A stretch of 64,000 bases of DNA from Halichondria panicea. Taxonomy: Eukaryota > Porifera > Demospongiae > Suberitida > Halichondriidae. Position 1 is the stretch's first letter, and each line of letters opens with the position of its first letter. A program made the translations under genes and the position numbers. This document shows, piece after piece, positions 1-64,000 of the stretch. The notes under the pieces are model-generated. The model ran no database searches, had not been told where the DNA came from, and was given only the letters and a program-made list of their open reading frames with translations. Where the stretch lies: NCBI RefSeq assembly GCF_963675165.1, contig NC_087377.1, positions 7,953,122-8,017,121 on the forward strand, read 5' to 3'.

Positions 1-430
1 CAGAGGATAAACTTGCCGCAGGAAAGCTGCATAATACATTCAAACAATGCCCAAACAGCTTGATTTTAAATTTTGTTGTACTACATATCTGCGACTCTGT
101 GACAGGATACATGTACATGCATGCAGTCCCTTATTTTCCATTTCCCATGTGTAATTGAACTGTCTATCTCCCCAGCAGTGTTGGACTACATTGATCTCTC
201 CACCACCCTCACATTCTCTGCCGAGTGCTGGCACCTCGGGTGCCTGTGTGCAATTATCAACTATGGATGTACGTAGGAGTCTAGATCTACAGAAAGGTTG
301 AGTGTAGAGCTGCATGGAGTCCACCCCAAGTCACTGTATAGCCACTCCCTCCATAACTCGTCACTCTAATGGACAATAATTATGATGATGGTCAGTGACG
401 GAGCTTCAATGTACACGTATTACATTATGT
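1..430. repeat. Diverged duplicate of the 19.8-20.1 kb segment
   Basis: The stretch around 160-330 resembles 19870-20000: both carry the same run of words about a TTGATCTCTC block, a CCACCCTCACATTCT block, a TGCCTGT block and an AGGTTGAGTGTAG block. A minus-strand open frame of 94 codons (40-324) lies here, but the other copy does not keep it open, so I do not call a gene. It is probably a decayed duplicated segment of unknown origin. Confidence 0.35.
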
Positions 431-1552
431 TGTAGTATATAATACGTTGCAGTATAGGCTTAACTATAATTATACTATAATAATTTTATAGTCAGGGTGT
501 CATACATGCAGGGGGAAGGGGATATCCCCCTCCCCTAAAATTTACATTCAGGTTACTATAGTTGTATGGCTGAGTTTCCATAGCTGGCAATGTTACAGGA
601 AATTGTCAGTTACTTTTCAAAATCATGCCCAAAATCCTGGTAACACACTAAAGTATAATTGTTTTGTTAATGATCTTTACCCACATGAATTAATTCTGTT
701 TCTTCTCCTTAACAGCTAGTGGTCCGATGTTGTGTTTGTGGATCCTCTATCCGGATTGAAGTGTATGTACTGACATTAATTGATCAGCTTGTCTCCAATC
801 CCTGGATCAACAGGTCGTTCTACTTGCCGTATAAACTCAGTAGATTATTACGTCTTCACATGTATATCATTGACTACTTTATGCAGTACACCTCACATAG
901 AACTGTCTGGACATGCTATGACACGCTAGATCTCTCTAGACTCGTGCGCCATCACTGGTGCATGACGTACAAAAGTGCTGGCTTGAGAGTCTATAAGGTC
1001 TCTCTGGTGAGGGGACAATCATCATCCTCAATTCATATAGTATAGGAAGCTATTTGGCTCCATGCAGAGCCCTCAGCAGAAATGTTCGTGGGTTCTATAC
1101 CGTATACCCTCGCAAAAATACGCCCACTCTTTTCTGCAAGAAGTTTAGGCTTATTAGAGGACTGGCCAGTGGGCGTTGAAATAGTTCGTTGAAATAGTTC
1201 CGAGTTGGCCAGGTTCACTGAAGGGTGCATGGTTCTGAGACCTGGCTGGCTGTCCACGACTGGAGCGGAATCCTCTGATACATTGAATGGCGGGGCGTAA
1301 GAGAGAGAAGGTAATTCGACTACTTAGCCAGGACAGTGTTCTTAAACTGGGCGTTTAATCGCGAGCGGCGAGTTTTCACTCACATGCATGTAAACTCAAA
1401 CATTATTTGCATATAATCGATAATAATATTATGTAGTCTAATAAATGATATGTACATAGTGTTGCTTCATAATTATTATGTTCATGCCATGGACGTGGTT
1501 TCGTGGTGTTTCTCATTATCGAACAATCACACTTTTATAATAGACAGATAAA
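431..1552. other. Intergenic, no gene recognised
   Basis: The only structure seen is at about 690-860, which matches 19640-19770 (shared block ATCAGCTTGTCTCCAATCCC followed by GGATCAACAGGTC). The 108-codon plus frame at 719-1045 has no recognisable domain and the related copy has stops, so it is not annotated as coding. Confidence 0.35.
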
Positions 1553-2012
1553 TTTGGATCAATGAAGTGCAAGCAAGAGTTTCAATAGGCTTCAAGTCAT
1601 GTTTTCTTGGATTTTAATTCGTGGATTTGCAAAATAATGCTTTAATTGTTCTCGAGTTTAATATGCCTAGTTTTTGGAATGCCATTGCAGCCTTTTCCGA
1701 AGAGCACGTAGCCAAACTTGTTTACCGAGTGTTGCTACTCTACTTAGTAGTTAGCTCTGCACTAGAACGCTAGCTATTGGTAGCTGCAAGAGTGAGAAGA
1801 GAGCTGCAAGCTCTGTTGATGCCATTAAGTCATTAGACTTGAACTTAATTCGATCGTTTTTAACAACAACAAATAATGGTCGATCATTACCCACTCTTTG
1901 AGTTTGCATGCAAAAATTAATGTTCATTATGAGCTGACTGTGTATAGTAGCTTTATGTTATGTAGCTTTGGCATCACCACCGAGGCATCAGCATGCACCC
2001 GCGGTGCTTTCA
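1553..2012 (+). repeat. CCTCGGTG-family element, 5'-truncated copy
   Basis: This is a member of an interspersed family also found at 13597, 13922, 15965, 31430, 39735 and 46203. It starts at the shared ATCAATGAAGTGCAAG region and ends at the family's right end (CACCGAGGCATCAGC then GCGGTGCTTTCA). The complete copy at 39735-40130 has a left end GCCTCAGTGTGCATGCGC, so the ends are roughly inverted relative to each other (CCTCGGTG / CACCGAGG). That is typical of a non-autonomous DNA transposon. No coding capacity is visible. Confidence 0.6.
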
Positions 2013-2222
2013 TTATGTTAGCAAAGCTTGCAATGTGACTTAGCTAGATAGAGCACGTTCTCGATCAGATTGACAAAATTAATAAGAAAGGTATCATGGA
2101 CTGACTAAGCACATGGTCACAATGACATATACAAGAAAGTTCTAGAATGTTCTAGCAGTAAGTCTGAACATAGATATGACATACACTAATAAATTATTGC
2201 TGTACAAACATAGTAATAATTA

Positions 2223-5200
2223 TCAGACACATTTAAGATAAGTCATTCTATTAGTTATATTATATTTGTACCACACGTAAGGTGCCATGATCACACAGAA
2301 AACGATGATCATAAATATGACATCAAACACTGGCACACCTGTGGCAGCTGTTGGATCTTTTGTGCACTTTAATATCTCATCACTCCAGTGTCCGTCACTC
2401 ATACAAGTCCTGTTGATTTCATTAGCAACACTGTATCCTTCGTTACACACTAGGGTAGCAACAAAACCTGGAGCAGAGCCATTGTAGTTAATTGTTCCAT
2501 TGGGCACAGTAACAGAGCCAGCTCCTTCTTGAGAGGAGGGGTCAGTTCCCAGAACTTTAGGAGAGGCAGGGGTGACCAGAATAATGAGATCATCACGTTA
2601 GTACTACATGACATTATGACATCTACTAGCTGTCTTGATGTATGGGGTGCTGTTTGTGTCAAAATGCTAATTTTATCCACTTATGCAGAAGTACACTGAC
2701 TTATACACAAGTGCACAGACTTATACACAAGTGCACTGACTTATACACAAGTATGCTGACTTATGCACAAATATGCTGACTTATACACAAGTGCACTGAC
2801 TTATACGTAAGTATGCTGACTTATGCACAAGTATGCTGAAATAAATTAACCTTTAACCTTTAACCCTTTGCACTTACAGAAGCTCTGTAAACATTACTAA
2901 GAACAGGCACGTGCATGTACAGGCAGAGTCAAGGCAGACAATAGTAATGTTTACAGAGCTTCTGTTAAGAGTTGCATGTAGCAGCTTGAATTGCATTAGT
3001 AAACAGGTTAAAGCGTTTGACAATACTTGCACATTAACTGAAGATTCTGCCATGTCTCTAGTCTATAGAACAACCATGTGCAAAGGGTTAAAGGTTAAAG
3101 GTTAAATTAATTCAACACGTGCACTTGTGTCATAAGTCAGTGTACTTGTGCATAAGTCGGTGCACTTGTGCATAAGTCAGTGCACTTGTGCATAAGTCAG
3201 CATACTTGTGCATAAGTCAAAGTACTTGTACAAGTCAGGTTATATGTATAAGTCAGTGCACCTGTGTATAAGTCGGTGCACTTGTGTATAAGTCTGTGCA
3301 CTTGCGTATATTAAGTCAGTGTACTTGTGTATAAGTCAGTGTACTTGTGTATAAGTCTGTGTACTTGTGTATAAGTCAGTACACTTGTGTATAAGTCAGC
3401 ATACTTGTGTATAAGTCAGTGTACTTGTCTATAAGTCTGTGCACTTGTGTATAAGTCAGTGCACTTCTGCATAAGTCAGTGTACTTGTGGTATAAGTCGG
3501 TGCACTTGTGTATAAGTCAGTGTACTTGTGTATAAGTCTGTGCACTTGTGTATAAGTCAGTGCACTTCTGCATAAGTCAGTGTACTTGTGGTATAAGTCG
3601 GTGCACTTGTGTATAAGTCAGTGTACTTGTGTATAAGTCAGTGTACTTGTGTATAAGTCTGTGCACTTGTGTATAAGTCAGTGCACTTCTGCATAAGTCA
3701 GTGTACTTGTGGTATAAGTCGGTGCACTTGTGTATAAGTCAGTGTACTTCTGCATAAGTGGATAAAATTAGCATTTTGACACAAATGGCACCCCATATTA
3801 ATGTGTAATATGTAACGGATGCACTAGCATGTAATAGGGGGTGTGGTCAACAAATGTGAGAGTGTCCAAAAAATTTGGGACATGCTTACGCGCGCCCGAA
3901 CCTCTCTCCTTCAAATTTTCAATCTTAGATGAAACTCTGACATGGAACAATTAAAAGGTGTAACCAACATAATTATTATAACAACTGTCTCACGTGATCG
4001 AAAAGTTCCAGTAATTGACAGGACAGTGCTGCCATGATTTAACTTTACTGTATAGCAATACTCAACAACATTCAAGTCAGTCAAATGGAGGATCGACGAA
4101 CTGTTTGGGATTGCAGTGGTAGAGTTGGACATTAAACTGCAGTTATTAGAACTTGGTCCGTATGTGATGGAACATGTTGCATTTGGACTTCGCTGATACG
4201 AGGTTAGGAGGTTGCATGTGACAGTTGATTGGAGCACATCTATAGTCACACTAGCAATCTCTTTGGAAACAATGTTTGTAGCAACTAGAAGAAGACAGAT
4301 GAATTAACTTAAATTTTAAAATCAAAGAACCTGTGGTTGGGAAGTTAGCAGGATCTCCGCTGCCTACCGCATTAGAAGCTACCACACTGACATTGAGCAG
4401 TCCATCCTCTGTGAGCTGAGAGCCAGGCGCTGTGACAGTGCACTGTTGGTTGCTGGTGTTACATTGAACTTTAGTGATGTGCAGGGATCCAATCATTATT
4501 GTGTAGCTGACAGTATTCGAGATGTTAGCACCAATACTGGGTTCATCCTGAAGTGAATATGTACTTTTGCTAGACATCTATACATTTAAAGTGTAGTTAC
4601 CACTGGAGTGAACTGAACATCAATGTGCCGAGCACTCCCATCCCTATTGTATACTGGAAATACTGTCAAGCTAGTGGGGGTTGATGGAGCTATAATATGA
4701 GAATCGTGGATTATCAAAACAACAACAAGCCGAACTCACCTATCAACAACAATGTTTCATTCACAGGGGCACTGGTGAACCCACAGTCTTGAGAGATGGT
4801 TCTCACTTCAAAGGAACATGTCTGATTGTTAACCATCCAACCAGAACACAGCACATTGGTGACAGTACTAACATTCATACTCACACAACCACAGTCCTCT
4901 CCGGTCACTGTGAACATGTAGCCCCCAACATTGCTGGTATCAGAGGGTAGGGTCCAACTGATAGTGAGGGATGAAGTAGAAGCTACCTCCACCATGGCAC
5001 TTTGAGGGGAAGGAGGAGGTGCTGCATAGGGATAAATTTACAGAATGTGAGTGTTATAAGACTCACATTTATTCCTAAAAAATTTATCCCTAAAACTAAA
5101 AATGATATCTATAGATATCATTTTTAGTTAAATGTCGTTTGTGCCTGCCCGGAGTGGTCATCCAGGTAAGCAGACTTACAAATTACAAACAGACAAACAA

Positions 5201-5626
5201 AAACAAACAAACCAAACGACTACTATACCCGCTGGCCGCGGCACGGCCTCAGGTAATTACCTCCAGTTCTTAAAGTGTCATTTCCGATCACTAGTTGACC
5301 ACTCCGAGTACATTCAATAGTCATTCCATTCAGCCCAGTAGTTGCTGTTAGAGTGAGTCTTGAGGTGTAGTTATCTCCATTCACCCCAACACTCATGGCA
5401 GATAGGTCACCACAAGTTTCACTCGCTCCATTAGGGTCATATTCAGAATGAACTAAGTTGATCTGGGATGGGCTGGGACAGTTGAATGCACTCCCTCGCC
5501 ATAATGTTGAGCGTTCACCATCATCATCATTGACAGTGCATTCATAGTTGACAGTCATGCCCTCTAGTATACAACCCAGTCCATTGGTTTTATCTATTGG
5601 TAGTACCAGTTCTTTGTTAGCCTCGA
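2223..5626 (-). CDS. Receptor A: Ig-like/FN3/sushi single-pass membrane protein
   Basis: Proposed exons, reading down the minus strand: 5626-5261, 5021-4740, 4689-4601, 4547-4331, 4284-3994 and 2554-2223. All have GT-AG borders, phases fit throughout, and they give about 525 residues. The order is an Ig-like N-terminal domain with cysteines (exon 5626-5261), an FN3-like domain containing TGEDCGC, a second FN3-like domain from two exons, a third Ser/Asn-rich domain (4284-3994), then one exon with a sushi/CCP module (LVCNEGY...RTC...GHW...LKC) fused to a transmembrane helix (FDVIFMIIVFCVIMAPYVW) and a short tail ending LKCV. Many N-x-S/T sites suggest a glycosylated surface protein. Unlike paralogue C it lacks the tyrosine-rich tail. 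The last intron holds a 1.16-kb fold-back minisatellite. The first exon (signal peptide) is uncertain. Ligand and function are unknown. Confidence 0.72.
2641..3797. mobile_element. Fold-back element built of a 20-bp minisatellite
   Basis: The element sits inside the last intron of receptor A. Its ends are inverted copies of TATGGGGTGC followed by TTTGTGTCAAAATGC. Each arm continues into tandem copies of a ~20-bp unit (GTGCACTTGTGTATAAGTCA type), in one orientation at 2690-2850 and the opposite at 3115-3770. The centre carries a further inverted pair around AATGTTTACAGAGCTTCTGT. Related end sequences occur at 42789-43253 and, more diverged, at 44646-44883. No coding frame is convincing. Confidence 0.7.
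5093..5259. repeat. Small palindrome plus interspersed repeat in an intron of receptor A
   Basis: A perfect-looking palindrome (AAAATGATATC / GATATCATTTT) lies at 5093-5128. From 5130 to 5259 runs a repeat with CCAGGTAAGCAGACTTAC, a CAAACAAA-rich stretch and GCTGGCCGCGGC. The same repeat recurs in reverse at 31935-32030 and as a fragment at 46757-46830. It resembles a SINE in size, but no clear pol III boxes were recognised. Confidence 0.45.
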
Positions 5627-5828
5627 CTGTAAGTATAGGGAACAACATCTTTGGTTTAAACTAAACGTAAAAAGGAGGCAGTCAGCTGCGAGGTCAGCTG
5701 GAATTGGTCTATGTACGTAGGCCTATACATCTAGATAGCTCTCTATAGATAATTATAATTAGCACGTAGATAGCTGGTGCAGCTATATAGCTATACATAG
5801 CAACATAATTAATCGACTAAAAACTCAC

Positions 5829-5871
5829 CTTTATGTTTTGTGCAAATCTGAACAATTACAGACACATACAT
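5829..5871 (-). CDS. Candidate first exon of receptor A
   Basis: On the minus strand an ATG at 5871 opens 14 codons (MYVSVIVQICTKHK) and ends in a good donor (AAAG|GTGAGT) at 5829. Its phase matches the acceptor at 5626, which would give a 539-residue receptor A. The hydrophobic run is short for a signal peptide, so this is a weak proposal. Confidence 0.28.
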
Positions 5872-6509
5872 CACCTGTGAACAATAGCAGCACCAGTATC
5901 TATAGCTAGATAGTTTCACTATACAATGACACAATACTTACAAGCTTGAGTTCCATGATTCTTTCTGTGCATATAGCCAGACTCAATTGGAAGCCACATG
6001 TTAGGGTTTCCACTGATCTGGTGTTTTGATAAAATTTTGGATTGTGCAAAGCAACTGCAGCCATTATTTTGACATAGACCAGTGGGTGTGGTCTTGTCTT
6101 GTGATGACTTTTGTCAGTAATTTTCCATGACACTCGGAACTCGAACTCATCATGATCCAACATATCCATGTCCTGTTTGTTGTTCATATTGGCTCAGAAC
6201 AAAGGGGTGAGTAGATCTAGGTGTATATTATACTTAATACGGCCGGATGTAAGCAGTAAGGCCTAAATCAGTAATATAATATAATAGAGCCCTGTTTACA
6301 CTTAGCATTTAAATCGCTTTGAAAGCGCTTCCTGTCAAACCGCTTTGCGTGTAAACGCACTAGATCGACTTGCAAATCGCTTGCGCTAAACGACTTCCGG
6401 ATGTGGTTTGGAGCCGGTTTCCAAGACGATTGAGAAATAAGAGACGCGTGTAAACGCTCAAACCGCTTTGAAGGAAGCAGATAAAACCACAATTTCCTGT
6501 TGAATTATA

Positions 6510-7382
6510 ATGGCTACATGGAGTGACCTTGAAGTCAGGGCTCTACTTGCTATTTGGAGTGACAGCAGGATTCAGGAGGAGCTAGATGGTGCTGTGCGTA
6601 ACAAATCAGTGTATGAAAAAATTGCAAAAAAATTGCAAAAACAAGGACACACCAGGGATTGGAAACAGTGCCGTTCTAAAGTTAAAAACCTTAAAACAAG
6701 CTACAAAGAAATCAAAGATCACAATAACAAAACTGGCAATGGAAGGAAACAGTGCAAATTTTACAAAGAGTTGGACTGCATTCTTGGGCATAGGCCAGCT
6801 TCCACACCCATCACTCTCTTAGATTCAGGAAACTCGGTCACTGAAGCCGCCCTAGACACTGACTCCGACCCTGACCCTGACCCTGAAGAAGCAAACGGTA
6901 AATTTCGAAAAAAAATTGTATACGTACCTTACCCTACAATCATTTTGTGCAGATGGAAGTCAGATTCAGCCAGATTCACCAGGGCACTCCGGCCAAAAAA
7001 CTCCTGAGAATGAAACAAGTATAACGTTAATAATCGTCACATTAAATAAACAAACTATTGTTTTTGGTTATTATTTAACACACATGCACACATTCATTAA
7101 ACAGCTGAGCCACCCAAAAAAAGGGCAAAAAAAGAAAGCAAGTCGGAGAAGATGATGGAAAAAACAGTGAACTTATTTCTTAAATATCATAAGGACTCGG
7201 AAGAGAAGAATGATAAAAGAGAAGAAGAAAGGTGGACAAAAGAAATGGAATTGGATGAGAAACGAAGAAAGGCAGACCAGGAGCATGAATACAGAATGAT
7301 GCAATTAGTCATGCAGCAGCGAGACCCACCACCACAAAACTACCCGTCATCGTACAACTTTGTCAACGACACTACATTTTAG
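6510..7382 (+). CDS. Harbinger Myb/SANT-like DNA-binding protein
   Basis: Exons 6510-6897, 6953-7018 and 7105-7382 splice cleanly with GT-AG borders into about 243 residues. Residues 1-90 form a Myb/SANT-like (MADF-type) trihelix: MATWSDLEVRALLAIWSD, then KIAKKLQKQGHTRDWKQC and FYKELDCILGHRP. The middle is acidic (DTDSDPDPDPEE) and then basic (PPKKRAKKESKSEK, a likely nuclear localisation signal). The C-terminus is a charged helix (KREEERWTKEMELDEKRRK). In the PIF/Harbinger superfamily such a protein binds transposon ends and brings in the transposase. The frame looks intact. It lies 222 bp inside the left terminal repeat and converges on the transposase gene. Confidence 0.85.
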
Positions 7383-7529
7383 CTAGCAAGTTTAACAACC
7401 TATACCAACATAACTCATTATAGTCGACAAGAAACCATAGTATTACACAATCATATTCATACAGCAGTCAGTCATTGATTAATTACTGTACATTTAATAA
7501 ATAATTATTTTAAGTTTGCCATGGTAACT

Positions 7530-8509
7530 CTATTGCTGAGAAAAGTATATCATTAAAGCTTTTTGTACATCTTTGCCACTATTAGCTACTGTTGAAGACG
7601 AAGGTAAGCTGGGGCTGTTTAGAGTAGAGTCCGTTTCATCTTGTATCCAATCATCATGGAATGTCTCATGGCAGCTAGTCTTCGCATGTGTTATGGAGAA
7701 CACAACAAGCAGCAATTAAGCAATTAAGGCACGTCCCTAATTAAAACATCATTTCTCTTCAGGAGACACCGCCATCGACCTTTTAGCCTCCCATATGCAT
7801 GTTCAACAATAACACGGGCTTTGCTTAGCCTGTAGTTAAAGAGTTTCTGCTCAGCTGTCAATGAGCCATGATCAATGAAAGCCTTTAGCAACCATGGAAG
7901 GAGAGGGTACGCAGGATCACCAAGCACCAACAGTGGAACAGCTTGGCCACAGATAGTCTGCTTCCAATCAGGAAACAGTGTACCGCCTTGACCTTTCATA
8001 TACAAACTTGAGTTTACAAACACTCTGGCGTCATGCACTCTTCCCGGCCATCCTATGTAAATGTTTGTGAACTTCCCAGCATTGTCTACCGTGCCTTGCA
8101 AAATGACAGAGTGCCATCCTTTTCGATTGTAATAATCGGCCGGACAATATTCAGGTGACACAATTGGAATGTGTGTACCATCAACCACACCTGCACATTG
8201 CGGAAACCCAAAATCATTCTCGAATCCATCAACAACTGTTCTTAGATCGTGACCTGTTGGAATACGAACACACCTAGGCATCAAAACATCAACAATAGCT
8301 GCACAAACTTCCTTGACAACAATACAAACAGTTGCCTTAGACACTCCAAACAGATGCCCAATGGTGCGATAGTCAGAGTTGGTGGCCAGATACCACAGTG
8401 TGATAGCAACCCTCTTCTCAACAGGCACAGCTTTCCTCATATTTGTGTCAATTCTCTGAATAGACGTTCTTAGCTCAGTGCACAAGAAATTGAACGTTGA
8501 CTGGGACAT
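7530..8509 (-). CDS. Harbinger DDE transposase (HARBI1-like), frameshifted at the 3' end
   Basis: The main frame reads from Met at 8509 (MSQSTFNFLC) to 7724. It is open further upstream to 8599, but that part runs through the right terminal repeat, so the first Met inside the element is preferred. It shows a helix-turn-helix region (RTIGHLFGVSKATVCIVVKE) and the DDE triad of the HARBI1/DDE_Tnp_4 family: first Asp in GVVDGTHIPI, second in LGDPAYPLLPWLL, Glu in RVIVEHAYGRLKGRWR. The conserved C-terminal piece (LIAACCVLHNTCE) is present but in another frame, at a duplicated TTAATTGC. The last ~50 residues (HETFHDDWIQDETD to FSQQ, ending 7530) need a second shift. So it is a recognisable but probably dead transposase. 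Confidence 0.8.
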
Positions 8510-8589
8510 TCTGAAATTATCGAGCCAATCATCTCTGGAAAACGTCTTGCATACAATGAAGTAAAACGGTTTGTCATGTAAACAGGGCT

Positions 8590-9306
8590 TAGGATACATG
8601 GGTGTTTTATGAGGGCTACTGTCTTTCTTCTAATTACAACGCCACTCTACATAATAGAAGCGCCTAGTCCACAAAATAGTTTTCCAACTGAGCACCGATT
8701 TGCCATCTATGGTTTTGCGGGTTTTCGCTTAGGCCAGGCAAAGTAGATTAGTAGTTTCTCATCAGCCCCCTCATCACTTTTAGCCGTCCCCCCAAAAGTT
8801 CATTATTCATTATTTTTGGGGTGAGGCCTAAATTAATGAGCCACACCCATTGTATATCAGGGTGTGGTCTACAATTAATGAGTTACACCCAGCCACATGG
8901 CAAAATTGAAACTGTTACTGATGATGTAATGTTTGTTTGTGCATGAATATCATTAAATTATTGCACTGTCAGCATAATGAATAATGAATAATGACCTCCT
9001 GGCCTCATCAATTTTCAAAAACCATGTGATGAGAAACTATACTAATCTACTTTGCCTTGCCTTATAATTATAATACTTATATAGGTATTATAATTAAATC
9101 GAGGCTATATAATTTATATAATATAATTATTATGTACAACTGCATGATAACCTCGTGCCTCGTAGAAATAGCTATAATAGTACTTTAGGTTCTATTGCTA
9201 AACGCCTAACTGAAATTATAGTTTTTTCTTGTGCGCCACTGTTTAATTTTTCAGAAGAAAGACGGTAGCTATAATAGCTAGGATCTAGAATGTCAGTATA
9301 ATTATC
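8590..9306. repeat. Inter-receptor spacer with a fold-back MITE at 8737-9056
   Basis: Inverted arms GGCAAAGTAGATTAGTA (from 8737) and TACTAATCTACTTTGCC (to 9056) enclose about 320 bp, a non-autonomous fold-back element. The rest of the spacer upstream of pseudogene B is AT-rich with no gene seen; any promoter for B would lie here. Confidence 0.6.
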
Positions 9307-10675
9307 ATGGTGGAAGGTCCGTTATTAATTTGGATAGTTTTCTTATACACAGTTCAGGCCTCTACAGGACTGGTGCTGCCAGTAGAGAGAACCACTCGAT
9401 TGGGTTGTATACCAGAGGGCAGGACTGTCAGCTATGAATGCACTGTCGATGATGATGAAGGTGGTCGCTCAACATTACGGCGAGGCAGTGCATTCAACTG
9501 TCCCAGCAGCTCATCTGTGATCAACTTAGCTCATTCTCTATATATGAACCTAATGGAGCGAGTGGATCTTGTGGGGTGACCTATCTGCCATGAGTGTCGA
9601 GGTTATTGGAGACAACTACACCTCAAGACTGACTCTAACAGCAACTGCTGAGCTGAATGAAAAGACTATTGAATGTACTCGGGGTGGTATAGTTGCGATC
9701 GGAAATGATACCTTAAGAACTGGAGGTATAATAATTAGTCCAGTAATTGTAAATCAAGAGTAATTGTAAATCAAGGGAATAATTTAACATTCTGTATCCC
9801 CATGCATGCAGCCCCTCCCTATCCCCCTCAAAGTGCCATGGTAGAGATTGTTACTAAGGGGTTACCTGCTGAACGTTACTGGAGAAGACTGGATGTGTGA
9901 GTATGAATATCAGTGCTGACACTACCAGTGTGAACTGTTCTGGTTGGATTGTAATGAATCAGACCTGCTTCTTTGAAGTGAAGACTGTCTCTCAAGACTA
10001 TGGGTTTACCAGTGGCCCTGTGAAGGAATCTGTTGTACTGATGGGTAAGCAGCCTATCATTATTACACAGTAGACTTCTGTATAATGCTACAATTTGTAG
10101 TGCCACTTGCACCAACACAACTACAGGTGATATTTAGTGCACAACAAATCGAGGTGGAGTTCTTGCAACCAGTAAGTAGATTGTACGTTCAAATTATTCA
10201 CTGTTTAAACATGCAGATTGTTCCCCCTCTTGGTGCCAACCTAAACTCTACACTGTGATGTTGGTTGGAACTAATGTCTCAATGAACTTCACTGGTCTGA
10301 CTTGTGATCAAACCAGCAGATCTTATCTCAATCTCACATTCCATGATCTCACCAGTGGTAGCTACATTTCAGTGTGTTTGCCTCTAACATATTTGGCTCT
10401 GGACCTCCTGGTAAGATGAAAGGTTTAGGCTTATCCCTCCTACTCGCAATAATTGTATGTTGCTTACCCCATACAACATGTACACAGAATGCAATCCAGA
10501 AGAGCTTGGTAGTAACCCCACTTCTCTGAATAATCAGGAATGGTCTATGTATCTAACTGACTATTTGCTACAGTGGTGTGTCTCCTGGCTCTGTTGCAAC
10601 ATACAATGCAATGATGGGTACAGAGCACTCTCCTTCCTCAACAGGACTTGCATGTTTGGTGGACAATGGAGTGAG

Positions 10676-10884
10676 CAGTGGCGTAGCCAGGATTTTGGGA
10701 AGGGCAGGGCTCAAATCCGTTGAGCAGGAGGCGCTGAATAGCTTGGACATCATTCTAGTAACTACGCATGCAGTACAGTGCAGAATAGATTGACAGATCA
10801 AGGTGATTCAAGCTGAGTTGGAGTTGATGAAGCACAAAAGGGGGGGGCTCTAGCCCCGTCAGCCCCCCTCTGCCTACGCCACTG
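10676..10884. mobile_element. CAGTGGCGTAGC-type MITE in the sushi exon of receptor B
   Basis: The 209-bp insert has ends CAGTGGCGTAGCCAGG and CTACGCCACTG. It interrupts the sushi exon, as the intact sequence in receptor C shows. The flanks GAGTGAG and GACTGAG form a 7-8-bp target duplication with one mismatch, which fits hAT-like transposition. A related terminus (CCTGGCTACACCCCTG) lies at 50453-50468. Confidence 0.75.
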
Positions 10885-10948
10885 GACTGAGGGGGCATTG
10901 GAGTGTGGAGAAACTATTTCGCCTCGTAAGTTAGTTTCTTGTTACATA

Positions 10949-11241
10949 CTAGACTGGAAACCACTCCAATTCTCTCGGGAGAAAGGGACTGGCAAGCTGC
11001 CATGTTGAGAGTTGTCCCAGTGCGTGAAGAATGTCACGCTGCCACAAGAATGTAATCGTCACAAAATAGTCATGTACCACCGCCCACACGTATCACTGCA
11101 CAAAATATTATCGGCCTCGAGTATAAAGTACATCACTGGCGGTCTGTTATCGAGGCTGAAATAATATCACCCACGCATTACGCATTTTGTTCTAATTGCA
11201 TTCCACAGAGCCCAGAGCGAAGGGAGTGGTTTCCAGTCTAG
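10949..11241. mobile_element. 293-bp MITE in an intron of receptor B
   Basis: The inverted ends are CTAGACTGGAAACCACTCC and GGAGTGGTTTCCAGTCTAG. The duplication TTACATA flanks both sides (10942-10948 and 11242-11248), and the uninterrupted site is visible in the matching intron of receptor C near 27885. No coding frame. Confidence 0.72.
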
Positions 11242-11911
11242 TTACATACTTGATCAAATCAATATCGATATCTACTTCTTTCCCAATGCCTTCGAAAATT
11301 ATGTGTTGTGGAGTTACATTGACTATTATTGTAGGTGGTTATTATTATGCGTTCTAAGTAGATGTAGGTTGGGAAGCCCTCATCTTTGAAACCAGTATGG
11401 ACAAAACCATACTTTTTTCTCAGGTATCACGCCTGCCTGTCCTCTATACTGTGCTGTTTTGGTTGGTGTTTTTGTGTCTGTAACCGTGGTCGTGTTGATA
11501 ATTGTTTGCATTGCATTTACACTCTACATTCTGAAGAAGTATGGCTTCGTTTCAATCAACACGTCTCAATTTCGGGCCAATTGAGAGTTTCTTCATCGAT
11601 CATTGATTCTATACTTAGGAGTCCAACCACAAATGAATTATCACTGTCCCTAGTCGATACGCAGCCATCAAAAGCCAAGATAAATGTAAACATGTGAGTA
11701 TTTCTATAATCAATTGTAGATTATCTGATATAATTTTTTGTCTACAGGAGCAAGCCATCCCAATCCGCTCAGGTAGATACGTATGCAAACCCTGAAGACT
11801 TCATTAAAACACCACCACACATGCATCCACGAAAGAACGAGGGGGCAGAGGATCAGGGGGAAGTTCTGAAATCCCTTACTGTAGAGCACTAATGACGAAG
11901 TGCTGGTGAGC

Positions 11912-12602
11912 CATAATTACTTGTTGGTATGTGTTGTTCATACGTATGTAACTTTGTGTGTCGTTATTGTCGTGGTTTAAAGATGGCTTGTTTTGCCTAG
12001 TACGCTGTATAGGTCGTAGTCTTTTGACATACGTACATGCACATGTATGTATTGTCATTGTTGAACATAATTATTGTGGTTCTAGTTTAAATACCAAGAG
12101 AATAATTATATCAATGCACCTCTTGCATCCTTGGTAGTTTTCAGTAACGTACTATAGCTCTTATTTTACCATGCAAGGTTATGATTTGAATGTCACAATC
12201 AACTATTACTCATCTGCATACATGTATACCAAAGTCAGATCATGAGGATATATAATTATAGTAAGATGTAGACAGGGGCAAAACAAATCGTCAGCTATGT
12301 ATATTATTTTGAAGAAAGAGATATAGAAACACCTTTACTACCAGTGTGAGCTGTTCTGCATGGTTTAACTCTTGCATTGGCGGTCAGAACTGCGAAAGGG
12401 AAAATGGCTTAAAAGATTGTTGATTCTGCAGTACTCCTCTGAATGAAAAATTATCATTGAGTGAGTTTGGCTTGTTATAATTATTGCAAATGTGTATGCC
12501 AAAATTAATTGTGATTGTGATTGTGATTGTGATTGTGTCCATCTTAACCCCTCAAGTGATCAAGCTTTTCTCGTGAATTAAGCTTTGCACATTACCCATA
12601 AT
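11912..12602. other. No gene recognised; short TGATTG microsatellite
   Basis: This lies downstream of the last receptor-B tail exon. Five or so copies of a GTGATT hexanucleotide occur around 12507-12538. The remainder is AT-rich with no convincing exon. Confidence 0.4.
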
Positions 12603-13340
12603 GTATTTTACAGGAGAAAGACCTCGAGCTCTCAGCTGTGAGAGTATGCCGACAACCTCCACCAATGGCCCCCACAAAAAAACGAAGAGAAAGCTTATTC
12701 GAAACACAAGTGTGCTATGTGTGGTGAGTGCCAATCCCATGTAGTCTAACTATATACCCTGTATCATGAGTATAAACTTTCTTGTAGAGTATTATTTATA
12801 CTTTTTGTGTGTGTGCAGTTTTAGGGTTGGTGTCTTACTTATGTATACTGAGTTCTCCTACTTATACCAAAACAGTGCAACAGCTGCGTAATACATGTAT
12901 CTAAAATTGAATAGAATTGTGATAGCTACAAAGAGATAAGAGTGCAGACTTAATAGTGACTGTATTTTGGGGCAATGATGCTATCCTATACAGGAGAGAT
13001 AGAGTGCAGTACAGACTAATACGTAGTGAGTTGTACATGTATGCCCTCTTCTCTTTTATACACCCTTACTTATTAATTTATGGCATTATACTAGAAGTGC
13101 GTTGTATTGACTGTCTCTGCAGTTTCTTTAAAAGGAATGATTTGACAACACACCCAGCTTGATGTAGTATAGCATAAGTTACAATGGTGGGAAATGATGC
13201 AAAGTATTCCTTGGGAAATGGTGCCTCTCCTACAGGGAATTCTGCCACCCCTGGTGTGTTCTGTAGCCCAGCTAAGGTGTTTTATTGTATACTTAGAACT
13301 TGTTACATTTTGGGATGGTTGGGGACTAACCACTGCATTT
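12603..13340 (+). repeat. Tail-exon unit, copy 1
   Basis: This is one of three copies of a segment beginning with an acceptor and a degenerate receptor-tail exon (CAGGAGAAAG then CTCTCAGCTGTGA). The others start at 30581 and 38641. Downstream the copies share landmarks such as GAGATAAGAGTGCAGACTAA, TTTGACAACAC and GGGAATTCTGCCA. The exon-like start is out of frame relative to the functional tail exon at 33301, so it is a pseudo-exon. Confidence 0.6.
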
Positions 13341-13596
13341 ACCCAGATACCCACCCACCCATGTTAGTAGTGACTGCGGTACAATTCAATACAAACAGAT
13401 GTACAGATTGTAAATAGTACATTCACCTTAATTGGTTGCACACATTGCGAGCATTTTCACCTTTCCCAAGCTTTGACATGGTCACCATGCAGTACTCTAT
13501 AATTATGTGGCTCGTTTTCTTCTAAATTTAGTAGTATACTCTACTTTTAATAGATCAGCTTGCTTACTATACCGTCCAGTCCTAGTTAGTTAATTA

Positions 13597-13624
13597 TGCC
13601 TCGGTGCGCATGCGCAAGCGAGGT

Positions 13625-13695
<71 letters not shown>

Positions 13696-13795
13696 CTGCT
13701 ACAGCTGCTCAAGGGTCAATGAACTGTAAGTAGGCGTTTCTATAGGCTTCTATAATTATATAGTTAACGGTTTCTTGGATTTTAATTCGTGGATT
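13597..13795 (+). repeat. CCTCGGTG-family element with a long GT microsatellite
   Basis: The left end has TGCCTCGGTGCGCATGCGCA followed by AGCGAGG, then about 58 bp of pure GT (13634-13692), then the family body (CTGCTACAGCTGCTCAAGG ... TTTCTTGGATTTTAATTCG). It is inserted in the CARD-Death pseudogene. Confidence 0.65.
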
Positions 13796-13921
13796 TGATA
13801 ATAATCAGTCACCAGTACTCTACATGTGGCCAATTTAGGATCGTTTTCCTTCCAATTGGTGCTTCTCAGTATACTCTACTCTAATAAATTGGCTTACTAA
13901 CGTCCAGTCCCAGTTGGTTAA

Positions 13922-14300
13922 TTATACCTCGGTGCGCATGCGCATGCGCAAGCGAGGTGTACGTTAGAGTGTTTGTGTGTGTCTGTGTGTGTGTGTCTGC
14001 ATGTGTAGACTGTTACAGCTGCTCAAGGATCAATAAACTGTAAGTAAGAGTTTCTATAGGCTTCTATAGTTAACGTTTTCTTGGATTTTAATTCGTGGAT
14101 TTGCAAAATAATGCTTCCGGTTCTCGAGTTATGCCTACTTGGAATTCTATTGCAGCCTTTTCAAAAGAGTGCGTAGCAAAACTTGTCCATGGAGTGTTGC
14201 TACTCTACTTAGTAGTTAGCTCTGTGCTGCATGATGCCTCGGTGGAGGTCAAAAAGCTACATAAAATAAAGCTACTAGCTATATGCTATAGTACGCCCTC
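13922..14300 (+). repeat. CCTCGGTG-family element, second copy
   Basis: It starts ACCTCGGTGCGCATGCGCAT, has a shorter interrupted GT stretch, then the family body including GCAAAATAATGCTTC and ACTCTACTTAGTAGTTAGC. It ends in an inverted end fragment near 14234 (GCCTCGGTGGAGGT). The element duplicates part of the pseudogene flank, so this block looks like a local duplication. Confidence 0.55.
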
Positions 14301-15055
14301 AGCATTTGTTGTTTATAAGCCATACACTTTGACTAGACCCGCCCACCCATATCAGCAGCTGCAGTTTTGCATTGCACAAGTTACCAACATTGCACTGTAC
14401 TCGAACTCGAAAACTATCCGCTTTTTGCCCTAAAACCGAAGCCGGTTTTATCAGCTGCATTGCATTTCTTGATGAGGAACCTTGTGATGTCCAGCTTCAC
14501 CTCTCTGACTGCCAGTCCCAGTGTGACCACACCCAGTAAAAAGTTATAAGCTTCCAGGTGCTGATTTTAAGTCTTATAATGATTGCTATATAACTTAACG
14601 TGTAAGCGTGCTGCATGGTTATAACTACTACAAGGTATGCAAGTGAGTTGCACAGAATAAACCCATTTGCGCGTGGTTTATTAATATAGGCCATTATAGC
14701 TAACCAGGCCACACCCATCTACAACTTTGGCTTGTTACACCGCCTCTAATGAACCGTGGAGTAAAGCGGATGTTACTTGAGGGTACCTTCGTTTCCAATC
14801 TCTCCTTTTCCAGTATCTATGGTCCATATCAAGATGTTGTCACTCGTGTCTGGAGCTTTCAAAACATTTTTTACGTTTTAACAAGCTCATCTACTGCGCT
14901 TGTTGTGAAACCAGTGAGAGCTCCAGCTGTTCAAGGCCTTAAGAAAAGTGTGGAATGCATTCAGATCTAATATATATCCCAAATTTATCGTTGTCTATTG
15001 TAATAATGGTTTCTGATGCACTGAAAGTCTTGTGGTGCTAGCAGACCATCATTAT

Positions 15056-16235
15056 TTTTTATGGTCTAAGCTCAGTGGATACTACGGTGGCCGAGAAGGG
15101 TCACCTGCCTCCGCCTACTGCCACAATTAACCGCGCGCGCTTAAATCTAAGCGCTTGCAGTAGGCCATTAAACGCGTGCGGTTAAACAAAGAACCGCCAA
15201 CAAATTTTCAGGTCAGTCTGCACAAGGTTAAATCGTGTCTGCATTCTAATTAATGCGACATATTCCTTTTGCTGAAATGGCTATCGATGCAGTGAATTGG
15301 ATTTGGTCCTAGAGCTACTCTTGAAGAGTGTCTAAATAAAAGAATCACTATAGCATAGGACCAAATCCAACTCACCTGCATCCATCGATAGCTATTTCAG
15401 CAAAATAATTATAATATTATGTGGTAAGCGTGCGAATGTGGCGTTAAATACAGAAGGTTAGCCGAGGTCAAAATTCGCGAATTGGCTCAATACTCTCATG
15501 AATTAGCCGCCCTTCCAGGATAGGCCGTATTTTAGTGCAGTTGTACCGTTGTACATACATTGATTGTAATGATGAGCCACTTAGCCTGAGCTAAAGAAGA
15601 AGTTCCTTATTATAATTGTCCCTTCAGGACTCTGCAAATAACTGCTATGCGTTATGTGTACGTGTACGTGTATCAGTGCTGAATCATTTCTTGACGTACA
15701 AGCCTATATTATTATGCTTGTCGAAAGAACCTGTTATGCCCCACATTGATGTCCTTTTTTCAGCAGTAGTATTAACAACAAATTATCTCTTGTTGTATTG
15801 TACATTTCTGACGATTCAACATAATCTTCTATAGACGTGAAAGAGTCATTTAAAAGAGAAAAAACAGTTCAGCAACAGTAGAGGACCGTCGTATTTGACC
15901 AAATTGACCAAATTCCCCTATTATACCCCAATTATGCCTGCATAATGACCTAATCTATTATGCCCCAAATCACGATCATTACCCACTCTTTGAGTTTCAG
16001 CAAAATTAAAATGTTCATCATGATAATATAACGTGTGTGTAAAGCTATTAGTATAATAGCTTTATGTTATATAGCTTTGGCATCTCCACCGAGGCATCAG
16101 CACCCGCGGTGCTTTCAGTAACTGGCGCAGCAGGATACAGTAGTGATGCAAAGACTGTGCTATGATTCAGTATTAATTTTCCATTATGTCTGTTCTGAGA
16201 CTCTCCAACGTATATACAGATAATACTCAGTGCAG
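15056..16235. repeat. Spacer with palindromic MITE 15266-15403 and a CCTCGGTG right end
   Basis: Arms TTTTGCTGAAATGGCTATCG and TAGCTATTTCAGCAAAA, with inner arms TTGGATTTGGTCCTA / TAGGACCAAATCCAA, make a foldable ~138-bp element. 15965-16112 is the right end of the CCTCGGTG family. No gene seen. Confidence 0.55.
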
Positions 16236-16297
16236 AGTCAGCACTTCACTGACCAACAATACGAGTTTGACCCCGTCTCTGGAAATGTGACTGTGGA

Positions 16298-18619
16298 GTG
16301 GGAGGGAATTGGACCCGACGCAGCTGTTCAAGTCAGCCAGTTCATGTACTCAACCTGCACATTGTCTCGTCTAATTGTTCACCTATGTCTGATCACTTCC
16401 TTATCACGTTCTCACTAGATGGCTTAAAAACACCAAAACTACTCTCTAGAGACAAACCGGCCAGCAACTACAACTTTAAAAAAGCAAATTTTAATTCCAT
16501 GTCTGAGTTTTTTATCTGCCAACCCAAGCCTGCCTGTTCAGTCCATCTAGAAAAAATCATCTCAAGAGCACAGGAAATATTTGTGCCCAAATTTAACTCT
16601 CAGAAGTCAAAAAGCCCAAAATGGTATACCACAGAAATGAGACATACTACCAATCGCTGCAAAACGCTTACACGCAGAAACAAATCCAAACCCACTGAGA
16701 GTACATCCCTAAGGCTATCTAACTTGTCTACTCATCTCCAGGAACTAATGACAACTGCCAAATCTGAGTACGAAAAATCGTTGGCAGTATGCTTTAAGTT
16801 CAACCCAAGTAAACTATTCCGTCATCTGCGCGACCTAAGTAAGAAAAGTCCACAAACTAGAACAATAATCCACAACGGCTCCATCATCACAGAGACTGGA
16901 CAGATTGCTGAAATTTTCAACAAATACTTTAACTCGACATTCACAAGAAGTGACTATACACTTCCTCCATGGGACAAAATGCCCTCCCCCACTTATCAAC
17001 TGAGCTCTATCTCTATAGAAGAGTCTGAGGTGTACGAAACCCTCACCTCACTAGACACAACAAAGTCACCAGGCCACGATAATATAAATGCGTCAACCCT
17101 CAAATGCTGTGCTACCGCTCTCACAAGATCAGTCACACACATTTTCAATTCTAGCCTATCTTCACATACTTTCCCACCCCACTGGAAGGTCCACAAAATC
17201 TGCCCAATCCCAAAGAAGGGCGACCCCCATCTTGTAGAAAACTTTCGGCCCATCTCTCTTCTCCCAATTATATCCAAAGTCTTTGAAACTATCATCTACA
17301 AGAAAATTATTACATTCGTGAGACCAAAGATAACATGCCAACAATTCGGGTTCCTAAGAAACCGATCATGTCTTTCTCAATTAATCCTATTCTTTTCCCA
17401 AGTTTTTGACAACATAGAAAACCGAAAACCTACAGATGTCATCTACCTAGATTTTAAGAAAGCTTTCGACACGGTCCCACACAATGAGCTGTTGCTAAAG
17501 CTTTGGAAGACAGGCATCACAGGCCCTCTTTGGCTGTGGTTTAAATCGTACCTACATGACAGGATACACTTCACAAGTGTTATTAATACTCCATCCAACT
17601 ACTTACCAGTTATGTCAGGAGTTCCGCAAGGAAGCATCCTAGGCCCACTGTTATTTATTATTTTTATCAATGACCTACCGGAGTGCATCTCATCTGCCAA
17701 TCCATTTCTATTTGCGGACGACACAAAGCTAGTAAAGTGCATCACTTCTACGGAAGACCAATTGGAATTACAAACAGACATCAACCAGTTGTCATCCTGG
17801 TGCACTACTTGGAACATGCAACTCAATGAAGGAAAATGTAATGTGCTGCGCATAACTCATCCTAGCTGGCACGAAGACAACCCTAATACACTCTACTCAA
17901 TCCACAATTCTCACCTTAACTTTGCTACAAAAGAAAAAGACCTAGGCTTGTGCATAGCCAACAACCTCTCCTGGTCACTGCATTATAACCTCATATCGTC
18001 TAAGGCCTACCAAGCTCTTAACCTCATCCGACGGACGATTTCAATGAAATCAGAAACCAGCACAAAAAAATCGTTATATATAACCCTAGTTAGATCCCAG
18101 GTCACCTACTGCTCCCAAGTCTGGAGACCAAATTTGATCAAGGACATTCAAAAACTAGAAAGAATCCAGAGGAGAGCCACCAAATTCATACTCAATGATT
18201 ACTCAAGCTCATACAGATCAAGGCTGTCCGATTTGAAGCTACTACCTCTAATGTACTGGTTTGAAATACAGGACATAATGTTTCTAGTAAAGTCACTAAA
18301 GGAACCCTCGGACAACTTCAACATAAGAGATCACATCAAATTCGTTACTGGTCGCACCCGCTTCAGTTGCAACAACAAACTCACTGTACAAGCCAATCAC
18401 TACAGCGCAAGCAGACACTTCTACCTCAATCGTATCACAAGGTTATGGAACTTGATGCCCACTATGCTGATGGATATCAGCGCACCACTAACTTCAACAA
18501 AGAATACACTCCACCATTACTTCTGGGAGCACTTCAAACAAAACTTTGTCTCTGACATCCCATGTACCTACCACTTAATGTGCACATGCAACAGATGCTA
18601 CACACGTAATTATAGCTAG
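16298..18619 (+). CDS. LINE ORF2: reverse transcriptase, partial
   Basis: An open frame of 773 codons whose first ~15 codons are host sequence. It begins with the last strand of an APE-type endonuclease (SDHFLITFSL). The reverse transcriptase motifs are in order: ENFRPISLLPIISKVFE, FGFLRNRSCLSQL, YLDFKKAFDTVPH, SGVPQGSILGPLLFIIFIND and FADDTKLV (catalytic FADD). The C-terminal part has LERIQRRATKFIL and LWNLMPTMLM, typical of the Jockey/CR1 group. No frameshift or stop interrupts it. Without its endonuclease half it cannot move by itself. Confidence 0.9.
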   Translation: MGGNWTRRSCSSQPVHVLNLHIVSSNCSPMSDHFLITFSLDGLKTPKLLSRDKPASNYNFKKANFNSMSEFFICQPKPACSVHLEKIISRAQEIFVPKFNSQKSKSPKWYTTEMRHTTNRCKTLTRRNKSKPTESTSLRLSNLSTHLQELMTTAKSEYEKSLAVCFKFNPSKLFRHLRDLSKKSPQTRTIIHNGSIITETGQIAEIFNKYFNSTFTRSDYTLPPWDKMPSPTYQLSSISIEESEVYETLTSLDTTKSPGHDNINASTLKCCATALTRSVTHIFNSSLSSHTFPPHWKVHKICPIPKKGDPHLVENFRPISLLPIISKVFETIIYKKIITFVRPKITCQQFGFLRNRSCLSQLILFFSQVFDNIENRKPTDVIYLDFKKAFDTVPHNELLLKLWKTGITGPLWLWFKSYLHDRIHFTSVINTPSNYLPVMSGVPQGSILGPLLFIIFINDLPECISSANPFLFADDTKLVKCITSTEDQLELQTDINQLSSWCTTWNMQLNEGKCNVLRITHPSWHEDNPNTLYSIHNSHLNFATKEKDLGLCIANNLSWSLHYNLISSKAYQALNLIRRTISMKSETSTKKSLYITLVRSQVTYCSQVWRPNLIKDIQKLERIQRRATKFILNDYSSSYRSRLSDLKLLPLMYWFEIQDIMFLVKSLKEPSDNFNIRDHIKFVTGRTRFSCNNKLTVQANHYSASRHFYLNRITRLWNLMPTMLMDISAPLTSTKNTLHHYFWEHFKQNFVSDIPCTYHLMCTCNRCYTRNYS

Positions 18620-18766
18620 CTTCACATGTAATCATTAAATTATCCAGCTGTGTCGCTCAATGCGGCACCGTCTGTCAGCTATAGTCTTTGCTACAACAAT
18701 CACTTGTTTTTATATCATTCACGTTACAGGCTGTAAAGTCTTAATAATAATAATAATAATAATAAT
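16340..18766 (+). mobile_element. LINE (Jockey/CR1-type), 5'-truncated
   Basis: The left boundary lies where the host exon (GTCAGCCAGTTCA) gives way to the end of an endonuclease domain (PMSDHFLITFSL). The right end is a 3' UTR closing in TAA repeats (about 18740-18766), the simple-repeat tail of many LINEs. The reverse-transcriptase frame is uninterrupted, so the insertion is fairly young. The 5' truncation removes most of the endonuclease. Target duplications were not established. Confidence 0.85.
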
Positions 18767-19108
18767 GTGGATATTACCCAATACGGGCATATTTTCCTGT
18801 AAGTTCATGCAGACTTTATATAGTGCTGCGTAAGATACCTTATAGTGGGTAATTATTTTCGTATTGCATGCATGGTGAACATTTTGTATTTTCGTATTGT
18901 AGAGCATCATCCGAAATTGTGATCTACCTACTGCAATAGGTTCTACATTACTATATAATTTATATGCTGAGCTGTACGAATGTCAAAATATTTATTGAGT
19001 ACGAAAATGTTCACCAACAAACTCACTATACAGTATATGCAGCTATTAAAATGTGTAGCGCATAAAATAACTGTGATCTGAATCACCACGTTATTTCATC
19101 CAATACAG
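18767..19108. other. AT-rich stretch between LINE and second FN3-like exon
   Basis: This is the intron continuing to the acceptor at 19108. No gene or repeat structure was recognised apart from TATTGCATGCATGG-type words. Confidence 0.4.
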
Positions 19109-19282
19109 GTATTAATCCCCTTGTCATCACCGGTCTGTCCCCTGGAAGCCACATCCTCTTAGTCACACCAGTGGGAATCAGTGGGTGTACAAGGATGGTC
19201 ACTATACGAGCTTACTCATAACCATCTGAACAAACTTCATAAACATGCAGACATACAGTTGTGCTCCTATTCATAGTGCCTC

Positions 19283-19512
19283 AGATTAAGCTAATATCAA
19301 CACATCCATCAAAAAACATTGTAGTTAAAACTAAGTAACAATTTTTTGTGTCAAGTTGACTGTATATGTAGTCATTAAGCTAGCCTCGATTCCAGACCGA
19401 TTTAATCGGCCTTGAATCGAGGCTATCATTAAGCTAATATCAACACATCCATCAAAAAACATTGTAGTTAAGACTAAGTAAAAATTTTTTGTGTCAAGTT
19501 GACTGTATAATT
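19283..19512. repeat. ~145-bp tandem duplication around a tiny MITE
   Basis: The block ATTAAGCTAATATCAACACA through TCAAGTTGACTGTATA occurs twice (19283-19366 and 19427-19512) with few differences. Between the copies sits the 45-bp palindromic element annotated separately. Confidence 0.65.
19381..19425. mobile_element. 45-bp palindromic MULE-like MITE
   Basis: TAGCCTCGATTCCAG and an inverted TGAATCGAGGCTA are separated by a short inner palindrome (ACCGATTTAATCGGC). TCATTAAGC flanks both sides (19372-19380 and 19426-19434), a perfect 9-bp target duplication, the length typical of Mutator-like elements. Confidence 0.72.
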
Positions 19513-19599
19513 ATGTATATTAATTTTGTTGGTAGTAGAGCAATTATTGAAACTGAAAATATAATTGTTTATTTTAATGATCTTTACCTACCTGTAACG

Positions 19600-20110
19600 G
19601 TGCATTCATCTTCTCTGAAATGTTATCCATACAACAATGGTTATTGTGGATCCTCGATCCCATCTCATGGATTGGAGTGTGACACAGTACTGCATATATA
19701 CTGAAATTTATCAGCTTGTCTCCAATCCCTAGCTGGATCAACAGGTCAATCTACTTGCTGTAAATGTAATTTCCGACCCTCTGTAGCTGTGAAGCCGCAC
19801 ATACATTCCTCTATTGACAGCTATTGTCATGTGCAATAACTATCACTCACTCACCTGCATGTCCTATCCCCTGGCAGTGTCTGACTACATTGATCTCTCT
19901 ACCACCCTCACATTCTTTTTTGGCACCTCAAGTGCCTGTATGCAGTTATCGGCCATTGATCATGACATTACTACGAGTCTACAGAAGGGTTGAGTGTAGT
20001 ACGTCACTCCCTCTGTCCTATATCTGATAGATAATGATGATGGTCAGCGATATAAATACGTAATAGAGCTTTAGTGTATACTGTACAGTGTATGTATTAT
20101 ACAATTATTT
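19600..20110. repeat. Duplicate of the 1-860 region, rearranged
   Basis: 19640-19770 matches 690-860 and 19870-20000 matches 160-330, so the two halves are in the other order here. A plus-strand reading of 19600-19690 gives a short Cys-containing peptide (LKCYPYNNGYCGSS), but neither copy keeps a long frame. Confidence 0.4.
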
Positions 20111-20156
20111 TAGGGCTTTGATAATAATTGTATGACATTGTGGTCATGTATGCCAC

Positions 20157-20253
20157 TAGCCTCGATCCCAGGCCGATCCGTCTCCAATTGAACGCTAGGT
20201 CGTATTTTTCAACTTCGTTCTATTAAAAAAAAATCGGCCTGGGACCGAGGCTA
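20157..20253. mobile_element. MULE-like MITE
   Basis: The ends are TAGCCTCGATCCCAGGCCGA and TCGGCCTGGGACCGAGGCTA. The flanks GTATGCCAC (20148-20156) and GTATGGCAC (20254-20262) form a 9-bp duplication with one mismatch. Same family as 19381, 24387 and 57064. Confidence 0.75.
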
Positions 20254-20598
20254 GTATGGCACTTGGTGCAGAGTTCATTATGGCGTTTATTTCAATTCAG
20301 CGTTTACTTTATCAAAACACTGGGAATTCAAAGCAATCGTGTTAATTGTGAAAGTTGAAACTCGTGCATAGGTGCATGTTTGTTAACCACAGTATAAACG
20401 TATAGTCTGTTGTATATGTATACGTGTGTACATGCATGCTACTTAGTGCTATATTATTATAGTGCAGAGGTAGGTATAGTGCTTTTTGCAATTGATTTAT
20501 GTGTATTTAGAAACAAATCATGTTTATTGTGAAAGTTGACACTCGGGTGTTTGTCAACCATGCATGCAGCTTACTAACATGCAGTATTATTATTACAG

Positions 20599-20837
20599 TA
20601 CCGTATAGCGCGAAATTTTCGAGGGGCTTAATTTTCGCGGATTTCGTGGGGTTAGAATTCTACACAAAAATTAAGTCTACGAAAATTGTTCTTTAATTAG
20701 AATTACCTGCTATCATGCAAATATTTAAAGGCGTGGCTTCCGGTAAGCAGTCATTCCGCGAACATTGTGCAACGAAATGGCTTTTAGAGGCCAATCCACG
20801 AAATATAAGTGCCTCAAAAATTTCGCGTTATACAGTA
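20599..20837. mobile_element. TACCGTATAGCG-family MITE
   Basis: Inverted ends TACCGTATAGCGCGAAATTT and AAATTTCGCGTTATACAGTA enclose a ~239-bp fold-back element rich in TTTTCG / CGAAAA. Family members occur at 26010, 35205, 37003, 44423, 45618 and 57860. Confidence 0.7.
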
Positions 20838-21109
20838 ATCGACAGTAGTCTGTCAGTTTGTGTGTGTGTGTGTGACGGTCCGTGTGTCTGTCGCTCAGTT
20901 TGGCTTACCTGGTGATTTAGGCATCACAATTTGTACGTAGGGAAACTTGTAGCATTAAAACTAAGGCTTAAAATTTGGCAGATTTTGCAAAGAAGTCTTT
21001 GTTTCGCAGAAAAGGCGAGCTAAACCTAAGAAGCTTTTTGCGTACTTAGTACTAAACGCGGCTATTATTTGATAATTGGGGAGGTAGGCATGAAAGAACC
21101 TTCTGTGAT

Positions 21110-21481
21110 GTGAGAGTGTTCAACCCACATGCTCGCTCAAACAGAAACACTAATCTCACCGCTTGCTATCGAAAACACGAAAGACTGAAGAAGAACGCCT
21201 ACAAACAAAGAGTCAGGGAGGTAGAGCATGCCTTGTTCACACCCCTGGTTTTCTCGGCAACAGATGGACTCGGAACTGAGGCAATTACTTTTTATAAGCG
21301 CCTAGCCTGTCTCCTGGCTTCAAGAGAGATGATCCTTATAATAGAACCATATATCCTGGCTGAGATGTCGCCTCACCTTCTCCTTGTTGAGATCTCAATT
21401 CGCTGCATCAGGGGAGCACGCTCGCATCCGGGATGCTTCGTAAGATCTCCTGTAGACCTAATGTGGCATCATCGGCTGTAA
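21110..21481 (+). pseudogene. Retroelement ORF C-terminal fragment
   Basis: An open frame reads VRVFNPHARSNRNTNLTACY, then HERLKKNAYKQRVREVEHALFTPLVFSATDGLG in two parts, and ends CIRGARSH. From memory this resembles the conserved C-terminal segment found after the reverse transcriptase in many invertebrate retroelements (FDVRVFNP ... FTPLVF ... CLRGSRS). The middle (EPYILAEMS) departs from the expected pattern, probably by a frameshift. No RT core is nearby, so it is a fragment. The exact superfamily is not certain. Confidence 0.5.
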
Positions 21482-22134
21482 CTAACTGGAACCTCACAAT
21501 TAGTGTGATCAATAAATTTATTTATAATTTATTTTTTGTACACGTTACTATTAAACTGCACTTGTGTTTATAATAGAAGGCACAAAATGCAGGGAATGAC
21601 ATTAGTAACAAAGTAGGCCTAAGCTTTATTCTTGCTTAAGTTGAATCTACAGTTGATATGTTGCTGACTGGAGCTCAGGAGCACTGTCCATTGAGGTAAG
21701 GAAGAGGTTTATAGAAGGGGCAAAGTGGCATTCCAAAGTATGTGAGCTCTATTGTAGTATCCCTTTGGTGGGAAAGACCTTATTTAGTACTGGGTCTGAA
21801 TAATTATTTTTCTTGTGGATAGAGTCGCTCGTTTGGTCAATAGCAAATCCAATGGTAACGTTGGCTGTCTGGTTGCCAGCTTACCGTAGATTTCTGCGTT
21901 CAACAAGTTAGCTGCTGCATATAGATATCAACTTGTGTACCCCAGTAGAAAGATTCCCTTAATTTTTCTTAAATAGCTGGGCATTGTATGCAAGTAAAAT
22001 CAAAGCCACTTGGCTTTAGGTTGGTAAGTAATATTTCTTTTTGTCTTAGTTAGCTGGTTTTGAAAAGCAGACTCTTTAAATAGTTTCCATTTTCTTGCGG
22101 TTGGTAGATTATGCTGGCATCATTTTGAGCATAA
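21482..22134. other. No gene recognised
   Basis: Mixed AT-rich sequence; no convincing exon, palindrome or repeat was found by eye. Confidence 0.4.
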
Positions 22135-22470
22135 TTGTATGAAGTGCTATTAGTGACTGGAGAGTGTACAGCGATTAATCCCGTATCACATCCAGTACAA
22201 TATAATTGCATGTTGTCATTGACAGCGTGCAATTACCTGCCAAGTAATTGTACGCTGTCAATGACAACGGATTGTTTTCGAAAAATTCTCACGGCCGAAA
22301 ATGTTATAAAAACTGGAGAGAACTTAACTATATTTGTATGGTTACTCGTGCAATAAGGGATTAATAGCACTCATAACAAGCACTGGCAAGGTTAATACAC
22401 TCGGCTACATCTATAGTATAGCTTTACCATTGCTTGTTACTCGTGCTATTAATCCCGTATTGCACTCTTA
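22135..22470. repeat. Interspersed repeat with a TTGTCATTGACAGC palindrome
   Basis: The core palindrome at about 22215-22268 has arms TTGTCATTGACAGCGTGCAATTAC and GTAATTGTACGCTGTCAATGACAA, each given here in pieces of the same motif. The ends carry GATTAATCCCGTAT and its inverse near 22455. Related copies are at 35490-35770 and, degenerate, 41640-42215. Confidence 0.6.
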
Positions 22471-22510
22471 GCCATAATATTAATTATATACTACTGCATG
22501 TCTATGTTCT

Positions 22511-22602
22511 AATTTATCGGACAGCAAAAAGTGGAAAGTGTCCAGGTATACTGAATTGGAACAGATCTAATATAGAGCACGTGAAGAAGTGTCCGATAAA
22601 TT
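22511..22602. repeat. Small palindromic MITE
   Basis: AATTTATCGGACA at the left and TGTCCGATAAATT at the right enclose 92 bp. It is a short fold-back element of unknown family. Confidence 0.55.
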
Positions 22603-23352
22603 ACGGTAATAGGCATGCACATTTTTGGGGTGAGAATTATGCTGCACTTTTAAACAATTATGACAGGTCAGTCGAGTCAGTAGTATAAACATCTGCAGGT
22701 ACTGGCATGTTTGACCATACATTCTAATGTTGTGTGTCTGTCAACAGAAAAGGGGTATCATAAGTTGACCATAATTATTTTTCTTTTCCCAGAAAATCTT
22801 CGCCTGACTGTTACAAGTAGGGACCTGCAGAGTCTTATAACTGAAAGACTCTTATTACTGTACATTACTGTTCAATAATTGTCTTGTCTCAGGGTTTATT
22901 GTATTATTACCATCTTTCCTTGTTTGTCACTTATGACATTTGTTTTTTGAGCAGCAGTACGTTGCTTGCATGCGCACAACCGTTATATTAATTAATAGTT
23001 TATAGATACTGCGCATGCTTGTATGCTAATTGGTGCTGCTGTTTCGCTAATTAGTGATGATATAGTCTTGGACTTATAATATTAGCTATGTCATCAACTG
23101 CACCATAGTCTTAATAGCTAGTACTATAGTATAGGCCAATTCTCCTCAGGTTGTACTCTCCAACTCCGTGGTGAGGCATCCATAGCTAGCATGCAATAAT
23201 AATTGTTTATAGTCCATAGGCTTAGCTATAGTTCTGAACGTGTATAACTTATAATCATGTGTAGGTAGTTATTGTATCACTTTAGTTTCCTAGTAAGGAG
23301 GACAAAGGTCGATCAGTATCACGTGGTCCTCATCAACTTCGGTGAACCATAG
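22603..23352. other. No gene recognised
   Basis: AT-rich sequence with scattered short palindromes (GCTAGC, GCATGC); nothing that supports a gene or a named repeat. Confidence 0.4.
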
Positions 23353-23930
23353 ATACAGCGGTTTTCAGAGTTCTTGCATCTCCAATGTCTAGAGCGGAAG
23401 TCACTGGTCACGTGATATTCCCAAACATTTAAGGTTGGACAACATCGCGGGAGCACAAATATTGCTGAGTCAGGCAAGTTTTTTTACATGAGTTTTCAAT
23501 ATAAATTTTACAGACAAAGTTATTCGTTACTAGTTATTCAGAGAAGTCTGAAATAAGCGTGTAGCTTCTCAGTATTATATAAGAAACTGGTTGAAGTGAC
23601 TGCCCCGGCCTGCCTACTCATTTTGTGTTGCTGCAAGCTGATGAGTCATATAGACAGTAGAATCTCTCTTAGCTCCAGACATCCAGTCCTGTGTTACTAA
23701 TAGTAGCTCACAAAACTATTGGAAGTGCTTACAATCTCAAGGATAGCTTCAGCGGTGATGCCAAAGGCTTGCAAAGGCTATTTCCAAGGTTGATTTTCTC
23801 CCAAATCATGTATTGGAAAAAAATCGGTTTAGAATGAGGCTAGAACTTCAATCTTGTTACGTAACGGTTCACGTGACAGGTACTTCCGCTCTAGACATTG
23901 CAAATGCAAGAACTCTGAAAACCGCTGTAT
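23353..23930. mobile_element. Fold-back element, ~580 bp
   Basis: The arms are ATACAGCGGTTTTCAGAGTT at the left and AACTCTGAAAACCGCTGTAT at the right. They continue for about 50 bp each (GTCTAGAGCGGAAGT / ACTTCCGCTCTAGAC) around a unique centre. No coding frame. Confidence 0.65.
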
Positions 23931-24376
23931 ATGAACTTAGTCGATCCCAGACTCGCTTCGCTCCCTACAAATGAATTAGAGAAAGATCACATCATGATGA
24001 ACAGAAATATACAGTTCACTAATTTTGTAAGCATTGTGTACGTGTGTCGTTAATGGCGTTGTCAATAAGTCATCTTGGCATATCTAGATGTCTACTAGCC
24101 GCTTTGGAGTAGACTAGATCTCAGAAAAGCAACATTTTTGCATAATCATTTATACAGGTGCTGTGTACATATATCATTGTTGTTGCTCAGATCGGCTCAA
24201 AGCTAAAAGGTGAGTGAGCCAGTGAGGCTATCTAGCTCTCTATACATGTCATTTATGTAGAAGCCTCATGTATTAATTAAAACGGTGATTCAAAATGTAG
24301 ATCTACAACAGCCAGACAGCCATAATTATTTTTATTCCTTATCCAGTAGTTCTTTTCTGTCATCATTGTCTAAGTT
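23931..24376. other. No gene recognised
   Basis: No gene or clear repeat; ordinary AT-rich spacer. Confidence 0.4.
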
Positions 24377-24386
24377 ACCCCCAAAC

Positions 24387-25612
24387 TAGCCTCGATCCCA
24401 GGCCGAGTTTTCGCTTTTATAACGGTTAGGCGAACAACTAGGCCTGGTACTAGTTAGCCTCGAGACAAGGCCGATTAAAATACGGCCTGGTCTATATTTA
24501 CCCATGCATGAACTGAGTCATTTTGGGTGACTTGTATACTTTAGTAAACCTTTGTAAAATTATACCGTAAACTAGTTTGTTTACTAGTTTCTTTCCGTAT
24601 TAATTTTAACAAATACTTGTCTCCTGTGAAGCTGTGGCTTATGCTCTCTATTGCGTTGTCGAGAAGACTTGCTGGCTAGCTGTGGCCCTCTATGGTGTTG
24701 TCGAGAAGGCTTACACACTAGTCTGAAGCCAGAAGAAGCTCTCATTTGTAACAGAAACCAAGTTCAAAACATCACGACCATCCAGCCATCATAGAGGTAG
24801 ATGAGAGCCTCTTCTGGTTTCAGACTAGTGTGCAAGCCTTCTCGACAACACCATAGAGGGCCACAGCTAGCTAGCTAGGCTATAAAGCTTCATATACATA
24901 GTAGATAGCACGTGGGCGTGTATGGACCACGCCTATGATTAATTACACATGCAATAGATACCAGGCCGTATTTTAATCGGCCTGGATTCGAGGCTAGGTA
25001 CTAGTTGTCTGCGCATGCGTAAAATTTTCATTGTATGTGGTCGGCAAAAATATTTCATTAACCAATAATTGACCCTAGAAAATTCACAGAGTGAGTATAC
25101 AAAAGATGCACATAGGGAGCTTCTTCACGAGGGGAGTTGCCGGTTGTGCTGCAGTATGATTATAGTGACCCAGGGCAACTTCAGGATGGTTGAATGCCTC
25201 ATGTTTAGCAGGCTGCTGGACCTCTCTGATTCTAGGCCCCTATTCGTAACTCAGGTATCTTGTTTTAGAAACGTCTTGTTTTAGAAACGTAGATTCTCTT
25301 GATGCCTCTGAGCTACCACAAAACAACGCTCGAATGAGCAGATATACACTCCAGTCCTGTGAGTTAGGACAATATTAAAAAGAAACCAAAGACAAGAAGC
25401 TTCAGCTAAGAGCCATTCCAATAATGATAAACGGGATACTGACTGCTAGTACACGATAGTATATACACGAATATAAATGTCACAAAAGGGAACGAGAATA
25501 TACTAATAGCCAGAATCTGGCTAATGACTGACGCATGCGCAGACAACTAGTACCAGGCCTAGTTGTTCGCCTAACCGTTATAAAAGCGAAAACTCGGCCT
25601 GGGATCGAGGCT
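24387..25612. mobile_element. MULE-like element with 10-bp target duplication and nested repeats
   Basis: The ends TAGCCTCGATCCCAGGCCGA and TCGGCCTGGGATCGAGGCT continue as long inverted arms (TTTTCGCTTTTATAACGGTT and its inverse). The direct repeat ACCCCCAAAC flanks both sides (24377-24386 and 25613-25622). Inside are a second end (TAGCCTCGAGACAAGG, about 24456) and an inverted pair at 24674-24880. The 71-codon frame at 25069 has no recognisable domain. Confidence 0.7.
24674..24880. repeat. Inverted repeat nested in the MULE-like element
   Basis: The arms contain GGCCCTCTATGGTGTTGTCG and CGACAACACCATAGAGGGCC, plus ACACTAGTCTGAAGCC and its imperfect inverse. A related pair recurs at about 55640-56060. 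Confidence 0.6.
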
Positions 25613-26430
25613 ACCCCCAAACATGCTCCAGTGAGAGGTTTGGCATAACTGAATTGATTTACTTGGGTTGACAATTAAACTGGGTTATAGGTAAGAGCTC
25701 AGATCTCGTCTAAAATAGGTGGTACGTTCTGTCACTGATATGCCACAAGCCTCCTCTGTCCATTTCACTCTTCACTTCCTCTCACTCTCTTCGTCTTCTT
25801 TATCACCTGCCATCTCTCATCATCACAGAATTTCACTTTAATTAACAAAATACGTTGATAGAATGCAGAGGGCTTTGTTCGGCTTACTAAAGTAAGCCAA
25901 ATGATTCAGCTTATAAAAGCGTCCCCATAAATTATTGCCTCTCTTTCTTCCTTGCCTAAAAAAGTATTACAAGACAAGAATTTAAGGATTGTAGATTTTA
26001 ACGTCTTGTGCACAAGCTGTCGGAAAAAGGTGGTTTTCGTGAGTAAATATTTCGTTTAGTCTCGTGGCTGCACTGTATTCCTACGTTCCGGCATAGATAA
26101 ACGAATAGAAATTACCGGTTCCGGTAAGCCACGTCTACGTTAAATTCGTGGAGGTCAGCTTGCCCACGAAAATAACGAATATTTTATCCCACCAAAATAT
26201 ACGGTATGCAAGAATGTAATTAAAAACTGGATCACGTGATTGTGTCAGACAAAATCTCAGCAACGTTGAGCACTAGCACTGCACTGTGCTGCACTAGTAT
26301 TAATGCATGTATGACCTACAGTAACAATAATGAACTTAATTGTCGTGAATAAATATACAATGATTCTTAGTTTTCTGAAATGGTGTCTATACAATTTTCA
26401 CTGTAATGATGTTGTAATACGTACCTACAG
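25613..26430. repeat. Upstream region of receptor C with a TTTTCGTG-rich MITE
   Basis: 26010-26206 has arms of the TACCGTATAGCG family (GGTTTTCGTGAGTAAATATT and AATATTTTATCCCACC, ending TATACGGTA). The promoter and signal-peptide exon of receptor C should lie upstream of 26430, but I cannot place them: no ATG exon with the required phase-1 donor was convincing. Confidence 0.45.
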
Positions 26431-29400
26431 TTCAGGCCGTCCCAGGACTGGTAGCACCTAGTGAGAGAACAACTGGACTGGGTTGTATACCAGACGGCAG
26501 GAATGTCAGCTATGAGTGCACTCTACGTGGCCTCGTGACTGAGTCAACAAATTGGCGGGGAAGTTTAATTGCAGCCTTCTGCTCTCGTCCAGATAACCTT
26601 CCATTGCAGCATTATCAGTTCAGTACACAGTTTCGCGAATGTGGTGATTTAAAAGGCATTAATGTCAATAAGACTGGAGAGTTGTATACTTCAAAAATTA
26701 CCTTCAGAGCAACCACTTCTTTAGATGGAAAAAACATCAACTGTACTCTTGGGGGCGCATTGTTGATTGGATATGACAGAGTCAGAGTTGGAGGTTAGTG
26801 CATGTGAATGCAGTCCCAATCTCTCCAATATTAATGTTGTAATAATTTCTTTTAAAGCTCCACCTCCTCCTCTTAGTCTACTCTCCATCAAATTTCATCC
26901 GTCCTCAACCCTCACTGTCAATTGGAATACACCCTCTGAAACAAGCAATTTAAGGGGTTACTTGTTTCTTGTGACTGGAGAGGACTGTGGATGTGAGAGC
27001 ATTAATGTCAGTGTTAGCACTACCAGTGTCTCGTGTTCTGGTTGGACGGCCAGAGGTCAAACCTGCTCGTTTGAAGTGAGGACTGTTTCTCGAGATTGTG
27101 GGTTCATCAGTGACCCTGTGAATGAAACTGCTTTACTAAAAGGTAAACAGCCTCCATATCAGCATCAGTTTTGTGCATACATGCATGCTGCATTAATTTT
27201 TGTAGTGCCACCTGCACCAACACAACTTTTGGTAACATTTAGTGTACTTCAATTTGAGGTGGAGTTCATGCAACCAGTAAGTATAAAGATGAGGAAATAC
27301 TTTATTCAAATTATTTCCTGTTAAAAAACAGACCGTTCCTCTTCTTGGGTTCAGCCTCAACTCTACTGTAACCTACACTGTACAAGTGGTGATGGTTGGA
27401 ACTAACTTCTCAAGGAATTTCACTGGTCTGACTTGTGATGAAACCAAATTATGTAATCTCAATCTCACATTCCATAATCTCACCAGTGATAGCTACAATG
27501 TCAGTGTGTTTGCCTCTAACATATTTGGCTCTGGACCTCCTACAGTATATGTTGGTAAGATAAAAGTTATAGAAAGTAATCCCTCCTACATGTGTATCTT
27601 TGCAATACTGTATACCATACACAGAATGTAATCCAGACGATCTTGGCAGTAATGCCACTTCTCTGAATGGACAAGGAATGGTCAATGTGTCTAACGGACT
27701 AATTCACTACAGTGGTGTGTCTCCTAGATCTGTTGCAATATTAAAATGCAATGATGGGTACAGAGCAAACTCCCTCCTCAACAGAACCTGCATGTTTGGT
27801 GGACAATGGAGTGAGGGGGCATTGGGGTGTGTTATGGTGGATGAAGGAACTATTTCAACTAGTAAGTTAGAATTGCCTTTCTTGTTACATATTCATTGTG
27901 CGATACTGATACATGTATATATCTCTTTCCAAATGCATGCCTATCGTGCATGGTGCTTTGAATATTAAAATACATACATTCTGCATAATTATTGGAGTTA
28001 CAGTGACCGGTCTATTATTACAGTAGGCTAGGTGTTTATAATTATGCGTTTTAGAGTTGTAAGTTGAGAAACTTTCAACGTAACTTCGAAACCAGTATAA
28101 ACTAATTAGCTACCATATCAAGTTTTTTTCTCAGAAATTCCTGATCCTGCCTGTCCTCTGTACTGTGCTGTTTTGGTTGGTGTTTTTGTGTTTGGAACCA
28201 TGCTTGTGTTGATAATCGTTTGCATTGCAATTGTACTCTACATTCTGAAAAAGTATGGAAGAGAATGCTATGCTTCAATCAACACGTCTGAAAAGGTTCA
28301 ACTTCAGGCCGTCAACCGAGAGTAAGTTGAAACGAGTGCCTTCATCGATCATTGATTTTATACTTAGGAGTCCAACCACGAATGAAACATCACTGTCCCC
28401 TGTTGATATGCAGCCATCAAAGATAAATGTACACAGGTGAGTATTACATGTACTCTATAATCAACTGTAGATTATCATGTTTTGTCTACAGGAGCGAGCC
28501 ATCTAAATCTGCTCAAGTGGATACGTATGCAAACCCTGAAGACTTCATTAAAACACCACCACACATGCAGCCACAAAAGAACGAGAGGGCTGAGGATCAG
28601 GGGGAAGTTCCGAAATCCCTTAATGTAGCAATCACTGATGAATTGCCGGTGAGCCACAATTACTTTTCATGTCATGTACGTAACAATGGGTGGCAATTGT
28701 TTAAAGTTTGCTTGTTTTGACTGTATAGGGCTCGTAGTCTCATAGCTAATTAAGAACATACTTACATGTAGGTGTAGGTGTAGCAGTATTGTCGATAATG
28801 CTATAAGTGCATAAGCCTTGTACTGTTCACTTAGTTTTGTACACAGTGTATTGTGGATCAGTATAAACTTTACTGAGCTCGAGGAAATTGAGTCATATTG
28901 AAACCACATCTGATTTCATAGCCCAAACACACAACATTTATGTATAATTGAGTAAACTTACTTACATCTGTCACTTACAGTAAGAAAACAATGAGCATGC
29001 AAGCGTTTTATAAGCTTATATGGTCCGTACAGATATCATGTGATTTTCTGCACTTTGGCTTAATTCTTTGTTTCCCTGTATGATAGCGAATCTATCCATT
29101 GTTTTACTACATGTCAATTCACTTTCCTACGAATCACTGCAGTTGATTGTTGAGTTTCAAAACTACTAAGGATGTCGAGTGTCTACATAGATAGAGTATT
29201 AAAATACTACTAAGCTGCTTGTGACTGTGTCAATTTGACCCAATACAATTATTACTGCATTTATGGCATGGCAAGGGTGTATGAAGAGAAGAGGGCATGC
29301 AACAGATTGCGAGCAAAAACAAAAACTGCAAGTGGGCGGTGGAATTTACAATTATCTAAAAATAGATTTGTGTAAAGTACATGTGCAGATATAAGCAGTT

Positions 29401-29691
29401 TTTGCTCGCACATTGGACTAATAGTGAGTTGCATGCCCTCTTCTCTTCATACGCCCTTGATTATGGTGATCCGTGTAGTGTTGTACTGCATGTGCATTAT
29501 TTGACTGAGTGAGTACTTTAATCACATAATTATGCACACACATGCTTTATGTACAGTGTGCTCAGTACGAGAGCATTGAAGTAGCCAGACCTGTTAAAGT
29601 AACTTCAACCCAGCCTTCGCAAGAAATGTACTCTGAAGTTTTTGATGCCTTGCCAAAAGGAAAATCCACAATAATTGTGAAGAAAGTATAA
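26431..29691 (+). CDS. Receptor C: Ig-FN3-FN3-sushi-TM with tyrosine-rich tail
   Basis: Exons 26431-26793, 26858-27142, 27206-27276, 27332-27554, 27625-27861, 28135-28321, 28368-28436, 28492-28648 and 29557-29691 have GT-AG borders and fitting phases. They give about 575 residues plus an unplaced signal-peptide exon. The order is an Ig-like domain (CTL...W...C), FN3 with TGEDCGC, a second FN3 (FASNIFGSGPP), sushi (CNPDD...LKCNDGY...RTCMFGGQW...LGC), a TM helix from CPLYCAVLVGVFVFG to ILKKYG, and a ~140-residue tail. The tail has CYASI, TYANPEDF, QYESIEV and EMYSEVFDAL, i.e. Yxx(I/V) and YxN motifs that could bind SH2 domains when phosphorylated; this is inference. It is a type I surface receptor with unknown ligand. 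Receptor B is its decayed copy; A is a diverged short-tail relative. Confidence 0.78.
29273..29459. mobile_element. Fold-back MITE in the last intron of receptor C
   Basis: Arms CAAGGGTGTATGAAGAGAAG and CTTCTCTTCATACGCCCTTG enclose 187 bp, with inner arms GAGGGCATGCAAC / GTTGCATGCCCTC. A related element lies at 55735-55890. Confidence 0.65.
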
Positions 29692-30580
29692 CAGTCACAA
29701 ATTAAACTTAATTTCCTTCCAGTTGTGCTTATTGCATTCATTAATTATAGCTCTATTTACTGTTTCATTTCACAGTATTGATTTAGAGTATCACTTAACA
29801 GTGTTTCATTTTCATCATTATTGTAATCTTCTGCAGACTCAACAAACTTGTTTAAGCCAAAAAAATGGATATTGTTGTAGTACTTGAGTAGTTTAATCCT
29901 GCATGTTGGGCGTTGTAACATAATATTTTAAACCTCCCATGTCATGTGTAAACAATAAACATCACCAACTTCCACCGAAGGCAGCAAAGGCATGGTGTTT
30001 GACCCATCTCTTCGCTACTTATAGCGTAATCTTATTGCTACATGACTGTGTCGGGTATATATCAATATTGATATTAGTTTGTTCCTGCATGGTAGTAAAA
30101 AGGTTCCTACCATGCAATATATCTATATGCTTCTGGAATCATGTGTATCATCCTGACTGGGAATGTTATGAACAAGATAAGTACATGTATGTCTATTAAA
30201 TATAGTGCCTATTTTACATGTAAAAAGGTTTCAGGAATTGTAGAAACCTTTGAAGAAAGTAACGACATCTAAATTTCAATGTACGCTGATCCAGTTGAAC
30301 GACACTGAAATTTCTCCACACGTGATCTACACTGATTACCGTAAGACTATAGACATGCAGTAGCCTAAATTAAGCTTTGTATATAATAGAGAAGAGAGTA
30401 TCGAACATAGGCATACTGTGTATCAGATGTATGCGAAGATTAAAATGACTTCCTGTATCTGTCACAAGTTTGAAATTTGCACACTGACCAATCCAAACGT
30501 GGGTGATGTAATCTACTTTCTTCCTACGTTAGATACTCTCTTCTCTATTAACTCTTGACATTACCCATAATATGCATTTT
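29692..30580. repeat. Duplicated segment shared with 38.2-38.6 kb
   Basis: About 29939-30330 matches 38160-38560: shared CACCAACTTCCA, TAGTTTGTTCCTG, AGTAAAAAGGTTCCTA and ATGTACGCTGATCCAGTTGA. The last reads MYADPVE, like a receptor-tail tyrosine motif, but has no open exon around it. 30390-30548 is a separate palindrome (AGAGAAGAGAGTAT / ATACTCTCTTCTCT). No gene seen. Confidence 0.5.
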
Positions 30581-31430
30581 GCAGGAGAAAGAAAGTCGAG
30601 CTCTCAGCTGTGAACATGCCGACAACCTCATACAAACTCCACCACACAAATATGAAGAGAGAGAGCATGTGAATGTCCATTGTTCAAACACAAGTGTGGT
30701 GAGTGTGCAAGGGTGTATAGCATAAATATTTTACTTGCCAATCCCATGTTTGTAATATGTAAACAAACAAACCTGACTTGAATCTGCCCTGTATGTGAAG
30801 CAGCATAAATTCCTTGTAGAGTATTTGTGTTGGTCTATATATGTGGAGTATTTGTGTTTGATCTATGTGCAGTTATGGGATTGGTGTTAACATGTGTGTA
30901 CTTGTGTGTATATTCAGCACTCCTGGTTTAGCTAGTTCTCCTGCTTATAATTATACCTATAAACAGCTTGGACTTGCCCAAGTTGTCACAGCTAGTACCA
31001 AATATAGATGACTGCAGACTAATAGTGAGTTCACCACTAGAAGCACAAAACAAAATGTTACACTAGGTACCCATATGCATGTAGTAAAAAAATTAGCAGT
31101 GACTCTGTGTGCAACTCTTTTCATCTCCTTGAAGTAAAGCTATAAAAAACAGAAAATTAATTGTGACCTGTAGACTTGAGCTACTATGACACTTTAGTGG
31201 TGTGACTGTAGTGGTTGACTTAGAAATGATTTCTCTAACAAGATTTGGATTTCAAGTGAGGTAAACTAAAGTCTTTACCCAGTAGTACTCACACTGTGCA
31301 ACCCTTACTTGACACAAAGTGTGTACAATGCTTTTGAAGTATTATAGGTTTCATCCTAGGCTACAACAAGGAGTACTCACACTACCACAGCACTAACCTC
31401 CCCCCCCCCCCTTGTGGTTAAGCATGTTGT
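30581..31430 (+). repeat. Tail-exon unit, copy 2
   Basis: It starts with a pseudo-exon whose translation (KESRALSCEHADNL then IQTPPHKYEEREHVNV) aligns with the functional tail exon at 33301 (KESSKRQVEMYADS ... PPRNYDEGEHVNV). It has lost the tyrosine of YAD, and its entry phase differs by a small indel. It continues with the same downstream landmarks as 12603 and 38641 and runs into a CCTCGGTG element. Confidence 0.58.
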
Positions 31431-31712
31431 ATGCCTCATGGTTTTATGCCTTGAGGGTATAGCCCATGAAGGATACAATAAAGCTGACTGTGTGTGTCTG
31501 TGCGGCTGTGTGTCTGTGTGTCTGTTCCAGCTGTAAACTGCTCCACGGTTGCAATGCAATGAAAAAAACTAACAACAGCTCTATAGGTTTCTAGCCACGT
31601 TCTCTTGGATTTTGATTCGTGAAGCTTCTTTTTCGAGTTATGGCTAGTTTATTGTACACCCAACTTCAGCCAACTTATTCAGGAGCTTTATTCGTCATTG
31701 CCAAAATGGCTT
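31430..31712 (+). repeat. CCTCGGTG fragment followed by a decayed tail exon
   Basis: 31430-31650 is a diverged CCTCGGTG-family copy with a GT-rich stretch. At 31657-31710 TQLQPTYSGALFVIAKMA aligns loosely with the end-exon sequence SQLPQELYSEVFNALPKGMA at 35906, so it is a decayed terminal tail exon. Confidence 0.42.
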
Positions 31713-31934
31713 AACAAAAAACTCACTGATATAATTATATGTATGTACGCTAGTGTTTGTTTGCGTTGGCCTGTAAAATCATCATGTGAGCTTCTATAAT
31801 AATGTTATTGCTTCCTGGTCTAATGTTTGTGTTATTACTATTTTCCCTTTCATAGTATATTAATTGTATACTGACTCTCTAAGCATGGCACAATGGCCAA
31901 TTAATATCTAGATCATTATTTTAATCAGCTAGGC

Positions 31935-32030
31935 CCTTGTTACCTGAGGCGCGCGTGGGCGGCGGGTATAGTAGCCGGTTGGTTTGTTTGTTTGTAATCA
32001 ATGTGCAAGTCTGCTTACCTGGATGCCATA
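31935..32030 (-). repeat. Interspersed repeat, second copy
   Basis: The reverse orientation of the 5130-5259 repeat: TTACCTGAGGC, GCGGGTATAGTAG, TTTGTTTGTTTGTAAT and AGTCTGCTTACCTGGATG are shared. Confidence 0.5.
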
Positions 32031-32859
32031 GCACTGCATTTATACAGCATGGATAGCCTTCACACAACAGTTTAAATAGTGTCAGATTTTGATGTTAAAG
32101 CCTCTTTTTCGAATAAAAGCGAGCAAAAACTAAACTTGCACTGTGGCCTTTATTCGAGGGCTTACTTGCAACTGCAGTGATCCCGTACCAGGAACAATGG
32201 AAAAGGGTCACTGAAGTAGAAAGCTAGAATTATATGTTTCCAGAAGGCTTTTTTGCTGACGCTGGATCCTAGCACCAGGAGGCCGAGTCATACTTCTAAG
32301 CTCGGTCTTTAATGTGATCCTAGTGCACAGTGCATGTCTCATGTACCATGCACTAAAACTCTGTTCTCAAAATAATGTTTCAGCATGCCTCCAGTCTTAT
32401 TCCTCGACAGCTCAGTCATACATACTATGCACTGCATTGTATCACTCTTCTGGTTTCTTTATAATCATGTCACAAGCCCAGTCTATACTTTAGTGCTATA
32501 GTTAGATTTTTAATACTCGTCAAAGTTATGTTTGTCGCCAAGTAACTGTTTTGAACAACATATCAGTAGAGTTTTTGTTATTTCTAGTGTACTTTTAATT
32601 GGCCCGGGGTACATATAATTATACTATATCTAGAACCTACATTTCATTTTTAATGAAATATGCTTGCTACCTCACGTCGATACAACTAGCTTTTGTATAT
32701 AGGTATTCGTATTCGTACCTTCGAAAAAATTATACCAGCTATATGATTTATATGATATTTGGACAGCTCAGGATAGTGACGTTGAACCTATATTGCGGTA
32801 GTTTAATTCATATGTATTTCTATACAATAGAAAAATACTATAAAAAAAATACTGGGGCT
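32031..32859. other. No gene recognised
   Basis: No supported exon. The 128-codon frame beginning at 32599 is AT-rich and shows no domain except the FN3 remnant noted next. Confidence 0.4.
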
Positions 32860-32935
32860 GGAAATGGGTCAACCCTACTTGAAACACACGTGATTGGAGA
32901 GGACTGTGAATGTGAGAGCACGCTGGCCAAACATA
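32860..32935 (+). pseudogene. Receptor FN3 exon remnant
   Basis: The stretch GTGATTGGAGAGGACTGTGA then ATGTGAGAGCA reads VIGEDCECES. It is close to TGEDCGCES of the first FN3 exon of receptor C, with no usable flanks. It is a small orphan fragment of a further receptor copy. Confidence 0.5.
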
Positions 32936-33300
32936 CACAACAAATTATTTTTCATACTATGTATACGATTTTTTCAGGACCATAAAAACTATTCATGCAC
33001 TGTTACATGTTGCCCTTTTGTTCAGCACATGTTCTAATGCATTATACTCACATGTATTATGTATTATTGTATTTGATCTTTACAGTTTCTGCAGGCAATG
33101 TAAAGGTCAATAATAATAGTAATTGAGGAAAGTGACATCTCTAAATTTTAATGGTTGAGATGTACGCAGATCCAATCAACCTATTGATGGGTAAGTTATC
33201 CAGTACATTAGGCGTTTGTTCTCACTTTATGTTCGTGTGTTACACTGACCATAAAAATTATGACTATAGCCAAAACACATAATTATAAAACAATTTGCAG

Positions 33301-33430
33301 GAAGGAATCCTCTAAGCGTCAAGTGGAAATGTATGCAGACTCGGATGACATCATACCAACTCCCCAGCTTCCGCCACGCAATTACGATGAAGGAGAGCAT
33401 GTGAACGTGCTTGTTCAAGACACGAGTCAG
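33301..33430 (+). CDS. Alternative receptor-tail exon (phase 2 in, phase 0 out)
   Basis: Bounded by an acceptor (TTTGCAG) and a donor (CAG|GTGAGT). The 43 codons read KESSKRQVEMYADSDDIIPT then PQLPPRNYDEGEHVNVLVQ and DTSQ. The entry and exit phases are the same as those of receptor-C exon 28492-28648, so it could replace that exon in a transcript. It carries MYADSDD and a proline-rich PQLPPRNYDE, possible SH2 and SH3 contact sites. The terminal exon at 35906 follows in compatible phase. It may equally be a leftover of a lost receptor copy; RNA evidence would decide. Confidence 0.5.
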
Positions 33431-34135
33431 GTGAGTAGCATGAGTATTTTGGCTAGCAATGCTGTTTATGCCATGTTTGAAGCTATAAAACACCAAATTT
33501 ATTACATACATGAATGTCCGTATAATGTATACACACTGTGCGTACTCCCGTTGGCAAATTAGTCAATCTCCATGCATATCTTGTACATGTACATGCAGTA
33601 TGTGTTCTTGTTAGTACCTTGTAGGGAATTCACTCTTTAAAAGCTCCTCAGAGTGCACAATTATGTTGAAAGCCTTCCTTGTTATTCTTAGGATGTTGTG
33701 TATATAAAATGTACTGTATAATCATATTGAGTGCTTTCGTAATTGCAGTGTTACAATAATATGTATTATCCTCCTAGAAATTGAATGTTTATGATGAACT
33801 GTACCATGTTGATAAACAGTCACAAGCAGGCACAATAGTTTCATTTTCCGAGGTACTATATATATAGGTATTACGTCTATAATTATTTTATACACTGTAT
33901 TTTGCAAGTTGGCTTCAGTGCACAGTAAAATGGGCGTTGTCTGTGTACTACTGTAGTTACTATAGACACATGTTTACTGTGCACAATGCCAAGCAGGTTG
34001 CAAGGTACAGTACTGATGACTATACGTGAGTCACTTCCAGTTTCAGTACAAACTATGTTCTCAACGTATCTCTTTATTTGTCATGCCTAGTGCTTATGTA
34101 AACGTGCACTTGAAACTGGTGGCCTTGGCATAGAA
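33431..34135. other. No gene recognised
   Basis: AT-rich spacer; no exon or repeat recognised. Confidence 0.4.
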
Positions 34136-34685
34136 TACAGTGCATCTAGCTTAGAGAGTAGATTACCACAAATTTGTGAATAGCTGTACTTAAATGTAAA
34201 TATCTTTCGATTGGAACATTTCTAAGAAATTGTGCTGATACCAATGTGTAGGTGAATGACCACTTTAACTTACCAGAGAACTTTTAAGGCTAAGCTATAA
34301 AATTTTCAGAAGATATTACTCTAACCAAAAGTGTACCTAAAAGCCAGTAAATCATGAATTATAGACACTGTGAACATATTTAAGACCCATCAAGGGATGG
34401 TCAGGATACCTAAACCATTGAACAATTATGTGATGAAGTCTAGGACCTTAGCTGTACAAGATACTGTTTTATTACTCTAACCGATTAGCCACTATAACAA
34501 TTTGCTGTTGTTCTATTAATCACCACAAACCCACCACCTTATGTTTCCATGGAAACATTTTTGGGTAGTTGTAGCTTGGTCATTCACCTACACATTGGTA
34601 TCAGCACAATTTCTTAGAAATGTTCCAATCGAAAGATATTTACATTTAAGTACAGCTACTCTCTAAGCTGGATGCACTGTATGTA
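34136..34685. mobile_element. Fold-back element with ~110-bp arms
   Basis: The left arm (TACAGTGCATCTAGCTTAGA ... CCAATGTGTAGGTGAATGAC) and right arm (GTCATTCACCTACACATTGG ... GGATGCACTGTA) are near-perfect inverses, with about 310 bp between them. A fragment of an arm recurs at 46985-47065. Confidence 0.7.
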
Positions 34686-35204
34686 CTTGAGATCAACAGT
34701 TCCTCTCTACACAGGCAAGTGTATGGTTTTGTAAATACACTTGGTGTTTGACATGACACAGCTATATACGAGTTCTTTTATGCGATGATATACAGCACTC
34801 TTAACCTTTATTACTCTTTTGGACTCTTAATTGTGGGGCCTATAATAATTATTTATTTACGACACACAGGGTTTCTTTGCACAAAATATTGTCACATTAA
34901 GTGGGTATGTTTATAATAGTCATAATTCAAGGGCGTAGACAACTTCAGACAAGTAGGGGGCCTCTGAGGTTGACAAAGCGGTGACTTGATACATAAACTA
35001 ATGGTAGGATTATTAAAGAAACTGTAGGGGTTTCAGCTACAAAGTCCCCTATAATTATTGCCTACGGCCTTGTATGTAACATGTAGTCATAGCCCATTAT
35101 AGTGTACATAAGCGGCTTAGTAGCATATGGGATACCTAATGGATCTACGGTTTACTGTTAGTTTTTACTCTGTTGCAATCTGTGCATATTAGTTTTGTTA
35201 AGTG
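34686..35204. other. No gene recognised
   Basis: Nothing supportable; one GTAGACAACTTCAGACAAG stretch recalls a degenerate transposon end. Confidence 0.35.
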
Positions 35205-35395
35205 GAGCTTTAAAGCGGGAAATTTCGCGTTTTGAGTTCTAATATTTGCGTTTCAATGCCAGGAAACCACATCCACCAATAGCTTTGCATGTGAAATACC
35301 GGTGCGTGGGAGTTTATCCCAGTTTTTGTGCTCTGCCCTCGAAAAACGGGAAATTTTGGACCTCACAAAAATTTCCCGCTATAGTTTTACGGTAT
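35205..35395. mobile_element. TACCGTATAGCG-family MITE, diverged
   Basis: The left arm AAAGCGGGAAATTTCGCG and the right arm AAATTTCCCGCTATAGT, ending TTACGGTATA, identify a degenerate family member. Confidence 0.55.
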
Positions 35396-35489
35396 ACTAT
35401 TTATCACTAGCCCTATATATCGTTACGCCTTGGGGTGGATTTCGTTAGCATAATTGAATAAGTACATAATTTTATTATACTCTTCAGTG

Positions 35490-35770
35490 ACTAATAATTA
35501 AGCCCATTTTTGGGGTGCATATAATTATATGCTTATTGAACGAGTAAACCATACTATTGATTTCTAATCGTGTATGACGAAGTTCTCTGCAATTTTCGGT
35601 CGCGGCCGTTATTTGAAAACAATACGTTGTCATTGACAGCATGCAATTACTTGACAGGTAATTGCATGCTGTCAATGACAATGTGCAATTACTGGACCGG
35701 ATGTGATATGGGAATAATTGCTGTACACTCTCCTGTCACCTAATAGCAACATCATAATTATGATAAATGA
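35490..35770. repeat. TTGTCATTGACAGC palindrome repeat, second copy
   Basis: Core arms TTGTCATTGACAGCATGCAA and TTGCATGCTGTCAATGACAA lie around 35630-35685, in inverse orientation to 22135-22470. Confidence 0.6.
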
Positions 35771-35905
35771 ATAATTATCTTTATTCGTGAAACAAGCTCA
35801 TCCCCTCAATTCCTATACCATATCTGTACAAATCATGTACACCTGACACATACACGTATACCTACATACACCTACTTACACATGCATACATACATAATTA
35901 TATAG

Positions 35906-36037
35906 AGTAAGCTTGTTGAAGAAGCAACTAAACCAGCTAATACCAGCCAGCTTCCTCAGGAACTTTATTCAGAGGTGTTTAACGCATTGCCAAAAGGGAT
36001 GGCTCCTAAAGTTGTGAGGAATGGAACAAAAAACTAA
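35906..36037 (+). CDS. Alternative terminal receptor-tail exon
   Basis: After the acceptor TATATAG the 43 codons read SKLVEEATKPANTSQLPQEL, YSEVFNALPKGMAPKVV and RNGTKN, then stop. It is a clear paralogue of the receptor-C last exon (QEMYSEVFDALPKG), with the same phase-0 entry. It would complete the tail exon at 33301. Conservation of YSEVF(D/N)ALPKG between copies suggests this tyrosine motif matters. Use of this exon by receptor C through long-range splicing is possible but unproven. Confidence 0.52.
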   Translation, partial: SKLVEEATKPANTSQLPQELYSEVFNALPKGMAPKVVRNGTKN

Positions 36038-38159
36038 CTGATCATTAGTAACACTTATCTTTGCTCATAATAGTGTAGGTTATTAGCTTACACTAAATCA
36101 TTTAATGCAGTTATTCATTGATTTTTTATTAATCCTTGTTTTTTTCGCCAAATAAGTATCATTTGAGGCATTTGCATCAAGCCATGATTTATTTCTCTAG
36201 CGATTGTAATTTACTCTACTGGCCCAGTACTAAAAATTAATTATCACAATATACCATGAATGTTTTCCTACAACGTACAGTTTTCTTTCGGTATAGCCCA
36301 ACAGTTAGTAAACAATCCGTTACTTTCAGTATAAACGAGCCGGCACTGCATGTGCATAAGCATATTCGTGAGCTTATAATTATAGTCTGAGCAGCGTTAT
36401 TGCATAACGGTTGTTTTGACTGTTGATATTATTATGGTTTACTATCTACATGCCATACCTATAATTTTTATAAGCGCTAAATTTAAGATCTTCAGTTCAG
36501 TCCTTCATTGCTGTATAATTATACTATTGAATGCCTATTATAATAATTATATAATTGTACCGTATAGCAGGTATATTTCGAGGGTATATAAACAAAAATA
36601 CCTTTAGAAAAGTTTTTGCTGAATAGCAGCCTTTTTGCAGCATATATGCGATATTAATTAAATGTGTGCGTATAAAATTAATGCTCGCGGTAGAAACATA
36701 TATAATTATACATGAACATTAATTTATAAAATATATATGCTATGCGGTATATACTTTAGCTTTATAGCGCTAGCTTTATAGCCAGAGCAAAGTGATGCAT
36801 AAAGCAAAGTGTCATGTACACAAACACATGTGTGTGTGTACATGTGACACTTAACACTTAGCTTATAATAATGGTATGCATACCAAAAGTACACCAAGGT
36901 TGTAGTGTTTATAATTATTCACCAGAACATTACATAATTATAATTGTCATCATCCTGACCAGAATATCTCACCACCCTTTACCAGGTGTTTTAATACTGT
37001 ATAACGGTTTGTATGGTGGAAATTTTCGTATTTTTCGTATTGAAGAGCATCATACGAAAATTATACAGCAATAGATTTAACATGAATATTTATAATACAA
37101 AATATTTAAATGGGTATACTTCATACGAAAATTACCTGCTATACGGTATACCTTTACGAGGAGGCTGGAACCACTTGACCTTAGATTATTAAAGTCACTA
37201 ACAACACCATGCACTGTATAATTATGCATGGAAGGAAGGTTCAATTTCGGGCAGTCAGTCAATTTATAATAAATCGTGACCAACCTCCTTTGGTTGCGGA
37301 CATATACATAGGTGTATATAATATTGTTGCAGAGCAACTATACAATGCGTAGCATAAGCTAGTTTAAGAACTTTAAGATCACAGCAACAGACAAATGCAC
37401 CAGTGAGACTAAAACATGTTACAGAACTGAACCATTATATTAGAATAAGACACTAAATCTACAGTTATGTCTAGCACTCATAAACAGTACAGGTACAGTT
37501 CTATTATACAGGTACAGATACAGTTCCAAAGCGTAGTATAGTTCCAACAACAACAACAAATAATTATATGTATAGGTGTAACATAATTGTCAGACATTGA
37601 TAGGCTCAATATTAAGACATAATCTTGCATGGGTACAATTAATTAATTATTGCTGTTTATTTAAGGGCACTTACAGTCAGGCTTGAAGTCAATAGGAGTG
37701 TGGACATCGAATATTGTCTTAAGAAACCGTGAATTGAAACCATAACTGATTTTAAACAACATCAATTAAACTATTTGATGTGTTGTATACCCTTTACCTA
37801 TTTGAATCAATATAACGCGTGCCCTGCACTGTGTTCATCAGAAATGTCACGGAGAGTGCACAAACTTGCTAAATCTACCCATGTAGTACGTAAGCATAAT
37901 TTTTATCCCGTGTTTTGGCATGCAAACGTGCATGAGGGGATCTTAAGGGGAGCACAAAGTCTCCCCTTAACCAGGGTTTGGGGCTTTTAAGGTTTCAGCA
38001 TTCCCGAGACGTCATTTGGCGGGTAGCTGAGGATGTGTACATGTACACTAAAGTTTTGTACCAACCTCATCATGTCCTGATATATATAGGTGTCGTCCTG
38101 AAGTTCCACGAGTACTTCGAGGCTGTCGAAAGCCATTAAGGATCCTCAACTGTAATTAT
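36038..38159. repeat. Spacer with MITE 37003-37156 and small palindromes
   Basis: 37003-37156 is a TACCGTATAGCG-like fold-back (TACTGTATAACGG ... CCTGCTATACGGTATA with CATACGAAAATTA arms). About 36800-36851 is a palindrome (AAGTGTCATGTACAC / GTGTACATGTGACACTT). No gene recognised in the remaining AT-rich DNA. Confidence 0.45.
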
Positions 38160-39745
38160 AAGCCTTCCACGTGTAAGCAATAAAGATCACCAACTTCCAT
38201 CAAAGGCAGAGGGTATTTGATGGAAGTTGGTGATCTTTATTGTCATCGATCACTTCGCTATAATTATATAGCTTAATGTTGGCTTATTGCTACTGTGTTG
38301 TGCATATTAGTTTGTTCCTGGCAGTAAAAAGGTTCCTAACCATTGTTTATGTAATCATGCATCATCCATGACTGGGAATGTAAATAGTGCCTATTCTACA
38401 CATGACTTGTACAAATTAAGGTTTCAGGAATCTAGAAACCTTTGAGGAAAGTGACATCTCTAAATTTTAATGTACGCTGATCCAGTTGAACGAGATTATT
38501 TTTCCACGCCGAAATTTCTCCACATAATCTACCGGAATACCGTAAGACTATATAAAATTGAATATAAAATTGAATATAGACATGCAGCTAGCCTATAGTG
38601 AATTAATAAAATTTTTGCACAACACCATGCATTATTATGTATTTTGCAGGGAAAGAACTCAAGCTTTCAGCTGTCAACCTCATACAAACTCCACCAACGG
38701 CCCCCCAAAGAAAGAGAGCATGTGAACGTTCATTGTTCAAAACACAAGTCTGCTAATGTAGTGAGTGTGTAAGGGTGTAGCATAACTTGCTAATCTCATG
38801 TAAACAAACAAATCTCTACTGGCATAAACTTCCTTACAGAGTATTTGGGGTATGTGCAGTTATGGGGTTGGTGTCCTGTTAACATGTACATGTGTATATG
38901 TACTGGAATAGCTGATATACCAGGAGTTCTCCTCCTTACAACAGCTTGCAACAGCTTGCAACACTGTATTATGTTAATTACATTTGAGTGTATTTAGCAG
39001 GGAAATATGAGCTATGTACTTGAAAAGTTCACATGCATACACAATGGTACCAGTAGAAATGTTTCGACTGTATAGTATAGGTACTATAGATTGCTCTAGG
39101 GCTACAAACTACAACCTTATTATATCACATGTAGTGTCATTAATTAACTTACATGAAGATTACACATAATTATTGTCTAGATGTTTTGTCCATAAGGTAT
39201 TATTTGATCATCCCAGTGATATTGTCGTAGTAGCCAATAGCTATTACAAATAGAGTGCAGACTAATAATGACTCTTCTTTCTTATACACTCTTGCTTATA
39301 CAGAATTATGGCTATAGAAGTGCATGTATATAATTTATAGTCTCTAATTAGTTAGGCATCACAATTGTTAGCCGTTCTTTAAAGGGGGTTAAAAGGAATT
39401 TCACTGATTTGACAACACCTGCCGTAATCTCTCGATTGTATCCTCCTACTGGGAATTCTGCCATGCATGGGACATCACAGCCTGATCTGCTGTGGCCCAG
39501 CTAGGTGTTGTATTGTAGTATATGCATGGTTGTATAGTATGGTTTGGGACTATGTTTACCACAATAGTAGAAGCAAAATGTTTCACGCTGATTATCCCAG
39601 GTACACATGACTGTAGTGAAAATTGGTATAGGGACTGTGTCCAACTCTTTTTACCTCACTTGAAATAAAGCTAAAAGAGCAGCTAATCATGATTGTGTGT
39701 TGAGCTACTGTATAGTGCATGGTTGACTATAGTGGTTATGCCTCA
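38160..39745 (+). repeat. Tail-exon unit, copy 3, with upstream flank
   Basis: 38160-38560 matches 29939-30330 and contains its own palindrome (AAAGATCACCAACTTCCATC at 38174-38241). 38641-39745 matches 30581-31430 and 12603-13340. The exon-like start (GGGAAAGAACTCAAGC) is frameshifted relative to 33301. It is followed directly by a CCTCGGTG element and then a CARD-Death pseudogene, as at 12603-15055. Confidence 0.6.
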
Positions 39746-40130
39746 GTGTGCATGCGCAAGCGAGGTACTACAGCTGCTCAAGGATCAATCAAGTGAAAGT
39801 CTATATAGGCTTCTAGTCATGTTAAGTTCGTGGATTTGCAAAATAATGCTTCGTTCTCGAGTTATGCCTATAGTTTTGCTTACTTGGAATTACTAAGTAG
39901 TTATAGCTCTGCACTATAGAACACTAGCTATTGGTAGCGCTGCAAGCGTGAGAAGAGAGCTGCAAGTTAAGGCTCTGCTGATGCAGCCATTAATTTTAGA
40001 CTTGAACTTTTGGCATCGATCGTGCAGCAAAATTAATTAATGTTCATCATGATAATTATAATGTGTGTGTATAAAAGCTATTAGTAGCTTAATGTTTGGC
40101 ACCTCCACCGAGGCGTCAGCACCGGTGGTG
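39735..40130 (+). mobile_element. CCTCGGTG-family element, most complete copy
   Basis: It begins TGCCTCAGTGTGCATGCGCA, continues AGCGAGG, and ends CCACCGAGGCGTCAGCACC then GGTGGTG. About 396 bp, no coding frame. The inverted character of the ends suggests a DNA transposon derivative. Confidence 0.65.
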
Positions 40131-40299
40131 ATTTCATGCATGGGTTCTCTATAACAAGGTTGCATTCAAGTGAGGTGAAAAGGGTTGTACATAGAGTCTT
40201 TGTTCTTTGTAGTACTCTACTGTGCAAACCTATAATTGATGTGCTTCTGACCAAAAGCTGTTATGCACACTAAACCCCTCTCCCCTAAACAACAGACCA

Positions 40300-40555
40300 T
40301 TCACTGTTGTAAATACTGTGCTTTATTCACTAGAAGAATTCACTACCCTTTACCAGTTGTAAATACTGCGCTTTATTTCACTAGAACAATTCACTACCCT
40401 TTACCAGTTGTAAGTACTGTTTTATACTAGAACAATTCACTCCCCTTTACCAGTTGTAAATACTGCGCTTTATACTAGAACAATAATTTTATTCGCTACC
40501 TTTTACCAGTTGTAAGTACGTACTAAGTACTGTGCTTTATTCATTACACCTTTAC
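40300..40555. repeat. ~50-bp tandem repeat, about five units
   Basis: The units share CCTTTACCAGTTGTAAATAC, then TGCGCTTTAT and ACTAGAACAATTCAC, with small length changes. Confidence 0.7.
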
Positions 40556-40604
40556 CAAATGCATGATATAGCATTAGCTGGGCGTGGCCCGGCTGACGGG
40601 TTAC

Positions 40605-41185
40605 TATAGTGTCCAGTCCCAGTTGGTCGACATAGGATTAAATTTTGCAAAACAACGTCACTATTGACTAGCTCCTTGTCTATAGCTGATCATCTATAAC
40701 TCCAGTTTCGGGCTTTTTAGATTACAAACATGCTTGTGATATTGTTCCCTGTGGCTTTGCCGTGTTCTGTGTTTGGGAGAGGGTGTGTCTGAGTAAAGGG
40801 GCTCAGGCTGTTCTGTACTGTTGCTGCTATTTCTGTTTGGGGGAAATCGATCATTAGCTGGGAGTTTTGTCCGGAAATCCGGTCCATTCAAGGATTGCTG
40901 CATATCACTTATGTCTGGAGATTATAATTATGTTATAACAAGCTCATCTACTGTGCCATTCGTGAAACCATTGAAAGCTCCAATACCTGAAGCGGAAAAG
41001 TATGGAATTAATTTCGCATTCGGATCTATCAGAACTTGATTACAATCAGATCCACAATTCTCCTTCTGATGTGGTACTATAGCAGACCATTTATGGTTTT
41101 ATGATTGTTGAATACATGTCACTATAAATTAATAATAGTGTTGGGTACATTTTGTCAAGCTTGAGACACTCTCACCGAAAGACTG
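40605..41185 (-). pseudogene. Broken CARD-Death adaptor copy
   Basis: It follows the intact gene at 58298-59116 closely: shared CCAGTCCCAGTTGGTCGACA, TTGACTAGCTCCTTGTCTA, GGGAGAGGGTGTGTCTGAGT and TATCAGAACTTGATTACAA. It lacks most of the Death-domain 3' end and has several indels and stops. The linker (NSSNSTEQPEPLYSDTPSPK) is the best-preserved part. Confidence 0.75.
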
Positions 41186-42788
41186 TTTCAATAGTGGGCA
41201 CATGTAAAGTGTATCTAGAAAGTGAAAGTACGAAGAGAATGAAGTGATGTCATTGTAATGATGTATGGGAGTAATCACTGTAGTTTGTGTAATCACCGTA
41301 ATTCCGTAATTTTTTCTTCAATAAAGCATGTGTACGTGCATGTATAAGTATGTAGTTGGGAGGCCCTCTTTCGTTGAAAGTACATGTAATATCAGCGTCA
41401 TGTAGGGGTCGATGATTTGATAATCTTGTCCCACGGATGCACATAATTGATGATTGAACAGCAGCGAAGGATAGCTTGCACCTTAACTAGCAGCTGATCA
41501 CTACTGAGTAGTTTTTCCCTTCTTCAGGCAAGCATGTCTGCTAATCTTTTGGTGGCCTCTTGCCCAAGTCCACCTGTGGTTGAGAAGACGAGGGGGGTGA
41601 AAACTCCTTGTGATACAGGATTAATTGCTGTACAAACTTCAGTCTAATAGCACGTCATACGATTAGCACTGTACTGTTGAGTTGGTAGATTATGCTGGCA
41701 TAATTTTGAGCATAATAGGCAAATTTTTTTGGTGAGAATTATGTTGGCATAATAGACACCTTTACGAGAATAATAATTTTATAGACATGCAGGTTTTGAA
41801 AACTTCGAAAAAATTAGACCCTCGAACAATTACAGCATCTAGGATAAAACGTTTGATGGGGAAGATTTGGGCGTGTCACAAAATGGCTGGCTACACCCAC
41901 TTTTATTGACCACACACCCTATTGCATCACAGTAGATCTAGTTATAATAATTATTATTGCACAAGTAGGCTTGTAATCCCAATTTGCCTTTTGACATCCG
42001 AGATCAAAGAGTCTATTGATTTTTAATCGTTTATGATGAAGTAGAAATACTACACATCCTCTAACTAGAAGTTCTCTGCAGTTTTATTAACATTTCCGCC
42101 GCGGCCGTTATTCGCGAAAACAATACGATGTGCAAGTGCAATTACTGGACCAGATGTGATATGCTGTACAAACTCCCATCACTAATAGCACATCATACGA
42201 TTACTGGTTACATATAATTTATATAGTGTGATATTGTAGTGTCAGATGACTGCAACAATTCAATGTTCGAAAATCTTATAAGGGTATACTTTCTGCCAGT
42301 GAGTGATCGAGCTAGTTAGGGTACATTGCTGATTATAATGAGGTGCTTGCAATAATCATACAGCGGATATGCTCTTATCATTATCATAATTATAGCAAGC
42401 ATGTACCTCAATAGATCTATGAAGAAACACCTTTATAAGATCAGCTATATATGATCACCCTACAGAAAGTAGGCATCTATATTGACTATAATTATTGACT
42501 TTTTGTTGTATTATAGTGGCTCAAAGAAGTTTTCCTGAATGTATACCTTCGTAAGATTAGCAAGCATCCTCACTGGCAGAGAGCACACCCTAAAACATAA
42601 TAATCAGTATTATAACCTCATTGACAGTCACCCTAGACACTAATATCACACCATGGGTTTGTTTTGTTTACTGTTATCACTAGTAGTGGTATGTGTTGTG
42701 ACATTAAGTTAATGATTGTTGTGAAATTCACAGTTTAGATTTTGGCTTCAGAGAATTTATGTCTGAATTTGAAAACAAGCCTGTCTAT
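41186..42788. repeat. Spacer with degenerate palindrome repeat 41640-42215
   Basis: 41640-42215 holds pieces of the repeat seen at 22135 and 35490 (TTGGTAGATTATGCTGGCAT, AGTTCTCTGCAGTTTT, GTGCAATTACTGGACC). No gene recognised in the rest. Confidence 0.4.
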
Positions 42789-43253
42789 TATGGGGTACCG
42801 TTTGTGTCAAACACCATTTGTAAAAACTGAATGTTGAAAAAATCACTGTATGGGTCTCCCAATTTACTAAATCAGTTAGTAAACGTGCGTTGTCTGTGAC
42901 GTTTATGTTATGGTGGCCAAGCGGATATCAGCGTATAAAAACTGGCCGACACCTGTACAGCACCAGCAATTTCTCAAAGGGAAAAAAGCACAGTGATTCG
43001 ATCGTATTGTTTGAGCATTGTCGAAAGTTGTATTACGGAGAGATAAAGTGCCTCATGTGTGCAGGGCCGCTGTTTGTGACGTTTTAAAGCGTAAACAGCA
43101 GATAAATGGTTAAGGCTGCAGATGGTAAAGCTAAGTAATTAACACACAGCATGAGGACATTAATCTGGACTACGATTTAGTAAATAGGGGACTGATACAG
43201 TGAAGAGCATTTTAAAGTTTTACATGGTGTTTTGACACAAACAGCACCCCATA
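42789..43253. mobile_element. Fold-back element with TATGGGGT ends
   Basis: The left end TATGGGGTACCGTTTGTGTC and right end GACACAAACAGCACCCCATA match the ends of the element in the receptor-A intron. The enclosed 65-codon frame at 42890 has no recognisable domain. Confidence 0.65.
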
Positions 43254-43344
43254 GTCTATATAGCGCTAGCTATAATTATACTCTGCATGTATGATGTTAA
43301 AGTGAGTTACTGCACGTTTACTCTCTTTATGGTGATTACGGTAC

Positions 43345-43670
43345 ACTCTCGTTAATCCGGCCACCCTTGGGACAGTGAAGCTTGGCCGGAATAGCAAAGT
43401 TGCTGCATTTCAGAAAATAGCCTCGGCTAAAAAAACGACCTTACATCGATCAAAATTTTTGTGGTTCTGTCTCGAGGATAATGAAGGATAGTGAATCAAT
43501 CTGCTCTCTATTTAAGTGTATCTGCCAAACCACACCCAAAACATCCAGCCGTAATAAGAAAACCCAGTATACGGAATAGCGAGTGGCCGCATTTTAGGGC
43601 GAGCTTTGTGCAGTAAACATCTAGCTAGCAATCCGTGCCGAACCAAAATAATGGCCGGTATATCGAGGTG
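43345..43670. mobile_element. CTCTCGTTAATCCGG transposon fragment
   Basis: It starts ACTCTCGTTAATCCGGCCAC and shares, in inverse order, internal words with 59395-59722 (GGAATAGCGAGTGGCCGCAT, CCAAACCACACCCAAAAC). The second end is not recognised, so the copy is incomplete. Confidence 0.5.
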
Positions 43671-44090
43671 GTAACAAAACACCTTATCGCCTTGCATGGG
43701 CTTTGCTGGTTACCACTCAACGGTGTAAAAGTCCCTGGCATACTTGTCAACCAATCACATAAAGCATCATAATTGACCACATAACTTAATTCCACTCAAC
43801 ACAACTTCCACTCAACGCAAATATAAACTTTAGTTAACATAACAGCTCTAGCTCAGCTTTGCAAGGTTCCCTGATCTAGAAATTGCTCCACCCTGTATAA
43901 TTATAGCTACTGCACTACTGCACTCTATATACTTGTCAGTGTTTAATAGCTCTATAAATTACAGCTGTGTAGATCTAGTTTGGCAACAACAGGAAGTTTC
44001 AACTAGACTAACTCTAGATCTATGAGTAATCACTGTTCGGACTGGTCAAAGTTTTGCTGTTAGTGTTGTGTGCAACCAACTGTCTTCCAC
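43671..44090. other. Possible upstream region of the Roco gene
   Basis: No exon recognised. If the exon at 44091 is real, the promoter and 5' UTR of the ANK-Roco-Death gene lie here. Confidence 0.3.
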
Positions 44091-44116
44091 ATGGACACAA
44101 GTCACACGACACAAGA
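44091..44116 (+). CDS. Candidate first exon of the ANK-Roco-Death gene
   Basis: ATG at 44091 opens nine codons (MDTSHTTQ plus a split codon) and ends in a donor (GA|GTAAGG). The leftover phase fits the acceptor at 46423 exactly. With it the whole coding sequence totals 4,098 bases, a multiple of three. It is short, so it could be coincidence. Confidence 0.35.
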
Positions 44117-44422
44117 GTAAGGAAACTTTTAGCTTAATATCATACAAATTATGTTGATTCAGATTGTATAATAATTAATATCTCAAGAGATAAGAGTGTT
44201 GAACTGCTATTAATTAATAACATTTGCCCGTGCAACGCTGCGTCATTGTATGCATGAATACTAGCAAGAGCCCATACGACAGTTAGATCGCAAAGGGTCA
44301 AATTTTTCTGCTGATATGCAAAGGTTTTCACCTGCAAAATATTCTAGTGGACATGTAATATATACGGTAGAAGCTTCTGTAAGGCCACTCTAAGTAACTT
44401 TCTTGTCCTGCAGGACAATAAC

Positions 44423-44897
44423 TACCGTATAGCGGGTAATTAAATTTTGGGTAATTTTCGGGGGGAAAATATCCGTGGTTCAGCAATATTGAGACATTTC
44501 GTGGGTAATATTTTCGTGGTTGGAGCTTGCACTGCAGGTAAGCTAGGTAAGCAAGGTCGCTTCATTCGTGGGTAAAATATTCGTGATCAGACCTTCCAAC
44601 CACGATAACCACGAATATGTTGCCCCACGAAATTACCCTCTATAGTATGAGGTGCCGGTTTGTCTCATTATGTCCATGGGTATTTATTTAGTGTAGCTTT
44701 TCTCATCATGGATTGATTTATGACAGTATGACATACATATAGTAGTACAAGATCATCACCTTCTGATAAATACCCTCACTTTGATAAATACCCATGGACA
44801 TTTATAAGTACCCATGGACATTTATAAATACCCATGGACATATATATCTTACACAGTTTTTAGACAAACGGCACCTCATACTACAGTGTATACGGTA
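44423..44897. mobile_element. MITE with a fold-back element inserted near its end
   Basis: 44423-44645 is a TACCGTATAGCGGG-family copy. At its right end the sequence switches at 44646 to TATGAGGTGCCGGTTTGTCT, which closes as GACAAACGGCACCTCATA at 44883. The expected MITE terminus (TATACGGTA) then appears near 44889. So one element sits inside the other. The inner element has short TACCCATGGACATTTATAA repeats. Confidence 0.55.
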
Positions 44898-45362
44898 TTA
44901 TAGTCAGTCAAGTTGAAGTAGCATTATAGTAAAAAATTTAGACTAATTAAGGCCAGACAGTTCTCGTCAGCCTCCCTCTTACAGCTCTTTTATCACTTTT
45001 GCAGCTACCAATAGCTATAGCGTTCTAGTGCAGATAACTACTAAAGTAGAGCAGCAACACTCCATGATGGACAAGATTTGCTACATATTCTTCTAAAAAG
45101 GACAATAACATTCCAAGTACTGGGTACAGTGGCGTATCCAGCTAGGGGCTCAGGGTGCTCAAGCACCCCCCTAAGTTCAACATTATAATTACTGGATAGC
45201 TGGGAGCTGCATGAGCCTGAGCCTGCATCTATAGCTAGCAAGAGCTTTTATACTGCGGATTGCATGGAGACCACACCTTCATGCAGATATCCAAGTTTCT
45301 TGGGCATGCGTACTGTGTACTGTGACAGCATGCTAGTTAGTGACTCAGGTTACAACCATCAC

Positions 45363-45892
45363 CAGCAGAGGAGAGGACCTGATCACACTCTACCTGAATA
45401 ATTATACAATGGGTTTTGATGCAGATGTTCTGGTGATAGTATATTATCATTGTGCTCTCTCGGCACTATAGCCTATAGTGAGAGCACAATGATACTATCA
45501 CCAGCTAGTCTGAACATCTGCATCAAAACCATTGTATAATTATTCAGCAAATGTTCTGGTGATAGTATATCATTGTGCTCTCACTATAGGCTATATAGTG
45601 AGAGCACAATGATGTACTACCGTATAGCGGGTAATTTTCGGGGGACAAAATATTCGTGGTTCAGCAATATTGAGACATTTCGTGGGTACTATTTTCGTGG
45701 TTGGAGCTTGCACTGCAGGTAAAGGTAGGCAAGGTCGCTTCATTCGTGGGTAAAATATTCATGGTCAGACCTCCAACCACGTAAACCACGAATATTTTGC
45801 CCCACGAAAATTACACGCTATACGGTATCACCAGAATATCTACATCAATATAATTATTCAGGTAGAGTGTGATCAAATCCTCTGCTCTTTTC
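45363..45892. repeat. Large palindrome split by a MITE
   Basis: The outer arms contain GATCACACTCTACCTGAATAA and its inverse; the inner arms contain TCTGGTGATAGTATA and ATTGTGCTCTC with their inverses. The right half is interrupted by the MITE at 45618-45827. Confidence 0.65.
45618..45827. mobile_element. TACCGTATAGCGGG-family MITE
   Basis: It begins TACCGTATAGCGGGTAATTT and ends AAATTACACGCTATACGGTA-like, 210 bp, with the internal landmarks GGTTCAGCAATATTGAGACA and TGGAGCTTGCACTGCAGGTA shared with 44423 and 57860. Confidence 0.75.
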
Positions 45893-46202
45893 TGCTATAG
45901 TATAGCCGCTCAGCAGAGAAGTCTTTCAGTGCACGGTCTAAAGAGAATAAAGACAGCAGTACAATCACACAGAACAATCGACTGACAAGACTATGTCTTC
46001 TACACATAGTGATAAAATACCTGTAGATATTGATATAAATGCATGGTAGAATTGTGATTGTTCTTTGTAAAATCAGTATCGTTGCCTATAATGCGCAGTA
46101 AAACGTGGGTGTGGCTTCCTGTACGTGGGAGGGATCTAAAAATTCCGCGCTGTTGCGCGACCTGAGCACCCTCCTACCAATATTCCTAGAAACGTCACTG
46201 GG

Positions 46203-46372
46203 GTAAACAAAACTAGAGATCGAAGCATTATGTTTGCAAATCCCAGAAGCCTAGAAGCTCTTACTTGCACTTCATTGATCCTTGAGCAGCTGCAGCAGTC
46301 TACACAGACAGACACACAAACACATGCACTACCGTATACCTCGCTTGCATGCGCATGTGCACTGAGGCATAA
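46203..46372 (-). repeat. CCTCGGTG-family fragment, inverse orientation
   Basis: Reading down the minus strand: TGCCTCAGTGCACATGCGCA, GT-rich stretch, GACTGCTGCAGCTGCTCAAG, GATCAATGAAGTGCAAGTAA. It lies just upstream of the first ankyrin exon. Confidence 0.6.
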
Positions 46373-46423
46373 TTCTACACATTTTCTTATTGAGTGACCT
46401 CCCCAACGATCTATTTTGTACAG

Positions 46424-49400
46424 TGCTCAAATTAAGCTAGCCAAGGATTTATGGGAGGCTGTACACCATCGTGATGTCATAAAAGTGAGGTCTCTGTTGG
46501 TACAGGGGGCGGACCCCAACCACCAGTTCTACTGGAGTGAGGAGTGGAGATTAAGGGATCCCCTATTACACAATGCTTGTTATCTGGGCTACCTTGAGAT
46601 TGTGAAGACACTTGTTACCCATGGAGCTCGTACTGATAAAGGTAGTGGTCGGCGTAAAAGAGTTCCAATTCATTGTGCCTGTGAGGGAGGCCATAAAGAT
46701 GTGGTGGAGTACTTCATTCAGGAGGTCGGATGTAGTACTGGTGAGTGGTTTTTAATCCGATGCCGGGCCGCGGCCAGGGTAGTCGTTTTGTCTGTTTGTC
46801 ATTTCTGAGCATGCTCACCTGGGCACTTACAGCCTTCAGACACGTTTAATAGTGGCAGAATTTGCTTCGTTGTCGAATCAAGCTAGTAAATTAAAAATCT
46901 TAAACTTGCACGTTCCATGGCTATATAGAGCTAGCTAGATGTATGCGGCTTTAATTCGAAGCACATGCAGTGGCCATGTAGCTATGTATACAGTGCCTGA
47001 GAGTAAAATACCACAAATTTGTGAGTATAAATGTGAATATCCTGACATTGCAGAATGTGTAGGTGATTGTGTATAATTATAAGTAAATGATTGAGCTTCA
47101 ATATAATTATCCCAAACATGTAAACTGAGAGTGGTGCATGGGTATAATTATGTGCATGGTGCATACTTTTTAACACTAGCTATATAGCAGGCCTGCTCTG
47201 CTATGGACTCCCAGTGCATGTCTTATTTGTAGGCTCCTTTGCTAACTCTGCTGTGTGCATGTATGCCTGACCATGCACAACTGCCCTTTTCAAAGACTTG
47301 TCATTATCTTGTTTTCCTCTGCATGTATAGTTTAGGTAGTTTCTGCTAGGTTTCCATGTCATAAATTATAATAATTGTGCCAACAATCTGATGGTGAGAC
47401 GTACAACTGTCGTGAGATTTTAGTATTTTAGTTATTAATTGTGTCTTGATAAAATTCGTCCATATCTGATATTAATGTTATTATTGTGATAACAATACTG
47501 TATATAGGATGCCTTTTGTGTCAAACTTATTCTCATTCATTGCTATATGCCGCTATGTATTACATGCATTATTATGTATGCCATAGCCACGAAGTCATAA
47601 TACACTTACCATGCACAAAGTCAGTCATAATGCACTTAACACAAAGTCATGCACCTACGTAGGTACCACAAACACCTCTGGCGATAATTATGTATATAGA
47701 CATTATAAGCCTGGGGGACACAACCTTAATTCAGAACGCCTACATAATTATGGGTCAGATTTGTCTGCGTAATTGCATTTGTGCAATTACGCTGTGCATG
47801 GGCTAATAGGAAGCTACGTACAGGCTTACTCTAGGAACACCCACAATCAGAGCCTCCAAGTATACGGTTTTTTCCGGATTTATACGGATTTCTGTCTTCT
47901 AATACGGTTATACGGAATTAACTGCAAAAATACGGATATACATGTAGATCTAGAAGACTAGAAGTGACCTTTTGTCAGCTTTACATAATAAGTTAACTGG
48001 CCTTATAGTTGACAGTGAATGATCTAGTAGCATCCCTACAGCTGTAGTAGCTCTATGCCCTATACTGGTAGTAGTCTGATACTGAAAGACAGCTATAAAT
48101 TTATCTTGTAAAGCCAAGTCTCGCTTGCCACGCCCCTTTATTGAAGGGGCGGGGAAATTACAAAGCCACTAAAAAGCATTTCATCTCATTTCCATGTTTT
48201 GTACTGAAAATTATCATTAAATACGGAAAAATGAGCTGATTAATACTGAAAAGAAAAGTCTCTACTTGGAGGCTCTGCACAATAACGTACGCGCTAATGG
48301 GATCAGTAGCAGAGCTCTATGCGCTTAATTCAAGAATACGCTTATATTGTCGTCATTTCGATCCCCACCTAGTAACCGGATGATTGTCTCTGTGACGAGG
48401 GATGACTCGATTAGCTAGAGCAAACTAGCCAAGCTAGATCTATATCACACTGTTATGTTACAGATCATGGCTGCCCTAGCTATAGCTACCGTAGATGTAT
48501 AGGATAGACTACACCTAAGAGTAGAATATGCGTCTATGTAACCTCCGCGGTTGCGGTTAGCCCGAGGCGCAAAGCCGAGGGAATCTAACCGTAACCAAGG
48601 TGGTTACTAAGACGCATATTCTACGAGTGGGTGTGGTCTATCTAACTTGGACTTCATTGCGCATGCGCGAGGTGTGGTTATAAAAAGCCAGGTTTGGTGC
48701 GTAGCAACAGAAATTGAATTTGTGCGAGCTAGACGAGCTGGACGAGCTGTGAGAGACACCAGTTGACAGAAAAAGACAAGAAGACAGCTTCAAAACAACG
48801 AAAAACTACAGTAAAACTTAGTAGAGATTGTGAAACGCTTTTTGAAGATACTGGAAAGAACAGACAAGTAAAAAGAACCTAGAACTGACTGCAACACTAC
48901 AAGAAGAAGAATGAAGCTCTGTGGTGGAGTGGACTGAGACTGGACCGGCATGGAACCTTAAAAAATTCAATGGAAAGTGTCAAGCGATTGCTGAAGTGTT
49001 TTTGATGCTTCCTGGTCCCCCTGCCCATGCCCAACTGGAAATAGCAATACAAAGCAACAGTGGACATGGAAAGAATGGATATTGACTGAACAAACTATTG
49101 CTTTCTGTGTTTTATAATGTTTTTGTCATCTTCTTGTCACTTTCACTAAAAATTTCCTTCCAACTTTTGAGAACTTCCTACAAATTATTTGTCACTTCCT
49201 GTAGAATATGCATCCATTTCCTGTAGAATATGTGTCCACTTCCTGTAGAATATGCGCCCATTTCCTGTAGAATATGCGTCCACTTCCTGTAGAATAATTA
49301 GTACCTTCTTGTAGATTATGCTTCCATGTATTCTAATGTTTTTAGCCAATCAGATCAATTACAGATGATGTAATGTAGTCTAAGTATGAAATTAGCTGAT

Positions 49401-52400
49401 AAAACTAATATCCCTCGCATAATTGACTTCAATTCGAGTACAAAAAAGCTGCGCCTGCATGGTACTCAATATCCAACAGTTAGTTGTTTTTTTGCTTCTG
49501 CCCAGCTGATTATAGACGTCCTGTTAAATTAGATTCCGTATAATACGTAAATATTCAGTTCGTAATGTACAGATGTAAAGGACGATCATGGACAATCACC
49601 ACTTGACCTAGCTCTGGATCAGGCTGAGCATCTGTATGCAGTTGATGGCTGTGTGGATGTTGCCCTCTACCTGATGAGCCGTGGCTGTGGTAGTGATGAA
49701 GACAAAGCTAAGTTACTGTGTGGAGCATGTCAGTGGGGAAAGCTGGGTGTGGTGAAGGAACTGGTTGAAGAACACCAAGTTGACCCCACGAGTGAGTGTA
49801 CTTGAGCAACACAAAGTTGACCCCAAGAGTGAGTGTGACCATCTTTTAATGGCCCTCTAGTATGTGTTCATCGTGAATCATTCAACTGTGATATCAGTGA
49901 GTACTTACACTTACATGAGTTCAGACTTGAATAGACCTATACCTAGTCTATACCTATATAGGTACTATCAGCTTAGTGCTCTGAGCCGCTGTCCTCGAGA
50001 ACAAGCGTTCGAAAAATAGCATATGTTCGATAATTGCATAGGTGCCAACCTCCAAAGAAAAATGTTCGGGGCATGAGGAGATTTAGTTGCTTTCTGCGCA
50101 TGCTCAGTATGATCATCCTGGAGAGCCCCAACCAGAAAAACTGCAAAGAGTGCAGCAGCCCCACCCCTCTTTTCTAATCAATGTTTTGATCGTAGCAATA
50201 GGACGGACAGCATAGTGCAAGAAACTGAATTCTGCTCATGATTTAAACTTTCAAGCCATAGCTTCAGTATAGTTGAGCTTCTTTGGACTGTATTATCCCA
50301 GTTCAGGAGCAGCAACCTTGAAAATCCGGGACATTTCAGGTAAATAGCAATTTCCGGACGGAACACAGGACAGATCGACCCTTCATATCCGGGACAGTTG
50401 GCACCTATATGTAATGGATGGTTTACTCTAATTACCCCCTTCCCAAAAATCCTGGCTACACCCCTGTTATTATTGTGGGGCAAACTGGGTGTGATGAGGA
50501 ACTTTTGATCACAAAGTGGTCGTCCTGCTTACCTACTTTTTGGCTGTGTAGATCTAGTTTAAAATCATTGCTCCCTCACTCCAAGAATGTTAAAGTACGA
50601 TGTGTTTTGTGCAGATGTGAGGGACGATGGCAATCGGACCCCTCTCCATATTGCATGCTCTGGGGGACACAGAGATGTGGTGCAGTACTTGGTGGTGAAG
50701 GCCAACTGTGATATCAGTGAGTACAACACAACCCCCGAGTAGTATTCCTGGTGCTCAATTCGTGTATATAACCGTTGTGTTTGACTGTATATGTAATGTA
50801 CAGATGTGAGGGATGATAAGGGACAGTCACTACTGGACATAGCTCTAGAACGTATGTATATTATTGGGTGTGTGGATGTTGCCCTCTACCTGATGAGCCG
50901 TGGCTGTGGTGGTAGCGAGGAAAAAGTCAAGTTACTGTGTGAAGCATGTCAGTGGGGCAAGCTGGGTGTGGTGAAGGAACTGGTTGAAGAACACCAAGTT
51001 GACCCCACGAGTGAGTGTACTGTGCTTTTAAAATGGGCCTCTTTAGTATAATGTATTCGATCATACCTGACAACTGTGATATTTTTTAGTGCAACACAAC
51101 CCCCCATGCAGTGCATGCATGTTATACTTTTGTTCCCATCTATACGTACTCTTGTTCAGGTGCAACTGATGAAGATGGTGTGACTCTTCTTGACATCGCT
51201 ACACAGAAGAATATCACTAAAATTGCTGACTACCTCAAGTCTCTGCCACAACAATGTAAGCTCACAAGTACACAGTGTGGTCCAATACAGCTATATGTAC
51301 TCTCTCTATAATTATACAGCTGCTGTGACTGGAGAGAATGACTCTAGGATTGAGGATAATATACCACCACCAACAATGAAACAAAAAGGTAGCTTGCTAT
51401 TTGAAATCACTGATTGAAAACGTTCATGTAACCACTGCAGTGACCTCTGACTCTCTCTCTGGTAAACAGACACCCAGTGCTGGCAAGGAACGACCAGAAA
51501 CAACTGGTAGGAGACACTATAGCTAGCTACGTACTATAGGCCAACAATGAGCTAGCATGCTTATATGCTTGGTAGATATATTATTACCTGTCACTCCTAT
51601 AAATTAATTATTATTATGTTCACAAAATTAATGTACATTATGTGTTGCATGACGCATTGTTCGTTACTTGTACCTTCAGATACTCCAAACTGTTTCAAGC
51701 AACTCTTTTCTTCAAAATATGACGAAACCTCATCAAGTGAGTGTAATAAAATAAGCCATTTGAATCAGTGATTCTGTGGTGCTGATTAATAATTATGTAC
51801 ACTGTTATAATTTTACATCACGACTAACTCTTATGCCTCGAGGCTACGCAATTGTGTAATGATAACACGGAAGGGACTGTATGATTTTATACGTACTATG
51901 CATTGGTGTTCTTATTATTGCAGTGTTTGCTGGCACTCCATTGACTGAGGAAGACTCTGATGCTCTACAACAACTGCTCCTAGACAACAAAATTGAAGGA
52001 TTTGCTTTGACTGGTGAAAGGACATACGAAAAAGTTGTACACCATCTTTGTGAGCAAAGACAAGAGGAACTAGCTACAAACCTCAGACGAAACCTCGACA
52101 AAGGTAAGTAGTAGATAGATGTTGAATATTGCATTGAATGAAGCAGCCTAGCTTGTAGATGGCATAATTGATGTATTGGCATCTCTTGAACAGATGAAAA
52201 TTATCACACATTTCACAGTGATTACACAGTTGCTTTAAGTCACTTTTTCATGAAAATAAGAATACAAGCATAATTATTATGATTGAATGACATGGGTTCA
52301 AAGGTAGCCAGGTAGAAAACTGGTTTAACAGGTCAAACTGTACAAATGGCAGGCTTTACACGAGACTAGAGATAACGTGACAGCATAAATCCTTTAGAAC

Positions 52401-55400
52401 AAAAATAACCAAAAGCGTGTATTTTAATGCTGGTGCACTCGGATGCATGGACCGTAATGCGCTCAATATTCGTTGTATTAATTGTAACGTACCATGCATG
52501 TGCGTATTTAATAATAGTTAGCCTCGATCCTAGGCCGCACTTCCTCGAAGAGTGGGAGCTAGTGAAGGAGGCTAAATAAGCCTGCTAGTTACTGTAGGTA
52601 CATTGCCATGCATATAAAGCTTTGGCAGCTCCACCGGAAAAATCAGCACCTGTTCATTAAAGTCCATATTCCATTACAATCATATAGTTGTGGTGTATTC
52701 TGAGGGATATGCTTGAGTCTAGTTTATAATGTATACAACACATGCATGTTTGAGATACCGTAGAAACTGCGTTTGCTCGATTATAAGCATATCTTTATTT
52801 TAAGCGCATGCTAATTATGCAGTGCTTGGAGAGCAGAAGCATTATTTGAAAAAATTGGACGATCTGATGACTGACAAAGAAACTATCTATATACAATATC
52901 TCCGACTCCTTCTTGTCGGGCCACCATTTGTGGGGAAAACAACAACCCTTAGTCGTCTGCTGAAAAATATCGAAAACATCAGTTCTGCTGGAGACAAGAC
53001 AAAGCTATGCAGTACGCTACTCACCAATTGCGATCAAGCGGTCGTCTACATTAACAAAGATGCCACAGAATGGGTTTGTTCCAAAGACGCGGACGAGGAA
53101 GCAAAGATCCTCTTCGGCTACATGTATAGTAATAAAATCGATGACGCCCCAAGTGAGGAAAAGAGGACAAAAACTGGCTTTTTGAGCGAAAATCACACCA
53201 AACCTTCTCCTGAAAAGCCTCAACCAACGCCTCAAGAAGAAACCCACACTGAAAGACGAGAAAAAGCTTACCAACAGAACAGGTTCCTACACATCAAGAC
53301 ACGGCTTCAAAAGCTGATAAAGAGTGGAAACTACTCCCAAATGGCCAAATGTCTTGGCAACACCTTGCTAAACATCAACGATGTCGGAGGTCAACCAGGC
53401 TTCCTGAAAATGCTACCAGCCCTATGCAACGGTCCAGCCATGTATCTAGTGTTCTTGGATCTGAGCAAGGAACTTGACAAGCCCTACGAAATTCCCTTCA
53501 GTCGTGACGCCACAGTTAACACTCCTTTCAAAGCGATTCACACAGTGGAAGCTACTGTCTCTCAAATTCTCTCAGCAGTTGCCAGTGTCCATCATGTCTC
53601 AAGACCCTTGTGCAAAACCTTCAAATTAAGTAAGAAGTTTGAAACCTTCCAGCAAGTTTGCCCAGTAGCAGCTTTGATTGGTACTCACATGGACCAGTTG
53701 AAAAATCCGAAAGAGAAAATCAAGCAGGTCAACGATGCTCTGAAAGTGACCACTGAAAAGTTTGCCGAGATCCTGGTATCACCTCCGTCAGATTCTGAAT
53801 GTTCGTTTTTTGCCGTGGACAACTTTGCTGGAACCGAACAGTCTGACATTGCTCCGATTCGTGATTTCATGAGCAAGGTTTGTGCCTCTCACTTCAACAA
53901 TGCATCTCTGCCCATCAAACCGAAGTGGCTCCTACTGGGTACACTACTGCGGATGGAGTACTCAGTCTCAATCGTATCCGTGAAAGACTGCCTGGAAATT
54001 GGGAAATTGTTGGAGATGGATAAAGAAGATACAAAATTCTGTCTTTGGTATCTTCACCAGATAGGATCTATCTTACACTACAGGAATGTTCCTAATGATG
54101 TCGATGGCTGGCTAAAGAACCACATGTTTTGCACCCCTGAAGTGATCTTCACTAGCATCAGACAACTGGTGCTTCCCGCTTTACGCCTCCTCCATTCTGA
54201 AGGCCACGTCACTGAGTTTGAGCGAGCAGAGTTCATCAAGATGGGGCAATTTTCATTGAAAGCCATGATCAAGTACTGTACTGGCTCTGAAGTTACAAAG
54301 ATGCTCAAAGAAGGCAAGATTATCCCAGCCAAGCAGCTCATTATACTGCTTCAGCATCTCAACCTTCTCTCTGAAATTGTCCACAAAGATGCCAATGATC
54401 CAAACGTTACTCGAGTCACCTACCTGATGCCAGCTATTCTGGACTGTGCTTCACAAGATGAGTTTACCAACCCACCTCAAGCAGACACCAACAACCCAGA
54501 ACCACTCTACATCACATTCAGCTTTGGTTACGTACCAACTGGAGTCTTCTGTGGGATGATCGCTCGACTAGTTTCCCAAGGCCCCCATGGAATTCTCGGA
54601 TTGATGTGGGAATTAATGGAAGATGCCGTCAAACAAAACTACGTCTCCTTTTATGTTGACTATGTACACAAAGTGACACTGCTCTCTCACGACAGAAGCT
54701 ACGAGATACGAGTTGAACGCAATGCAGAACAGATCGATTTCTCCCTTCACGATCTTTGCTCCCACATTTTGTCAGCAATCCTGTATTTGCTCAAGAACCT
54801 ATTCCCAAAGTTGAACTTCAGTGTTGCATTCCAATGTTATTGTTCCCGGCATGCAGCAGGCAAGACTCTCAACAACCTTTGCACCCTCGTTCAAGGCAGA
54901 AAGATTCACTTTCTGTGTGGTAGAAATCCTGTCACCCTCCGTGAAAGACAACAAGTGTGGTTGGGAAAGGTGGGAAAACATACTGTTCTTGTGTTGTATA
55001 TTTACCTTAAGGTGACATATTTCACAGGTATAGATTTGTCTGTTAATTCACTGTTTAGCTCATTTTTTTCCTCGCACAAACAGCACGTATCTCTAGGAAG
55101 CAGTACGAAACTAGAGGTACTAAAGTTTGCTGAGGGTGGTTTCTCCTTTCACTGGACCAAAGAAGGCTCCAGGCGTCATATCAAGACAACTGATGATCGG
55201 CCCAACACTCTCAGCTTTCAGAGTGTGAGTGAAGAGGACTTTGGTCATTACCAGTGTGAGGTGAAGGATCAAGCTGCTGGGAAAGTGGTCCTCAATCTCT
55301 ACATAGCTCTCTACAAAGAGAAGACAAGTGAGCTATCTAACCTTAAGTAATTACTATCTACGCCTGCCTTAAAGTTTTATCAAATCGTATCATGCAGATT

Positions 55401-56566
55401 TGTATATTGTTATTCGAAAGCTTTAAGTCAGGGAACTACATTGTCTTGATTCCTATACCCTTTTATTGTTGTTATCTCCACACATTAATTTTATCAGAAT
55501 AATTATGGCTTGTATAAGATCACATGTTTTATTGCTTACTACCCTTCAGTCCAGGCCGATTAAAATACGGCCTGGTATGCATGTGTGATAGTGCGCATGT
55601 GCTAAATCCCATGCATTGTATGTTGAAGCTAGCTAGTTGTGGCTAAGTTATGCCTCTATTGTTGTCGAGAAGTCTTGTACACTATATGAATATTGTAGAA
55701 GTAGATGGGAGCCTCTTTCTGGCTTCAGACAAGGGCTTATAAAGAGAAGGGGGCATGCGACTCGACTATTCTCACACTCATTAAAGTCATACTGTTACTA
55801 TTTTTAGACATTCTGCATTGGCAGAATTCCATATGAGTTACATAATAATAATAGTGAGTGCAGGCCCTTTTTCTCTTTATAAGCCCTTGCTTCAGACTAT
55901 AGTGTGCAAGCCTTCTCGACAACGCAATACAGCCTGGTATATTGTATGGGTGATAGTGCATGTGCAAACTGAATCTGGGGAATTCGTTCTTCTACGTTAG
56001 TAAACCTTTGTAAATTATACCTGTTTGATTTTGTCTCCCGTGAAGCTGTGGCTTATGCCCTCTATTTTAATTGGCCTGGATTCGAAGCTAGTTGCTTACC
56101 TAATTATTGCTTATACTTGGTATCTGAACAATGCTAATAGTTTTATTATCTGTATACTGTAGACCATGCATGAGTATTATATTTACTTGTACGTACAGGA
56201 TCATCATCAGTGAAGGATACAAACAAAGAAAAAAGTGCAAACCAGCCAATTGTTCTGACTGGAGCGGATATTCAAACAATTTGCGAGGGTCTCAAAACTG
56301 CAAGCAATAATTGGTTTAAATTAGGATTGGCTCTCGGACTGAACTTTTACGAGTTGAAAAACATAGAAAGCCGCTACCAAGATAACGGTCGCCGCCTAAT
56401 GGAGATGATCGGCAAGCGTCTTGAAGTCACTGATCCAAAACATCCAATTACATGGCCTTACATATGTCAATGTCTAAGGAGTCCTACTGTTGAGCGTAAC
56501 GATGTAGCTGATAAAATCAAAGACAGCTATATATTATGTGTGGACAGCAACTGCAGTTCCTTATAG
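46424..56566 (+). CDS. ANK-Roc-COR-Ig-Death protein (Roco family, DAPK1-like without kinase)
   Basis: Exons: 46424-46740, 49573-49791, 50615-50716, 50804-51010, 51160-51255, 51320-51388, 51441-51506, 51680-51736, 51924-52103, 52823-54969, 55084-55327, 56199-56566 (plus candidate 44091-44116); about 1,365 residues. Ankyrin repeats occupy roughly residues 10-310 (RTPLHIACSGGHRDVVQYL). A Roc GTPase starts near 447: P-loop GPPFVGKTTT (~480), DVGGQPGF (~633), GTHMDQL (~733). A COR domain follows (KPKWLLLGTLLRMEYSV; FCLWYLHQIGSILHYRN). Then come an Ig-like domain (FSFHWTKEG; DFGHYQCEV; first Cys absent) and a C-terminal Death domain (NWFKLGLALGLNFYELKNIE). ANK-Roc-COR-Death is the DAPK1 plan minus the kinase; the Ig insertion is unusual. 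The 114-bp intron 54970-55083 is in frame, so a retained form would add 38 residues. Likely a cytosolic signalling GTPase in cell death or immunity. Confidence 0.85.
46741..49572. repeat. First large intron of the Roco gene: several repeats
   Basis: 46757-46830 is a fragment of the 5130 repeat. 46985-47065 resembles an arm of 34136. 47848-48277 is a fold-back (CAGAGCCTCCAAGTA ... TACTTGGAGGCTCTG) with ATACGGAT-type words. About 48530-48635 is a palindromic stretch (AGAATATGCGTCTATGTAAC ... TTACTAAGACGCATATTCT). 49185-49330 is a tandem repeat of ~22 bp (TTCCTGTAGAATATGCGTCC). No exon recognised. Confidence 0.5.
49792..50614. other. Intron of the Roco gene with a hAT-like end
   Basis: Near 50438-50468 CCAAAAATCCTGGCTACACC then CCTG resembles the inverse of the CAGTGGCGTAGCCAGG terminus at 10676. 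The left partner was not identified. 49792-49850 repeats part of the preceding exon (CACAAAGTTGACCCCAAGAG), a trace of local duplication. Confidence 0.4.
52104..52822. other. Intron of the Roco gene with MULE and CCTCGGTG fragments
   Basis: TAGCCTCGATCCTAGGCCGC at about 52519 is a MULE-like end. CTTTGGCAGCTCCACCGG with ATCAGCACC near 52620-52650 is a CCTCGGTG right end. Nothing else seen. Confidence 0.4.
55328..56198. repeat. Last intron of the Roco gene: MULE-like and fold-back repeats
   Basis: CAGGCCGATTAAAATACGGC near 55553 is a MULE-like fragment. 55640-56060 carries pieces of the inverted repeat seen at 24674-24880 (TTGTCGAGAAG / CTTCTCGACAAC). 55735-55890 is a fold-back (CAAGGGCTTATAAAGAGAAG ... 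CTCTTTATAAGCCCTTG) like 29273. Confidence 0.5.
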
Positions 56567-57063
56567 TCATATTGCAATTCTATTTTATCGTGGAATCTGA
56601 CAATTAATTAAGTATGTTTGTGCCATTAAATTTCACTACCCTTTATATAATAAATTATTATGTATACAGTGAAAAAATTTAAACTAATTGCCACTGCCTT
56701 TCACGTTATGTTCATAGAATTTATAGAAGCTCAGTATACAGAACCGCTTTTAACATGTACAATTATATTATTTTGGGGAAATTTGGAATGCCTTGTCAAT
56801 ATTTGCCATACCCAAATTCTTCACTATGTTGCTGCATGGGATTTAGTTAAAATTAATATCAGAGCCTTTTCTAAATTCTATCATGTGTCCACTCAACAGA
56901 TCGGTCTTATTGTGGGCGTCTTGCCCAATCAGTATAATTTATAGGCATCCTATTATGATATTAAACCTCGATCTGGCTTCGTAATTATTAAAAGTGGCTA
57001 TAATTACGGTTTAAAGACATCAATGAAAAACAATTTGTAGTTGTATTGATAGCACTACCTAGG

Positions 57064-57187
57064 TAGCCTCGTTCCCAGCCTCGTTGTCTCTAGCTAGATC
57101 TAGTACGTATTTTTCATCATTCCCAGCCTCGTTGTCTAGCTAGCTAAATCTCAACGTTAAAAAAAAATCAGCCCGGGACCGAGGCTG
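57064..57187. mobile_element. MULE-like MITE
   Basis: The ends are TAGCCTCGTTCCCAGCCTCG and CAGCCCGGGACCGAGGCT. TACCTAGG- and TACCTGAGG-type flanks suggest a target duplication. Confidence 0.55.
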
Positions 57188-57482
57188 TACCTGAGGTAGC
57201 ATTACAGAAAGTGAAATATAATCCTCTACATACCGAAAGAGAAAATACTCCTCCATGCCTGCTTAGTGGCTAGTGCTTACAGTATACAGTAATAATATAT
57301 ATGTCTATCTAGCTATAAGATGTGAAATTATAGGTCTACCAGACCTCTGAGGATCAAATTATGTGTCCTGTTATTCTCAACTATGCTTATTACTAGAAGT
57401 CTCCCTATTATTCCAAAAATAATTATTATGCTAGCATAATATTGTATGCCATAATAATGGTATATAAATATTATATCAATTA

Positions 57483-57659
57483 CAGTGGAACCCCTCTATA
57501 ACGGACACCTTTGGGGAACAATGTTTTGGCGTTTATACAGAGGTGGCCTTTGTTGAGAGGTTGTTTTGTACACAAACTGTTCATTTGGGACCTGGGTGCC
57601 TGGCCGTTATATAGCAGCTGGCCTTTATTCGGAGTTGATTGTTAACAGAGGTTCCACTG
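57483..57659. mobile_element. Pogo/Tigger-like MITE
   Basis: The ends CAGTGGAACCCCTCTATAAC and TTAACAGAGGTTCCACTG have the CAGTGGAACC terminus of pogo/Tigger elements. Each is flanked by TA (57481-57482 and 57660-57661). 177 bp, no coding frame. Confidence 0.75.
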
Positions 57660-57859
57660 TATATGTGCAGATTTTGTTCGAGATGTCATGCATGCAAAAC
57701 ACAGGCTTGGCCGCATGTCATTTAACACACCCGAAGAAACGTTGATTAAAAACTGTATCTGCTGCAATTTACCAAAGTTAATTCGACTGACTTTTTCAGA
57801 CTTTTCATATAATAATTATGCTAACAGCAGTATTAGCACTAGTACTGCATGCTATTACG

Positions 57860-58073
57860 TACCGTATAGCGGGTAATTTTCGTGGGGAAAAATATTCATG
57901 GTTTTCGTGGTTGGAGGTCTAACCACGAATATTTTACCCACGAATGAAGCGACTTAGCTTGCCTACCTTTACCTGCAGTGCAAGCAGCTATCACGAAAAT
58001 AGTACCCACGAAATGTCTCAATATTGCTGAACCACAAATATTTTGTCCCCCGAAAATTACCTACTAGTATATA
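57860..58073. mobile_element. TACCGTATAGCGGG-family MITE, inverse body
   Basis: It begins TACCGTATAGCGGGTAATTT and ends AAAATTACCTACTAGTATA. Internal landmarks (ACCTGCAGTGCAAGC, TGTCTCAATATTGCTGAACC) are inverse to those at 45618. Confidence 0.7.
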
Positions 58074-58297
58074 GAAACCGAACCGCATAATTACCAGTGG
58101 TAAAATTATATAATTATTATAGACATCTATATAGCTATTCCGAATTGATGTGTTCAATAAAATTAATGTATAATGTATAATTATTATAAAATTAATGATA
58201 ACACATACAAAAATATAACAGGTTGTAAATAATTATTGCTCTATAGGTCTGCATGTCTAGGTGAATTGTGATTTTAGAATTTAGCTAGTTACTTACT

Positions 58298-59116
58298 TTA
58301 ACTACATGCATGGATGCATACATTGCGAGCATCTTCACCTTTCCCAAACTTCAGTGCCATGGTCACCAGTGCTCGATACGTGGCCGATTTAGGATCGCTT
58401 TCCTTCCAAAGTTTCAATGCTTCTCTCATCGCTCCTTGATGGTTCTCAACATACTCTACTTTTAATAGATCGGCTTGCTTACTAGCGTCCAGTCCCAGTT
58501 GGTCGACATAGGTTTTATAATTACCAAAGCAACCAGCTAGGATTTGAATGTCACTATTGACTAGCTCCTTGTCTAGCTGAGCATCTGTAACTCCAGTTTG
58601 GCTTTTCAGATCAGCCATAGTCAGATTACAAACAGGCTTGTGGCTTTGTGTTCTGTGTTTGGGAGAGGGTGTGTCTGAGTAAAGGGGCTCAGACTGTTCT
58701 GTACTGTTGCTGCTATTTCTGTTAGGAGGCAATCGATCATCAGCTCGGAGTCTTTGTCCGGAGGTCCGGTCCATATCAAGATTGTCGTCACTCGTGTCCG
58801 GAGCTTTCAAAATGTCGTCATATGTTTTGACAAGCTCACCTACTGCGTTCTTCGTGAAAGCTCCAGCTTTTTTGAAGGCTTCAAGAAAAGTGTGGAATGC
58901 TTTCGGATCTATCAGAACTTGATTACAAACAGAATCCACAATTCTCCTTGCTTTATCGTCGTCATTGTGATGAGGGTTGCTGATGAACTGAAAGTCTTGT
59001 GGTGCTAGCAGACCATATGGTTTGAGCTCAGTGGATACAGTACCAGGTGATTGTTGAATACAGGTCACTAGTGTTGGGTAACATTTTGTCAAAGCTTGAG
59101 ACTCTGGAGAAGTCAT
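58298..59116 (-). CDS. CARD-Death adaptor protein 1 (RAIDD/CRADD-like architecture)
   Basis: A single uninterrupted frame of 272 residues, from ATG at 59116 to the stop at 58298. Residues ~8-90 form a CARD-like helical bundle (KCYPTLVTCIQQSPGTVSTE; DFQFISNP; DDKARRIVDSVCNQV; FHTFLEAFKKAG). A polar linker (RLPPNRNSSNSTEQSEPLYS) follows. Residues ~165-265 form a Death domain (MADLKSQTGVTDAQLDKEL; YKTYVDQLGLDASKQADLL; MREALKLWKESDPKSATYRA; LVTMALKFGKGEDARNV). CARD plus Death in one small protein is the layout of vertebrate RAIDD/CRADD, which bridges a Death-domain platform to a CARD caspase; the same role is inferred here. It is convergent with the Roco-Death gene. Two broken copies exist at 13435 and 40605. 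A MULE-type fragment begins ~15 bp upstream of the ATG. Confidence 0.82.
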   Translation of the reverse strand: MTSPESQALTKCYPTLVTCIQQSPGTVSTELKPYGLLAPQDFQFISNPHHNDDDKARRIVDSVCNQVLIDPKAFHTFLEAFKKAGAFTKNAVGELVKTYDDILKAPDTSDDNLDMDRTSGQRLRADDRLPPNRNSSNSTEQSEPLYSDTPSPKHRTQSHKPVCNLTMADLKSQTGVTDAQLDKELVNSDIQILAGCFGNYKTYVDQLGLDASKQADLLKVEYVENHQGAMREALKLWKESDPKSATYRALVTMALKFGKGEDARNVCIHACS

Positions 59117-60088
59117 ACTTTTATGTCAGTCGCTTTTATAACGGTTAGGCAAACAACTAGTATTGATAGACTAGCTACTCCCATGTCCCCACCCCTAAAG
59201 TCACTCCCATGAATATAATTTGGTTTTTGAAATTCATAATTAATTTACCTAGCCTTCACAAGGCCTCAAAAGTCAGTGCAGCCTGGAATCGAGGCTACTG
59301 TTATGCTTGCTTATGGTCGAATAATTATTACCAGCTTTATCTTGATCCGTTTCTCAGCACACAAACCAATAAAATTATTGATAAGATTATGTAAACTCTC
59401 GTTAATCCGGCTCTCTGAATTACGGTTCCCTCGATACGGTCGTTTCGTTTGATACGGATTGCTAGCTTGATCATTACTGCTCACCCTGAAATGCGGCCAC
59501 TCGCTATTCCATATACTGCATGGTCAATTCTGGTTGCCTGAAAATTATAGATTTTGGTTACAGCTGAATATGACGTTTTGGGTGTGTGGTTTGGCAGATG
59601 AATATTATTGGATTACACTTACGCAAAATCAATATGTAGCCGCGGCTATATTCTGAAATGCAGCCACTTCACTATTCTCGGCCAAACTGCACTGTTCCAA
59701 GGGTGACCGGATTAACGAGAGTCTACTATAATAGAGTACCGACATGAATCGTATCGATTAATTTTATGTCTTGACAATGATACACAGATCCACAGTCATG
59801 CATGTAATGCACATTTCGTTAACAATTTACTTCTGAATACTGCATATTAGAATGAGAGATTTGTACATCTTCAACCGTCTTCCAAAGTCCCATGCTGTGA
59901 AATACAGCCACTCTATAGTGCTCTATAATAATAGGTAGCCAAACATAGTATAATAATGGTATAATTGATTACACAGAATGAATGTGAAAGGCAAAAAAAC
60001 TAGCACAAACCTAATTCTGTCATTTCACTAAAAACCTACCATATATATAAAAGAGTCATGATCGACATACACCTGAACTGCATCAGTA
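59117..60088. repeat. Spacer between the two CARD-Death genes
   Basis: 59131-59297 is a MULE-like fragment (CGCTTTTATAACGGTTAGGC ... CTGGAATCGAGGCTA). 59395-59722 is a transposon with ends ACTCTCGTTAATCCGG and CCGGATTAACGAGAGT, no coding frame. No gene seen in the rest. Confidence 0.6.
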
Positions 60089-61326
60089 CTACATCACTTT
60101 CTCGGCGATGTGCTTTGCCATCCCAGTAGCTATGTATCCTTTATCCATATCCAGCATGATCTCCAACAGGGCACGATAGGTTGCAGCAAAGGGATTAGGA
60201 TTTCGCCATTGTTTCAAAGCTTCCACCATTGCCGTCTGTGTGCCTCTAAGATGATACAGATCTTTGATGTCTGTTTGCTTGCCTGGTTTCAGTTCGAATT
60301 TATCAAGGTAGCCATCAATACGATCGAAATATCCTGCTAGAGACTGTAAGTGTCTGTCTTCAATACATTTCTTGAGTTTAGTTTCAGTGAGTCCTTCAGT
60401 GCCTTGAATGAGTGCTTCAATCGTGAGTGCTTGTACAGCTGATCGAGCTGGAGGGAGAAATAATGTTCAAGTTTTGAATTTGAATCAAAAATATTGTTGT
60501 GTGAAGCAAGAGTATCTATCGTACGTATTCTATTTTAGGTGACCCTAAAAAATGAGACGTTTTATATACACAGAACTAATTATTATCGTATTCTAGAATG
60601 GCATCAAACATATGCGAACTTTGCAAGTGTTTGATCACTACGCAAACGCAAAACCTAAATAAGTACTGGTATTTACACACGATTCTTTCCAGAACGCAAT
60701 AGTTAGATCACAAAGGGTCAACATTTTTCTGCTGATTTGGCTCACATAAAGTTTTTCACCATCTAGTAATACGGTATAGGAGAAATGTCCAATTGTGGCA
60801 TAGCTAGACTTGTGTGACGCCAAACACAAGTAGGTTCCGTCTTTAATAAAAATTATTATAGTACTTTAATAAGGGTACAGATTCTCTACCAAACGTAAGC
60901 CTCATTAATGGTCACTGAGTTAATAATGGTCAGTGTCAATTTTATGGTGTATAAATTATGTGGCGTACGTTTTGCTTCAGCTCTATCACCATTTCCTTTG
61001 TTTAAGGCCGTCCCAGTCAGACTCTTGTACTCGTCTTCTAGAGCTTCCACCAAGTCCTTCGTCCACAGTCCAGTTGAATGTAACGCTTCCACAAACTCTA
61101 GAAATACACGGGTTTTCTTTTCTTGGTTGCCAAAGTCAAGCCTAGTGTTCACAGCTGCTATTATTCTCCTAGCTTTTTCAGCATCATCGTGCATTTGATG
61201 GGCGATAAATCTCTCGTCTTCAGGAGACAGAAATGCCTTTAGTCGATCAGCAATGTCTTTAGGGGCCCGTGAAATACACTTAACAAGCTGAACATTACAG
61301 TTCACAAGAGTAGTCTTTTCAGACAT
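60089..61326 (-). CDS. CARD-Death adaptor protein 2
   Basis: Two minus-strand exons, 61326-60990 and 60447-60089, give 231 residues. The acceptor is CCTCCAG|CTCGATC. The donor at 60990 (AATG|GTGATA) fits the phase; a second donor a few codons on (AAAC|GTACGC) also fits. Exon 1 is a CARD (VQLVKCISRAPKDIADRLKA; FLSPEDERFIAHQMHDDAEK; ARRIIAAVN; VFLEFVEALHSTGLWTKDLV). Exon 2 is a Death domain (LIQGTEGLTETKLKKCIEDR; LAGYFDRIDGYLDKFELKPG; MVEALKQWRNPNPFAATYRA; LLEIMLDMDKGYIATGMA). It is clearly homologous to the neighbour at 58298 but shorter in the linker, and unlike it keeps an intron between the domains. The read-through of exon 1 into the intron is not coding. Role as for adaptor 1, by inference. 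Confidence 0.82.
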
Positions 61327-61884
61327 CTTGACAATAATTATTATGTGGTAAAGGTTTATCAGCCAGAAACACAAGTTGATTTACGTGTTTCAAGTAAATA
61401 CAAACTAAGATCCTTACCATAAACATAATGAAAGTAATGTAGATCTAGTCAGCACAGTGTCTCTGTAATATATAGTACAGTAGATCTACTAGATCTAGAT
61501 CTACTAGCCTAGATTGAATCGAAGCTAGATCTAGTCATTCCAGGTCTATATTAAATACCCAGCTCGGCTCCCTTTGCAGGCTATAAGCTTAGCAGTTGCC
61601 ACAATCACCACCATTAATTAATACTGGCCCGACTGCATGGTCCTCCAGCTCATGGAGTCATGCCTTGAGACAGTCACCCATGCATGGAATCATAAATATG
61701 CTGAAATCGAGGCTACAAAGTTGGCAATAGTTAAGCTGTCGACTATAACACATGATGTAATAGTATACCCCCCCCCTCCGAATATTAATTTTGTTCATCT
61801 TGAATTATATAGACCCATCCGATCTCCCTATAATTATATAGTGAGCAAGTGCTAGAAATGCTAAGTGTACGACATACTCTCTTT
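61327..61884. other. Upstream region of CARD-Death gene 2
   Basis: Contains AGATCTACTAGATCTAGATC palindromic words (61490-61510) and a run of C (61771-61778). No gene recognised; the promoter of the adaptor gene should lie here. Confidence 0.35.
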
Positions 61885-62092
61885 GCAGTAAATCTCCCAA
61901 CCTTCAGTTTCGCTTTCTCAGAAATCACTCGTGCATATCTGCATCAGTCCAACAACTGCTGTGTTTCATACATGAGGTTATACCACTGCTCTATAATAAT
62001 ATAGACTCGTCAGTCACATGCAGGTTGATGTTATAATTATACTTCTATTTAAGAAAGCTTTTGATAGTCTCCCACCATGGCCTACATGTAAA
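61885..62092 (+). pseudogene. LINE reverse-transcriptase remnant
   Basis: Degenerate pieces of RT are readable: PNLQFRFLRNHSCISASVQQ (compare QQFGFLRNRSCLSQ of the LINE at 16340), then in another frame ILLFKKAFDSLPPWP (compare YLDFKKAFDTVPH). Stops and shifts separate them. Confidence 0.6.
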
Positions 62093-62831
62093 GCTGAAAT
62101 CACTATAGGTTTTGCTTGAAAAAAAGGCTCTGTGAACTATTAAATATCTCTATAATTTTAACAGACAGCAAAATTAGTACTTTCAGTCAATATGCATGCA
62201 TGTGTGGTAATTATTTGTCAATTTTGCTTGTTAATTCCTGAGTTGCACCCCCGATATTCTTTCATACCCAGCACCGTTGAATTTGCGACTCCTTGTGATT
62301 GTGACAATATTGTGGTTTTTGTTCTAATTCTTGCATGGTGCTTCTCATGCTGTGGTATCACTATATGATACTTAATTGGCTGAAGCCCAGAAAGTAGTCA
62401 AAACAACATTAATTGTGGTTGGACCTGCCTTGCTAGGAAGGCACACTGCATCATGTTTATGATGTAACTGGACAGGAAAAATTCAATGGCTGAATTGTAC
62501 AGGTGCTATAGCCACTCGGCTTTTTACCATACATTAATTACGGACCATGCAGAGTCGTGAGTTCTAGGTTGTGTTGTCATGATTATATAATTATAGCAAA
62601 GATAATTAAATTGATGACGTGATGTTGAAATAAATAAATGGCGCAATATTAGTGCCGATGCCATGCAATGATGAGTGCATGAGGTCAAGATTGTGTTAAG
62701 TGAGTGTGCATGGGCATGAGCTATAGAAAGTGTTGACTGCATGGATTGCATGAATATATACAATTCATGGCTGTCAACTTTGACCAGATCAAACTCCAAT
62801 TCTTGCCTGAGGGAAGGAATGTATACTAGAC
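62093..62831. other. No gene recognised
   Basis: AT-rich; could be intron downstream of the minus-strand exon at 62832. No exon or repeat identified. Confidence 0.35.
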
Positions 62832-63125
62832 CTGTAACAGAAAAGAAATCGAAAAACATTTTGCCAGTTTTGCATCGGAGACTGATTTGGTTTACATTAT
62901 CGATGTGGCTCTGACAGACGAGCTCAACAGTGCTGCTCTGAGCTATGTTGACCCTCAGGTAGTATCTGTTTCCACTGCCGTCCTTCACAAACAGTTTCAC
63001 ACCCACTGTGGCATTAGGGGTTACATGAACCGTGGGGTTTTTATAATTACATTCATAGCGAAATTTGTATGCGTGGGTGCAACTGTTGCCTGTAACCGTT
63101 ATCTTGATGATTATTGTTGATTCCT
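62832..63125 (-). CDS. Orphan exon of an unknown, probably extracellular protein
   Basis: On the minus strand an acceptor-like TTAAAG precedes an open stretch of 98 codons ending in a donor (ACAG|GTCTAG). It reads ESTIIIKITVTGNSCTHAYK, FRYECNYKNPTVHVTPNATV, GVKLFVKDGSGNRYYLRVNI, AQSSTVELVCQSHIDNVNQI and SLRCKTGKMFFDFFSVTG. It has four cysteines, one N-glycosylation site and beta-rich character, so an extracellular domain is likely, but I do not recognise the family. Neighbouring exons were not found; they may lie beyond the window end. Confidence 0.4.
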
Positions 63126-64000
63126 CTTTAATTTATATAGTCTGCTATAATCGGCATTATAGTGATAACAGTTCAAGGGTATGGGGGATTATAAAGGACA
63201 AACATATTATTAGTGAAAAGGATTCTATATGATAACAACATGTCATTGAACTTCCTGTTTTTACTATAATTATAGTTCCTGCATATGGAACTGCAACATG
63301 CCAACTCATGGAATTCCTTCACACGTCATGCATGCATGCATGCAGCAGTGCATGACAGGAATTGTTAGATCTATAAATATATACATTAGGTGGTTTTAGG
63401 TATGATGTATTTCAATATCAGTCGGTGAAGTTTGTGAATGCACTGACTCTAATGCACTCTTAAAATAATTATGAGAACATTCAAACAGTCAATATTATAA
63501 TCATGTCAAGCTGTATTAAATGTCACTCTCGTATAGAATGTCCTCTAACACACACATGCACACAATTAATTATATACAGCATGGATGGGATATTTCCAGA
63601 GGAGGGAGGACACAATTAACCTTTAGGCACTATAATTATGACCTTTTAACGAATGATTCATATTGGACACGCCCACTCGCTAAGGAATGCCATAATTATG
63701 AGTAGCATGTCTAACATGCAGAGTAATAAAGAAATAAAGATGAATCGTTCAAATAAAAAGTGCCTTGTGTCCTCCTTCCTCCGGGTTATTTCAATAAGTG
63801 CTGCATGACCTATACTTTATGACCTAATTATGGATACATTGCATGGTTTTAGGGTTATATAAGACTATACAACGTACATGTAATATTTATATAAGACTAC
63901 AAGTACAGTTATACAATCATGAATTTAAAAATCTGTATATAGTTAGTGTATAGAGTATCTGTTTCCACTATTATACCGTCCATATTATATATATATACAG
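63126..64000. other. No gene recognised
   Basis: AT-rich sequence with GCATGCATGC words (63340-63355); no supported feature. If the 62832 exon is real, this is intron or 5' flank of its gene. Confidence 0.35.

Follow-up and report, generated by a model that had tools for sequence, protein, structure and literature searches.

Gene structure at the locus

The window, i.e., the whole 64,000-nucleotide stretch of Halichondria panicea DNA that was analysed, contains a gene at positions 46230-56566 of the forward strand for which a splice model with 13 exons and GT-AG introns yields one open frame of 1391 aa. The modules encoded along this frame are, in order, ankyrin repeats, a small helical exon, a Roc-COR GTPase, an Ig-like domain and a Death-like domain, and the 13 exons are predicted to be joined in one transcript. 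The features of the model are as follows.

46230-46333, +: putative start exon of the coding sequence (ATG; ends in phase 2 at a GT donor; in frame with exon 2)
46424-46740, +: ankyrin-repeat exon (Pfam Ank 46.7 bits in its ORF)
49573-49791, +: ankyrin exon (phase 1-1)
50615-50716, +: ankyrin exon (phase 1-1)
50804-51010, +: ankyrin exon (phase 1-1), a duplicate of 49573-49791 (protein 75-77% identical)
51160-51255, +: last ankyrin-like exon (phase 1-1; 73% identity in paralogue L022)
51320-51388, +: linker exon (68% identity in L022)
51441-51506, +: linker exon VTSDSLSGKQTPSAGKERPETT (phase 1-1; based on frame and similar stretches in paralogues L018 and L023)
51680-51736, +: linker exon (based only on frame and splice sites)
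51924-52103, +: small exon 5' of Roc, beginning LTEEDSDALQQLL (helical by eye; 68-75% identity in six paralogues)
52823-54969, +: Roc-COR GTPase exon (GPPFVGKT, DVGGQ, GTHMD; 70 genome matches, itself counted)
54970-55083, +: stop-free 114-nt intron (GT-AG; translated through in an 848-aa ORF)
55084-55327, +: exon of the Ig-like domain (begins in phase 0 and ends in phase 1; Pfam Ig families)
56199-56566, +: Death-like terminal exon of class A, with stop codon (Pfam Death 19.6 bits, cut-off 22.6)

An initial annotation of this DNA had started the gene at 46424. As this position is a 3' splice site, the gene must begin further upstream, and the exon at 46230-46333 is a candidate for its start, although it is unsupported since no counterpart was found upstream of the ankyrin exon in paralogue L031. 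The ankyrin exon at 46424-46740 is 72-73% identical to an exon of one paralogue (L022/L031) and has 112 matches in the genome, itself counted, at E values up to 1e-8. For the small exon 5' of Roc, Pfam returned no family above cut-off. The same annotation had described all domains as lying in phase, which holds for the spliced frame of 13 exons. As an argument, however, it is weak for COR and Ig since the 848-aa ORF that joins them spans an intron, and they share this ORF because the 114 nt between them contain no stop codon. Six paralogues also have an intron at the COR/Ig junction (about 135-440 nt). The Death-like module occupies its own exon, entered at a phase 1 junction. An exon at 51470-51506 in the initial splice model broke the frame and its omission gave a frame of 1369 aa, which was superseded when similarity to L018 and L023 led to the in-phase exon at 51441-51506. 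An Rfam scan of the window gave nothing above cut-offs.

Domains of the predicted protein

All of the motifs reported previously were located on the forward strand, namely GPPFVGKT (about 52918-52941), DVGGQ (about 53380-53394), GTHMD (about 53680-53694), the tryptophan of the Ig domain (55153-55155) and its DxGHYQC motif (DFGHYQC, about 55237-55257), as was the Death-like exon. A Pfam search, which had been suggested as a check, returned Ank_2 (123.8 bits, cut-off 27.3) and 'ig' PF00047 (22.4 bits, cut-off 21.8) above their cut-offs for the spliced 1369-aa model, whereas COR-A (17.9 vs 35.3), Roc (15.5 vs 27) and Death (14.0 vs 22.6, or 19.6 for the Death exon alone) fell below theirs, as did Ig_3 (24.5 vs 30). 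The 848-aa ORF, with the intron read through, scored 19.1 bits for COR-A and 26.4 bits for Ig_3. With Roc, COR and Death sub-threshold in the focal gene, their assignment rests on motifs, position and paralogues. The G1 (GPPFVGKT), G3 (DVGGQ) and G4 (THMD) motifs of a Roc GTPase follow one another in order, and COR-A and Roc were detected by Pfam in all seven sequences of alignment A5, the focal gene counted (its own scores being 19.7 bits against a cut-off of 35.3 and 17.4 against 27), with lowest E values among the seven of 5.8e-6 for COR-A and 4.2e-4 for Roc. A PDB profile search gave weak matches to the Roc of LRRK2 (E 0.1). Judged by sequence, the protein thus appears to have Roc motifs followed by COR, as expected of the Roco (Roc-COR) family.

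In agreement with the earlier statement that a kinase is absent, Pfam found no family at E up to 0.1 in the three forward frames of 37000-46400, and no kinase in the spliced protein; one lying further upstream or split over small exons may escape the scan of 37000-46400. The highest mean hydrophobicity over 19 residues is 1.51, below that of a typical membrane helix, and the protein is probably cytosolic.

Size and order of the gene family

A census of the genome gave at least 55 genes of this kind, the focal gene counted. In all 55, an Ig match lies on the same strand 53-1466 nt 3' of Roc-COR (0.02 of 55 expected by chance), and in at least 50 of them a Death-like class follows the Ig (A in 10, B in 16, C in 24; 0.39 of 55 expected by chance). 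A homologous ankyrin exon lies upstream in at least 37 of the 55. Among the matches listed, five genes are without a Death exon and 18 without an ankyrin exon, and some members may truly lack one or the other. The order of modules proposed in the initial annotation, ankyrin-Roc-COR-Ig-Death, recurs in many paralogues and was also read in one gene on another contig (L032 together with L029). The focal gene therefore looks like a real protein-coding gene, one of at least 55 related genes rather than a lone oddity. The family is partly clustered in the genome.

In-frame stops occur in 14 of the 70 Roc-COR matches, and the Ig match of the gene at C6:1196386 has two; some of the 55 genes may be pseudogenes. 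An in-frame TAA in many C1 copies was initially taken as damage, but in L073, the sole copy read, it is intronic (GTAAG donor, CAG acceptor, with flanks 80% and 84% identical to the focal gene).

The Ig-like and Death-like domains

Of 49 Ig exons read, 48 have a phase-0 acceptor, a phase-1 donor and no stop, and in these 48 copies W and YxC are invariant. The place of the B-strand Cys, set by the contactin-2 alignment from the PDB profile search, is occupied by V in all 48, while the F-strand C is present in all 48. The canonical B-F disulphide of the immunoglobulin superfamily is thus missing from these copies, and the retention of the B-strand Val and F-strand Cys would fit a cytosolic Ig domain. 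When the PDB was searched with the Ig profile, the best 60 of 110 chains were all of the Ig superfamily by name. At the level of single domains these matches are weak, the top stretches of two alignments having i-Evalues of 0.1-0.27. The Ig domains of L023 and L029 reached 28.1 and 25.9 bits for PF00047 (cut-off 21.8). By its sequence profile, with W and YxC conserved, the domain is of the immunoglobulin superfamily type. Its first half is about twice as variable as its second (mean entropy 1.00 vs 0.51). The Ig of C6:5867274 (L051) is of type A on reading.

The Death-like exons fall into three classes, and every copy scanned is below the Pfam Death cut-off of 22.6 bits (19.6 and 19.3 in class A, 21.6 and 18.3 in class B, 15.5 and 22.4 in class C), with the class A copy L026 giving not one Pfam match. 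The class A exon of the focal gene has 58-65% identical counterparts after Ig in L022, L023 and L026. Against the PDB, no Death domain was retrieved with the Death-A profile, and the Death-B profile picked up TNFRSF25 at E about 0.8, outranked by an unrelated match; the Death fold is accordingly a putative one. L018, L027 and L028 had been considered Death-less paralogues, which was ruled out by the presence of a class B exon.

Selection and mosaicism

Roc-COR and Ig are under purifying selection, with dN/dS of 0.21-0.27 for Roc-COR (focal gene vs six paralogues) and 0.34-0.59 among those Ig pairs whose dS exceeds 0.5; Death, at 0.42-0.90 vs the focal gene, is under weak constraint. The family is also mosaic, i.e., COR-end, Ig and Death variants are mixed across paralogues. 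L018, L023, L026 and L027 are 99-100% identical over alignment columns 1-260, whereas L026/L027 diverge from L018/L023 at the COR end (55-57%) and L018/L026/L027 diverge from L023 in the N-terminal half of Ig (36%). A clade of Ig type B is rejected by the COR end (AU p about 5e-61), and Ig type shows no association with Death class across 25 genes (7, 10, 3, 5; Fisher p 1.0). In the front part of Roc-COR, L022, L026 and L027 group as at the COR end (support 89), so shuffling there rests on divergence depth and not on topology.

Comparison with known systems

MALT1 is a cytosolic protein that combines a Death domain with Ig domains, in the order Death-Ig-Ig-paracaspase. It had been cited as a precedent, which proves a loose one: the order differs in the focal protein, and Pfam detected no caspase-like domain in the spliced sequence. 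DAPK1 has its kinase at the N-terminus, is not known to contain an Ig domain and is the sole human member of its Roco group. In contrast, the N-terminal kinase of the DAPK1 group was not found here (within 37000-46400 and the spliced protein), and an Ig match is present in 55 of 55 genes, with at least 55 copies. According to excerpts of two papers, DAPK1 (Roco group 3) has Roc-COR followed by a C-terminal Death domain and no LRR (PMC6337361) and carries ankyrin repeats (PMC12365538). In the focal gene, ankyrin repeats (Ank_2 at 123.8 bits) and Roc-COR precede a putative Death domain (19.6 bits for its exon, below the cut-off of 22.6). The resemblance to the DAPK1 layout suggested earlier is only topological, no sequence tie to DAPK1 having been established, and the gene is most likely not a member of DAPK1 or MALT1.

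NLRs are the best known of the large internal-receptor families in animals. Judging from source excerpts, NLRs, including sponge NLR repertoires, share with the focal family an NTPase switch, Death-fold domains and lineage expansion, but they use NACHT where the focal family has Roc-COR, and the combination of NACHT plus LRR expected of an NLR was not found, since scanning the spliced protein with Pfam yielded neither domain. The excerpt on Trichoplax, a placozoan, describes a ROCO expansion of at least 17 genes with Death or CARD domains (PMC4104024), comparable to the focal family as an expansion in an animal; it also names TPR, LRR and AAA as partners and does not mention shuffling, and the word 'immunoglobulin' appears 0 times in the text of that paper. 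Brown algal LRR-ROCO candidate immune receptors are expanded and diversified by exon shuffling (excerpt of PMC11378527), but there LRR exons are shuffled and LRR-ROC-COR is given as the sole domain structure, without Ig or Death. Excerpts on actiniarian NG3 and Aplysia TIR/MyD88-ROCO (PMC5094078, PMC9334734) report invertebrate proteins in which Roc-COR is fused to Death and TIR as immune signalling domains, with kinase, TIR or LRR partners, few copies and no mention of Ig with Roc-COR. For Dysidea, COR is named in an NLR figure legend (excerpt of PMC12909245), and sea cucumber AjNLRC4 joins Ig to a NACHT switch in a membrane protein whose Ig is extracellular (excerpt of PMC8699970). As the initial annotation had supposed, the ankyrin-Roc-COR-Ig-Death architecture was not found described in the literature searched.

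Interpretation

By analogy with NLRs, we think it rather likely that these genes encode lineage-expanded, module-shuffled cytosolic GTPase receptors or scaffolds that signal via Death domains. Binding of a ligand or partner would fall to the ankyrin repeats at the N-terminus and perhaps also to the Ig domain, Roc-COR would act as a dimerising GTP switch, and the Ig domain, without its usual disulphide, would be a rigid cytosolic spacer or an interaction module. The C-terminal Death-class domain could then recruit Death or CARD adaptors, and so set off cell-death or NF-kB-like signalling. By swapping exons and segments, paralogues would come to pair varied COR-end, Ig and Death variants, and the result, as in NLRs, may be an internal receptor repertoire with interchangeable outputs and a putative immune role.

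The variable Ig and Death modules might instead serve tissue compatibility rather than the recognition of microbes, as an intracellular allorecognition family. The large, mosaic and partly clustered family and the roughly twofold higher variability of the first half of Ig would suit this; known surface allorecognition proteins are membrane-anchored, though, whereas the focal protein has no membrane-helix-like stretch, and we consider the idea unlikely. Equally improbable to us is a kinase-less housekeeping regulator of the DAPK1 type, expanded through drift by tandem or segmental duplication with no receptor role: the topology near that of DAPK1 as given in the excerpts (Roc-COR then Death, no LRR, ankyrin repeats; PMC6337361, PMC12365538) speaks for it and clustering of copies suggests that duplication is still ongoing, but an Ig match in every gene, three Death classes, purifying selection on Roc-COR and Ig and the failure to find a kinase speak against it. 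That the Roc-COR, Ig and Death exons come from neighbouring genes or alternative transcripts could be argued from the 848-aa ORF crossing an intron and from the model being built on genomic sequence. We give this very little credence: order and strand are constant, Ig follows in 55/55 genes and Death in at least 50/55, the Ig exon is intact with identical phases in 48/49 read, and the same module order in many paralogues is a strong argument against separate genes.

Taking the family as NLR-like receptors or scaffolds, a bolder and more tentative proposal is that it forms a second NLR-like intracellular receptor system, with Roco GTPases taking the place of NACHT NTPases, in which gene conversion and exon shuffling on a fixed Roc-COR-Ig chassis yield combinatorial sensors and outputs, with an Ig adapted to the reducing cytosol. 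If so, different COR ends, different Ig halves and three Death effector classes would be recombined on this chassis, Roco GTPases would count among the protein frameworks diversified in animals for recognition inside the cell or control of cell death, and Ig domains would be regular components of such proteins in the cytosol. The family would offer a clear example of modules shuffled among paralogues, and could be used to probe the reasons for the link of Roco proteins (LRRK2, DAPK1, MASL1) with immunity and cell death.

A distant Roco clade

The initial annotation had missed the family of at least 55 genes, its three Death classes and a second Roco clade of the same genome with Ig-like exons. 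Close kinship between the Ig types of the two clades was unsupported by profile comparison (hhalign probability 6.5%). The second clade, at about 25% identity, was at one point regarded as Ig-less when the clade-I profile missed its Ig, but the exons after COR show another Ig-like type, and Death-like exons are present as well.

Gene model and domain assignments

The window corresponds to G000:C1:7953122-8017121 (genome G000, 131 Mb in 39 contigs; C1 denotes a contig), and the gene under study is described by a 13-exon splice model on the plus strand, 46230-56566, which yields a single open frame of 1391 aa. Its introns are GT-AG throughout, with phase 2 after exon 1, phase 0 at the COR/Ig point, and phase 1 everywhere else. 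The first exon, 46230-46333, is a candidate placed by frame fit only, and a search ahead of the ankyrin exon in one paralogue (L031; L numbers denote loci of this genome) gave no homologue of it. The initial annotation had begun the gene at 46424, a position that proved to be a splice acceptor, and had read all domains as being in phase. The spliced frame is indeed open, but the 848-aa COR-Ig ORF is a read-through of a 114-nt intron; six paralogues also have an intron at this point, of differing lengths. In agreement with the initial annotation, Pfam detected no kinase in any of the three forward frames across 37000-46400.

A Pfam scan of a 1369-aa version of the splice model supported the proposed domains in part. 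The ankyrin repeats score far over the cut-offs, and the Ig domain passes PF00047 by a small margin (22.4 bits vs. 21.8) and falls under the Ig_3, Ig_2, and I-set cut-offs. COR-A (17.9 bits), Roc (15.5 bits), and Death (14.0 bits in the spliced model, 19.6 for the exon alone) are all under the cut-off. COR-A and Roc matches recur in seven of seven members, the window gene among them, which strengthens that reading, just as the Ig reading is strengthened by cut-offs passed in the paralogues L023 (ig 28.1) and L029 (Ig_3 30.2, ig 25.9); the Ig domains of L027 and L030 pass none. Against the PDB, the Ig profile matched otk, contactin-2, DSCAM, titin, and other Ig proteins, with a best whole-chain E of 5.7e-9 summed over several domains and best single-stretch i-Evalues of 0.1-0.27 in two alignments. 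Death-like exons of all classes (A, B, and C; class A in the window gene) were under the Pfam cut-off in every copy scanned, with L026 lacking any match. The Death-A profile retrieved no Death domain from the PDB, only one unrelated match, and the sole Death match of the Death-B profile was TNFRSF25 (E ~0.8), behind an unrelated match.

A family of Roc-COR-Ig genes

When the Roc-COR exon (716 aa) was used as a query, with the best 62 of 333 candidates scored, at least 70 places were found in the genome, merging into at least 55 genes including the window gene (clade I), to which the other matches are 48-84% identical. In-frame stops occur in 14 of the 70 matches, 12 of which are C1 copies with one TAA each (e.g., 1536534-1537781); these copies are ~80% identical over query positions 2-410, and in most of them a second match begins at 410. 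The one copy examined, L073, has this TAA in a COR intron that is absent from the window gene, apparently a case of intron gain or loss among copies. Some of the 55 genes may be pseudogenes.

Searching with the Ig exon of L023 gave 70 places, of which 69 were used and one overlapping duplicate was dropped. A same-strand Ig match lies 53-1466 nt past the last Roc-COR match in all 55 genes (chance expectation ~0.02 of 55), and only one of these, in the C6:1196386 gene, contains stops (two). Fourteen further Ig places have no nearby Roc-COR match: six bear stops, five more are fragments of at most 48 residues, and three are apparently intact; a class-A Death exon lies downstream of four of the 14.

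The first Death exon past the Ig, at a distance of 271-3286 nt, is of class A in at least 10, B in at least 16, and C in at least 24 of the 55 genes, and among the matches used none was found in the other five (two on C10, one each on C13, C14, and C4). These matches were the best 72 of 150 for class A; 65 of 119 for class B, picked by hand, in part for nearness to the genes; and, for class C, those members of two lists of 150 that lie on contigs C1, C4, C6, C8, C10, C13, and C14, with repeated places counted once. The chance expectation, calculated with all 569 matches of the four Death lists, is 0.39 of 55. At least 37 of the 55 genes have a homologous ankyrin exon no more than 15 kb upstream (all 112 ankyrin matches used), this count and those for Death being lower bounds taken from the best candidates; part of the ankyrin or Death matches could come from adjacent genes. 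A second gene (L032 with L029, contig C6) also has the full order of ankyrin, small exon, Roc-COR, Ig, and Death (class C). In L018 and L023, the 2.6 kb of upstream sequence examined showed no ankyrin exon; the census places one further out, 5.1 kb and 7.5 kb before Roc-COR, respectively. The observation in the initial annotation was confirmed and widened to a family, and its interpretation was upheld in part.

Several places in G000:C1 ~2.53-2.63 Mb have a class-A Death exon followed, ~1 kb further along the same strand, by an ankyrin exon, an arrangement that suggests Death-ankyrin proteins built from the same modules.

Conservation and selection

We examined the Ig exons of 49 of the 55 genes, leaving out two on C10, one on C14, two on C8, and that of the C6:1196386 gene. 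All but one have a phase-0 acceptor, a phase-1 GTNAG donor, and no stop, the exception being L050, which lacks the GTNAG donor. Across these 48 exons, 44 of them distinct, neither the W nor the F-strand YxC varies, and Val always stands where the contactin-2 alignment puts the B-strand Cys. Because the cytosol is reducing, loss of the B-F disulphide is expected for an Ig domain located there.

Compared with six paralogues, the window gene has a Roc-COR dN/dS of 0.21-0.27. The values are 0.34-0.59 for the Ig (pairs with dS >0.5; three very close pairs with few changes give 0.96-1.5) and 0.42-0.90 for Death-A against the window gene. By these values, purifying selection is clear on Roc-COR, moderate on the Ig, and weak on Death.

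Mixing of modules among paralogues

In seven genes, the COR end falls into two types (53-57% identical across types), as does the N-terminal half of the Ig (alignment columns 1-40; 31-36% identical across types), and the Death exon falls into two classes. All four combinations are present for each pair of these modules.

Module combinations in seven paralogous genes
COR-1, Ig-A, Death-A: window gene, L023
COR-1, Ig-B, Death-B: L018
COR-2, Ig-A, Death-A: L022
COR-2, Ig-B, Death-A: L026
COR-2, Ig-B, Death-B: L027
COR-1, Ig-A, Death-B: L028

The second half of the Ig is 73-95% identical across the same genes, and this difference in divergence between the two halves places exchange breakpoints inside the Ig exon. 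A clade of Ig-type-B genes is rejected both by the COR-end data (AU p 5e-61) and by the front part of Roc-COR (p 0.01), the first 260 columns of which are 99-100% identical among L018, L023, L026, and L027. Since this front part groups L022, L026, and L027 (support 89), as the COR end does, the case for exchange of the COR end rests on depth of divergence rather than on branching. Ig type and Death class show no association in the 25 genes that have an Ig of type A or B together with a Death exon of class A or B (7, 10, 3, 5; Fisher p 1.0), a number at which a weak association would escape detection. Such mixing is the pattern expected to remain after paralogues have exchanged sequence by exon shuffling and gene conversion.

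L018 (1723-2906) and L027 (1876-3143) each contain two class-B Death exons in tandem, ~750 nt apart. All of these exons are bounded by an acceptor and by a GTGAGT donor, and the pairs may represent either tandem domains or alternative exons. Two class-B copies are found in seven of the 16 genes having class B first.

A second Roco clade

Fourteen of the loci examined contain Roco genes ~25% identical to the window gene (clade II). An Ig-like exon directly follows COR in 11 of them, four of which were used to build the clade-II Ig profile; all four exons scanned were under the Pfam cut-off (best 12.9-15.4 bits). By position, a same-strand Death-class exon lies downstream in 11 of the 14 loci, and none was found downstream in L009, L010, and L016. 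A single query found 15 clade-II Ig-like exons genome-wide, four bearing stops, and 14 of the 15 sit 630-917 nt past a COR-A match. In five loci (L011, L012, L013, L016, and L024) an Ig exon is also present upstream of a Roc; of four scanned, three pass the Pfam I-set cut-off of 23.7 (26.9, 26.7, and 24.4) and that of L011 is under it (22.4). Clade II may include Ig-Roc-COR-Ig-Death proteins, should the upstream Ig exons belong to the same genes. Among 60 COR-A matches, a clade-I Ig comes next in 10, a clade-II Ig in 14, and neither in 36, in a comparison that took in 24 clade-I Ig places; an Ig after Roc-COR is not a trait of every Roco gene.

Comparison with known systems and proposed function

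The initial annotation did not know the domain combination as described, and no Roc-COR-Ig-Death protein was found in the literature searched, which covered few subscription journals and included PMC6337361, PMC8195603, PMC6208332, PMC12909245, and PMC8699970. The nearest systems in it are the ROCO genes of Trichoplax that carry Death or CARD (PMC4104024), shuffled brown algal LRR-ROCO genes (PMC11378527), and actiniarian NG3 and Aplysia TIR/MyD88-ROCO (PMC5094078, PMC9334734).

Drawing an analogy to Roco and NLR proteins, we propose that the product of the window gene works in the cytosol as a GTPase receptor or scaffold whose output is through its Death domain. Sensing would fall to the ankyrin array, Roc-COR would act as a switch and in dimerisation, the Ig domain would be a spacer or binding part, and the Death domain would recruit an adaptor. 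A putative immune role for the family is proposed on the same analogy.

Other features of the window

Next to the gene are adaptor-like ORFs that include Death-like parts, and other ORFs and exons are scattered over the window:

58301-59125, minus strand: Death match of 18.5 bits, under the cut-off, after an N-terminus CARD-like by eye
60092-60466, minus strand: aligns with the Death-like part of 58301-59125; no Pfam Death match
60889-61380, minus strand: similar by eye to the N-terminus of 58301-59125
2226-5660, minus strand, and 26418-27965, plus strand: receptor-like exons, sushi- and fibronectin-III-like by eye; a single weak fn3 match (12.5 bits) among three ORFs scanned with Pfam
16271-18616, plus strand: open frame of 782 aa with a reverse transcriptase domain (RVT_1, 108 bits)
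6504-7004, plus strand: Myb/SANT ORF (72.7 bits)
7727-8629, minus strand: DDE_Tnp_4 transposase ORF (96.3 bits)

The last two adjoin one another, and we take the pair at 6504-8629 to be typical of Harbinger/PIF elements.
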